From Acidobacteriota bacterium (GTDB lineage: Bacteria; Acidobacteriota; Thermoanaerobaculia; Thermoanaerobaculales; Thermoanaerobaculaceae): 42,522 nucleotides of DNA. Below the pieces are notes generated by a model. That model was not told the DNA's origin, searched no databases, and saw only the letters and a program-made list of their open reading frames with translations. Made by a program: the position numbers and the translations under genes. How positions within the stretch are numbered: the stretch's first letter is position 1; each line of letters starts with the position of its first letter. Positions 1-42,522 of the stretch are shown in pieces. The stretch lies in contig PMLC01000046.1 in the NCBI GenBank assembly GCA_003158745.1, positions 28,943-71,464 on the forward strand. The letters run 5' to 3'.

Positions 1-351
1 ACGATCCTCGCCAACGTGGTGTTTGGCGCCTCCTTGAAGCCGACCGAGAGCCCGTGCGAGGGGATCACCAAGATCACCGCAGCCGACATCACGAAAGCGA
101 AAGCCGATGGGAAGAGGTACAAGCTGATCGGGCGGGTGTGGCGCGAAGGCGGTGCCGTCAAGGCATCGGTGGCGCCGCGCCTGGTGGACCTGTCCCAGCC
201 GCTCGCGGGTGTGATGGGCGCGACCAATGCCGTCGCCATCAAGACCGACGCTCTCGGCGAGGTGACGATCGTCGGCCCCGGCGCCGGACGGGCGCAGACG
301 GGCTTCTCGATGCTCACGGACCTGCTGCACATCGTCCGGAGGCGCTCATGA
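1..351 (+). CDS. hom: Homoserine dehydrogenase, C-terminal part (partial)
   Basis: The frame is open from the first base, so the gene begins outside the window; 116 residues remain. The visible part matches the C-terminal end of the catalytic domain of homoserine dehydrogenase. It has the EGI-x-x-I-x-x-x-D segment (about residues 20-30), a KLIGR strand, and a PLAGVMGATNAV segment followed by a glycine-rich VGPGAG stretch near the end. The family makes homoserine from aspartate semialdehyde with NAD(P)H, in threonine and methionine synthesis. The stop overlaps the start of the next gene (ATGA at 348-351), so the two are probably cotranslated. The NAD-binding domain is not seen, so the assignment rests on the C-terminal motifs only. 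Confidence 0.8.
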   Translation, partial: TILANVVFGASLKPTESPCEGITKITAADITKAKADGKRYKLIGRVWREGGAVKASVAPRLVDLSQPLAGVMGATNAVAIKTDALGEVTIVGPGAGRAQTGFSMLTDLLHIVRRRS

Positions 352-1769
352 AGATGCTGCTGGCGGGCCAGTGGGTCGATCGCGACAAGCCGATCGACGT
401 TCGCGATCCGTTTGACAACTCCCTGATCGATACCGTGCCGCGCGCAACCGCGGCCGACGTCGAGACGGCGCTCGCGGCGGCCGTAAAGGGGTTTGAGGTC
501 GCCCGCAGGATGACCGTGTACGAGCGCGCGCAGGTGCTGTTCAAGACGGCGGCGATCGTGCAGGGCCGCCTGGAGGAGTTTGCCGTCACGATCGCCCGCG
601 AGGGATCCAAGACGATCCGCGAGGCCCGCAAAGAGGCGCGGCGCTGCGTCAACACGCTGACGATCTCCGCCGAGGAGGCCAAGCGCATCCAGGGCGAGAC
701 GATCCCGTTCGACTCGTTCCCCGGAGGCGAGAAGCGCGTCGGCTACTACCAGCGCGTGCCGATCGGCGTCGTGCTCGCGATCACCCCGTTCAACGACCCG
801 CTCAACCTGGTGGCGCACAAGCTCGGACCCGCGGTCGCCGCCGGCAACTCGGTGATCCTCAAGCCCGCCACCGTGACGCCGCTTTCCGCGCTCAAGCTCA
901 CCGAGGCGTTCGTCGAGGCGGGGCTGCCGCCGCTGGTACTGCAGACGATCACCGGCCACGGCGCCGAGATCGGGGACCTGCTCGCCAAGGACGGCCGCGT
1001 GCGGATGATCTCGTTCACCGGCGGTCTCGAGGCGGGGCAGCGCATCACCACGCTCGCGGGGATCAAGAAGATCGGGATGGAGCTCGGTTCCAACTCGCCG
1101 GTGATCGTGTGGAAGGACGCCGACATCCGCTGGGCGGCCGAGAGCTGCGTGTCGGGAGCGTTCTGGGCCGCCGGCCAGAACTGCATCGGCGTCCAGCGCA
1201 TTTACGTCCACAAGGACGTCTACGCCGCGTTCCGAGACGGCATGGTGGAGTTCACCGCCAAGTACAAGATCGGCGACAAGATGAAGGAAGAGACGGACAT
1301 GGGGCCGATGATCACCGAGGGCGAGGCCAAGCGCGTCGAGCGCTGGGTCGCCGAGGCGAAGCAGGCCGGCGCCAGGGTGCTGATCGGCGGCGGCCGCACC
1401 GGCGCCCTGATGCAGCCCACCGTGCTGGAGAACGTTCTCACGACCGCCACGATCCACCGCTCCGAAGTGTTCGGGCCGACCGTGAACCTCTACCCCGTCG
1501 CGACGGTCGAAGAGGCACTCGCCGAGGCGAACTCGCTGCCGTTCGGCTTGCACGCGGCACTGTTCAGCCGCGACGTGGATACGTCGTTCAAGCTCGCGCT
1601 CGGCCTCGACGCCGGCGGCGTCATGGTCAACGACTCGACCGACTACAGGCTCGACTCGATGCCGTTCGGCGGGATCAAGAACTCGGGGCTCGGCCGGGAG
1701 GGGATCAAGTTCTCGTTGCAGGAGATGACGGAGCCCAAGGTCATCTGCTGGTACCTCCCCACGATGTAA
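348..1769 (+). CDS. NAD(P)-dependent aldehyde dehydrogenase
   Basis: A 473-residue member of the ALDH superfamily, of normal length. Visible motifs are ITPFNDPLN (substrate and cofactor channel), KPATVTPLSA (cofactor binding), SFTGG, ELGSNSP with the general-base Glu, GQNC with the catalytic Cys, EVFGP, and a C-terminal PFGGIKNSGLGREG. The family oxidises aldehydes to acids in the cytoplasm. The sequence resembles the lactaldehyde, succinate-semialdehyde and non-phosphorylating glyceraldehyde-3-phosphate branch, but the substrate cannot be fixed by eye. The start is the ATG overlapping the stop of homoserine dehydrogenase; a longer in-frame extension to 54 is only read-through of the upstream gene in another frame. 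Pairing with homoserine dehydrogenase hints at an amino-acid-derived semialdehyde, which is inference. Confidence 0.9.
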   Translation: MKMLLAGQWVDRDKPIDVRDPFDNSLIDTVPRATAADVETALAAAVKGFEVARRMTVYERAQVLFKTAAIVQGRLEEFAVTIAREGSKTIREARKEARRCVNTLTISAEEAKRIQGETIPFDSFPGGEKRVGYYQRVPIGVVLAITPFNDPLNLVAHKLGPAVAAGNSVILKPATVTPLSALKLTEAFVEAGLPPLVLQTITGHGAEIGDLLAKDGRVRMISFTGGLEAGQRITTLAGIKKIGMELGSNSPVIVWKDADIRWAAESCVSGAFWAAGQNCIGVQRIYVHKDVYAAFRDGMVEFTAKYKIGDKMKEETDMGPMITEGEAKRVERWVAEAKQAGARVLIGGGRTGALMQPTVLENVLTTATIHRSEVFGPTVNLYPVATVEEALAEANSLPFGLHAALFSRDVDTSFKLALGLDAGGVMVNDSTDYRLDSMPFGGIKNSGLGREGIKFSLQEMTEPKVICWYLPTM

Positions 1770-1959
1770 CGGGGCGCGGCCGATAGCGGGCCATCTGCGT
1801 TGTCGGACTTCGGCGGTTCGGATCCCGATCCCGCCTCTGCGTCTCGTCCCCAATCTGCGCCACTCGAGGAGACCACCGATCCGCCCCGGACTCGACTTTC
1901 ACCTAACCAGTTTTCGGGTCTTGGGTCAGCGCGAATCAAAGCCCCGCTCCGATTCAACT

Positions 1960-4314
1960 TCAGCGAGACGCTCGCTTCCGCAGGAAATCACCGAATTCGG
2001 CTGCCGGCATAGGCCGGCTATAGAAGAATCCCTGCGCCTCGTCGCAGAGATTCGTACGGAGAAAGTCGGCCTGGTCCGCGGTCTCGACCCCTTCGGCGAT
2101 GACCTTCAGAGAAAGGCCATGACCTAACGTGATGATCGCGCGTGCAATCGCCTGGTCGTCGGGGTGGAAAGGAATGTCGCGGACGAACGACTGGTCGATC
2201 TTCAGTCTGTCGACGGGGTAAATCTTCAGGTAGCTAAGGGACGAGTACCCCGTTCCGAAGTCATCGATCGCGAGCGTAACGCCGAGGTTCTTGAGTTCTT
2301 GCAGCGCGTCCTGTACCGCCTCGGGTTGCTCCATCAGGAATCTCTCGGTGATCTCCAGTTCGAGCAGATCCGCCGCAAGGCCCGCCTCGTGCAATGCCGA
2401 CCCGACTGTCCCGACCAGGCGCGAGCTCGTGATCTCCCGCGTAGAGAGATTGACCGCGACGCGGAACGGCGGCAGTGCTTCGGCCTGCCATGCGGCCGCC
2501 TGGTGGCACGCTTCGCGCACCGCCCACGCACCGAGGCTGTCGATCAACCCGGATGCTTCGGCGATCGGGATGAACGACTCGGGCGCGACCAGGCCCCGTT
2601 CCGGATGCTGCCATCTGGTGAGGGCCTCGACGCCTGTCAACTCGCCGGTGCCGAGCGAGAACCGGGGCTGAAAGTGGAGAACGAACTCGCCGCGCTGAAC
2701 CGCGCGCCGCAGGTCGGACTCGATGCCGAAGCGCTCGCGGGCACGCTCGGTCATCTCGGCGGTGTAAAACTGATACGTGTTGAGTCCCGAGCCCTTCGCC
2801 CGATGGAGCGCGACTTCAGCGTTTTGGAGCAGCGTCGTGAAATCGGTGCCGTCGTCGGGGTAGAGACTGATTCCCGCGGAACAGGTCAAGAACGCCTCGT
2901 GCCCTTCGACCTCGAACGGGCTCGCGACTCCCTCGAGCATGTTCCATCCCGCGCGTCCGACGCTCTCGGGGTCGGGTACACGCTCGAGGAGGATTCCGAA
3001 CTCGTCGCCGCTGCGGCGCGCGACGGTATTGGCCTCGCGGTTCAGTCCGCGGAGCCGTGCGGCGAGTCGCCGCAGCAATTCGTCGGCGGCCGTGTGCCAG
3101 AGCGAATCGTTGAGGTGTTTGAACCCGTCGACGCCGAGGATCAGGACCGCGAGACGGTGCTCGGGGGCTTGCGCGATCGCGTGCTCGACACGGGCGCGGA
3201 AGAGAAGCCAGTTAGGCAGATCCGTCAGCGCGTCGTAGTGCGCGAGGTGGTGAAAGCGCGCTTCGGAGTCCTTGATCGCGGTCAGGTCACAGAACACGCC
3301 TACGTAATGCGTGACGACGCCTGCTTCGTCCCTGACCACGCTCACGTTCAGAAGCTCAAGATAGACGCCGCCGTCCTTCCTCCGGTTCCAGATCTCGCCT
3401 TGCCACCGGGCCGTCTCGCGGATCGAGCGCCACATCGTGGCGTAGAACTCGGGATCGTGACGCCCCGATTGGAGGATCCTCGGAGTTTTCCCGATCACCT
3501 CGTCGGCTTCATAGCCGGTGACCTTGGTGAACGCACGATTGACCGCAACGATCCGCTGGCTGCTATCCGCGAAGATGACGCCGTCGGTGGTGTTCTCTAA
3601 CGCCGCGGCGGCCCGGCGAAGTTCCGCCTGCGCCTCGCGGCGCCCGGCGAGCTCTTCCACGAGCGCGCGGCTGATCTCTGCGAGCGCGTCCGTCCGTTCG
3701 TCGACCCTGTGTTCGAGAGCGAGGTTCATGTCGGAGAGTTCCGTCAAGAGCGCGAGCTGCTCGATGCGATTTCGCACGATCCGCGCCATCTTCTGCAGCA
3801 CGGGAAGGAGAGCGCGGAGCTGAGTCGCATTGCGGCGGTTGTCAGCGAAGAGAAACACTCCGTGCGGCCGATGCCTGATTATGCAGGGCAGAGCGAGGAT
3901 CGCGCTGGTTTCGGGCTTTGGGGCTTCGAATGTGAGGCAGCCGGGAGGCACGTCCCACGCGATGCTGCCGGGCGGCTCGTCCCAGTTGAGGACGGCGTCG
4001 TAGATGTCCGCCGGCAGCGCGAGCCTCGCGCCAGACGGAGTGGAATTGAGAAAGGGAGCGTACTCTTCGCGGAGAACAAACTCGCCGCTGTCGAGCTCGA
4101 AATGAGCTCCGTAATGGAGATCTTTGAGGATCGCCACGCGCTCGAGGAACTTCTCGAAGATCTTCTGGTCGACATCTTCTTCGAGAATGACCTCCGCCAC
4201 GCGCCCGAGAAGGAGGGTGTCCTCGGCTTGGCAGGTAATCGCGTCGTTCTCCGACTGCGCGAGCCGAAGCAGCTCTTCGAGCTCTCTGCAGCGCTTCTCA
4301 AGAGAAGCAGTCAT
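1960..4314 (-). CDS. GAF-PAS-GGDEF-EAL cyclic-di-GMP signalling protein
   Basis: A 784-residue cytoplasmic protein with no clear membrane segment. Order: a short coiled-coil start, a GAF-like sensor (about 20-190), a coiled linker, a PAS domain (about 240-362, with the NRAFTKVTGY core), a GGDEF domain (about 365-527) and an EAL domain (about 528-780). The GGDEF signature reads SGDEF, so its first Gly is replaced. The EAL domain has EALTRW, NLS, ELEITE, DDFGTGYSS and KIDQSF and looks catalytically complete, so phosphodiesterase activity is the safer prediction. The ATG at 4314 has a GGGGGA stretch upstream. A longer frame would need a TTG at 4431 with no ribosome site. It stands alone on this strand, with no partner gene. 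Confidence 0.9.
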   Translation of the reverse strand: MTASLEKRCRELEELLRLAQSENDAITCQAEDTLLLGRVAEVILEEDVDQKIFEKFLERVAILKDLHYGAHFELDSGEFVLREEYAPFLNSTPSGARLALPADIYDAVLNWDEPPGSIAWDVPPGCLTFEAPKPETSAILALPCIIRHRPHGVFLFADNRRNATQLRALLPVLQKMARIVRNRIEQLALLTELSDMNLALEHRVDERTDALAEISRALVEELAGRREAQAELRRAAAALENTTDGVIFADSSQRIVAVNRAFTKVTGYEADEVIGKTPRILQSGRHDPEFYATMWRSIRETARWQGEIWNRRKDGGVYLELLNVSVVRDEAGVVTHYVGVFCDLTAIKDSEARFHHLAHYDALTDLPNWLLFRARVEHAIAQAPEHRLAVLILGVDGFKHLNDSLWHTAADELLRRLAARLRGLNREANTVARRSGDEFGILLERVPDPESVGRAGWNMLEGVASPFEVEGHEAFLTCSAGISLYPDDGTDFTTLLQNAEVALHRAKGSGLNTYQFYTAEMTERARERFGIESDLRRAVQRGEFVLHFQPRFSLGTGELTGVEALTRWQHPERGLVAPESFIPIAEASGLIDSLGAWAVREACHQAAAWQAEALPPFRVAVNLSTREITSSRLVGTVGSALHEAGLAADLLELEITERFLMEQPEAVQDALQELKNLGVTLAIDDFGTGYSSLSYLKIYPVDRLKIDQSFVRDIPFHPDDQAIARAIITLGHGLSLKVIAEGVETADQADFLRTNLCDEAQGFFYSRPMPAAEFGDFLRKRASR

Positions 4315-4567
4315 TCGGACGTCCCCCGAGGAATTCGCCCAGTATGTTCGACGGAAGCTCCGGTTCGTCCTCCTGGATGAACTGCTCCGCGATCGCGACG
4401 AAGTCGCCGCTTCGCCTCGTCCGACGTCCAACCGGAGGCTGTTACCCGCGGCAGTCTGAGCAACTCCCCCGCGGCCGATCCCAGAAACAGACCAAAGGCG
4501 TCTCTCGTCGTTCCATGCGCCGTCGCCCCGTTACGACAAGTTCTACCAGACCCACGGCCGATACCTG

Positions 4568-5263
4568 CTACGTGATGGCTTTGGCGATCGCGAAGGCCGC
4601 AGCCGCCGCGAGTCCGCCAATCAGTACGGTCTGCAGTCCGCTACGCACCGGCGAGGTGCCGGTGAAGTGGCCTTTGATGTAGCCGAACAGCGCCAGGGCC
4701 GCGAGCGTGACCGCCACCGAAACGGTGAGTGCCGTCTTGGCGCTGCCGGCGATGAGATAGGGTCCCAGGGGGATGAACCCGCCGGCTATATAGGCGCCGG
4801 CGATGGTCAGCGCGCTGACCAGGGCGCGGTGCGGATCGGGCTTCTCGAGGCCCAACTCGAAGCGCATCATGAAATCAACCCACGCCTTGGGTCGTTCTCT
4901 GAAGGCCTCCACGATGGGCGTGCTCGCCTCTGCGGTCACCCCATAGGACTGAAGCACCTGCCGCACTTCCTCCGCCTCTGCCTCGGGTTTCTCGCGGACT
5001 TCGAGTTCCTCGCGGACGCGCTCGCTGGCGTAGTGTTGGGCATCGCTCTTGGCCGCGAGGTAGCCGCCGAGGCCCATGGCAATGGAGCCTGCCGCGATCT
5101 CGGCGAGGCCGGCCGTGACGATGATGCCGGTCGAGTTGACGGCGCCCGAAAGCCCTGCCGCCAACGCGAAGGGAACCGTCAACCCGTCCGACATCCCGAT
5201 GACGACGTCGCGGACGCGTTCGCTGGCCGTGAAATGCCGTTCTACATGCGGCGTCTGGGGCAT
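4568..5263 (-). CDS. VIT1/CCC1-family Fe2+/Mn2+ transporter
   Basis: A 231-residue membrane protein of the vacuolar iron transporter family, which moves ferrous iron or manganese out of the cytosol by proton antiport. The first helix carries the family core VRDVVIGMSDGLTVPFALAAGL, followed by a second helix with GSIAMGLGGYLAAKSD. A charged, Glu-rich cytoplasmic segment (about 75-135) probably holds the metal-binding helices. Three more helices fill the C-terminus. The ATG at 5263 sits five bases after AGGAGG; a GTG three bases earlier is also possible. It is the last gene of the minus-strand cluster fed by the promoter near 6972-7047, with about 200 bases between it and the GlsB-like gene. 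Confidence 0.9.
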   Translation of the reverse strand: MPQTPHVERHFTASERVRDVVIGMSDGLTVPFALAAGLSGAVNSTGIIVTAGLAEIAAGSIAMGLGGYLAAKSDAQHYASERVREELEVREKPEAEAEEVRQVLQSYGVTAEASTPIVEAFRERPKAWVDFMMRFELGLEKPDPHRALVSALTIAGAYIAGGFIPLGPYLIAGSAKTALTVSVAVTLAALALFGYIKGHFTGTSPVRSGLQTVLIGGLAAAAAFAIAKAIT

Positions 5264-5461
5264 CACTGCCTCCTTGCTCCACTCGCGCAGCCGTTCCGCC
5301 CGCCGGTGCCCAGTCTCCCTTGTACGGGCCAGTTCGAAGTGGCGGCCCGGAGCAGGTCGGGGAGGACATTCCTTTTCATCCTGGCGCCCCGTCCATACCC
5401 TTCCCGACGAGATCGATGCTTGCCGCCGGAGAGTGCGAGGAGGTCGGCTAACAGCGCGGTC

Positions 5462-5740
5462 TCACCACCGTCGGGAGAACAGGTGAATGATCGCCACAAA
5501 CACGGCGGCGCCGATGATCGACCACAGGACCGGGAACGGATGCCCACTGATGGTGACCATGAAGGGCTCCGGGAGCTTGAGCAACCCAGCAACCCAAGGC
5601 CCAACAAGGGCTCCGATGAAGCCAAGGGCTATCGAGACGATCAGCCCGCCGCGAACCCCACCTGCGATCGCCTTCCCGAGGGCGCCACAAATAGCCGCGA
5701 TCACGAGGAGAAGCAGCAGTGACGTGAGTGACATTGTCAT
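5462..5740 (-). CDS. GlsB/YeaQ/YmgE-family stress membrane protein
   Basis: A 92-residue, very hydrophobic protein with three predicted membrane helices. The glycine-rich pattern (GALGKAIAGG, LGFIGALVGPWVAGLL) is typical of the small transglycosylase-associated or GlsB/YeaQ family. Members are induced by general stress; their biochemical role is unknown. The ATG is preceded by AAGGAA at good distance. It lies downstream of the CsbD gene and upstream of the VIT1-like gene on the same strand, which fits a general stress operon. The length is normal for the family. Confidence 0.88.
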   Translation of the reverse strand: MTMSLTSLLLLLVIAAICGALGKAIAGGVRGGLIVSIALGFIGALVGPWVAGLLKLPEPFMVTISGHPFPVLWSIIGAAVFVAIIHLFSRRW

Positions 5741-5770
5741 GGCAAGTTCCTTTCACACCGCCCTCTTGGA

Positions 5771-5797
5771 CCCTCCTCCCGCCACGCGAGGGGAGGG
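5771..5797 (-). terminator. GC-rich hairpin between csbD and glsB-like genes
   Basis: CCCTCCTCCC at 5771-5780 can pair imperfectly with GGGGAGGG at 5790-5797. No T-run follows on the minus strand, so it may be an attenuator, an mRNA-stability hairpin or nothing. It lies between two genes that otherwise look cotranscribed. Confidence 0.25.
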
Positions 5798-5819
5798 TGT
5801 CGAGGGAAATTGGTCCGCC

Positions 5820-6023
5820 CTACTTCTTGATCGCCTTGGCAACCCCGCCGACGAACTCGCCTACCTTCCGACGGCCCTTGCCAACACTCTCCTGGACCGC
5901 GCCCTCGGCTCGCTGCCGCGCGCCCTCCCGCTCCAACTTGCGGTTGCCCGTGACGTTGCCGACGGCTTCCTTCACTTGCCCTTGGATCTTCTTCACCTTG
6001 CCGCGCGTCTCTTGCTGTCCCAT
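5820..6023 (-). CDS. CsbD-like stress response protein
   Basis: A 67-residue, highly charged protein matching the CsbD/UPF0337 family: GKVKKIQGQVKEAVGNVTGN followed by RQRAEGAVQESVGK. Such proteins accumulate under general, osmotic or phosphate stress in many bacteria; their activity is not known. AAAGGAG lies seven bases before the ATG. The C-terminus adds a short basic tail (VGGVAKAIKK) slightly beyond the usual core. It sits between the secreted two-repeat gene and the GlsB-like gene and probably shares their promoter. Confidence 0.9.
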   Translation of the reverse strand: MGQQETRGKVKKIQGQVKEAVGNVTGNRKLEREGARQRAEGAVQESVGKGRRKVGEFVGGVAKAIKK

Positions 6024-6097
6024 GGCATCTCTCTCCTTTACGGATCCCGAAGACCCGTGTCGTGGCCGTGCGCTGCGTGCACGACCGTCTCACAAAC

Positions 6098-6940
6098 TCA
6101 GTTGTCCGGTGTTCCGAAGACGATGCGCGGGAAGTACGTGCGCAGCGCCTCCATGATCTTGACGACGGCAGCGTTGGATCCCGACTCGCGGTGGCTGTCC
6201 CGGAACCGGTAGCGGTCGCCCTTGACGATCTGGAAGTTGATCTGGTAGCAGAAGTTCTCAGGGGTTCGCGCCTCGCACGTAAACCACACCTTCTCGAGGC
6301 CCGTTGTCTGGAACGTGAAGTTCTCCTTGGGGTCGCGATCATCCATCCAGGTGAAAACGTCGCCATGCATGACCAGGCGACCCTTACGGTCCTTATTCCA
6401 GAAACCCGTTTTCACCAGAATCAGGTCGTCGAAGACCAACTCAGCCGGAGCGGCGCCCGGCGCAATCGTGGCCCCGGCGCTGGTCGCCATCAAGGCCGCG
6501 ATCGTCGACTCCTGGGCGCCGTTCTGTTTGAGGTAGAGAAGATCATTGACCGAGAGGTTGTACGCCTGGCCTGACTGCCTAACCTGCTCGGCGATGATGG
6601 AGCCGGACATCCCTGACTTGATCAGGCGCACGAAATCGACAAGGCGGGCATCATCGGGCTGGAGCGGCACGGGCGCTGGCGTGGGTGCCGGGATACGCGC
6701 CCAGATCGCGGTGATGACAGTCTCCGGCACGCCCGCATTACGCAGCGTGACGATGTCCCCGGCCGTCATTCCTATGGTATTGACCGGGCTGTTGACCATG
6801 GCGATGATGCCGTCGGCCGAGGCGCCGGACTGCTGGGCCGCCACGATCGAGTTGACCGTCAACTCTTCCGCGCCCGCCGCTACAGCCGAGAGCGCCAGCA
6901 GAGCTACACCGAGAAAAGCCCCGACGACTGCGTGTTTCAT
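6098..6940 (-). CDS. Exported protein with two helical repeats and a C-terminal beta domain (unknown function)
   Basis: A 280-residue protein. The signal peptide is MKHAVVGAFLGVALLALSAV followed by an AGA cleavage region. Two similar segments of about 50 residues follow, roughly 27-82 and 100-153. Each has the pattern [IV]-x2-[hydrophobic]-x-x-SG-x5-I, then a Ser/Thr-Asp segment, then LxxxGxxExxIxAxW/M. A C-terminal domain (about 170-280) looks like a small mixed beta fold (LVMHGDVFTWMDD, EKVWFTCEA). The family is not recognised; periplasmic location is inferred from the signal peptide. The ATG at 6940 follows an AGGAAAGGCAGG stretch. It is the first gene after regulatory element a, and a decayed relative lies at 18485-18695. 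Confidence 0.82.
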   Translation of the reverse strand: MKHAVVGAFLGVALLALSAVAAGAEELTVNSIVAAQQSGASADGIIAMVNSPVNTIGMTAGDIVTLRNAGVPETVITAIWARIPAPTPAPVPLQPDDARLVDFVRLIKSGMSGSIIAEQVRQSGQAYNLSVNDLLYLKQNGAQESTIAALMATSAGATIAPGAAPAELVFDDLILVKTGFWNKDRKGRLVMHGDVFTWMDDRDPKENFTFQTTGLEKVWFTCEARTPENFCYQINFQIVKGDRYRFRDSHRESGSNAAVVKIMEALRTYFPRIVFGTPDN

Positions 6941-6971
6941 GGAACACCTGCCTTTCCTTAGACGCATCTCA

Positions 6972-7047
6972 AATCTAGTTCCCTGGCGCCCCGACGTGTA
7001 GCGCACTTTCTACCCGGGAGCAACGCCGCAACTCAGGTAGGAACTAC
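6972..7047 (-). promoter_or_regulatory. Cassette element a: two dyad boxes plus -10, upstream of the exported two-repeat gene
   Basis: On the minus strand the order is box A GTAGTTCCTAC (7047-7037), 23 nt, box B GTAGAAAGTGC (7013-7003), 25 nt, and TAGATT (6977-6972). Transcription should begin near 6965, leaving about 25 nt of leader before the ATG at 6940. The leader (TTTGAGATGCGTC, then AGGAAAGG) is shared with elements c, d and e. No -35 hexamer is visible at the expected place, and box B overlaps it, so an activator is expected to be required. The binding protein is not identified. Confidence 0.8.
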
Positions 7048-7147
7048 GCGGGCCGGCACACCGAGATCCACCGCTTGTCCCCGCGCGTTGTCTGGGGCTC
7101 GCAAGACCCATGCGTGTGCCCCCCCGCGCCATTACCTGGGCAGGCTC

Positions 7148-7465
7148 CTACTCACCACTGGGAACCTGGGCCTTTCTCCGCCCATAGGCTTCCTTCCCGG
7201 CCTCGACCGCGGAAGAGATCACGGAGCGCTTCTCGTCGAGGAAGTCTTGGCCTCGCGCGACGGTCGAGGAGATCTTCTCCTTGACCGTGTCCATGGTGTC
7301 CGAGGCCCGCTCCCTCAGGTCATGCGAAAACCCGCGAATCCGCTCGGCGGACTCCCGGCGGGCCTTAGGTGCCAGAAGCAGCACCGCTGCTGCACCGGCG
7401 ATCGCACCGACTAACAAGGAAAGGACCACGGTATGACCGCTGAAACTGCTCTTGCAGTTGCTCAT
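7148..7465 (-). CDS. YtxH-like membrane-anchored protein
   Basis: A 105-residue protein with one N-terminal membrane helix (about 10-31, SLLVGAIAGAAAVLLLAPKA) and a long charged helix. The LLAPKARRESAERIRG segment after the helix is the usual YtxH signature. YtxH-type proteins are small general-stress proteins of unknown biochemical activity. The start overlaps the stop of the upstream DUF948 gene (ATGA at 7462-7465), so the two are translationally coupled. About 100 non-coding bases follow before element a of the next cluster. Confidence 0.82.
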   Translation of the reverse strand: MSNCKSSFSGHTVVLSLLVGAIAGAAAVLLLAPKARRESAERIRGFSHDLRERASDTMDTVKEKISSTVARGQDFLDEKRSVISSAVEAGKEAYGRRKAQVPSGE

Positions 7466-7863
7466 GATGAACCTCTCTTTCTGAACAGGTTTCTCACCAG
7501 GAACGTCAGGCCGGCCCCGATGCCGACCTTCAAGGCGGGAAGCACGGTGCCGAACCCGAAACTGGCAACCGAAACCAGGCCGCTCAGCTCGCCGACATTC
7601 CTCCCGACCCGGCGCATGGAGGCGGAAAAGGCGCGCACATCGTCCGTCACCGCGCCGATGTCGTTCGTGACGCGGTCCAGCTTCTGCACCGTGGCATCTA
7701 GGTCGCGCAGGAGGGGGTCCAAGGACTGCTCAGCGATCGTGAGGACGGTGGTCAGCTTCTTCGCGGACCGGCGAAGCTCGATGAGGACAGGGACCAGGAA
7801 GCCGATCCCGACTGCGACGGCCACGGTGAGAATGATCAGCCAGAGGTTTGCTTGGCTACCCAT
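7462..7863 (-). CDS. DUF948-like membrane protein
   Basis: A 133-residue protein with an N-terminal membrane helix (LWLIILTVAVAVGIGFLVPVLIEL). A long amphipathic, coiled-coil-prone segment follows (LDPLLRDLDATVQKLDRVTNDIG), then a second hydrophobic region near the C-terminus. This matches the DUF948 family, found beside YtxH genes in many bacteria and probably peripheral to envelope stress. The ATG at 7863 lies nine bases after GAGGAG. The ATG at 7872 touches that ribosome site and is less likely. It overlaps the YtxH gene by four bases. Confidence 0.8.
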   Translation of the reverse strand: MGSQANLWLIILTVAVAVGIGFLVPVLIELRRSAKKLTTVLTIAEQSLDPLLRDLDATVQKLDRVTNDIGAVTDDVRAFSASMRRVGRNVGELSGLVSVASFGFGTVLPALKVGIGAGLTFLVRNLFRKRGSS

Positions 7864-8021
7864 CGTCGTCATCTCCTCATGCTTCGAAACAGCGTGTATC
7901 CCACCGTTCTCTACCCGGACCGCCGTTCGGCACGGCCTGAGTCCTTACCGCTATATCTGCGCGCGACGACTGAGATCCGGCTCGTCGGTCAGAGCTCTCC
8001 TCAGGCACCGATTGCGGCTGC

Positions 8022-9020
8022 CTACGGCTCCTCGACCAGCTTCCAGGTCGGATCGGGGTCGTAGTCGGTGATCGCGGCGGCGAGCGTGGCGGTGTCGGGG
8101 CCCAGGTTCTTCTCGTACACGCGCCCCTGCTGGCTGACGATGAAGGTCATGACCCCGGAGTTGTCCCATTTGTCGGGAAAGGCGATCAGCGCATAGCCCG
8201 CAATCATGTTGTCGTTGATGACGTAGCTGAACTTGCCTCCGGGCGCGTGCGGCCCCTGGGCTTTGAGGATCTTGAGGAAGTATCCGTGATACGGAGAGGG
8301 CTTCGGCTCATCGCTGCTCTTGGGCGTGCCCGGCGGGTAGCCCTCCACTCGTGCCTGGGCCACCAGGCTCCCCATCGGACTCAGTTTGCCGCCCTCGGGC
8401 GTTTCCCAATAGAGGCCGTCGCGTTCGCCCGGCGTGCTGATGAACCTCTGTGCGTAAACGGCAAGGCCGTCCTCGGCCGAGCCCTTCGGTTCGGTGTAGT
8501 ACTCCCACTGCGCCACCACGTAGGCGCGGCACGTTGCGATCGCGGAAAGCTCGTTCTCGCCGATCCTCCGGTTCGAAATCTCCTCGATTCCCGCCGCGGT
8601 GTCGAAGCGCCACTTGCGGCCATCCTTCACGATCGGGATCGGCGACGGCCAGTGCTCTTCGCCGACGAGGACGATGTACTTCGAATCGTTCACCTTCTCG
8701 AGCGTCGCGGACTTATCGAGGTTGGCGGCGAATTCCTTGAGCGCGCCGGCGTCCTCGACGGGATCGCCGGACATCAGCTTCTCACGGTCAGGCGCGAAGA
8801 TCGCGGTCAGCTCCCGATGATCGGTGTCCTTCACGGCTTTCACGAGAGCTTGCAGCGCAGCTTCCGGAGTGGCGAAGAGCTCTTGCTTCGGCGCCTTCTT
8901 CGGCGCGGCCAGCAGGGAAGCGGCAAGGAACGTCCCGATCAAGAAGAACACGAGCAGTGCCGGCGCAAACGGAACGCGGCTGCGAAGTCCCGGTGACCTC
9001 ATTGGTTTTGGCATTCCCAT
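8022..9020 (-). CDS. DUF2950 family exported protein
   Basis: About 332 residues. An N-terminal signal or anchor helix (APALLVFFLIGTFLAASLLA) precedes the DUF2950 domain. Visible hallmarks are FATPEAALQALVKAVKD, RKWRFDTAAGIEEI, NRRIGENELSAIATCRAYV, DGLYWETPEGGKLSPMGSLVA, PYHGYFLKILKAQG and a C-terminal TFIVSQQGRVYEKNLGPDT. The function is unknown. The gene is commonly next to DUF3300, as here (72 bases downstream of it). AAGGA and GGAG lie before the ATG at 9020; an ATG at 9014 is equally usable. A 158-base gap separates it from the DUF948 gene. Confidence 0.9.
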   Translation of the reverse strand: MGMPKPMRSPGLRSRVPFAPALLVFFLIGTFLAASLLAAPKKAPKQELFATPEAALQALVKAVKDTDHRELTAIFAPDREKLMSGDPVEDAGALKEFAANLDKSATLEKVNDSKYIVLVGEEHWPSPIPIVKDGRKWRFDTAAGIEEISNRRIGENELSAIATCRAYVVAQWEYYTEPKGSAEDGLAVYAQRFISTPGERDGLYWETPEGGKLSPMGSLVAQARVEGYPPGTPKSSDEPKPSPYHGYFLKILKAQGPHAPGGKFSYVINDNMIAGYALIAFPDKWDNSGVMTFIVSQQGRVYEKNLGPDTATLAAAITDYDPDPTWKLVEEP

Positions 9021-9092
9021 ACGCTCCAGTCCTTTCCTGCTCTCAGGTCGTGTTTGCTCGCGGTGTGTGGTCATTTTCGGGACCTCCCCAGC

Positions 9093-10214
9093 TCAGTGCT
9101 TGTTCCCGTCTTTGGGTTTCACTTGGCGAACAGGCGGGCGCGAAGGCGGCGTCACCAGCTTGCGCGGAACCAGCGCCCGGCTGACCTGGCCGCGCTGGCT
9201 GGTCACACGCGGGTCGAAAGCGCCCCGAACGGGAGTAAAAGCCGGCGTCACAGGCACGTGGACCTGCGCGGGCGGCTGCGGCACATGACCGCGGTAATCA
9301 TTGATCCTCGGGTTGGCGGTGTTGAGGTTGCGGGTGATGATCTTGTTGGGCACCGTCACATGAGCGGACTGAGGCACTGGTTGATTCACCACCCGATTGT
9401 TGCCGCGGAAGTTGTTGAAAGTCGTCGTGCGGTGAATGTCGTCGTAGCGGTTCAGCGCGCCGTAGTTCACCTGGCGGTTCACGATCGTCCGGTTGATGAC
9501 GACGTTTCGGAAGGTGTTGTTCACGTAGACGGTATTGGGGTGAATGTACTGGCGGCTCCGCCCGATCCATCCGGTGTTTCCCTCCCAGCCGTGATAGAAG
9601 ACGCGATGGCCGCCCCAGTCGAAGTCATAGTTGAGCCACGCTCCGATGAAGAAACGCGCGCCAAAGAACAGAGGCGCTCGGGAAAAGAAGACGACGGCCG
9701 GGTCGTACTGGGGCACGAAGAGGTATTGGGGTTGCGCCGGCCACAGCTCGATCTCGCCGCCGGAGTCGACGACCTGGAGTTGCGGAGTGGTGACGAGGTT
9801 GCCTGCCGAGCGCGCCTGGGCGCGCAGCCGCTGGATCGATGCCATGACGTCGGTGGACTGATTGGCGTACGCCTCTCCCAAGGCGGTTGCCCAGTCCAGC
9901 TTGTCGGCCATCATCGCCAAGACGGTCGGGTAGTGTGCCACGGCCTTGACGCTGACGTCCCACTGCTGGCCGTCGACATCGTCTGCATTGCGGTCGCCGC
10001 GCACGAAACGGGCCGCTGCGTCGATCTGGTCCGGGAAAGTCGCGGCGACGAGCACCTGCGCCAGCAGCGGATCGGGGTAGAGCGCGATCGGCGCCAGCAG
10101 GTTGTCGAGTTGATCGGCCGAGAAGGGCTCGTAGGGCGAGTTTGCCTGAGCTCGGACGGCCGGAGTGAAGACTGCCAGGAAGAGAACGAGCGAGACGGCC
10201 AGAAGTTTTCCCAT
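9093..10214 (-). CDS. DUF3300 family exported protein
   Basis: A 373-residue exported protein. The signal peptide (MGKLLAVSLVLFLAVFTPAV then RAQA) is followed by the DUF3300 core: FSADQLDNLLAPIALYPDPLLAQVLVAATFP, VAHYPTVLAMMADKLDW and YLFVPQYDPAVVF. The C-terminal third is unusually rich in Asn, Arg, Val and Thr, with near-repeats around NNTFRNVVINRTIVNRQ and NFRGNNRVVNQ, ending in a basic Pro-rich tail. The role is unknown; a secreted or periplasmic location is inferred. AAGGAGA stands eight bases before the ATG. It lies 50 bases downstream of the OmpA-like gene and is probably on the same transcript. Confidence 0.9.
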   Translation of the reverse strand: MGKLLAVSLVLFLAVFTPAVRAQANSPYEPFSADQLDNLLAPIALYPDPLLAQVLVAATFPDQIDAAARFVRGDRNADDVDGQQWDVSVKAVAHYPTVLAMMADKLDWATALGEAYANQSTDVMASIQRLRAQARSAGNLVTTPQLQVVDSGGEIELWPAQPQYLFVPQYDPAVVFFSRAPLFFGARFFIGAWLNYDFDWGGHRVFYHGWEGNTGWIGRSRQYIHPNTVYVNNTFRNVVINRTIVNRQVNYGALNRYDDIHRTTTFNNFRGNNRVVNQPVPQSAHVTVPNKIITRNLNTANPRINDYRGHVPQPPAQVHVPVTPAFTPVRGAFDPRVTSQRGQVSRALVPRKLVTPPSRPPVRQVKPKDGNKH

Positions 10215-10264
10215 GGTGTGTGTCTCCTTCTGCGAACTCCCGAGATTCCGCACGTTGCACCGCT

Positions 10265-10834
10265 TCAGAGCGTAACGCGGACTCCGGCACTGACGGCGTT
10301 GATGTCTACGTCGCGGAGCTTGTAGCGTTCCCACTCACCCAACACCGAGAACTTGCCGAAGTTGAACCGCAAACCCGCGCCATAGAACGGGTCGTGCCCA
10401 TGGTCGGTTCCGGCCACGAAATGCGGGTCGGTCACGGTGCCGGTGAGCGTCACATCGGTGCTCCAATACATGTAGCCGGCTTTCGCGTAGAGCGTGACCA
10501 GATCGCCGACCGGGATCCGGCCCGTGAGCGCAGCCGTCCCGGTTTTCGGGTCGTACCCCACTCGCGTGCTGCCTGCCGCCGAAGTAATCACGCCGTCGAA
10601 CTTGCCGAAGTTGACCCAGGCGGCCTCGACTCCGAGGAAGACAGGAAACTCATAGCCTAAGAAGAACTTGTACGAGTTCCGCGTTTGGTCGATGACCGTC
10701 GTGTTGATCGCCGCGTGACTCGCGGCGCCGCCAAGGTAGAAACCCTGCGCGGCCGCCGGTCGGCTCGCCCCAAGGCCTGCAACCAGGACACTCGCGCCAA
10801 GGAGAATCATCGGCGCCATCAGTTTCATCTTCAA
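10265..10834 (-). CDS. OmpA-like eight-stranded outer-membrane barrel protein
   Basis: A 189-residue protein: signal peptide (MAPMILLGASVLVAGLG, cleavage after AAA) and alternating strands typical of the small OmpA-type or opacity-protein barrels. Examples are SYKFFLGYEFPVFLGVEAAWVNFG, LVTLYAKAGYMYW, DPFYGAGLRFNFGKFSVLGEWERYK, and a terminal strand ending VTL. There is no peptidoglycan-binding OmpA C-domain. The start chosen is TTG at 10834, six bases after GGAGG. The duplicated copy of this leader at 42149 has GTG at the same position, which supports it. First gene after element b, heading the envelope cluster down to 7148. Confidence 0.87.
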   Translation of the reverse strand: MKMKLMAPMILLGASVLVAGLGASRPAAAQGFYLGGAASHAAINTTVIDQTRNSYKFFLGYEFPVFLGVEAAWVNFGKFDGVITSAAGSTRVGYDPKTGTAALTGRIPVGDLVTLYAKAGYMYWSTDVTLTGTVTDPHFVAGTDHGHDPFYGAGLRFNFGKFSVLGEWERYKLRDVDINAVSAGVRVTL

Positions 10835-10945
10835 CGTTGACCTCCATGCCCCGAGACGTGCGCATTCGGTGATGGGCCCGCACTTCCAACGAAGAAACCA
10901 GGTCCCACGATTCTCGTCGCACGCCTCCTTTCTCGGTCACCCACG

Positions 10946-11022
10946 AATCTAGTCCCTGTGGTGCTGTGCGGGATAGCGCATTTTGTACCCGGGATCGGAG
11001 CCGCAGATTAGGTAGGAACTAC
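10946..11022 (-). promoter_or_regulatory. Cassette element b: promoter of the OmpA-like operon
   Basis: Minus strand: box A GTAGTTCCTAC (11022-11012), 23 nt, box B GTACAAAATGC (10988-10978), 26 nt, and TAGATT (10951-10946). About 110 nt of 5' UTR lead to the TTG start at 10834. From box A through the UTR and into the signal-peptide codons (11022 down to about 10753) this DNA is closely similar to 41963-42232, so promoter, UTR and leader were duplicated as one piece. Confidence 0.8.
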
Positions 11023-11370
11023 GCGGTCGGCATCCGAACTGCCTCGCTGGCTCTCGCGTCGTGTCGCTTCTCAGCGGTCGAGGCGGTCGTTCCGAGGCGC
11101 TCTGGGCCACCGCCTGCCGCGCTGTTCATGCGGCCCGGTGGCAACCTGAGTGCTTCGACCAGCTCCGCCACCCTCGAGCGCGACCTCATCGATCGCTGCT
11201 GCTTCCGCACGCAGGTCGAGGTAAGGCATGCTGTCTTCGATTCCACGCACGCGGAGCGCAGCTTCTACCGGAGAATGAAGCACTCATAAGGGCAAGAATC
11301 ACGCGTCCTGTTCTTGGGTCCGCCGTCAGGCAGATTGCTATGGCAAAATGCGAATGGGAGGAGACGGCAT
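11023..11370. other. Intergenic region with no recognised gene
   Basis: This lies between the divergent element b and the MgtA-type gene. Short frames exist on both strands but none has a family match or a good start. A piece near 11130-11190, read on the minus strand, resembles the D-arm half of a Leu-type tRNA, but no acceptor or T-arm partner follows. The last 20 bases hold the GGAGGAG ribosome site for the ATPase. Confidence 0.5.
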
Positions 11371-13911
11371 ATGGAGCAGCAGGGTCCACCTTTCTGGAGC
11401 GTGCCTTCCGCCGAGGCCCTGAGGCGACTGCAGACGACGCCCAATGGGCTGTCGGCGGCCGAGGCTGTTTCTAGGACGAAGCGTTACGCCGCCCGCCGGC
11501 TGGCACCCAAGAAGCGTACCGACGCCGTGACCCTCCTCCTCTCGCAGTTTTCGAGCCCGATCGTTCTCATGCTCGTCGGTGCCGCCGTTATCTCCCTCTT
11601 CCTCCACGACACGACGGACGCCGCGATCATCCTCGCCATCGTGCTCGCGAGCGGCCTGTTGGGCTTCTGGCAGGAGAGAGGTGCGGCGGGAGCCGTGGAG
11701 AAGCTTCTCTCGCTCGTCGAGGTCAAGGCCCAGGTGCTGCGGGACGGCGCCCCGCACGACGTTCCCATGATCGAGGTCGTGCCCGGCGACGTCGTCCTTC
11801 TCTCGGCCGGCGCCACGGCCCCGGGCGATTGCCTGCTCCTCGAGGCCCGAGACCTCTTCGCGGACGAAGCCACCCTCACCGGCGAGACGTTTCCAGTCGA
11901 AAAGTCCGTGGCGGTCTTGGAGGCTGGGACGCCCCTCCCCAAACGGACGAACACCGTGTTCATGGGCACTCACATAGTCTCCGGCACGGCCACGGCTCTG
12001 GTGGTCGCGATCGGAAAGGACACAGAGTTCGGCAGGGTCTCCGAGCGCCTCAAACTGCGTCCGCCAGAGACCGACTTCGAGCGCGGGTTGCGACGATTCG
12101 GGTACTTGCTCCTGGAGGTGACGCTGCTCCTGGTGATCGCCATTTTCGGCTTCAACGTCTACCTACACCGCCCAGTTCTCGAGTCCTTTCTGTTCTCGAT
12201 GGCGCTGGCGGTGGGCCTGACACCGCAGCTCCTTCCGGCGATCGTCAGCATCAACCTCGCCCACGGCGCGCGCCGGATGGCCGAGCGGAAGGTCATCGTC
12301 AAGCGCCTGTCCTCGATCGAGAACTTCGGCAGCATGGACGTGTTGTGCACGGACAAGACGGGCACCATCACGGAAGGGGTCGTGACCCTTCAGTCCGCCA
12401 ACGACCTGGGAGGCCAGGCGAGCGATCGCGTCCTGCTCTACGCTCGCCTCAATGCCTCCTTCGAAACGGGTTTCTCGAGCCCTATCGACGCAGCCATCCG
12501 CAACCACGGCAGCATCGACATCTCGGCTTGGAAGAAGCTGGACGAGGTTCCCTACGATTTCCTGCGCAAGCGCCTTTCCATCCTCGCGGCCGGTCCCGAG
12601 GGCAACGTGATGATCACCAAGGGCGCCCTCGCCCAGGTGTTGGAGGTGTGCACCGCCGCCGAGGACGTGGCGGGAGTCGCGGTACCTTTGGAAAGCGTGC
12701 GGGGGCAGATCGAGGCGCAGTACGTCCAGTACAGCAACAACGGCCAGCGAACGCTCGGGGTTGCCTGCAAGAGGCTCGGTTCCGAAACCAGGATCGGGAA
12801 GGAAAGTGAAGTCGGCATGAGTTTTCTCGGCTTCATCCTGTTTTCCGACCCGCCCAAGGCCGGAATCGAGGCGACCATCGGCCGGCTGCGCGAGCTTGGC
12901 GTAAGCCTCAAAGTCATCACCGGGGACAACGCCCTGGTGGCCGGGACCGTGGCAAAAGCGATCGGGCTCGGCAGCGCACAGGTGCTTTCTGGCCCGGAAC
13001 TGAGGCAGATGAGTGACGGGGCGCTCCTCGCCCGGGTCGGCCAGGTCGACGTCTTCGCCGAGGTGGAGCCGAACCAGAAAGAGCGCATCATTCTGGCCCT
13101 GCGCAAAGCCGGTCACGTGGTCGGTTACATGGGCGACGGGATCAACGACGCCTCGGCGCTGCACGCGGCCGATGTGGGCCTTTCCGTTGATAGCGCCGTG
13201 GACGTGGCCAAGGAGGTTGCCGACATCGTGTTGCTGGAGAAGGACCTGGACGTGCTGGTCGACGGTGTGCGTGAGGGCCGAACCACCTTCGCCAACACGC
13301 TGAAGTACGTGCTGATGGCCACAAGCGCCAACTTCGGCAACATGTTCAGCATGGCGGGTGCCTCGCTGCTGCTGCCGTTCCTGCCGCTGCTGCCCAAACA
13401 GATCCTGCTGACCAACATGCTCACCGATATGCCGGAGACGACAATCGCCAGCGACAGCGTGGACGCCGAGATGCTGACCCGGCCCCGCCGATGGGACATC
13501 GGCTTCATCCGCTCCTTCATGCTGATCTTTGGCGTGTTGAGCTCGGTCTTCGACTACCTGACCTTCGGTGCGTTGCTATACGTCCTTAAGGCCAATACCA
13601 ACCAGTTCCGCACCGGCTGGTTCGTCGAGTCGGTGCTCTCCGCATCCCTCATCGTCCTTGTCGTCCGCAGCCGTCGCCCATTCTTCCGCAGCAGACCCAG
13701 CAAGCGCCTGCTATGGGCCACCCTGGGCGTCGTGGCGATCACACTGGTGATGCCGTTCCTGCCGTTCGCACCCCTCTTGGGCTTGACCCCGCTGCCGCCT
13801 CTCTTCCTGGGTCTGGTGGCGGTCATTGTGGCGATGTACATCCTCTCGGGAGAGCTTGTGAAGCGCATTTTCTACCGCCACTTCGAGCCGGCCCGTGCCG
13901 GCCACGCGTGA
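11371..13911 (+). CDS. mgtA: P-type (P3B) magnesium-translocating ATPase
   Basis: An 846-residue P-type ATPase close in length to MgtA/MgtB. Visible parts are the actuator TGET loop (LTGETFPVEKS), membrane helix 4 with the MgtA-type LTPQLLPAIV, the phosphorylation site DKTGT (Asp about 328) preceded by SSIENFGSMDVLC, the nucleotide-domain KGAL, the TGD loop (VITGDN) and the hinge GDGINDA (about 588). Four further C-terminal helices follow, with the NMLTDMPETTIASD signature. Family members import Mg2+ across the inner membrane under low Mg2+ or envelope stress. The ATG at 11371 has GGAGGAG eight bases upstream; a longer frame from 11314 lacks a site. No riboswitch or leader peptide could be recognised upstream. 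Confidence 0.92.
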   Translation: MEQQGPPFWSVPSAEALRRLQTTPNGLSAAEAVSRTKRYAARRLAPKKRTDAVTLLLSQFSSPIVLMLVGAAVISLFLHDTTDAAIILAIVLASGLLGFWQERGAAGAVEKLLSLVEVKAQVLRDGAPHDVPMIEVVPGDVVLLSAGATAPGDCLLLEARDLFADEATLTGETFPVEKSVAVLEAGTPLPKRTNTVFMGTHIVSGTATALVVAIGKDTEFGRVSERLKLRPPETDFERGLRRFGYLLLEVTLLLVIAIFGFNVYLHRPVLESFLFSMALAVGLTPQLLPAIVSINLAHGARRMAERKVIVKRLSSIENFGSMDVLCTDKTGTITEGVVTLQSANDLGGQASDRVLLYARLNASFETGFSSPIDAAIRNHGSIDISAWKKLDEVPYDFLRKRLSILAAGPEGNVMITKGALAQVLEVCTAAEDVAGVAVPLESVRGQIEAQYVQYSNNGQRTLGVACKRLGSETRIGKESEVGMSFLGFILFSDPPKAGIEATIGRLRELGVSLKVITGDNALVAGTVAKAIGLGSAQVLSGPELRQMSDGALLARVGQVDVFAEVEPNQKERIILALRKAGHVVGYMGDGINDASALHAADVGLSVDSAVDVAKEVADIVLLEKDLDVLVDGVREGRTTFANTLKYVLMATSANFGNMFSMAGASLLLPFLPLLPKQILLTNMLTDMPETTIASDSVDAEMLTRPRRWDIGFIRSFMLIFGVLSSVFDYLTFGALLYVLKANTNQFRTGWFVESVLSASLIVLVVRSRRPFFRSRPSKRLLWATLGVVAITLVMPFLPFAPLLGLTPLPPLFLGLVAVIVAMYILSGELVKRIFYRHFEPARAGHA

Positions 13912-13947
13912 CGAGGTTCCTGGAAGGCGAGTGATAATAGCGACACG

Positions 13948-15513
13948 ATGTGGCTCGTCGGCGCAGTGTGTGCGCTCGCTGCAATAAGCACGGGCACCGG
14001 GACGGGGGAGGTGGCGCCCGGTTCGCCGATCGTGGCAGTGCGCATCGAGCGCCACGATATCTACGATCTCAACGACCCCGCGACCTCGGCGTGGGCGTAC
14101 CGTTGGGTCGATGCCCTGCACATCTTGACCCGTGAGGAGTTCATCCGCTCGCTGCTGCTCTTCCACGTCGGCGACCCCCTCGATCCGGCGCGCCTCGCCG
14201 AGAGCGAGCTGATCCTGCGGGGCACGGGCTTCCTCAATCCGGTGCACATCTCGGCGCGCTCCGTCCCGGGCGGGGCCGAGGTGATCGTGGAGACCCACGA
14301 CCAGTGGACGACCGGGGTCGGAATCGACTTCGGGATTTCGGGGAGCAATCGGCATGCCGGCGGTAGCATCTCGGAGGACAACCTCTTCGGCCTGGGCAAG
14401 AGCTTCCTTCTCGATGTTCGCTCCGACGCCGAACGCACGACCACGACCTTCAGGTACAGGGACTTCACCTTCCTGCACAGCCGCTGGCAGCTCGAGCTCG
14501 AGCACGACAAGTCTTCGGACGGTTCTACCGACGTCTTTCAACTCCAGTACCCGTTCTTCGCCATCCTGACGCCGCGGGCCGGTGGCGTGGAGTGGCAGCG
14601 CCAGGGGCTGCAGGAGTACCTGTGGTCGAGCGGGGAGCGGAACGTGGTGGGCCATGCCAACACGCGGACCTTCGAGTTGTGGGGAGGGCTACGACTGCCG
14701 GGCGACGGCATCCTCACCAACCGCATCACTCTTGGAGTCTTCGGCGACCGAGCCATCTTCCAGGACTGGCACCGCCTCGACGGCTCTCCCTATCCGCAGC
14801 CGGAGAACCGCAACCTCCTGGGTGTCGAGGTGGGTTGGGAGCACCAGATCCTCAACTTGAGAGTGGTCCAGGGGTTTCGTGCGTGGCTTCGGCAGGAGGA
14901 TCTCCTTCTGGGGCCCAACTGGCTGGTGACAGCCGGCGTCTCGCTGCCGGCGTTCGGCGGCGACCGCGCCAGGCTGCGCTATCACGGGTCTCTCATCCTG
15001 GGGCAAATGAACGGGAGCAGATACTCCTGGCTGATTGCCGACCTCTCGGGGCGGGTCGAGAATGGCGGCTTCGCCAACGCCGTCACCCACATCGAAATGG
15101 GAGGCGCGCTCACCGGAACGGCGGGCTGGCGAGTCCGTGCGGCGGCCGATCTAGGCCACAACCTCGACGGCGATCGGCAGCTCACGCTGGGCGCCGATAC
15201 CGGTCTCCGCGGCTACGACCCCAATACGTTCGACGGGACGTCCAGGGTGGTGACCAACCTGGAGTGGCGCCGCCGCATCACCGGCGAGCTCCTCCATGTC
15301 GCGGCCCTGGGTTTCACGGCGTTCGCCGACGGCGGCAAGACTTGGGGCGCACGGGTCGGGCCGCCTACCGATGGGTGGCGGGGCGACGTGGGCGGCGGCC
15401 TTCTTGTCGAGATCACCCGCGCCTCTTTGGTGCGCATCCTCCGGTTGGAGCTCGCATACCCGGATCGCGGCAAGGGCCCGGTGTTCCAGCTCACCAGCGA
15501 CTCGCTGTTCTGA
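13948..15513 (+). CDS. Omp85/BamA-like outer-membrane beta-barrel protein
   Basis: A 521-residue protein with an N-terminal signal-like segment. One region resembles a POTRA domain (about 28-115: IVAVRIERHDIYDL, then LLLFHVGDPLDPARLAESELILRGTGFL, then GGAEVIVETHDQWTT). The rest alternates in barrel strands, including ISEDNLFGLGKSF and, near the end, LTLGADTGLRGYDPNTFDG. The RGY segment there matches the strand-linked motif of the Omp85/ShlB family. It could be a substrate-specific assembly or secretion barrel. Family placement is by pattern; only one POTRA is seen, against several in BamA. It follows the ATPase by 36 bases; the ribosome site is weak. Confidence 0.72.
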   Translation: MWLVGAVCALAAISTGTGTGEVAPGSPIVAVRIERHDIYDLNDPATSAWAYRWVDALHILTREEFIRSLLLFHVGDPLDPARLAESELILRGTGFLNPVHISARSVPGGAEVIVETHDQWTTGVGIDFGISGSNRHAGGSISEDNLFGLGKSFLLDVRSDAERTTTTFRYRDFTFLHSRWQLELEHDKSSDGSTDVFQLQYPFFAILTPRAGGVEWQRQGLQEYLWSSGERNVVGHANTRTFELWGGLRLPGDGILTNRITLGVFGDRAIFQDWHRLDGSPYPQPENRNLLGVEVGWEHQILNLRVVQGFRAWLRQEDLLLGPNWLVTAGVSLPAFGGDRARLRYHGSLILGQMNGSRYSWLIADLSGRVENGGFANAVTHIEMGGALTGTAGWRVRAAADLGHNLDGDRQLTLGADTGLRGYDPNTFDGTSRVVTNLEWRRRITGELLHVAALGFTAFADGGKTWGARVGPPTDGWRGDVGGGLLVEITRASLVRILRLELAYPDRGKGPVFQLTSDSLF

Positions 15514-15589
15514 CCTCGCGCGCGTGCGGGCTGAATGGGGCATGCCTTGAAGCTCCCTGCGAGTATCCGTACCATTCCTCGACGACAGG

Positions 15590-16555
15590 ATGACCGTGAT
15601 TCATCACCCATCTCCCGATAGCTTCATCACCGAGTGCCGCCAGCCTCGGGGACGCCTTCCGTCCGCCAGCCCTCGTCTGCCCCGGATGCTGGGTTTGGAG
15701 GCCGCCGATGTCCTCGTACTTATGGCGCTCGTCGCCTACACCGTGCTCGCGGTTGCCTTCCGCCGCCGAGTTGCTGGGTGGCATCTGCTGGCGGCGAAGA
15801 ACCTGGTGGCCGCGCTGGTGTTCCTTGCCGGAACTACAGTGGCTCGATGCCTCAACAACGGCGGCGCGAGGTTCCTCGTCCGGATGGGGACCGTCAGTCT
15901 TGCCTACGCTTACCTCTTCGGCGCCGTGGATTCCCTGCAGCTCATCCTGCGCGGGCGCTGGCTGGACGGTACCGTGCTGGCGCTCGAGGAGCGCCTCTTC
16001 GGCGTCCAGCCGAACCTCTGGATGCAGCGGTTCACCCGTTCGTGGCTGACCGAGTGGATGATGTTCGCCTACGTGGTCTACCTCCCGCTCTACCCGCTGG
16101 TCTGTGCGGCGATCTACGCTCGCCGGGGGGGGCGTGCGGTGGAAGAGGTCTTCTTCAGCCTCGGTCTCGTCAACGTGCTGTGCGACGTCGGGTTCATCCT
16201 GTTCCCCGTGGCAGGGCCGCTGGCATTCATTGGCGCGCGGTTCACTGTTCCGCTCGAAGGCTGGGTGTTCACCTCGCTCGGCGAGTTGGTCCGCGCCAAG
16301 CTCCATTTCGTCGGCGGCTCGCTGCCGAGCCCGCACTGCGCGGCAGCCACGGTACTGTGGGGCATGGCGTGGCGCCACTGTCGATGGCTCTTCTGGCTGC
16401 TCGCGCCGATCGTCCTCACGCTATACGTCTCCACCGTCTATGGCCGCTACCACTACGCGAGCGACGCGGTGACCGGGATCGCTCTCGCCCTGGCGGTGGT
16501 GGCGGTCGCGCCGGGGCTGCTGCGCGCCTGGGAGCGGGCGGCGAGTCCGCGCTGA
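15590..16555 (+). CDS. PAP2-superfamily membrane phosphatase or phosphotransferase
   Basis: A 321-residue integral membrane protein with about six helices. The two last PAP2 motifs are clear: GGSLPSPHCAA (about 241-252; PSxH) and YGRYHYASD (about 283-291; R-x5-H-x3-D type, read loosely). The first KxxxxxxRP motif is not convincing, which fits the Aur1/inositol-phosphotransferase-like PAP2_3 branch. Such enzymes act on phospholipid head groups or isoprenoid phosphates at the membrane. The ATG at 15590 has only a weak AGG before it; Met at about residue 33 (15686) is an alternative start. Plus-strand neighbours are the Omp85-like gene and the epimerase. Confidence 0.75.
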   Translation: MTVIHHPSPDSFITECRQPRGRLPSASPRLPRMLGLEAADVLVLMALVAYTVLAVAFRRRVAGWHLLAAKNLVAALVFLAGTTVARCLNNGGARFLVRMGTVSLAYAYLFGAVDSLQLILRGRWLDGTVLALEERLFGVQPNLWMQRFTRSWLTEWMMFAYVVYLPLYPLVCAAIYARRGGRAVEEVFFSLGLVNVLCDVGFILFPVAGPLAFIGARFTVPLEGWVFTSLGELVRAKLHFVGGSLPSPHCAAATVLWGMAWRHCRWLFWLLAPIVLTLYVSTVYGRYHYASDAVTGIALALAVVAVAPGLLRAWERAASPR

Positions 16556-16742
16556 GACGAAAGCGCCGCCCCGCCCGACGCCTTTTCGCGGCACCTTGGG
16601 CGGTGTTAACCTTGCCCGCGATGGGAGCACAGGTCCAAGTTCCCCCGGGAAAGTCCAGGATCCTCCGCCCCGTTGCTGTGCCGCCGACCGGGTGGCCCCG
16701 AAGGGGGTCAGTGCGGCCGTCGGCGCCGACGGAGTGACAGCG

Positions 16743-17765
16743 GTGGGGAGCCCCCAGACCGTCTTCGTGACCGGTGCTACCGGGTTCATCGGCACCGCGC
16801 TGGTCGCCGAGTTGGTCCGCTGCGGGAATCGGGTGCGAGCGCTGACGCGTGCGGCGAGTAACCGCGAGGGCCTCGCCCTCGAGCACATCTCGCTCGTCAA
16901 GGGCGACATCCTCGACCGGACCTCGCTCGAGCGCGGCATGGCAGGGTGCTCCCGGGTCATCCACCTGGCGGGATACGCGCGCAACTGGGCCCGAGATGCG
17001 AGGTCGTTCTTCGCGCACAACGTCGAAGGCACGCGGAACGTGCTCACCGCGGCCCGCGCCGCCGGCACTGAGAGGGTCGTGGTCACCTCGACAGTTGTGA
17101 CTTTCGGTCCCACCCTGCCGGGCGTCGTCGGCGACGAGACCACGCCACGCAGCACAACAGGCTTCTTCACGGAGTACGAGGAGAGCAAGACGGTCGCCGA
17201 GCGCGAGGCGCTCCGATTCGCAGCCGAGGGCCTCCCGGTCGTCATCGTCAACCCGACTCGGGTCTACGGCCCCGGCAAGCTCACCGAGGGGAACTCGGTG
17301 AGCCTCATGATCGACCTCTACGACCGCGGCAAGCTGCCCGTGCTCCTCGACGGCGGCAGCAGCGTCGGCAACTACGCACTGGTGGATGACGTCGTGCGCG
17401 GCCACATCCTCGCGATGGAGAAAGGGAGGGTCGGCGAGCGGTACATTCTTGGCGGCGAGAACGCTTCGCTCAGGAGGTTCTTCGAGGTGGTGGATGACGT
17501 GTGCGGGAGGAGACATCGCCAGGTCCCTCTTCCGCGCCCCCTCGCGCTGGCCTACGCCCACCTCGAGCAGAGAAGGGCGCAGTGGTTCGGCTCGCACCCG
17601 CGAATCACTCCAGGTTGGGTGGCGACGTTCCTGCAGGACTGGGCCTACTCCTGCGCCAAGGCGGAGCGTGAGCTGGGTTACACGTGCACGCCGCTGCGCG
17701 AGGGCGTCCGCCTCACCTGCGAGTGGCTCGTACGGTTGCGGAAGATCGGACGGAGCGGGCCGTGA
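16743..17765 (+). CDS. NAD-dependent epimerase/dehydratase (extended SDR)
   Basis: A 340-residue extended short-chain dehydrogenase. The Rossmann nucleotide site TGATGFIG is at about 10-17, a HLAGYARNWARD segment follows, and the catalytic YEESK (Tyr145, Lys149) is present. NPTRVYGPG and YILGGENASLRR follow further on. It resembles the dihydroflavonol-reductase-like and hopanoid-associated HpnA-type sugar epimerases, but the substrate is unknown. The start is GTG at 16743, eight bases after GGAG; a GTG at 16734 is possible, and the longer frame from 16596 has a non-conserved head. Its stop overlaps the next start (GTGA at 17762-17765), so the CPBP gene is coupled to it. Confidence 0.83.
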   Translation: MGSPQTVFVTGATGFIGTALVAELVRCGNRVRALTRAASNREGLALEHISLVKGDILDRTSLERGMAGCSRVIHLAGYARNWARDARSFFAHNVEGTRNVLTAARAAGTERVVVTSTVVTFGPTLPGVVGDETTPRSTTGFFTEYEESKTVAEREALRFAAEGLPVVIVNPTRVYGPGKLTEGNSVSLMIDLYDRGKLPVLLDGGSSVGNYALVDDVVRGHILAMEKGRVGERYILGGENASLRRFFEVVDDVCGRRHRQVPLPRPLALAYAHLEQRRAQWFGSHPRITPGWVATFLQDWAYSCAKAERELGYTCTPLREGVRLTCEWLVRLRKIGRSGP

Positions 17766-18484
17766 GCCGCCAAGGTGGGCCGGCGTCGCTGCGTGGGCTT
17801 CTCGAGGGCGTGCGCCTCAAGCCCACGCTGATCCTGCTCTGGGCACCGTTCGTACTGACGACCTTTAGGTACTACGGGACCAAGGCGTTCTACCTGAACG
17901 ATCTCTCCACCGGGTTCGTCTTCCGCTCCGATCCTGCGCTGACGGCGGAGCTGTACACCTTCGGCTCTTCGTTCGTGCTGTTAGGCCTTCTTTCGCTCTT
18001 TATCATCAAGACGGTGCTCGGGGAATCGGTGGTCGAGTACGGTCTCGCCCTGGGCGACTGGCGATTCGGCATCAAGGCTCTCCTGCTCCTCACCCCGGTC
18101 ATGGTGCTGCTCGCGTACCCCTCTGCGAGGCAAATCCGGTTCCTGGCCGAGTACCCGTTGAACCCTGGGGCCTGCAGGTCCGCCGCTGCCTTCCTCGGGC
18201 ACGCGGCCGCCTACCTCCTCTACTACGCCGGCTTCGAGATCTTCTTCCGGGGCCTCGTTCAGAACGGGCTGCGTGACAGCCTGGGCGATTGGACGGCGAT
18301 CCTTGTTCAGACCGGGCTATCGACCCTCATGCACATAGGCAAACCGGCGGACGAGATCTACGGCGCCATCCTCGGCGGTGTGGTGTTTGGTTTCGTCGCC
18401 CTCCGCTCCCGTTCACTGCTCTACGTGATCCTGATCCACTGGGTCCTCGGCGTCGCCCTCGATCTTTTCATCTGCCTCGGATAA
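17762..18484 (+). CDS. CPBP (CAAX-like) intramembrane protease family protein
   Basis: A 241-residue membrane protein with about six helices. The CPBP motifs are present in reduced form: FEIFFRGLVQNG (Glu159, Arg163; the family usually has EExxxR, here only one Glu), LSTLMHIGKP (His191), and ILIHWVLGVALD (His226). The family includes Rce1-like proteases, bacteriocin-immunity proteins and probably non-catalytic members. The start is GTG at 17762, six bases after GGAG and overlapping the epimerase stop. The missing second Glu leaves protease activity uncertain. The gene is followed immediately by the relic at 18485. Confidence 0.75.
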   Translation: MSRQGGPASLRGLLEGVRLKPTLILLWAPFVLTTFRYYGTKAFYLNDLSTGFVFRSDPALTAELYTFGSSFVLLGLLSLFIIKTVLGESVVEYGLALGDWRFGIKALLLLTPVMVLLAYPSARQIRFLAEYPLNPGACRSAAAFLGHAAAYLLYYAGFEIFFRGLVQNGLRDSLGDWTAILVQTGLSTLMHIGKPADEIYGAILGGVVFGFVALRSRSLLYVILIHWVLGVALDLFICLG

Positions 18485-18695
18485 CCATTGCTGTGCCGGC
18501 GCGGCCACGTGCTGGCTGGCCTCCTCACCATGGTCAACAACCCGGCCAGTACAATTTCAATGACGGCCGGGGGACTTCGTGGCGGGGCATAATGCAGGCG
18601 TACCGGAGGCAGTTGCCATCGCGGTCTGGGTCCGCGTCCCGGCGCTCAGGTAGGGTCCGCTGCTGAGGACCAGGAACGAGGCCCTCATCGAGTTT
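18485..18695 (+). pseudogene. Relic of a paralogue of the exported two-repeat gene (6098-6940)
   Basis: Translating 18515-18570 gives GLLTMVNNPASTISMTAG, against DGIIAMVNSPVNTIGMTAG in the intact gene. One extra G in the run at about 18561-18567 shifts the frame. After it, HNAGVPEAVAIAVWVRVPA aligns with RNAGVPETVITAIWARIPA. A TAG stop follows at about 18650, and a weaker match (NEALIEFFV to DDARLVDFV) continues to about 18695. DNA similarity is visible in the same stretches. So at least the end of repeat 1 and the start of repeat 2 of a related gene lie here, broken by a frameshift and a stop. No signal peptide or cassette element remains. Confidence 0.72.
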
Positions 18696-18895
18696 TTCGT
18701 TGATTGGACGTTCCCTGTCTCTCCCGAGAACGTAGCGTACGCGTGAGTTAGGTCCAAAGCGAGGTCGAGGTTCTCGAGCGGACCACAATCCTTACGGCCC
18801 CGCGGCACGGCACAATCGCTGTACCATGGTATGGGACCGCCCACACAAACTGTTGCCCCTCAGGGGGAGGCAGCCCCGAAGAGAAGGGGGACGCT

Positions 18896-19525
18896 GTGGT
18901 CACGAAGATCGATCTCAAGAAAGAGCTGAAGCGGTTCTACGCGCCGTCCGCGGCCGCAATCGCGGTGGTCAATGTGCCGGAGTTCAACTTCGCGATGATC
19001 GACGGCTACATGGAACCGAGTGAGCGGCCGGCAACGTCGGTCGCTTTCCAGAACGCAATTGCGGCGCTCTCCGGCGTGTCCTTCTCGCTCAAGTCCATTT
19101 CGAAACAGAGAGCGCGCAACCCCGTTGACTACGCCGTGATGGCGCTCGAGGCGTTGTGGTGGGTTGACTCGGGCAACTTCGACTTCCAGGCCAGCGCCCG
19201 CTGGCGCTGGACGCTCATGGTCATGCAGCCGAAGCACATCACTGAAACGATGTTCGCCCGAGCCCTCCTGGACGCCAGGGAAAGGGCTGGCATCCCGGGT
19301 GCGACTCGACTGCGCTTCGGGCCTTTCACCGAGGGGCTCTCGATCCAGACGATGCACGTCGGCCCGTACCATGAGGAACCGCGAACCATGGCGCGCATGA
19401 AGACGTTTGCGTCGGAGAACTGCTTTCGCTACCGTGGCAAGCACCACGAGATCTACCTGGGAGACCCGCGAAGGGCCAAACCAGAGAAGCTGCGTACGAT
19501 TCTGCGCCAACCTGTCGAGAAGTAG
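18896..19525 (+). CDS. GyrI-like small-molecule-binding domain protein
   Basis: A 209-residue protein matching the stand-alone GyrI-like (SOUL/BRE superfamily) proteins. Marks are an N-terminal DLKKELKRFYAPS, then FAMIDGYMEPS, a central MALEALWWVDSG and a late MHVGPYHEEPRTMARM. These domains bind hydrophobic or cationic small molecules; in AraC/MerR regulators they act as effector domains, and stand-alone forms may act as drug sinks or hydrolases. The start is GTG at 18896, four bases after a GGGGGA run; no ATG fits. It is monocistronic as far as seen, with the two-repeat relic upstream and about 120 bases before the next gene. Confidence 0.85.
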   Translation: MVTKIDLKKELKRFYAPSAAAIAVVNVPEFNFAMIDGYMEPSERPATSVAFQNAIAALSGVSFSLKSISKQRARNPVDYAVMALEALWWVDSGNFDFQASARWRWTLMVMQPKHITETMFARALLDARERAGIPGATRLRFGPFTEGLSIQTMHVGPYHEEPRTMARMKTFASENCFRYRGKHHEIYLGDPRRAKPEKLRTILRQPVEK

Positions 19526-19646
19526 CGCCTCTCTCGAAGGCGCGCAAATCCCCGGGACGAGCAGCATCCGCCGTGGAGAGCATGCTGGCCAGGGAAGGAG
19601 TACACTGAAACCCGTTGGGGGACTCGTCGACGAGCGAGATGTACGT

Positions 19647-21209
19647 GTGGGAAATCACCTCCAGGCAATCATCCATGCGGCAGCTCGCTTCCGGGCGGAG
19701 ACGCCGAGTAGCCGGCTGGAACGCTCAGACGGGGAGGCCTGGTCCCGCGGTTCCGGCGGGAGGTGTGCTGTCGCTCTGCCGCTGATCATCCAGGGTGGTA
19801 TGGGCGCCGGCGTGTCCAACTGGGTGTTGGCACGGGCTGTCTCGCTGGAGGGCCAGCTCGGCGTCGTGTCCGGCACGGGTGCGGAAGCGATCATGGCGGG
19901 TCGCCTGCGCTCCGGCGACGACTGCGGGCACGCGCGGCGCGCGCTCGCCGCATTCCCCGACCAGGACGTCGCGGCGCGGATCGTGGCGGCCTACTTCGTC
20001 GAGAACCCCGCCGACCGACGCTCCGCCAGGATGCCGAGGCAGCACGTGCTGCGCGATCCCGAGGAGCTCATCCAGGACACCGTTGCCGCCAACTTCGTCG
20101 AAGTGTTCCTCGCGAAGGAGGGACACGACAACCCCGTTGGATTCAACCTCCTGACCAAGATCCAGCTTCCGGTTCTGGCCAGTCTCTACGGCGCGATGCT
20201 GGCCGGTGTCGACGTCATCATCATGGGCGCCGGGATACCTCGCGAGGTCCCGGCCATTCTCGACCGGCTGGCAGGCCACGACGAGGTCTCGATGGCGCTG
20301 CAGGTCGAGGGTGCGACGGCCGAGGACAACTTTCGCACTCACCTGTCGCCGCGCAGCGTGCTGTGCGGCGCGCCGCTAGAGTTGCGGCGACCGGCCTTCT
20401 ATCCGATCGTCTCCTCCAACGTGCTCGCCCTGACCATGGCCAGGAAGGCCTCGGGCCGGGTCGATGGCTTCGTCATCGAGGGGCCGACGGCGGGCGGACA
20501 CAACGCGCCGCCCCGCGGCGGTTCGAGCCTCGATGCCGACCGCCAGCCTGTCTACGGGCCGAAGGACGCCGTGGACGTGGCGAAGATCCGCGAGCTCGGA
20601 GTGCCCTTTTACCTCGCGGGCGGGTACGGCGAGTCGGGGAAGGTCAGGGAGGCTCTCGCCCTCGGCGCGGCGGGGGTGCAGGTGGGGACGCTGTTCGCGT
20701 TCTGCCGGGAGTCCGGCCTTCTGCACTCGATCAAGGAGAAGGCGCTCAGCGTGGCATCGCAGGGAATCGGGAAAGTGATCACGGACGCCTTCGCGTCGCC
20801 GACCGGATTCCCGTTCAAGGTCCTCAGCCTCGAGGGTACCCTCTCGGAGGTGGCGGAATACCTCAGGCGCCCGCGCGGTTGCAACCTCGGGTTCCTGCGC
20901 CGCATCTACAAGCGGGAGGACGGCGAAGTCGGCTATCGCTGCCCGGCGGAGCCGGCCTCGAGCTGGCTGGCCAAGGGCGGCGCCCCGGAGGAGCTCGAGG
21001 GGCGCAAGTGCCTCTGCAACGGGCTCTTGGCGAATCTGGGTCTCGCGCGAGAACGGCGCGGAGGGTACCTCGAGCAGCCGCTGCTGACCGTCGGCGACTG
21101 TTTCAGGCAGCTCAAGGCGTTCGTGGTCGGGGAAGGCGGTAGCTACTCCGCCAAGGATGTCCTCGACTACCTCCTGCGAGACTGCGCCACCACGGCGACC
21201 CCGGCATAG
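19647..21209 (+). CDS. Nitronate monooxygenase / 2-nitropropane dioxygenase-like flavoprotein
   Basis: A TIM-barrel FMN protein. The core runs from LPLIIQGGMGAGVSNW to the C-terminus. Visible are the phosphate-binding GGYGESGKVREALALGAAGVQVGT, GFVIEGPTAGGHNAPP (the His region of the family) and GAGIPREVPAIL. Relatives include nitronate monooxygenases, FabK-type enoyl reductases and PfaD-like proteins; this long form with a Cys-containing C-terminal extension (GRKCLCNGLL) is typical of the nitronate group. The start is uncertain: GTG at 19647 has a poor ribosome site and gives about 45 residues with no clear homology before the barrel. The true start may be closer to 19775, where a GGGAGG lies upstream but no standard start codon is in frame. 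Confidence 0.78.
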   Translation: MGNHLQAIIHAAARFRAETPSSRLERSDGEAWSRGSGGRCAVALPLIIQGGMGAGVSNWVLARAVSLEGQLGVVSGTGAEAIMAGRLRSGDDCGHARRALAAFPDQDVAARIVAAYFVENPADRRSARMPRQHVLRDPEELIQDTVAANFVEVFLAKEGHDNPVGFNLLTKIQLPVLASLYGAMLAGVDVIIMGAGIPREVPAILDRLAGHDEVSMALQVEGATAEDNFRTHLSPRSVLCGAPLELRRPAFYPIVSSNVLALTMARKASGRVDGFVIEGPTAGGHNAPPRGGSSLDADRQPVYGPKDAVDVAKIRELGVPFYLAGGYGESGKVREALALGAAGVQVGTLFAFCRESGLLHSIKEKALSVASQGIGKVITDAFASPTGFPFKVLSLEGTLSEVAEYLRRPRGCNLGFLRRIYKREDGEVGYRCPAEPASSWLAKGGAPEELEGRKCLCNGLLANLGLARERRGGYLEQPLLTVGDCFRQLKAFVVGEGGSYSAKDVLDYLLRDCATTATPA

Positions 21210-21621
21210 TTCAGGGGCCAGAAAACACGCTTTCGCCTTCCTCCAGCTCAACCAGCCACCGATCCGGTCCGAAGGGCACCCCTTCGATTTCTGCGGTGCG
21301 ATTGAGGGCTTCCGAGCCGTCTCCTTCTACCTGACAGCATTCGCGCCGCAGACGACCTTTCTTCCGATCGTGGTGAGGGGGGATGTCGTTTCTGCCAACT
21401 CGCCCGGCAGCACACTCCAGGATTCCCTGCGAGAGCGGGGCGAGGTCCGTGAGAATACGCGGTTCGAGGCTTCCCTCGTCTTTCTCGGCAAGCTCGGTGT
21501 TGGCCGCGGTAAGCGGAGCTGAGGACGGCGAACCGCAACGGGTCGTTTGAAATCGTGTGACGTCGGATGAGACGGTCCGGGCTCGAGAATTGGGTTCCCC
21601 CGACCCGGGAGATGATAGAAC
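21210..21621. other. Intergenic region, no recognised gene
   Basis: A minus-strand frame (21211-21648) reads through this stretch, with a plausible-looking acidic end (DRWLVELEEGESVFSG), but it has no start signal or recognised domain. It could be the tail of a decayed gene. Confidence 0.4.
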
Positions 21622-22014
21622 GTGCGAGCGGACGAACCGGCCGACCATTGGGAAGGCCGGGCGCTCCAGTGGGACACGATGGAGTCGCCTTTGCGTCCGT
21701 GTCCGAGCGATACGACCATCATGCGGTGGTTGGTCGACGACTGGTCCGCCCGCCAGTGCATCCTCGGCGCGACGCCTGAGCAGCTCTTCGTTGCGAAGTG
21801 CGACGCCGTGAAGTGGTTGCGGACGCGGGGCGTGCGGTTCCGCTCGGTCTCGGCTACCACCTTCGCCGGCGACTTCACCCGTGCCCTCGGACGCCAGCGA
21901 GCGATCTTCATGGCCAATCCGATCGGCAATGCGATGCGAACCACCTGGCGCACGGCGAGCAGCGGGACCGAACGGCGCGGCCTGCTGCCCGACCCATCGG
22001 GCATCGACGCGTAG
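21622..22014 (+). pseudogene. Fragment resembling the N-terminus of a class I SAM methyltransferase
   Basis: The first 50 or so residues (WEGRALQWDTMESPLRPCPSD, then a segment ending ILGATPE) resemble the start of a class I SAM-dependent methyltransferase: an aromatic/SPLRP head and the motif-I strand LGATPE. The usual glycine-rich continuation is missing. The reading then changes to an unrelated basic sequence (CDAVKWLRTRGVRFR) and stops after 130 residues, about half or less of a normal enzyme. I take it as a truncated or rearranged remnant. It could instead be a short real protein of unknown role. The gene starts with GTG or ATG near 21622 and has no good ribosome site. Confidence 0.4.
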
Positions 22015-22080
22015 ATACGCCAGCTCCTCGCCAGCCGCAACTGAGGGGAGCGGATCCGGAAAGGGGCCGTGACTGGAGGG

Positions 22081-22938
22081 TCAGTGTGCGCCGGCGGCGC
22101 GGAGGATCTTGGCGGCCTCCGGGCACACCCCCGCCTCCTGGAGGATCGTCATCCCTGGCGCCCGCTGGTACGTCAGGCTCGCCTTCGCGTCCACCAGGGC
22201 GTTCAGTACGCGCGGTTGGCACATCATCACGGCCCAGTTGAGCACCGGAGTGCCGTACTGGTCGCGGCCGTTGGGATCGGACCCGAGCTTGATGAGCTTG
22301 AGCGCCTGATCCTCGTCCTTCTGCATCATCGCCTGGACCAGCAGCGGCGTGAGCGACTTGGGGTCGAGGGTGCTGGTCGTCGCAGGCGGCAGCGTGGGCG
22401 TCGGCTGGACAGCGGCTGGAGCCTCGGCTGCCGAAGCGCGGACCGGGGCCGCCGCGGGAAAGGCAACGAACTCGACCGAGCACGCGTAGGAGTGGCCGTC
22501 GGACTCGCGTTTCGCGAGCTTGAGCGAGCCGGTGACGGTCCCATCGCCCGCCTTGCCGGGCTTGTACTCGAACCACGCACCGGGCAGCTTCACGATGCCG
22601 GTCAGCCCTTCGTGGCTGACGCTGACGTTCACGAGCCTCGTTCCGTCGAGACGGAGCGCGAGCACGAGCAGTTCGCCGCGCCTGGCCCGCATCGAGAGTC
22701 CGACCTCGTCGTCGGCCGCCGTGTCGCCCAGGGCGCGGTCGGTGACCACGACGACGGTGTCCCTCTTGGAATCGTCGAAGAGGTTTTCCTTCGTGGTGCT
22801 GACGGCGAACGCCAGCGTGGCGGTGGTCCCGTCGACCGACGCGGTGCCGGCCGCCTGTCCCGCCTGGAGGGCGAGCAGCGGGCACGGCGCAAGCGCGGCA
22901 ATGACGAGAATGAGCACTGTTCGACCTGCAGGTGTCAT
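22081..22938 (-). CDS. Exported protein with C-terminal ankyrin repeats
   Basis: A 285-residue protein: signal peptide (TVLILVIAALAPCPLLAL), an N-terminal beta-rich domain (about 30-160), a Pro/Ala/Thr linker (TPTLPPATTSTL), and a C-terminal helical pair region. The latter has ankyrin-like spacing: LLVQAMMQKDEDQALKLIKLGSDPNGRDQYGTPVLNWAV and RVLNALVDAKASLTYQ. Ankyrin repeats bind proteins; the N-terminal domain is not recognised. The ATG at 22938 lies eight bases after GGGGGGAG; a TTG six bases earlier is closer to the site than usual. Neighbours give no clear context. Confidence 0.75.
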   Translation of the reverse strand: MTPAGRTVLILVIAALAPCPLLALQAGQAAGTASVDGTTATLAFAVSTTKENLFDDSKRDTVVVVTDRALGDTAADDEVGLSMRARRGELLVLALRLDGTRLVNVSVSHEGLTGIVKLPGAWFEYKPGKAGDGTVTGSLKLAKRESDGHSYACSVEFVAFPAAAPVRASAAEAPAAVQPTPTLPPATTSTLDPKSLTPLLVQAMMQKDEDQALKLIKLGSDPNGRDQYGTPVLNWAVMMCQPRVLNALVDAKASLTYQRAPGMTILQEAGVCPEAAKILRAAGAH

Positions 22939-23273
22939 TTTCAATCTCCCCCCGAGAATCCGTGAAACTGGTCGCAGTATAGCCGAGAAAGCGGGAGCAC
23001 CGCGTAGTTCCGACCCTGGTCATCCTGTGGGCGGACGCCTGGTCAGCTTGGGGACGGGTACGGGCGAAAGGAGCCAGCGCCCTGCAGGGTGTGGCCGAGG
23101 TGCGTGAGCCAAATTACCAGTCGTCGCTGGTAGGCCACCTTGTCCGGCGCTTCCTTACCCCGCGCTATCGGCTGATCTACCGTAGACCTCGGGTCCAGTT
23201 TCGAGGGTGGGCGCATGACTGATACCCTCCACGTCCGTCGTTCCACTACTCAATGTTCGATCTAGTGGCAGTA
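22939..23273. other. Intergenic region, no gene seen
   Basis: This lies between the start of the ankyrin gene and the stop of the AI-2E-type gene. GTAGTTCCGAC at 23004 resembles box A, but there is no box B at the right distance and no gene downstream in that direction. I see no RNA gene or hairpin worth reporting. Confidence 0.4.
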
Positions 23274-24365
23274 TCAGCCGGCAACGTCGATACGGGGACT
23301 GCCGGCATGGCCGCGCATCACCTCCAGGAGGGCGACGGCGATCGCCAGCGCCACCGGACCGATGAAGATGCCGAGCAACCCGAACGCCGCGAGGCCGCCG
23401 AACACCCCGAGGAACACGATCAGGGTGGTGAGCTCATCGGTGCCCCGGACCAGCATCGGGCGCAGGACGGTGTCGACCAACAGCGACGTGACGACGAGCC
23501 CCCACAGGAAAAGGAAGATCGCCGAAGTGTGGTGGTCCGTCGACCAGGCCCAGACGGCGCCTGGCAGCCACACCAGCGCCGTTCCCCCCACCGGCAGAAC
23601 GGACACAATCGCCATCACCAACCCCGCGAGGAACGGAGAGGGAAGGCCCGCGATCCACCAGCCGATGGCGCCCAGCAGGCCCTGCGCCACGGCGCACAGC
23701 AGCGAGCCTCGGAAGATGGCGGTCAGCATCGACTGCAGCGACCGGCTCATGCGGCTGCGGCCGTCTGCGTCGGTGGGCAGGAGGTCGACGGTCGCTGCGG
23801 CCATCCTCTGGCCATCTCGGAGCAGGAAGAAGAGCAGGAAGATCACCAGCATGACCGTGAGCATCGCGTCGAACGCTCCCAGCACCAGCTTGGTGCTCAG
23901 CGCACCCGCGATTGCCGACGCCCGCGTCACAACCACGGCGGCCAGCTTCTGGAAGTCCTCGGGGGAGATGCCCGCCCAGATTCTCCCATCGTCGAGGAAG
24001 CGCGCGACCTTAGGGAGCGCCACAAAGTCCGAGAACGACCTGACGTCCTTGGCGCTCAAGTTGGTCGTGATCTTCGTGGTCACGGCGATGATCTGGCTGC
24101 CCATCATCCCCACCAACAGACCCACCGGGACGAGCACCCCGACCGCGATGGCGAGGGTCAACAGCGCAGCGGCGAGGTTGCGATGTTTGGGCATGCGGCG
24201 CTCGAGGAACGACCATGGCTTCTGGAACGCGACGGCGAGCACGATCGCCCAGGCGACGGCGGCGAGGAAGGGCGAAAGCACGCGGTAACAGACGAAACCG
24301 ATGCCCAGCACCGCGAGCAGGAAGAAAATGACGGCGTAGATCCGGGTGTGGTCGACCTCCTCCAT
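23274..24365 (-). CDS. AI-2E transporter family membrane protein
   Basis: A 363-residue membrane protein of the AI-2E (PerM/TqsA) family: about eight helices, with a soluble segment between helices 3 and 4 (about 95-150). Typical family features are RVLSPFLAAVAWAIVLAVAF, VIFLLFFLLRDGQRM, LPVGGTALVWLPGAVW and a C-terminal LIVFLGVFGGLAAFGLLGIFIGPVALA. Members act as trimeric or higher-order exporters or antiporters; substrates range from AI-2 to Na+ and K+/H+. The ATG at 24365 is six bases after AAGGAGG. The longer frame from 24488 is unsupported. Confidence 0.9.
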   Translation of the reverse strand: MEEVDHTRIYAVIFFLLAVLGIGFVCYRVLSPFLAAVAWAIVLAVAFQKPWSFLERRMPKHRNLAAALLTLAIAVGVLVPVGLLVGMMGSQIIAVTTKITTNLSAKDVRSFSDFVALPKVARFLDDGRIWAGISPEDFQKLAAVVVTRASAIAGALSTKLVLGAFDAMLTVMLVIFLLFFLLRDGQRMAAATVDLLPTDADGRSRMSRSLQSMLTAIFRGSLLCAVAQGLLGAIGWWIAGLPSPFLAGLVMAIVSVLPVGGTALVWLPGAVWAWSTDHHTSAIFLFLWGLVVTSLLVDTVLRPMLVRGTDELTTLIVFLGVFGGLAAFGLLGIFIGPVALAIAVALLEVMRGHAGSPRIDVAG

Positions 24366-24667
24366 CTCAAACCTCCTTACTTCGTTTCGTCCATTCTCTC
24401 TTGAATTCTGGCTCGCTGCACGACCCGGCTGTCTGCGCTCCGGTCCGTTCCCAGCATTTCGCCTCCGAGGCTCGATCTTTGGCCGCACCGTGAAGCTCCA
24501 TCTAATGATATGACCGCGGTGCGGACGACGATGCCCATCAACGCGGACAGGCTCCTAGCCTTCCTTGACCGGGAAGATACTCTCCCATGTCGCCACCACG
24601 CGAGAGCAAACAAAGGGGGCGCCGGCGCGCCCCGTGGTCGCTTCAAGGTCGGAGGAGCGGTTGATGG
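24366..24667. other. Intergenic region, no gene seen
   Basis: This lies between the AI-2E-type gene and the DUF3494 gene, both on the minus strand. It presumably holds the promoter of the former and the end of the latter's transcript. No clear promoter hexamers, repeats or hairpins were found. Confidence 0.4.
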
Positions 24668-26035
24668 CTACGTCGCAAGCCTTCGGATCGCCGCGAGGGC
24701 CAACAGGGCCAGGAGAGCCCCAAACATGATCATTGCCCACCCGGAGAGCGTGGGGATGCCCCCGGACAGGGGGGGAGCGGTCACTACCGTGTAGTCCTGG
24801 CTCACCTGGCAGCCGTTGGCGTCCTTGGCCGTGATCGTGAAGCTGTAGATGCCGGCGGTGGTGGGAGTTCCCGACAGGTTGACCGTCTTGATAGCCGGGG
24901 GGGTTGCCGGATTGAGCCCGAGGCCGGGAGGCAGCGAGCCCGTCACGGTGTAGAGGTACGAGTCGGGGCTACTGCCGCTCGCGGTGATCGGCTGGCTATA
25001 GAGAGTGCCCACCACTGGGTTGGGGAGCGTGGCGGGAAGGATCGTCAGAGTCGGACAATTCACCGCGTTGACCGTGATGGTGTAGACCCTGAATCCCGTG
25101 CAGGCGTTGGCGTCGGTGGCGGTGATCGTGAAAATCCACGTGCCGGACGTGGTCGGCGTCCCGGAAAGGACACCGCCGGGGGTGAGCGTGAGGCCGGGAG
25201 GAAGCGAGTTGGGCGGCACCGCAAACGTGTACGCCCCGGTGCCCCCCGTTGCGGTGATCGTCTGGCTGTAGAGCACACCTATTTTCCCGGTGGGCAGGGT
25301 GGCCGGGTTCACCGTGATTGTCGGGCAGATCGTGGCGCAGACGCTGACGGTGTTGGTGTCCAGCGTCACGGCGCCATTCCGCGCCAGAACTCTCCCGGAA
25401 ACGCCGGCGCTCGTATTGAGGGTGATGCTCGTGAGCGCGAGAATGCTCCCTGCGAACGTCGTGCCCGTACCGAGAGTCGCTGAGCTGCCTACCTGCCAGA
25501 ACACATTTTTCCCGCTGCAGTTCGAACCTCCATTGTTGATGAAGCGAACAAGCGAGTCGCTCGCGGTCGTGAGCGTGCTCCCGATCTGGAAAACGAAGAC
25601 CGGACTCGCGCTGCCCTGGGCATCGAGAGTGAGCGTCCCCGTCAGTTGAGCCGACGTCGAGAAGCAATAGGAGCCTGGCGTGAGCGTCATTCCACCGAGA
25701 TCCTGGCCTGTCAAATTGGTATCGCACGCCTGGCCCGCGAGGACGTTGTACGCAACGACGAGATCGCTCTGAGCCTGTAGCGCGACGGCGTCACCTTTGT
25801 GCGTCGTTCCGTTCACAGTCCCGGGAGGAAAACCGGTGATCGCGAGACCCGGCCAGACTCCCAGATCTCCGGTGAGGACGCTCGAACCGGTATTCGTCAC
25901 CGTCGAGCCACCCAGGACCGCAAAGGTCTGCGTCGTACCGAGCGGTGGTGCGGTGGCGGCCAACACCGGCCGAGCGCCGCAAAGAAACACTGCGAATGCC
26001 ACGGTTGCCAAGAGCTTCATATGCTTGAGGTTCAT
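24668..26035 (-). CDS. DUF3494 (ice-binding-like) surface protein with Ig-like domains and IPTL-CTERM
   Basis: A 455-residue exported protein. Signal peptide about 1-26. A DUF3494 domain runs to about 230; it has FAVLGGSTVTNTGSSVLTGD, LTGQDLGGMTLTPGSYCFS, FVFQIGSTLTTAS, and NVFWQVGSSATLGTGTTFAG. Two putative Ig (He_PIG-like) domains follow (about 235-320 and 325-415), each with TLPTGKIGVLYSQTITA-like and SLPPGLTLTPGGVLSGTPTTSG-like signatures. The C-terminal IPTLSGWAMIM, hydrophobic helix and RRL are an IPTL-CTERM sorting signal. DUF3494 is the fold of many ice-binding proteins and surface adhesins. The IPTL-CTERM implies processing by an exosortase-type enzyme, not encoded here. GGGGAG stands seven bases before the ATG. 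Element g lies about 130 bases upstream. Confidence 0.9.
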   Translation of the reverse strand: MNLKHMKLLATVAFAVFLCGARPVLAATAPPLGTTQTFAVLGGSTVTNTGSSVLTGDLGVWPGLAITGFPPGTVNGTTHKGDAVALQAQSDLVVAYNVLAGQACDTNLTGQDLGGMTLTPGSYCFSTSAQLTGTLTLDAQGSASPVFVFQIGSTLTTASDSLVRFINNGGSNCSGKNVFWQVGSSATLGTGTTFAGSILALTSITLNTSAGVSGRVLARNGAVTLDTNTVSVCATICPTITVNPATLPTGKIGVLYSQTITATGGTGAYTFAVPPNSLPPGLTLTPGGVLSGTPTTSGTWIFTITATDANACTGFRVYTITVNAVNCPTLTILPATLPNPVVGTLYSQPITASGSSPDSYLYTVTGSLPPGLGLNPATPPAIKTVNLSGTPTTAGIYSFTITAKDANGCQVSQDYTVVTAPPLSGGIPTLSGWAMIMFGALLALLALAAIRRLAT

Positions 26036-26166
26036 GTTGGCTCTCCCCCTTCCCTGTTATCGATCGGGCGAAACCCCCGAGTCCACACCTAACCGTTTCG
26101 GGGCCGTTCCCACGCGAATATTGGTTAATTTTAACATGCTGCCCTGGCCCGAAATTCGAGTCAATC

Positions 26167-26211
26167 GTAGTCTCTACCTGGTGGCAACGCTAGAATGCAG
26201 GTAGAAACTAC
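26167..26211 (-). promoter_or_regulatory. Cassette element g (diverged): two perfect dyads upstream of the DUF3494 gene
   Basis: Minus strand: box A GTAGTTTCTAC (26211-26201), 23 nt, and box B GTAGAGACTAC (26177-26167). Both are perfect GTAG-N3-CTAC dyads. No TAGATT follows at 25 nt. A TAAAAT lies at 26133-26128, 33 nt from box B, inside an AT-rich stretch, so the promoter spacing differs from the other copies. Confidence 0.65.
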
Positions 26212-26233
26212 GCACACGGTGTGCCGGCACCCC

Positions 26234-27088
26234 TCACCGCGCTAGGAGCCTGTCGGGGAAACGCTCCTGGCCGGCCGCTCGCGGCCGGTCGGGCCTCACG
26301 AGCAAGAACCCGCCGAGGAGGAGGACCCAGGCCATCACGTAGGCCCAGATCAGGAACAGCACCACACTGCCGAGCGTGCCGTAGAGCTGCGCTGCCTTCC
26401 AAAGCACTGGGACGGCGAGGGAGAACCCCCGGCTGGCGCCGATCCAGCCAAGGGAGGCCAGCAGCGCGGCCAGTGCCACGCGCAGCCGGCTCGCCCGCGT
26501 GCCGATGACCACGCGGTAGGTCAGGTAAATCGCGCCGAACAGAACGGCCACGATGAGGAGCGCCCTCAGCGCCGCGAAGGCCGACAGCGAGAGCTCCGAC
26601 AGCTTAGGAAGACGAAGCAAGCCGCGCTCGATGGCAGGCGCTACGAGGAGGAATAGCGCCGTCGCCACCAGCGCCACGATCCAGACCACGAGCAGCAGTA
26701 GCGACCTGGCGGCCGAGCGCCAGGCCTTCACCGGCCGGCGGACCTCGGTGGAGACCATCGTGCCGAGCGAGCGCATGCACACCGACATAAAGCGAAACGA
26801 GGTCCAAAGCGCCACGACGAAGCCGACCGTCAGCCACCCCTGGCTGGCCGAGGAGCGCGCCCAGCCCAGCACCTCACCGGGGGCGACATGAGAAGCGGCG
26901 GGCAGCACGCCGCGCAGTACCTCCTCGATGGACGCGCTCAAGTCGAGGGGAAGCCAGCGGCTGACCAGCGCGATCGTGACGCCGACCAAGGGCACCAGCG
27001 ACAGCGCCAGGTAGAAGGCCATCTCGGTGGCGCCACTGTCCGCCAGCGCAAGCTCCGCTGCTACCGCCTTTGCCCTGACCCAGGCCAT
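26234..27088 (-). CDS. YihY/BrkB-family inner-membrane protein
   Basis: A 284-residue protein of the YihY/virulence factor BrkB family (once wrongly called RNase BN), with about six helices. The family's N-terminal ATEMAFYLALSLVPLVG is clear, then SQGWLTVGFVVALWTSFRF and, late, AQLYGTLGSVVLFLIWAYVMAWVLLLGGFL. The function is not established. The ATG at 27088 has no ribosome site, and TATAAA lies ten bases upstream, so a leaderless transcript is possible. The gene ends just before element g. Confidence 0.85.
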   Translation of the reverse strand: MAWVRAKAVAAELALADSGATEMAFYLALSLVPLVGVTIALVSRWLPLDLSASIEEVLRGVLPAASHVAPGEVLGWARSSASQGWLTVGFVVALWTSFRFMSVCMRSLGTMVSTEVRRPVKAWRSAARSLLLLVVWIVALVATALFLLVAPAIERGLLRLPKLSELSLSAFAALRALLIVAVLFGAIYLTYRVVIGTRASRLRVALAALLASLGWIGASRGFSLAVPVLWKAAQLYGTLGSVVLFLIWAYVMAWVLLLGGFLLVRPDRPRAAGQERFPDRLLAR

Positions 27089-27201
27089 ATTAACTCTGTT
27101 TATAGCACGCCCCGTTGCGAGAAAGCCCTACGCTCGCCTGCCACGCGCCGACAGGCCAACGCTCGTGCAGGCACCGGCAAGGGCGCCGACAAACCGACCG
27201 G

Positions 27202-27277
27202 GTAGTTCCTACCTAACTCTCGGCTTGACTCCCGGGTAGAAAGTACGCATCCCGATAGAGGGCCAGAACAGTAGATT
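27202..27277 (+). promoter_or_regulatory. Cassette element c: promoter before the methyltransferase operon
   Basis: Box A GTAGTTCCTAC (27202-27212), 23 nt, box B GTAGAAAGTAC (27236-27246), 25 nt, TAGATT (27272-27277). The leader TTCGAGATGTGCTCGGGAAAGG matches those of elements a and e and runs into an ATGAAACGCGT start identical to the first 11 bases of the BON gene. Confidence 0.82.
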
Positions 27278-27307
27278 CGAGATGTGCTCGGGAAAGGAAG
27301 GCATTCC

Positions 27308-27382
27308 ATGAAACGCGTCGCCCTCGTTCAGGGTGGTACTCTGCTCGGTGTCCCGGACAAGCTGCGACAGCCGCGAAGGTGA
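27308..27382 (+). CDS. Orphan 24-residue leader peptide (duplicated signal-peptide start)
   Basis: The frame starts at ATGAAACGCGT, directly after the conserved cassette leader and its GGAAAGGAAGG ribosome region. It encodes MKRVALVQGGTLLGV then a basic tail, and stops three bases before the methyltransferase ATG. The first 48 bases align without gaps to the BON lipoprotein start (41502 downwards); by hand count 32 of 48 match, including the GGTGTC block. So it looks like the start of an exported-protein gene whose body is gone. It may now serve only to load ribosomes for the next gene, or it may be unused. Translation is inferred from position and ribosome site. Confidence 0.5.
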   Translation: MKRVALVQGGTLLGVPDKLRQPRR

Positions 27383-27385
27383 GGC

Positions 27386-28204
27386 ATGACTGACTTGCGC
27401 GTGCGAGTTGAGGAACACAACCATCAGGACATGCCTGCGGGTGCTGTGCGCCGGGGACGACCAGCATCACATGGGTGCGGAGTTCTCCGGCGGGTGATGC
27501 GCCTGGCGTCAACGATAATCGCGATGGCTGGGTGGCGACTCGAGCACCTCAACGCGGTGTGGGTGACCGGGAGCGTCGCCTCCGTCTTCCTCGCCCACGT
27601 TCTCATCAACCGCGCCGACTGGCGACTTACTCTGCCCTACTTCCTCTTCACGCTCGTCTTCTACTACGGTGGAAACGCGGCGATTCTCAGATCAGACCTT
27701 CCCGCCCGCGCCATCGCTCGCCTCGGCGAGGAGCGCGCTTTCCGGGCGTACGAAACCCTGGCCGGACTCATGTTCCTCAACCAGGGACTGGGGGTCGGCT
27801 GCATGGCGGCGCTGCACGCTCCGAGGTTGGAGCAGGCGGTGCCCGCGCCTCTCGTTCTCGCCGCAGGTGTGGCGCTGTTCGTGGTGGGCCTGGTTGTCAA
27901 GCTGTGGGCCACGCTCACTGTGGGCGTGGACGTGTACTACTTCCGCGACATGTTCCTCGGGCGCCCGGTGGCCCCCATCTGTGACGGCGGACCCTATCGC
28001 TTCCTGCGCAACCCCATGTATTCGGTGGGGCAGCTCCAGGGATACGGTTATGCGCTCCTCTACGGCTCTCTCCCCGGTTTCGTCGCCGCTGGTGCGGGCC
28101 ACCTGCTCATCTACGCGTTCTACGTCATGGCCGAACGCCCGTTTGTGCGGAGAGCGTACATTGCGCCTTGCCCGGACCAGACGATCACATCGGCACCGCA
28201 ATGA
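27386..28204 (+). CDS. PEMT/ICMT-like integral membrane methyltransferase
   Basis: A 272-residue membrane protein with about five helices. The C-terminal catalytic region is typical of the phospholipid/isoprenylcysteine methyltransferase superfamily: GGPYRFLRNPMYSVGQLQGYG (about 209-229, the RHPxY-type SAM site read as RNPMY) and a later AERPFVRRAY with the conserved Glu. It may methylate a lipid amine or a thiol at the membrane. The ATG at 27386 follows AGGTGAGG and the leader stop; the first 37 residues look non-conserved, so Met38 (27497) or Met47 (27524) could be the real start. It overlaps the next gene by four bases (ATGA). Confidence 0.8.
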   Translation: MTDLRVRVEEHNHQDMPAGAVRRGRPASHGCGVLRRVMRLASTIIAMAGWRLEHLNAVWVTGSVASVFLAHVLINRADWRLTLPYFLFTLVFYYGGNAAILRSDLPARAIARLGEERAFRAYETLAGLMFLNQGLGVGCMAALHAPRLEQAVPAPLVLAAGVALFVVGLVVKLWATLTVGVDVYYFRDMFLGRPVAPICDGGPYRFLRNPMYSVGQLQGYGYALLYGSLPGFVAAGAGHLLIYAFYVMAERPFVRRAYIAPCPDQTITSAPQ

Positions 28205-30183
28205 AATCTCAGCCATCGCGAAGCGTGTCGTCGTCAAGAACGCTGGGCCGAACGGCCACGCGCAGAGGCTGCACCGCTTGGGCCACCGCACTCCTTCCGA
28301 CTCTTGCCATGACACCCGCGCTCGCACAGGCCCCGGCGTTGCCGGCCGCTCCGCCTGCGGTGGTGACAGTCTCACCCTCGGAGCCGCCCCTGGAATCGGG
28401 CTCACAGCCGGTGCTCGACCAGATCGCCGCGTGCGTCGACAGCGGCTCGTTCAATCTCGAGATCGAGCTGCGAACCGGGCGCGTGCAGGTAGCTGATGGG
28501 TGGAAGTTGAATGTCGTCGGAACACCGACGGCAGCCCTCGTTGCCACGGCAGTCGGAGGGCACGTCAGCCGCCTCGACCTTGCGGTCAACGGTGGCGCGC
28601 TACTCCTCGAGGGGGATCACCTGCGGCCTCAGGTTCTCATCAAGAGCCTTCGCTTCGAGGAGGGAAAGGGAATCACCAAGGCCAGTTACCGGGGCCGCGG
28701 CATCTGGAGACCCATCGTTTGGCTGTTTCGGGGTCTGGCCCGATCAGCCTTGCGCAAGCTCGAGTTCCGAACCGACATCTTGTCAGTCTTGCACGGCGAG
28801 GTCCTGGACGCCAAGGGAGCTGCGGCGCCCGCGGCGACCGACAAGGCCCCACCTCCTCTGACTTCTCCGGCTCCTTCGCCGCCTTCCGGCCCCGCCTTCA
28901 TCGACCTTGTCAGAGAGGTGCGTATCCACGACTCGGAGTTCGTGGCCTATGGCGGCCGCCCCTTGAACCTTGGCAAGATGCTCGAGCTCCACACCGCATC
29001 GCAGCCGAGGGAAGGCACGCCTGTGCGCGTCGCGATCGCTGCGGGCCTCTTGCGGCCGGCTTGGGAAGGCCGCCTGGAGCAGTTCGAGGTTGCGGGCCGG
29101 GTCGATGGAGAGATCGAGAATGGCGCCATTGCCTTCGTCGGGAGCCGTTGCGCTTTTTCGCACGGCGAGATGACGGAAGGCGCGTTCCGGGTCGCATCAC
29201 GCACCCACGGCACCCTCGATGTGACGATCTCTGCCGCCGCCCTCGCCGTCGATCTGACGGCAGGCGAGCTCCGCCTACCGGGCGGCCCGAGAGTCAACGT
29301 CGAGGCGCCCTCGCATTTCCTCGTCCGGAATTTGCGGCTGCAGCCGGAGGGGCAGTACTCCGGGATCGTCGACGCAGAGCTGTTCGGCAAAGCGGGCGGG
29401 ATCGAACGGGGCGGGGTCGTCGTCTCGTTGAGCACCGTGAAGTTACGAACGAGCGGGACAACGGTTGTCGACGGGCGGGCGACGGGCGATGTGGAGCTGG
29501 AATCCGAGTACCGCATGGCCTACCCGCTCGTGGTGCGCTATCCCGTCTCGCAAGTCGGCGAACGGTGTGTCCAGCTCCTCTTTCAGGGGTCTTTCGCGAC
29601 CAAGCTTCACCTCCAGGACGCTGGCAGCGGCGAGGAAGGCACCGCCACGGGAGAGTACCGGTTCACGGTGCCGTGGCCCCCCGTCGAGCAGGCAGCCTTC
29701 GAGGTCCTGCGCGCCAAGTGGAGTCAGGACATCCCGCCCGTCATCCGTAAGGTGGGCGTCGTCATCGAGCCGCGGCGCTTCGGTCCGTGCGGCGGAAACT
29801 GCTTCCTGGTCAGTCTTGACGTGACGGTGGAGAAGAAGGAGGGCAAAGGTCGTCTCTTCCGTCAGATCTGCGACACGCAAGGGAAAGCGGACCTCGTTGT
29901 CGATGCGGCGAGCCGCAGGTTCCTCCTCCGCAACGTGAGGATCGAACCGCGATGCCGGGGCATCGTCGGTTGGGTCGTGAACTTCATCGGGCCGCTTCTG
30001 ACGAAGACCTACACGGACGTGACGTTGTTCCAGATGCCCGAGGACCTTCCATTCACGATCGAGTCGGTCGGCAGTGGTGCTGACTGGCTCGCCATCGCGG
30101 GCAAGGTCGCCTGGGCGGCGAAGGCGCCCGAAGTGCCGTCAAAGCCGTTGCCTCAGTGCGTACCGGTTTCTCCGACCCCGTAG
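28201..30183 (+). CDS. Large exported protein of unknown function
   Basis: About 660 residues, starting at the ATG that overlaps the methyltransferase stop. A long basic n-region precedes a hydrophobic stretch and an ALAQAPA cleavage site, so export to the periplasm is likely. The rest is beta-rich with repeated amphipathic strands (LDLAVNGGALLLEGDHLRPQVLI; LDVTISAAALAVDLTAGELRLPGG), a Pro/Ala linker (about 215-240), and near the end LLRNVRIEPRCRGIVGWVVNFIGPLL. The alternation recalls AsmA-like or lipid-transfer proteins, but I do not recognise a family. There is no ribosome site of its own, so translation probably depends on coupling to the membrane methyltransferase, which suggests a shared lipid or envelope substrate. 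Confidence 0.75.
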   Translation: MKSQPSRSVSSSRTLGRTATRRGCTAWATALLPTLAMTPALAQAPALPAAPPAVVTVSPSEPPLESGSQPVLDQIAACVDSGSFNLEIELRTGRVQVADGWKLNVVGTPTAALVATAVGGHVSRLDLAVNGGALLLEGDHLRPQVLIKSLRFEEGKGITKASYRGRGIWRPIVWLFRGLARSALRKLEFRTDILSVLHGEVLDAKGAAAPAATDKAPPPLTSPAPSPPSGPAFIDLVREVRIHDSEFVAYGGRPLNLGKMLELHTASQPREGTPVRVAIAAGLLRPAWEGRLEQFEVAGRVDGEIENGAIAFVGSRCAFSHGEMTEGAFRVASRTHGTLDVTISAAALAVDLTAGELRLPGGPRVNVEAPSHFLVRNLRLQPEGQYSGIVDAELFGKAGGIERGGVVVSLSTVKLRTSGTTVVDGRATGDVELESEYRMAYPLVVRYPVSQVGERCVQLLFQGSFATKLHLQDAGSGEEGTATGEYRFTVPWPPVEQAAFEVLRAKWSQDIPPVIRKVGVVIEPRRFGPCGGNCFLVSLDVTVEKKEGKGRLFRQICDTQGKADLVVDAASRRFLLRNVRIEPRCRGIVGWVVNFIGPLLTKTYTDVTLFQMPEDLPFTIESVGSGADWLAIAGKVAWAAKAPEVPSKPLPQCVPVSPTP

Positions 30184-30207
30184 GATGAAACTGGTCGCAG
30201 AGCATGG

Positions 30208-30228
30208 GCCGCCGCGGAGGTCGGCGGC
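30208..30228 (+). terminator. GC hairpin after the exported-protein gene
   Basis: A perfect 7-bp stem (GCCGCCG / CGGCGGC) with a 7-nt loop lies 25 bases after the stop of the exported-protein gene. No T-run follows. It may reduce read-through from the methyltransferase operon into the sigma gene. Confidence 0.35.
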
Positions 30229-30309
30229 GGATACTCTGAGACGAACATCTCACCGGTTTCCATGACGCAGGTCGCCGCCGTGTCTGCCGAGTGACGTCAG
30301 GTCGAGTGC

Positions 30310-30385
30310 GTATTTTTCACTCAGGGGACCGGTTCTGGCCCGGGTAGTAAGTGCGCTTGTCGATGCAGTTTGAGCGAACTACGGT
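30310..30385 (+). promoter_or_regulatory. Cassette element h (degenerate box A): promoter of the ECF sigma gene
   Basis: Box B GTAGTAAGTGC is at 30344-30354, with TACGGT exactly 25 nt downstream (30380-30385). At exactly the box A position, 23 nt upstream, is GTATTTTTCAC (30310-30320), which keeps 8 of 11 bases of GTAGTTTCTAC. Transcription should start near 30392, about 20 nt before the GTG start of the sigma factor. Confidence 0.68.
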
Positions 30386-30413
30386 GCGTTAGCTTGACAG
30401 TCTGGAGGCTGAC

Positions 30414-31082
30414 GTGAGCGAGCAAGGTGTCTGGAACTTCGATCTCGGAGAACTACCCTACCAAGCGCAGCTGCAGAAGACGGCACTCCGCCTTGCCCGC
30501 AGCGCGGATGGCGCAGAGGATCTGCTTCAGGACACCTACCTCAGAGCCTTCAGCCACTATGGGACCTTTCGCCCCGGCACCAACCTCAGGGCGTGGCTGT
30601 TTCGGATTCTCAAAAACACGTTCATCAACGAGTATCGGCGGCGCCAGAAGGCGCCGGCCCTGGTGGCCTTCGAGGACATCGAGGAGACTCTGGAGTCGGC
30701 GCTTGCGCCATGCCATGGATCGGTGACCCGCACTCCCGAGGACGAGGTCGTCGAAGCCTCGCTCGATTGCGAGGTGCAGCGGGCGTTGGCGGGACTCCCC
30801 CCCGCCTTCAGAGTCGTGGTCCTCCTCGCCGACATCGAGGGCCACGCCTACAGAGAGATCGCCACGATCCTCTCAATTCCGGTCGGGACCGTCATGTCGC
30901 GCCTCTATCGCGGACGCCGTCTTCTCGAACGGGCGCTGCTTTCCTTCGGTGTGCGCTACCACTACCTGATTCGCAAACCGCGCAGGCTGCGCTCGAGGGG
31001 CCTCGATATCGAGCGACTCTTCGGTGTCGCTGCCGCACCGGGCGGACATGGGAAGAACATCGGCCGGGTAGTTCCTACCTAG
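30414..31082 (+). CDS. ECF-type RNA polymerase sigma factor
   Basis: A 222-residue group 4 sigma factor. Region 2 (about 12-80) has AEDLLQDTYLRAFSHYGTF and GTNLRAWLFRILKNTFINEYRRR, close to the RpoE/SigR style. Region 4 (about 123-172) has LPPAFRVVVLLADIEGHAYREIA and PVGTVMSRLYRGRRLLERAL. A 45-residue basic tail follows, longer than usual. The start is GTG at 30414, five bases after GGAGG. No anti-sigma gene lies next to it, unlike most ECF loci. Its last codons (GRVVPT) are written by box A of element d, so the coding end and the next promoter are interlocked. Its promoter carries element h. Confidence 0.92.
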   Translation: MSEQGVWNFDLGELPYQAQLQKTALRLARSADGAEDLLQDTYLRAFSHYGTFRPGTNLRAWLFRILKNTFINEYRRRQKAPALVAFEDIEETLESALAPCHGSVTRTPEDEVVEASLDCEVQRALAGLPPAFRVVVLLADIEGHAYREIATILSIPVGTVMSRLYRGRRLLERALLSFGVRYHYLIRKPRRLRSRGLDIERLFGVAAAPGGHGKNIGRVVPT

Positions 31083-31143
31083 TCTGCGGCTTTGCTCCCG
31101 GGTAGAAAGTGCGCTTCACGGCGGCGGGCCGGAAGGCTACGTT
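31068..31143 (+). promoter_or_regulatory. Cassette element d: promoter before the coiled-coil protein and glucan synthase genes
   Basis: Box A GTAGTTCCTAC (31068-31078) lies inside the last codons of the sigma gene. Then 23 nt, box B GTAGAAAGTGC (31102-31112), 25 nt and TACGTT (31138-31143). The leader TTTGAGACGCGGTCCGGAAAGG matches elements a, c and e, and continues into a leader frame at 31174. Confidence 0.82.
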
Positions 31144-31173
31144 TGAGACGCGGTCCGGAAAGGGCGGTTCCCC

Positions 31174-31278
31174 TTGACACGTGCAGTCGTCGCAGCTGGA
31201 GATTTCCCGGTCGGTGTCGGGCCACGCCCCGACCGCGGATCGCGTTGGGAACCGGGCGAGGTGCCGCGGTGGACGTGA
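31174..31278 (+). CDS. Orphan 34-residue leader frame (duplicated signal-peptide start, TTG)
   Basis: TTG at 31174 stands exactly where the ATG of the other cassette copies stands. The 34-codon frame begins LTRAVVAAGDFPVGVG. Its first 48 bases match the BON lipoprotein start at 33 of 48 positions by hand count, including CGGTCGGTGTCGGG. The stop (31276-31278) overlaps a GTG at 31275 (GTGA) that is in frame with the next gene. As at 27308, the body of the exported gene is missing and the leader now ends at the start of an unrelated gene. Whether it is translated is not known. Confidence 0.42.
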   Translation: MTRAVVAAGDFPVGVGPRPDRGSRWEPGEVPRWT

Positions 31279-31859
31279 ACGATCGCATCCGCTGGGAAGT
31301 GCAATGGCACCCCGCCAACGGCGCCAGGATCCGTCGCCTGAGGATCACCTCGCGCGGCGTCCGGCGCCTGATCTTCGCTCTCGGCATCGTCGTTTGGGTC
31401 GTCCTCGCCGGCGGTTTGCTGGCCGGTTTCGAGGGGCTTCTGGCCCGCTCCGCAATCGACTCGGCAAGGCGCCAGAACACGGCCCTGATGGTGCAGCAGG
31501 AAACCTTGCGCGAGCAGGCATTCGACCTGGCCGTGCGGTTGTCCGAGGAAATCGAGCGGGGACGCGGGACGGCCCGATCGGCCGGCGTTCCGGGCCATGC
31601 CTGGGAAGGTCGCCGCCCCCGCCCGCCGGCGAGAGACGCAGGGAGCGATACCATTCTTGCCTGGCTTTCCGAGCAGGGTGCACGGTTGGAAGCGGTCGGG
31701 AACGAACTGGCGGCGGCCCGGGCCGAGGTGGGATCGAAGCAAGCGTCCGTCCCGGTCCCTGCAGCCATAGGGATCGTGCCCGCGGGCAACGCGGCGATGC
31801 TCCAGGTGGCGGAGTTGGGGTCGGGCAAGCGACAGGAAGCGGCGCCGGCGAAGCGCTGA
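31269..31859 (+). CDS. Membrane-anchored coiled-coil protein, like an M23 peptidase N-terminus without the peptidase
   Basis: A 196-residue protein. A short basic cytoplasmic start (RIRWEVQWHPANGARIRRLRI) is followed by one membrane helix (LIFALGIVVWVVLAGGLLAGF), a coiled coil (about 60-105), a Pro/Arg-rich linker, and a second short coiled coil (AWLSEQGARLEAVGNELAAARAEV). This layout is that of the N-terminal part of membrane-anchored M23 (LytM-type) peptidases, but the HxxxD/HxH peptidase domain is absent. It may be a truncated gene or an adaptor. The start is GTG 31269 (GAGG upstream) or GTG 31275, overlapping the leader stop. It sits 51 bases before the glucan synthase start and is probably in its operon. 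Confidence 0.65.
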   Translation: MDVNDRIRWEVQWHPANGARIRRLRITSRGVRRLIFALGIVVWVVLAGGLLAGFEGLLARSAIDSARRQNTALMVQQETLREQAFDLAVRLSEEIERGRGTARSAGVPGHAWEGRRPRPPARDAGSDTILAWLSEQGARLEAVGNELAAARAEVGSKQASVPVPAAIGIVPAGNAAMLQVAELGSGKRQEAAPAKR

Positions 31860-31868
31860 CGACTCCAT

Positions 31869-31883
31869 AGGAGGTGACCACTG
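31869..31883 (+). promoter_or_regulatory. Strong ribosome site facing an in-frame CTG codon of the glucan synthase
   Basis: AGGAGGTGA is a near-perfect anti-SD match. Six bases after GGAGG is CTG at 31881, in frame with the glucan synthase and giving ten extra residues ([10 protein letters not shown]). The ATG at 31911 has no ribosome site of its own. Initiation at CTG is therefore a real possibility. Confidence 0.5.
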
Positions 31884-31910
31884 TTCGGACGGCGCCGGCC
31901 CGAAACGGCT

Positions 31911-34900
31911 ATGCCTCTCAGGGGCGAGATCTTGAGCCCCGAAGGCCTCGAGGAGCGAGCAAAGACGCTCGCCGCCATCTTCACTCTGAAACCTGCCTCG
32001 CATGCGGGCGGGCACGATGTGTTGCCACGGCTGGAAGGAAACATCCGCGCCCTGGGCGCGGGGTACCGCTACCTCGCTGACGACGCCCGCCGCGGCGTTG
32101 CCGTTCCTCCGGCCGCCGAGTGGCTCCTCGACAACTTCCATCTCGTCGAGTCGGAGGCGCGGGCCGTGCGGCACGACCTCCCGGTCCGCTACTACCGCAA
32201 GCTGCCGAAACTCGCGGCACGCGAGTTCTCGGGCAGGGCCCGCATCCATGCGATGGCGATTGAGCTTATCCGGCACGGCGACGGACGGCTCGACGCGGAG
32301 CGGCTCACGCGGTTCGTCCTCGCATTCCAGACCGTGGCGCCATTGACGATAGGCGAGCTCTGGGCGTGGCCCAGCATGCTCAAGCTCGCGCTCCTCGAGA
32401 ACCTGAGGCTCCTGACAGACGGAATCCTCGCAGGGCGGGCGGCGCGCCTGGAGGCGGACGGTGTTCTCGCGCGGCTGGAAAGCGGTGCTACTGCCGGCTC
32501 TCTGCCCGACCCCCTCCCGAGCGCCTTCGTGGCGCAGCTCCGGCAGCGGATGCGCGAGTACGATCCGCGTGTGTCGCCCCTCGCCGCAGCGGTCGAGCAG
32601 GCACTTGCCGCGCGAGGCACGACGCCCGAGGATGCAGTCCGCTCCGAGAACCAGCGCCAGGCCACCGATCAGGTCTCCACCGGCAATACGGTGACGAGCC
32701 TTAGGTTCTGTGCGACGCTCGACTGGAGCCGCTTTGTTGAGCTGGTCAGCCCGGTGGAGGAGATCCTGCGGCGGGACCCGGCCGGGGTTTACCCACGCAT
32801 GGACTTCGCAAGCCGTGACCGCTACCGGCACGCCGTCGAGGATCTCGCCGAGCCGACCGGCGAGGCGCAGGTGCGCATCGCGCTGCGCACCGTCGAGAGC
32901 GCCCGCCAGGGCGCAGATCGGAAGGGGGTCGACGACAGGGCGGCGCACGTCGGCTATCACCTGATCGGCCCGGGCCGGCGCGGCCTCGAGATCGACGTGG
33001 CGTACCGCCCGCGCCTCGCTCAGCGACTCCGCCGTTGGGCCTTCGCCCATGCCACTGCGGCCTACCTCGGCGGCATCGGCCTCCTGACCGGCTTCGGCGT
33101 CTTCAGCGCATACGAATACGCGGACGCCGCGGGCGCCGCCGTGATGGCGACGGCCGCGGCCCTGCTCGCGCTGCTCCCCGCGAGCGAGCTCGCCGTGCTC
33201 ATCATCCAGCGCATCGTGGCCGCGCTCGTGCCGCCGCGCCGACTCGCCCGCTTCGATTTCAGCGAAGGGATCCCCGAGAGCGCCCGCACGATGGTGGTCG
33301 TGCCCACGCTCCTCGGCAACGTGGCGGATGTCGAGCCGCTCCTGGCGCACCTCGAGGTGCAGGCGCTCGGCAACCTCGACCCGCGGATCCACTTCGCGGT
33401 CCTCTCCGACTTCAAGGACGCGCGGACACCTTCGATTTCCGGTGACGACGAGATCCTGGCCGCAGCGGTGGCCGGCATCGAGGCGCTCAACCGCCGGCAC
33501 GTGCACGACGGGAACGACCGTTTCTACCTGTTCCACCGTGACCGGAAGTGGAACCCCAAAGAGGGCGTCTTCATGGGCTGGGAGCGCAAGCGTGGCAAGA
33601 TCGTGGAGCTCAACCGCCTGTTGCGTTCCTCGGCCGACACCGGTTTCTCCGTCAAGATCGGGGACCTTTCGATCCTCCCCTCGGTGCGCTACGTCCTGAC
33701 CCTGGACGCCGACACGCGGCTCCCGAGGGGCGCCGCAAGGACACTGATCGGTATCCTCTCGCACCCGCTCAACAGGCCCGTGGTCGACGCCGCCCTGGGC
33801 AGGGTCACGGGGGGCTACGGCATTCTGCAGCCGCGCGTGAGCGTCAACCTCGCGAGCGCCGCCGGGTCGCTCTTCGCACGGCTGTACGCCGGGCACACCG
33901 GCGTCGATCCCTATACGACGGCTGTCTCGGACACCTACCAGGACCTGTTCGGCGAAGGAATCTTCACCGGCAAGGGGCTATACGACGTCGATGCCTTCCG
34001 GGCGACCGTCGGCTGGCGCGTCCCCGAGAACGCGCTGCTGTCGCACGATCTCTTTGAGGGGCTGCACGCGCGCACCGCGCTCGTCTCCGACGTGGAGGTG
34101 GTGGACGACTACCCCGCCAACGTCCTCGCGCACGCGCGGCGGCAGAACCGCTGGGTGCGCGGCGACTGGCAGATCCTCGCCTGGCTCTTCCCACTGGTCC
34201 CGACGCCGCAGGGTTTCGTGAAGAACCGCCTCCCGCTCATCAGTCAATGGAAGATCCTCGACAACCTCCGACGCAGCCTCGTGGCGCCCGCTCTCCTCGC
34301 CTTCTTCGGAGCCGCGTGGACTCTCCTGCCGGGGAGCCCTCTCGCCTGGACCTTGGGCGGCCTCGCGGTCGTCGCTTTCCCGTTTCTCGCTTCCCTTTTC
34401 CACCTCCTGGAGCCGCGCCCCGCGCACGAACCAGCCCGCGTCCACCTTCGAGGCCTCGCGGAAGATCTGAGCACCGCCTTCTCTCAGGCTCTCCTGACGC
34501 TGGTCTTCCTCCCATTCCACGCCTGGGAGAGGGCGCATGCGATCGCCGTGACGCTCGTCCGGCTCGTCATCACGAAACGCCGCCTCCTTGACTGGGAGAC
34601 GTCGGCGGCGCAGGCCGCGCGAGCCGCCGGCATGTTGCGGGAAGGGATCCGTTCCTTTTTCGTCGAGATGGCCGCGAGCCCGATCGCGGCGCTGGGGCTT
34701 CTCGCCCTCACCGGCGCCGTTCGTCCCGGCGCTCTTGGTCTGGCACTGCCGTTCCTCGTCCTGTGGGCAGCGGCGCCCGCCTGCGCGTACTGGCTCAGCC
34801 GGCCCACGGTGCCCCGCCGGCGGGAGCTGTCGCCGGAGGACCGTGAGTTCCTCAAGGATGTGGCGCGGAAGACGTGGAGCTATTTCGAAACCCTGGCCGG

Positions 34901-37900
34901 CCCCGAGGATCATTGGCTCCCTCCCGACAACTTCCAGGAAGACCGAGAGCCCACGGTCGCCCACCGCACCTCGCCGACCAACATCGGCATGGGCCTCCTC
35001 TCGACGCTCGCGGCGCACGATCTGGGCCTCCTTCCGGCGGATGCGATGGTCGAGAGGATCGACGGGACGCTGACCACGGTCGAAGGTCTCGAGCGCCACG
35101 AGGGGCACCTCCTGAACTGGTACGACACGCAGAACCTCTCGCCGCTCCTCCCGCGCTACGTGTCCACCGTGGACAGCGGCAACCTCGCCGGGGCGCTTCT
35201 CGCCGTGGCGGAAGGGTGCCGGCGCCTGGGCGCTTCGCGGGGAGACCTGGCATCACGCCTGTCCGACGTTGCCCGTCGCGCGACGGCCCTGGCGGACGGG
35301 ATGAACTTCTCCTTCCTCTACGACCGCCAGCGTCAGCTCTTCTCGATCGGCTATCGCATGGCCGACGCCGGCGGGCCGGGGAGAGCGGACGACTCCTACT
35401 ACGACCTCCTGGCCGGGGAGTCGCGCCTGGCGAGCTTCTTCGCGATCGCCAAGGGCGACGTCCCGCAAAGCCACTGGTTCCACCTGGGGCGGCTCGTCGT
35501 CAGCGTGGAAGGCGTCCCGACCCTCGTGTCCTGGGGCGCGACGATGTTCGAGTACCTGATGCCGCTTCTCCTGATGAGAACGTATCCGGGGACGCTCCTC
35601 GACCTGAGCTGCCGCATGGTCGTCAGGAAGCAGATCCGGTACGGTCGCGAGCGCCACGTTCCGTGGGGAATTTCCGAGTCCGCCTACGATCTGACCGACC
35701 GGCTCGGCAACTATCAGTACAAGGAGTTCGGCGTCCCGGGCCTCGGTTTGAGGCGAGGGCTGGCCGACGAGCTCGTCGTTGCTCCCTACGCGACCGCGCT
35801 GGCCGCTCTCCTCGAGCCGGCCAGGGCCGCACAAAACCTGCGACGGCTCACGGCCGCGGGAGCCGAGGGGGCGCTCGGATACTACGACGCCGTCGACTAC
35901 ACGACGCGGAAGCCGGACGAGACCGGCGACTCTCCGGCCGCGCGCCCCGACGCCGGCGTCATCGTGAAGACCCACATGGCACACCATCAGGGGATGACGC
36001 TCGTCGCCATCGCCAACGTCCTGCTCGACGACGTGATGGTCGACCGGTTCCATGCTGACCGGAGAATTCAGGCGACCGAGCTTCTCCTGCAGGAGCGCAT
36101 CCCACGCGAGGCGCCCGTCATCGAGCCGCGCCCGGCCGAGGAGGCCCGAGCCGAACCACCATCGTTCGCGCGCGCCCCGCGCCGCCTCCGCTCGCCGCAC
36201 ACGCCGTACCCACGCGCGCAGATCCTCTCGAACGGCAGCTACGTCGCGATCGTCACGAACGGGGGCGGCGGGACCAGCTTCTGCCGCGGCCGTGCCGTGA
36301 CGCGGTGGCGGGAGGACCGTACCCGCGATCCGGGAAGCCAGTTCGTCTATCTGCGCGATGTGCACACGGGGGCTATCTGGTCCGCGGCCTACCAGCCAAC
36401 AGGCAAAGAACCCGAAAGCTACCTCGTGGAGTTCCTCGCCGAGAAGGCAGCCTTCGAACGCCTCGACGACGGCATCGCAACGCGCCTCGAGGTAGCCGTC
36501 TCACCGGGGGACGACGCCGAGGTCCGGCGTGTCTCGCTGACGAACCAGAGCGACCGTCCCCGCGAGATCGAGCTGACGAGCTACGTCGAAGTGGGTCTGG
36601 GGTCCGTCGCCGACGACGTCGCCAACCCCGCGTTCGGGAAGCTCTTCCTCGAGACGGAGTGGATCGCCGAGAATACGGCTCTCCTGGCGCGACGTCGGCC
36701 CCGCGGCCCGCACGATCCGGCGCTCGTCATATTTCACGTCCTCTCCATCCACGGACCGACGCAGGCGCAAGTCGAGTGGGAGACGGACCGGATGCGATTC
36801 CTGGGGCGCGGGCGCGGCCCCGAAAACCCAAAGGCAATGGACGGGCGCGCTCTCTCGGGGACGACCGGCGCCGTGCTCGACCCGATCCTGAGCCTCCGGA
36901 CCAGGCTGCGGCTCGCGCCCGGGGGGTTTGCCCGCGTCTCGTTCACGACCGGCGTCGCCGGCGACGAGCCGGCCGCGCGCGAGTGCGCGCAGAAGTATCA
37001 CGACCACGGTGTCGCCGCTCGCGCTTTCGCCCTCGCCTACACGCAGGCGCAGATGACACAGCGGCATCTCGGCATCTCCGTCGAACAGGCCCAGCTCACC
37101 GAACGGCTCGGGTCCCGCGTCTTCTTCTCCGACGCATCCCTTCGGGCCGACGGGGAGACCCTGGCGAAGAACACGCTCGGGCAGGAGAGTCTCTGGAAGT
37201 TCGGCATCTCGGGCGACCTGCCAATCGTTCTCGTCCGCCTGACAGAGCCGGACGACGTCCAGCTCGTCCGGCAGGTCCTGACCGCCCACGAGCACTGGCG
37301 CCTGAAGGGGCTGAAGGCCGACGCTGTGATCCTGAACGAGCACCCGGCGAGCTACCGCGAAGAGACGAACGAACAGCTCACCCAGCTCATCGACGGCAGC
37401 CCGTGGAGCGCCTGGAAAGGGAAGCCCGGCGGCGTGTTTCTTCTCCAGGCCGATTTGCTCTCGGAGGCCGAGAAGGTCCTTCTGAACGTTGTCGCCCAGG
37501 CGGTCGTCTCCGGCGACCGCGGCACCCTGGAACAGCAGCTCGACCGCCCGGAGGCGGAGCCTCCACTCCCGTTGGGCCACGTGCCGGTCGACGAGGACCC
37601 GGATCCGGGCCAGCCGGAAGTGGAGTTGGAGCCAACGCCGCTTCTTCTCGGGAACGGCCTCGGCGGCTTCACGCGTGACGGCCGCGAATACGTCGTCGTC
37701 CTCGATGGCGAACGGGAGACACCGCTTCCCTGGATCAACGTTCTCGCCAACCCGCGCTTCGGGAGCATCGTCACCACCTCCGGGGCGGCCCATACCTGGT
37801 CCGAGGACAGTCGCGAGAACCGGCTCACCCCGTTCGCCAACGACCCGGTCACCAACCCGACCGCCGAGGCGATCTTCGTGCGCGACGAGGAGAACGGCTC

Positions 37901-40133
37901 CCTGTGGGGCGCCACGCCGACATCCATCCGGCGCACGCCGCGATCTCCGCGCTGGGTGGTGCGCCACGCGGCGGGCGTGACCCGCTACTCCCGCGCCGCG
38001 CACGGAATCGCGCAGGAGCTGGCGGTCTTCGTGGCGCGGGAAGATCCCGTGAAACTGTCTCTCCTGACGTTGACGAACCGCTCCGACCGGCCGCGGCGCA
38101 TCACCCTCTTCTCGTACAACGAGTGGTTGCTCGGTCCGCCAATCGCGAGCGGCCCGCGGTTCGTCGCGACCGAACGCGACGCCGAGACTGGAGCGGTCCT
38201 GGCGCGCGACCTGTATAGCTCGGAGCGGGAGCGCGTCGCGTTCGCCGCCGCGAGCGAGCCTCTCCTCTCGGCCACCGGGGACCGCCTCGAGTTCTTCGGC
38301 CGCAACGGCTCGCTCTCTCGCGCGTCCGCGCTCGGCCGGCCGCTCCTGTCCAACCGCTTCGGCGCCGGCCTCGACCCGTGCGCAGCGTTGCAGACAGTGG
38401 TGGAGCTCGAGCCCGGCGCGACGCGGCGCATCGTGTTCCTCCTCGGCCAGGGGCGTGACGCGGCAGAGGCCCGCGCCCTCCTGCGGCGGTTCGCGGGCAA
38501 GGACGGCGTGGCAACCGCCGAGGCCGAACTCGTCGCAGTGGAGGCGTTCTGGGAGGACACGCTGGGCGCCGTGCGCGTCGCCACCCCCGACGACTCCTTC
38601 GACCTCCTGGTCAACAGGTGGCTCCTCTACCAGGACCTGGTGTGCCGCGTCTGGGCGCGCTCCGCCTACTCCCAGTCGAGCGGTGCATACGGCTTCCGCG
38701 ACCAGCTCCAGGACGTGCTGGCGCTCATGTTGACGCGGCCGGACCTCACCCGCGAGCACCTCCTGCGAGCGGCCGCGCGCCAGTTCGTCGAGGGGGACGT
38801 GCAGCACTGGTGGAGCGCCCCGGGCGGCCAGGGCATCCGCACGCGGTGCTCGGACGACCTTCTCTGGCTCCCCTACGCGGCCGCCGAGTACGTCAAGGCA
38901 ACCGGAGACCGCTCCGTCCTCGACGAGCGGGCGCCCTTCCTCGAGGCGCCTCCCGTTCCGCCCGGAGAGCCCGAGGCGTACGGGATCCCGGCCGTCTCCC
39001 GCGCGACGGGCACTCTGTTCGAGCACTGCATCAGGGCGGTGGATCGGGCGATCACCACCGGCGCGCACGGTTTGCCGCTCATCGGGAGCTGCGACTGGAA
39101 CGACGGCTTCAACCGCGTCGGCCCCGAGGGCCGCGGGGAGAGCGTCTTCGTCGGCTGGTTCCTCCACGCCGTCTTGGGAGCGATTGCCCCATTGTGCGAG
39201 GAGCGGGGTGAGGCGCCCCGAGCGGCGAGCTACCGCGCCGAACGCGAGCGTCTGGGAACCATGCTGGAGCAAAGCTGGGACGGCGAGTGGTACCGGCGCG
39301 CGTACTTCGATGACGGCACCCCGCTCGGGTCGTCCCAAAACGACGAGGGGAAGATCGACTCGGTGGCGCAGACGTGGGCCGTTCTCTCGGGCGCCGCGCC
39401 GGCAAACCGCGCCGAGCGCGCCATGAGCGCCGTGCGCACCCACCTGGTCCGGCGCGGTTCGGGCGTCGTCCTGCTCCTCTCGCCGCCGTTCGATCACACG
39501 GCTCTCGACCCGGGATACATCAAGGGCTACATCCCGGGGATTCGCGAGAACGGAGGGCAGTACACGCACGCCGGGGCGTGGGTCGCCCTCGCGCTCGCGC
39601 GTCTCGGGAGCGGCGACGAGGCGGTGGAGCTCTTCCACATGCTCAACCCCATCAACCACTCGCGGACGACGAGCGAGGTCGAGCAGTACATGACCGAGCC
39701 CTATGCGGTCGCCGGGGATGTCTACGACCACCCGGCGCACCGGGGACGCGGCGGCTGGACCTGGTACACCGGGTCGGCCGGCTGGATGTACCGGGTTGCC
39801 GTAGAAGGGATCCTCGGACTCCAGCGCCGCGGCGCATGCTTCACGTTGAACCCGTGCATCCCGTCGTCGTGGCCGACCTACTCGATCGATTGGAGATTCG
39901 GAAAGACGGACTACACGATCGTCGTGGAGAACCCGGAGCGGCGGTGCCGGGGCGTGGCGAGCGTGGAGCTCGACGGATCGCCCGCCGACCCGGCCGCGAT
40001 TCCGCTCGCGGATGACGGGCGTGCACATCGGGTTCGAGTCGTGCTCGGCGCGGGTCGTGGCGCGCCACCGGGCTCCGCAAAGCCCACAACAACCCAGGCG
40101 AGCGCCAAGACGCAAGACGCTGTGAGCCGCTGA
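31911..40133 (+). CDS. ndvB: Cyclic beta-1,2-glucan synthase (NdvB/ChvB type)
   Basis: A 2740-residue inner-membrane enzyme of the usual length for the family. Order: soluble N-terminus; helices at about 380-435; the GT84 glycosyltransferase (about 460-780) with [10 protein letters not shown] and [11 protein letters not shown] (QxxRW); more helices at about 790-830 and 915-965; the glycoamylase-like domain (about 1000-1400; [34 protein letters not shown]); and a tandem carbohydrate-binding and GH94 phosphorylase part (about 1450-2690). The latter has [23 protein letters not shown] and CDWNDGFN (2394-2401), holding the presumed catalytic Asp. It builds and cyclises periplasmic osmoregulated glucan. 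Element d and the coiled-coil gene lie upstream. The start may be CTG at 31881. Confidence 0.93.
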
Positions 40134-40352
40134 TGGCGCACACCCCGCGGAGATTGGCAATCAAAGTGAGCCCTCTTGCGGGCAAGCGGATCCCATTTGA
40201 ATCTAGCCGTGAGTTCGCAATGCGCATGCCCTATTCAACCAGGACGTCACTTTTGTATCAACCTATTTATGAGGTGCTACACTAGCTGTTCAGCTGTCGT
40301 GTTTCCCTTCTTGCGGCCCTTGGGACAACTCCTCGAGGCGCCATGGGGGCAG

Positions 40353-40727
40353 TCAGGCGTACTCGCCGACGTTGCCTCGCGCGTACCGTCCCCTGGACGC
40401 CTCCGGCGGCTGGCGGCCATCCCGCGAGCGCCTGCTGGCAAAGAACCAAGTGGGTCGCCCGTGGAACTCATTGGACACCGATTTGGGGAGAAAGACCTGA
40501 AGGAGGTGCCCGATTGATGAAATGGCCACGAAGGGGGAGGCTGGGGGCCCGGAGGGCGGCCGTTGGGTGACGAGAGCGACCCCGGCAAAGGCCACGTACC
40601 GTCCAGGCTCCTTGTCGAACGTCGTCTTGCAGGTAGCGCAGCAGAACACATGGATCTGCCCCGCATGTATGCTTTTGTATGGGGCCTTGTTGTCGAGGGT
40701 TATGCCACAAACAGGATCCTTGGCCAT
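40353..40727 (-). CDS. YHS-domain metal-binding protein with an unusual tail
   Basis: A 124-residue frame. The first 47 residues are a YHS domain: KDPVCGITLDN, then FCCATCKTTFDKEPGRYV, with the Cys residues that bind heavy metals in such domains. The remaining 75 residues are low-complexity, basic and unlike any family I know, and may be read-through of decayed sequence, since stand-alone YHS proteins often end near residue 50-60. AAGGAGA lies eight bases before the ATG. YHS domains occur in copper and other metal-handling proteins. No metal transporter sits beside it, and element e lies about 800 bases upstream, beyond the BON gene. Confidence 0.72.
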   Translation of the reverse strand: MAKDPVCGITLDNKAPYKSIHAGQIHVFCCATCKTTFDKEPGRYVAFAGVALVTQRPPSGPPASPFVAISSIGHLLQVFLPKSVSNEFHGRPTWFFASRRSRDGRQPPEASRGRYARGNVGEYA

Positions 40728-40953
40728 CTCGAGCGTCTCCTTCCCACCTGCGACAGGTGGCTTCAGCCACCACCGCGGAGCGACCGGGTCGGCGGGGAGG
40801 CGCCCCGCTGACCTGCGGGCTCCTCACATCGTCAGCTTCGTCTCCTCTGCCTTGAATGCTGGAGCATCGCCCGTCTTCATCATCGGGCGCTCCGTAGCAC
40901 GAGAGGAATGACGAAGATCGTCCAGAGCATCACAGTCCTCCAGTCCGCCGGGC

Positions 40954-41502
40954 CTAGTACTTCATGGTGCCGACGAGGAGCTCGTTGTGAACGTCCTTGA
41001 CGCCCTTGGTGTCGCGCGCGACCGTCTCCGCCATGCTCTTGATCTTCTCAGAGCTGACGCGGCCGATCAGCGTCACGACCCCCTGCGAGGAACCCACGTC
41101 AATCTCCCCGGTCTTGATCTCGGAGATTGCGATGAGCTTCGCCTTGACCTTCGAGCTGATCATCACGTCATCGATCCAACTGCCGACCGTCCTCTCCCCA
41201 ACCGTGAGGTTGTTCATGACACCTTCCACACCCTCCGTGCGCCACGCGACGCGCGCGGCCTCCTGGCGGGCCTGCTCCGTGTCCACCACGCCGGTCAGGT
41301 ACACGACGCCCTCACGGGTTTCGACGTCCACCTCGCGCGCCTTCACGTTGTCGTTGGCCTCCAGCGACGCCTGGATCACCGATGTGATCCCCGAGTCCGC
41401 ATGCCGCGTTGCCTTGGGCACCATCGGGGAGCCGCACCCGGCGAGCGCCAGCAGCCCGACACCGACCAGGGAGCCTGCCACCACGGCGAATACGCGTTTC
41501 AT
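40954..41502 (-). CDS. BON-domain lipoprotein (OsmY-like, two BON domains)
   Basis: A 182-residue lipoprotein: signal peptide with lipobox LAGC (Cys23). Two BON domains follow, about 38-105 (TSVIQASLEANDNVKAREVDVETREGVVYLTGVV) and 112-178 (SKVKAKLIAISEIKTGEIDVGSSQGVVTLIGRV). BON proteins of the OsmY/DolP type bind phospholipid membranes and help outer-membrane integrity and osmotic stress survival. The ATG at 41502 follows GAGAAAGGACGG in the cassette leader. It is directly under element e. The signal-peptide codons are the best intact match for the orphan leaders at 27308 and 31174. Confidence 0.92.
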   Translation of the reverse strand: MKRVFAVVAGSLVGVGLLALAGCGSPMVPKATRHADSGITSVIQASLEANDNVKAREVDVETREGVVYLTGVVDTEQARQEAARVAWRTEGVEGVMNNLTVGERTVGSWIDDVMISSKVKAKLIAISEIKTGEIDVGSSQGVVTLIGRVSSEKIKSMAETVARDTKGVKDVHNELLVGTMKY

Positions 41503-41532
41503 GAGGGACCGTCCTTTCTCGAACGTGTCTCA

Positions 41533-41608
41533 AACCTAGTCCTCCGATCCCTCGCCGGGAAGAGCGCTTACTACCCAGGAGCAGGGCCGCGAGGTGGGTA
41601 GAAACCAC
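41533..41608 (-). promoter_or_regulatory. Cassette element e: promoter of the BON lipoprotein gene
   Basis: Minus strand: box A GTGGTTTCTAC (41608-41598), 23 nt, box B GTAGTAAGCGC (41574-41564), 25 nt, TAGGTT (41538-41533). The leader TTTGAGACACGTTCGAGAAAGG leads directly to the ATG at 41502. It is a full member of the cassette family whose signal-peptide gene is intact. Confidence 0.8.
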
Positions 41609-41962
41609 GGAACTCTCCACTCTAGACAAGACGGTGTGTCTCGCCTGAATGGCTGGGAATCTGAGTCGAATCGGCTCACGTCAGGTCTTCGGGGAGTGTG
41701 ACGCTGCCTGGCGAGGTGCTCCAGGTCGTCGCCGTCGTCGGGCGGCGCGGTCACCAAGTTGTCCATCGAGACCTCACCGAGGCGCGGTTTGAGGCGAAAT
41801 GCGGGCTGTCCGGCCACGGGCCCGAAGTGGCGGGAGTTTGGTGGAGGCTGTGTGTCCTCTCCAGCAGCGATGTCGCAATGACCTCGCAAGTCTTTGTGAC
41901 GCCCCGGCTGGCATACGCGCGTGCGCTCCTCGGAAGACGACAGAGGTTCGGACACCGGCTGT
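41609..41962. other. Spacer between divergent cassette elements e and f, no gene seen
   Basis: About 350 bases lie between two divergent promoters. Frames on both strands are open for 100-140 codons but have no start signal, domain or consistent codon pattern. I see no structural RNA. Confidence 0.4.
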
Positions 41963-42037
41963 GTAGTTTCTACCTAATCCGCGGCTCTCATCTCGGGGGA
42001 AAATGCGCTATCCCGCACAGCACCAAGAGACTAGATT
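41963..42037 (+). promoter_or_regulatory. Cassette element f: duplicated copy of the OmpA-like gene's promoter, before the PRC-barrel gene
   Basis: Box A GTAGTTTCTAC (41963-41973), 22 nt, box B GGGGAAAATGC (41996-42006, worn), 25 nt, TAGATT (42032-42037). From box A to about 42232 the sequence follows element b, its UTR and the OmpA-like signal peptide closely (shared runs include ATGCGCTATCCCGCACAGCA). Box B is degraded, so response to the activator may be weaker. Confidence 0.78.
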
Positions 42038-42148
42038 CGTAGGCGGGTGAGAAGGAAGGCACGCCACGAGAGTCGTGGGACTTGGTTCCTTCGTTGGGAC
42101 TGTCGGCTCATTACCGAAGGCGCACATCTCGGGGCACGGAGGTGAGCG

Positions 42149-42310
42149 GTGAAGACGAACCTGATGGCACCGGTGAGCCTCCTTGGCGCGATTGCTCTGG
42201 TTGCAGGGCCTGGGTCAAGCCGACCGGCGGCAGGGCGGGCGCCGGAGGCCAGAGCTGCGGCCGGGGACAGCACCCTTCGACAAAGGAGGATGCGATGCTC
42301 CGGAGCATGA
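42149..42310 (+). pseudogene. Decapitated paralogue leader of the OmpA-like barrel gene
   Basis: GTG at 42149, six bases after GGAGG, opens a 53-codon frame. Its first 28 residues match the OmpA-like signal peptide (MAPxxLLGAxxLVAGxGxSRPAA). After 42232 the match ends and the frame runs into unrelated basic sequence, stopping at 42308-42310, inside the PRC-barrel gene that begins at 42295. The barrel-coding body has been lost. The remaining leader may still be translated and coupled to the PRC-barrel start. Confidence 0.7.
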
Positions 42311-42522
42311 AGGATCTTCACGGGTTCACGATCGGCGCCACCGATGGGGACATCGGGACCGCCCAGGAGTGCTACTTCGACGATGTGAGCTTCACGGTGC
42401 GCTACGTCGTGGTCGATACGGGAACGAAGCGGATGACCCACGAGGGGTGGCTTGTGGAACGCAAGGTGCTCCTCTCGCCGATCGCCGTCCGTGCGATCGA
42501 CTGGGAGGACAAGCGCATCGAG
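42295..42522 (+). CDS. PRC-barrel domain protein (partial, runs off the window)
   Basis: At least 76 residues, open at the right end. The start MLRSMKDLHGFTIGATDGDIG, followed by CYFDDVSFTVRYVVVDTG and ERKVLLSPIAV, is typical of bacterial PRC-barrel proteins that often have two such domains and accompany stress genes. AGGAGG lies five bases before the ATG at 42295. It overlaps the end of the duplicated OmpA-type leader frame, so element f is its probable promoter. Confidence 0.9.
   Translation, partial: MLRSMKDLHGFTIGATDGDIGTAQECYFDDVSFTVRYVVVDTGTKRMTHEGWLVERKVLLSPIAVRAIDWEDKRIE

Follow-up and report, generated by a model that had tools for sequence, protein, structure and literature searches.

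The window analyzed here, a 42,522-nucleotide stretch belonging to a 3.7-Mb metagenome-assembled genome (MAG) of the Acidobacteriota (Thermoanaerobaculia-type MAGs), contains several copies of one promoter ahead of different genes, which raises the question of what was copied: a binding site, or a larger unit that includes the 5′ UTR and the first codons of a gene. The preliminary description argued for the latter on the basis of four elements, all of which lie where it had placed them (c from 27202 and d from 31068 on the forward strand, e from 41608 and a from 7047 on the reverse strand; Table 1). They have in common box A (GTAGTTYCTACC), followed 33 bases later by box B (GGGTAGAAAGTGCGCT), then a TAGRTT −10, a Shine-Dalgarno-like block, and a start codon. 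The layout of the whole family is two palindromic operators, GTAGTTYCTAC, placed 33 bp apart, then a weak −35, the TAGRTT −10, a 5′ UTR of 20-odd bases with a Shine-Dalgarno sequence, and the start codon.

Table 1. Positions in the window of the promoter elements, their leader frames, and the genes that they head
Feature	Positions	Strand	Remarks
Exported 280-aa protein	6098..6940	−	Headed by a; without Pfam family
Element a	6941..7047	−	Boxes, −10, 5′ UTR; outside 27202-41608, the range of the preliminary description
OmpA-like beta-barrel protein	10265..10834	−	Presumed donor of the OMP-type cassette
Leader frame of b	10831..10917	−	28 codons; ACG here, ATG in two relatives; TGA overlaps OMP start
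Element b	10918..11022	−	OMP-type promoter and UTR
Element g	26130..26211	−	Diverged copy, two palindromic boxes; ahead of ice-binding protein gene (24668-26035)
Element c	27202..27307	+	Boxes, −10, 5′ UTR
Leader ORF of c	27308..27382	+	24 codons; stop 3 bases before methyltransferase ATG at 27386
Phospholipid methyltransferase	27386..28204	+	PF04191; headed by c in five genomes
Element h	30310..30400	+	Weak box A, box B; precedes ECF sigma gene
ECF-type sigma factor	30414..31082	+	PF04542, PF08281; position relative to d kept in relatives
Element d	31068..31173	+	Boxes, −10, 5′ UTR; UTR BON-type in this genome alone; 3′ end of sigma gene (last codons, stop) overlaps box A
Orphan leader ORF of d	31174..31278	+	TTG, 34 codons; BON-like over first 16; TGA overlaps GTG (31275) of membrane-anchor gene (GTGA)
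Membrane-anchored protein	31269..31859	+	Behind d; start 31269 or 31275
BON-domain lipoprotein	40954..41502	−	Intact; headed by e
Element e	41503..41608	−	Boxes, −10, 5′ UTR; the BON-type cassette
Element f	41963..42310	+	OMP-type promoter, UTR, leader frame, orphan OMP signal-peptide ORF (42149-42310); ahead of PRC-barrel gene
PRC-barrel protein	42295..42522	+	Captured by f; runs off window end

We searched for further copies in this genome and its relatives, all of them MAGs. A sequence model found 17 dispersed two-box promoter copies in this genome, 5, 12, 18 (palsa_272), 14, and 11 in five relatives, and zero in 34 other relatives. The family thus occurs in 5/9 genomes of the genus and in one genome of another genus, a distribution that fits vertical descent with loss as well as horizontal spread between species. 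Named Acidobacteriota MAGs with the same element are 37-71-11, palsa_272, FW104_bin.1, NC_groundwater_1577, SRVP_14, OFTM233, a Thermoanaerobaculia bin, and UBA5704. In a genome-wide search for the boxes that allowed ≤3 mismatches, 9 and 13 sites were recovered (the two-box sites numbering 13), and the reversed pattern gave 0. The boxes far exceed chance, and one promoter family marks a regulon in this genome. The genes that the copies head (BON, K, phosphoglucomutase-type, PRC, glyoxalase, OMP, and methyltransferase) are non-homologous.

With its poor −35 and boxes that end immediately upstream of it, the promoter has a layout that fits activation by a dimeric regulator sitting next to RNA polymerase; a literature search with the operator sequence found no bacterial regulator. 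The ECF sigma factor encoded ahead of d was considered as the regulon's factor and is probably not required, since its gene is deleted internally in palsa_272 and was not found in FW104_bin.1, both of which are rich in promoter copies. An ortholog is present in genome G0, 37-71-11, and NC_groundwater_1577. The palsa_272 gene (L056 6790-6981) has lost its middle, with residues ~1-29 and 185-222 left, and that genome still has 18 promoter copies. At the ice-binding protein gene, both boxes are the same 11-bp palindrome in both orientations, and the corresponding palsa_272 promoter (L125 4252-4296) has a fully symmetric double operator (GTAGTTTCTACC ... GGTAGAAACTAC). We note that the promoter also heads 27- to 30-residue hydrophobic peptides with glycine-tyrosine-arginine tails that are conserved across genomes (L050 10488-10580, L053 2429-2515; also L057, L058, and L142) and are likely overlooked small proteins.

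As to whether similarity continues past the −10 into UTR and leader, the earlier hand counts over the first 48 bases after the start, 32/48 for c-e and 33/48 for d-e, proved exact. Forty-eight signal-peptide genes predicted in this genome served as background; their mean match was ~16.5 ± 3 and the maximum 23-24, no unrelated signal-peptide gene going above 24. When the start and the next two codons were excluded, the matches were 27/39 for d-e, 23/39 for c-e, and 21/39 for c-d (background maximum, 19). The 40 bases 5′ of the start matched at 24-30/40 among c, d, and e (background maximum, 19-21) and were also above background among c, d, e, and q, a further promoter of the family. The similarity in UTR and leader therefore holds for c, d, and e and not for the leader of a, which matched c, d, and e at only 20-23/48, within the range of random signal-peptide genes; a shares only promoter and UTR with the other three, and the leaders of a and q match e at background level.

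Resemblance of this kind could reflect shared function only, with one regulator and one sigma factor imposing the boxes, the −10, and the Shine-Dalgarno sequence, and signal-peptide constraints imposing the leader, so that nothing would have been copied. The background-level leaders of a and q agree with this, as does the finding that each of the promoters a, c, d (in relatives), and q falls into a clade of its own that follows one gene through several genomes, as expected of old constrained promoters. Element c is a case in point. It had been taken for a moved BON leader behind which the exported body was lost, a reading that we abandoned: c is an old promoter of the methyltransferase gene, common to five genomes, and the five orthologous promoters form one clade (support 95/87 in the 61-copy tree described below and 99/98 in a second tree). 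Its leader matches BON genes at a mean of 19.8 of 39 in this genome and the other c copies mostly at 10-17, the BON likeness being clear only here, and an AU test on a BON-type derivation of the c leader gave p = 0.37. The c leader ORF has equal length in SRVP_14 and NC_groundwater_1577, the latter with an ACG start.

The leader matches above those of unrelated signal-peptide genes argue against shared function as the whole account, and so does the ancestry of the copies. In a tree of 61 aligned copies from several genomes (a short alignment of ~110 columns), an analysis that the preliminary description had proposed, promoters of non-BON genes nest, as it had predicted, within the BON clade (96/86), among them those of the uncharacterized K gene (37-71-11), phosphoglucomutase-type genes, and two other exported proteins, and the OMP clade (100/99) holds the promoters that head PRC-barrel and glyoxalase genes. 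The sharpest case is in 37-71-11, where the K-gene and BON promoter copies, ahead of two unrelated genes, are identical at 115/121 positions (95%). The shared unit begins 15 bases upstream of box A and ends immediately before the ATG; the 300 bases upstream are unrelated, and no similarity extends beyond the unit. These within-genome copies match at 102/106, more closely than either promoter matches its orthologs (74/106 for the K gene, 89/106 for BON). The K protein itself ends in LPKTAS, a hydrophobic stretch, and arginines (L115 ~3215-3965; L058 ~13870-14600), a tail that resembles a cell-wall sorting signal (weak Gram_pos_anchor match), though the phylum is diderm.

The OMP-type copies, which are absent from the preliminary description, as is element f, are the clearest cassette case. 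About 280 bp of the 5′ end of the OMP gene, signal peptide included, stands before PRC-barrel and glyoxalase genes, where the signal-peptide code is left as an orphan ORF of 38-53 codons that reaches the next start, and the OMP-type 5′ region can be aligned over ~290 bases in f, C106_14372, and C137. For the BON and OMP types, these observations contradict the reading of shared function alone, which still holds for c, a, and q; as an explanation of the family we regard it as improbable. Two near-duplicate exported glyoxalase-like genes lie 6 kb apart (L048 from 14373, L049 from 373), both behind OMP-type cassettes, one of which is without ~60 bases of leader. ACG stands for ATG at the leader start of b (window 10917), f (42066), a glyoxalase copy, c of NC_groundwater_1577, and a phosphoglucomutase copy (loci L058, L048, and L119 besides the window).

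The copied unit is thus more than a binding site, as had been proposed, since it includes the UTR in 37-71-11 and the 5′ gene end in the OMP type. It is not, however, the fixed unit of ~155 bases first described: most copies end at the start codon (~106-121 bp), d of this genome at ~+155, another orphan at +164, and the OMP type at ~+280. A sharp 121-bp unit with unrelated flanks and many promoter copies per genome might also be produced by a short non-autonomous element of the MITE or REPIN kind that carries a promoter and inserts by transposition. Such elements have terminal inverted repeats and fixed ends; by inspection, no shared inverted ends are visible in the 121-bp unit, and both left and right ends differ between copies. 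Moreover, the copies sit upstream of genes in the sense direction, and nothing was inserted at d, where the box overlaps the sigma stop codon and spacing is conserved. We consider transposition of this kind highly improbable.

Element d shows what happened at a single locus. The sigma gene, d, and a GH94 gene are syntenic in palsa_272, 37-71-11, and NC_groundwater_1577, and box A of d encodes the C-terminal end and stop of the sigma gene (GRVVPT*); three genomes keep 758 bases between d and the promoter of the sigma gene. Four relatives (these three and FW104_bin.1) have a different, conserved UTR and leader at d, and the leader there runs in frame into an anchor protein of 226-235 aa, forming its N-terminus. 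Compared with these orthologs, d of this genome is 74-85% identical in the boxes and only 36-62% identical over +54..+210, that is, from just past box B, a region in which d orthologs within the same genus keep 77-100% among themselves. Its leader matches BON genes at 23.5 of 39 on average, versus 11-12 for the orthologs. In the tree it lies inside the BON group with moderate support (87/84), and an AU test rejected its grouping with its orthologs (p = 0.0027). From these comparisons, d of this genome has lost the UTR and leader common to its four orthologs and has a BON-type one in their place. The earlier claim that d carries a BON-like promoter-UTR-leader is therefore upheld, for this genome only, while the claimed loss of an exported body is not, since the normal body at d is the membrane-anchor protein.

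Because box A lies in the sigma stop codon and the 758-base spacing is kept, gene conversion within the boxes is likelier than insertion at d, and the replacement probably arose in that way. The anchor body behind d in this genome (31133-31660) has 50% aa identity, versus 83% between two relatives, and is far more diverged than the neighboring sigma and GH94 genes. The imported tract may therefore exceed the cassette.

Orphan BON-type leaders were also found in NC_groundwater_1577 (two), FW104_bin.1, and, more weakly, OFTM233. Five orphan leaders have BON-type matches of 18-23.5 of 39 (background maximum, 17-19), and a search behind the orphan leaders found no trace of a BON body. Such leaders might be products of deletion fusion alone, in which tandem or dispersed BON or OMP genes lost their bodies and promoter and leader became fused to the next gene, the promoter itself remaining uncopied. 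In FW104_bin.1 the orphan leader is divergent from a PRC gene, at the position that BON occupies in other genomes; two BON lipoprotein genes of 37-71-11 have internal deletions or frame breaks after ~codon 51 (L129 from 3869; L140 from 4787); and the OMP signal peptide extends to the start of the next gene, all of which would be expected from fusion. The K-gene copy of 37-71-11, in contrast, goes precisely as far as the start codon and hardly differs from BON promoters, and d of this genome kept its position and box spacing. Fusion without copying is possible but doubtful as the sole route.

We therefore favor as the likely explanation that the promoter family grew by copying promoter-UTR cassettes, sometimes with leader codons. 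A gene for an exported protein (BON lipoprotein or OMP) would be duplicated and its body lost, leaving its cassette to head another gene; by an alternative route, ectopic gene conversion between two dispersed copies, within the shared boxes, would have the same outcome. The copied unit would usually end at the start codon, some copies would keep the donor's first codons (d of this genome, a copy ahead of the K gene, and single copies in FW104_bin.1 and NC_groundwater_1577), and the OMP type would keep the whole signal peptide. The remaining orphan leader is probably translated and may hand ribosomes to the next gene where stop overlaps start.

At c, d of this genome, b (OMP), the glyoxalase copies, and a dehydrogenase gene of OFTM233, the stop of the leader ORF and the start of the following gene are no more than a few bases apart. 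By shuffling, the chance of such a coincidence is 0.12-0.25 each and ~0.005-0.02 jointly, with starts chosen partly post hoc. Orphan leader ORFs that end on the next gene's start suggest translational coupling, which we treat as a lead, not a result. Short overlaps are a requirement of termination-reinitiation (PMC10666635), and bicistronic designs use a leader cistron (PMC5995908); the overlap of leader stop and next start seen here (ATGA/GTGA) resembles both. Unlike in bicistronic designs, the leader here is a captured or orphan 5′ gene end, and coupling is putative. More speculatively, and in our estimation rather unlikely, the cassettes could each combine promoter and UTR with a short leader cistron, its stop overlapping the captured gene's start, with the regulon spreading by means of them and gene conversion keeping them alike. 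If so, any gene behind such a cassette would be both transcribed under regulation and supplied with ribosomes, as in a naturally occurring version of the engineered bicistronic designs.

The acidobacterial case is a well-resolved variant of phenomena already on record, mobile promoters and regulatory switching. Mobile promoters, as summarized in PMC8049555, are short repeated promoter sequences (Matus-Garcia et al. 2012; van Passel et al. 2014). As with these, a near-identical short promoter occurs here in several copies per genome upstream of non-homologous genes. Unlike the promoters of that summary, the unit here includes the 5′ UTR, start context, and sometimes coding sequence, and belongs to one operator family; some copies look converted, not inserted, and no transfer was seen between distant species. 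In the regulatory switching of intergenic regions described in PMC9944727 (Oren et al. 2014), upstream regions of orthologous genes are exchanged. The gene behind d in this genome is likewise an ortholog with an alternative upstream region, in which the boxes stay homologous. It differs from that description in that the new region came from a paralogous promoter of the same regulon, the operators were kept, and UTR and N-terminus were altered. In promoter capture by duplication or deletion, reported in PMC11111574 for the citrate transporter gene in the E. coli long-term experiment, fusion to a copied promoter likewise gives a gene new expression control; here a 5′ gene fragment comes with it, and, unlike in the account of that experiment, the process is natural and repeated within one regulon across genomes.

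Regulon growth is usually inferred as the gain of binding sites by point mutation. In these uncultured Acidobacteria of soil and groundwater, copies of a single promoter have come to stand before at least a dozen unrelated genes. As a rule the short untranslated leader came along, and in some copies so did the initial codons of a lipoprotein or outer-membrane protein gene. Intermediate steps can be seen in the donor genes, in the copied units and their exact ends, in a locus with an old and a new UTR and leader, and in orphan signal-peptide ORFs as scars. As a test set, the family can be used to ask how frequently cassette copying enlarges regulons and whether the scars persist because they aid translation, and it illustrates that bacteria rewire a regulon by copying ready-made control cassettes.

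Follow-up and report, generated by a model that had tools for sequence, protein, structure and literature searches.

In the genome of an uncultured Acidobacterium of the Thermoanaerobaculia lineage (G000), the 5' region of an OmpA-like beta-barrel gene is duplicated ahead of an unrelated PRC-barrel gene, and cassettes of the same kind stand ahead of further genes, both here and in a sister species. The arrangement was probably produced by promoter propagation with a coding tail, an old and repeated process which would have proceeded by conversion-like replacement within one regulon. The window, i.e. the whole stretch of 42,522 nucleotides that was analyzed, lies on contig C106.

Positions 41963-42239 were homologous to 11022-10744 of the minus strand, with divergence past about 42239. 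Self-comparison gave an ungapped match of 214 nt at 80% identity (10744-10957 versus 42026-42239), which was lengthened by gapped alignment to run from about 41950, just 5' of box A, to about 42232-42239, at signal-peptide codon ~28. In a search of the whole genome the cassette matched the barrel at 81% over about 296 bp (E = 2.6e-74), and the duplication is therefore far beyond chance. All three comparisons show that the duplication described in the initial annotation is real, although "almost base for base" was too strong a description, since about one base in five differs and small gaps are present. The parts that it listed, namely the boxes, the -10 element, an untranslated region (UTR) of about 110 bases (here about 111), the ribosome site and ~28 signal-peptide codons, were all recovered. 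The abrupt stop after ~28 codons was likewise found; the PRC-barrel gene starts 55 bases further on instead of the 60 claimed. The observation is confirmed, while its interpretation, promoter capture, is partly supported.

On the plus strand, the copy is preceded by a PRC-type region (41928..41962) which tracks PRC loci and not the barrel. Box A (GTAGTTTCTACC, 41963..41974), which is common to 35 aligned sites and profile R1, is followed by a degenerate box B that is one base shorter (GGGGGAAAATGCGCT, 41995..42009) and, 20 bases past it, by the -10-like element ACTAGATT (42030..42037), the spacing of which is near-constant across sites. The 5' UTR (42038..42148) is homologous to that of the barrel, its halves being 73% and 82% identical, and includes GGAGG at 42138-42142. 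A GTG codon at 42149 opens an orphan leader ORF (42149..42310, 53 aa), a stub of the barrel signal peptide with ~28 barrel-homologous codons, which overlaps the start of the PRC-barrel gene (42295) by 16 bases. Between the barrel-homologous codons and the gene lies a PRC-type tail (42240..42294) which contains the PRC gene's own Shine-Dalgarno sequence, AAAGGAGG, at 42282-42289. The PRC-barrel gene itself (42295..42522, plus strand) is truncated because contig C106, and with it the window, ends there (contig position 71464); a full-length homolog on contig C137 encodes 257 aa with a PF05239 match and two PRC stretches. A small hairpin in the UTR (e.g. CCACGA-GAG-TCGTGG) looked conserved by eye only, and no Rfam match to a known RNA element was obtained anywhere in the window.

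The intact OmpA-like beta-barrel gene, a relative of the donor, occupies 10265..10834 on the minus strand (PF13505, PF01389), and its promoter and UTR occupy 10835..11022, with box A at 11022-11011 and the -10 element at 10953-10946. It is the single intact copy in the genome, and the rest of the barrel gene is missing from the duplicate, as had been stated. Within the genus one intact barrel was found per genome where the barrel is present, so the barrel body is not hidden near the stub.

The copied region carries a predicted promoter in which the spacing of the boxes and the -10 element is conserved. The element consists of GTAGTTYCTACC, 21 bases, GGTAGAAAGTGCGCT, about 20 bases and ACTAGATT, and box B is similar to box A read as its reverse complement. 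Of the 148 genomes of the class, 6 had the exact two-box pattern, with zero occurrences in the reversed control. By profile search, 18 sites were identified in this genome, 12-20 in each of G002, G003 and G004, five in G005, zero in four other members of the genus and, in another genus, 12 within a single 33-kb stretch (G125:C91). The window sites are 7047(-), 11022(-), 26211(-), 27202(+), 30310(+), 31068(+), 41608(-) and 41963(+), and further sites in this genome lie on contigs C15, C32, C41, C50, C105 and C137. Judged from their sequence, the sites mark an apparently undescribed Thermoanaerobaculia regulon. Given their clustering in another genus and their lack in four members of this genus, the regulon looks like a transferable stress island. 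Literature searches with the core words of box A as a binding site gave unrelated papers only and, in the papers covered, no description of the motif, and those on Thermoanaerobaculia/ECF regulons gave nothing on point.

The products encoded at or near the sites include BON, ice-binding and OmpA-like proteins, with YtxH and DUF3300 genes nearby, and from these product families the role of the regulon is probably in envelope or desiccation stress. An ECF sigma factor gene with a degenerate promoter of the same type ahead of it (30310..31082, plus strand; Sigma70_r2/r4_2; profile match at C106:59250, E = 2.8e-4) is a possible autoregulated controller of the island, and its degenerate element was found in four genomes. 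The nearest NCBIfam model for this sigma factor is SigH_actino, below cut-off. Ahead of the ice-binding protein gene, window positions 26167-26211 form a near-perfect palindrome of the two boxes, and the counterpart on G003:C189 shows the exact pattern on both strands. Other sites stand ahead of tiny hydrophobic proteins, 27-30 aa long (MSTTTLIIVIVVLVLLFGGGG...) and conserved between species (G000:C41:10687(-), G000:C105:2293(+), L143:4146 and L146:17843(-)), or ahead of a conserved ORF of about 170-213 aa (L039 4910(+), L144 16568(+) and L044 2065(+)).

Cassettes of promoter, UTR and stub were found six times outside barrel genes: ahead of three PRC genes (window, C137, C32) and two VOC (glyoxalase-like) genes (C106 at 14373 and 20373) in this genome, and ahead of one PRC gene in the sister species G003. 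The genomes all have the appearance of MAGs, and of the three PRC copies in this genome two are situated at contig ends. The G003 cassette is syntenic, divergent from a BON and YHS pair, and the PRC gene behind it has an internal deletion and an in-frame fusion with the stub. The search for the same junction in relatives, proposed with the initial annotation, was therefore positive. The stubs are about 73-88% identical in pairs, and a single fresh capture, as first supposed, does not agree with six such cassettes; a single recent duplication is ruled out by the further copies and the sister-species copy. The short box B, which had been read as decayed in the copy, also occurs at the C137 PRC, VOC2 and G003 PRC cassettes and at the intact G005 barrel, and is an old promoter allele. 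In two cassettes (L032 478(-) and L015 11374(+)) nearly the same 60-85 UTR bases have been lost between short direct repeats (GAAGGCGC), apparently independently.

Stub-less PRC orthologs, 80-81% identical, were identified in G002 and G004. They have two boxes and a -10 element followed by a short UTR to the start codon, with a -10-to-start distance of 77 bases in G002 and 54 in G004, and a diverging site of the same kind is found on the opposite flank (ahead of BON in G002). Since these two sisters possess the same two-box promoter without a stub, the PRC-barrel gene was probably in the regulon beforehand, and its membership need not stem from the barrel; the earlier idea that the gene gained its regulation by this event is not upheld. 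In G002 and G004 a VOC gene follows about 40 bases downstream of PRC, forming a PRC-VOC pair. In the VOC copies of the present genome the stub is joined to sequence resembling the PRC-VOC intergenic region of the sisters, and these copies consequently look like operon copies having lost PRC.

The similarity of the window PRC locus changes from segment to segment. Over the 36 columns 5' of box A it is 75% identical to the stub-less G002 PRC, 72-75% to the C137 PRC and VOC1 loci, and 53% to the barrel. From box A to the -10 element it is 90% identical to its own barrel and 68% to the G002 PRC, and in the stub segment 83% to the barrel. After the stub, it is 77-79% identical to the C137 and C32 PRC copies and 40% to the barrel. 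The segments compared are short, spanning 36-82 columns. Between G000 and G003 the promoters of the barrel orthologs are 84% alike, and against this value 68% to a PRC ortholog and 90% to a paralog do not fit simple descent. Upstream similarity thus conflicts with the relationships of the genes, over short tracts: the promoter is nearer to its own barrel, and the PRC coding start is orthologous. Such a mosaic would be expected if a barrel 5' tract had replaced a PRC promoter.

A second class of stubs was traced to another donor type, the BON lipoprotein gene (40954..41502, minus strand; PF04972), which diverges from the PRC-barrel locus and has its own regulon promoter starting at 41608(-). 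A regulon promoter with a 24-aa stub (MKRVALVQGGTLLGV...) occupies 27202..27385 on the plus strand, ahead of a PEMT gene (27386-28204, plus strand; PF04191), and the stub matches the BON gene start (MKRVFAVVAGSLVGV) at 32 of 48 bases. A similar cassette with a TTG-start stub (MTRAVVAAGDFPVGVG, 31068..31268, plus strand) precedes a hypothetical gene of 196 aa (31269-31859), for the product of which no Pfam match was obtained; here the agreement with the start of the BON gene is 33 of 48 bases. For comparison, unrelated pairs tabulated alongside reached about 13-24. G003, G004 and G005 also have the PEMT stub, and it can be traced in G125. With BON-type stubs at both the PEMT and the hypothetical gene, signal-peptide codons have been dragged along with a promoter from at least two donors.

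The order of events can be told in a different way. Possible, if rather unlikely, is a history in which the stub cassette was ancestral to the PRC-VOC operon, the barrel having been copied upstream and its body deleted, with separate losses of the stub in G002 and G004. The unequal UTR lengths of these two stub-less loci are as independent deletions predict, and elsewhere (C32, VOC2) the UTR pieces that were lost are bordered by short direct repeats. In the promoter tree the window and G003 PRC promoters group together (90/89), whereas rpoB places G003 as sister to G002, so the history of the stub needs losses or transfer: a single gain would have to be combined with two losses (in G002 and in G004) or with movement of the locus into G003, and the rpoB placement also allows for an ancestral stub with two losses. 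Under plain descent, however, the closeness of box A to -10 to the barrel of the same genome and not to the stub-less ortholog would be unexpected, and a remnant of the barrel body was not recognised. The promoter and stub trees are mostly unresolved and the tracts short, for which reason the direction and order of events are not firmly fixed.

It is improbable that the stub is a working leader peptide that controls PRC or VOC translation by export or by translation coupled through an overlapping stop. All five stubs of this genome are open, and the stop overlaps the ATG in the VOC copies (ATGA) and lies 16 bases into the gene in the PRC copies. However, with this base composition, 69-92% of simulated copies keep the frame open by chance at 5-20% change, and frame conservation was accordingly rejected as proof of function. 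Changes at the three codon positions of the five stubs (22 codons, summed over pairs) were 24/73/42, as against the coding pattern of 28/19/44 in the barrel signal peptides, i.e. there is no bias against amino-acid change. Charged residues interrupt the hydrophobic core in four of the six stubs (C137, C32, VOC1 and VOC2), the best-preserved being those of the window and G003, and the PRC stubs are entirely different from the VOC stubs in their C-terminal parts. With charges in four of six cores and a relaxed codon-position pattern, a conserved functional signal or membrane segment was not found in the stubs. In G003 the comparable stub at PEMT carries a frameshift, and in G125 it lacks its start. 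Most simply, the stub would be debris, a decaying upstream ORF without conserved peptide function. Very improbable, too, is the broader proposal in which the stub is no debris: new genes would join the regulon by receiving a copy of a complete expression module (promoter, UTR, strong start and secretory leader), and the leader ORF would couple translation or envelope-secretion status to synthesis of PRC and other products. Identification of the cassette as a mobile element, for instance a promoter-bearing MITE, is scarcely credible: dispersed copies of similar length do occur in one genome, but inverted repeats are absent from 41860-42310 and the copies are joined, in coding orientation, to genes of one ancestral operon and not to random targets. 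An assembly or binning artefact is equally hard to credit. The assembly is fragmented, and C106 (window 42499-42522) and C32 (L032 1-24) terminate within PRC in one and the same 24-base run, an assembly branch point; nevertheless, the join between stub and PRC is internal to contigs, recurs in three copies that are about 80% alike and occupies the syntenic place in another species, which also answers the assembly error named with the initial annotation as a possible refutation.

Under promoter propagation with a coding tail, the barrel promoter, together with the 5' UTR, the ribosome site and the ~28 initial codons, would have been copied to the front of a PRC-barrel gene whose own promoter was of the same regulon beforehand; the likeliest route is ectopic recombination, with a conversion-like tract, between promoters that already resembled each other. 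The PRC-VOC operon may later have been multiplied, with loss of PRC from two copies leaving the stub directly ahead of VOC. The PRC product would be translated from its own ribosome site, the stub remaining as an upstream ORF in decay, and the BON lipoprotein 5' end would likewise have been copied ahead of the PEMT and hypothetical genes.

Promoter propagation in prokaryotes, which Matus-Garcia, Nijveen and van Passel are said to have described in 2012, reportedly involves duplication within a genome of upstream regions with promoters, ahead of non-homologous genes. The present case is alike in that barrel, PRC and VOC genes share a cassette and their products belong to unrelated Pfam families. 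It differs in that the tract includes the donor start codon and 15-28 signal-peptide codons, and in that one regulon is involved, with a promoter of the same regulon replaced at PRC. In secretion-monitor leader peptides of the SecM, VemP and MifM type, a short signal-peptide ORF directly precedes another gene; the stub shares this position, but unlike them it has no conserved peptide and in most copies has lost the hydrophobic core. In horizontal regulatory transfer or regulatory switching, as outlined in PMC5890482 (after Oren et al. 2014), recombination swaps the upstream region and the gene is kept, as would be the case here; the exchange described there is between strains and orthologous genes, whereas here it would be between promoters of different genes in one regulon. 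Deletion-born gene fusions, as treated in PMC12803068, join a 5' gene fragment to another gene, and the in-frame fusion in G003 is similar; a deletion between adjacent barrel and PRC genes is, however, not supported as the origin of the junction.

Accounts of how regulons grow generally rest on point changes in binding sites. In the present case the signal-peptide stubs left behind show the way in which new genes join a regulon, and the dragged coding residue records the donor, the extent and partly the order, so that recruitment by copying becomes traceable across sister species. The stubs are also a warning that short signal-peptide-like ORFs ahead of genes may be copying debris and not leader peptides.
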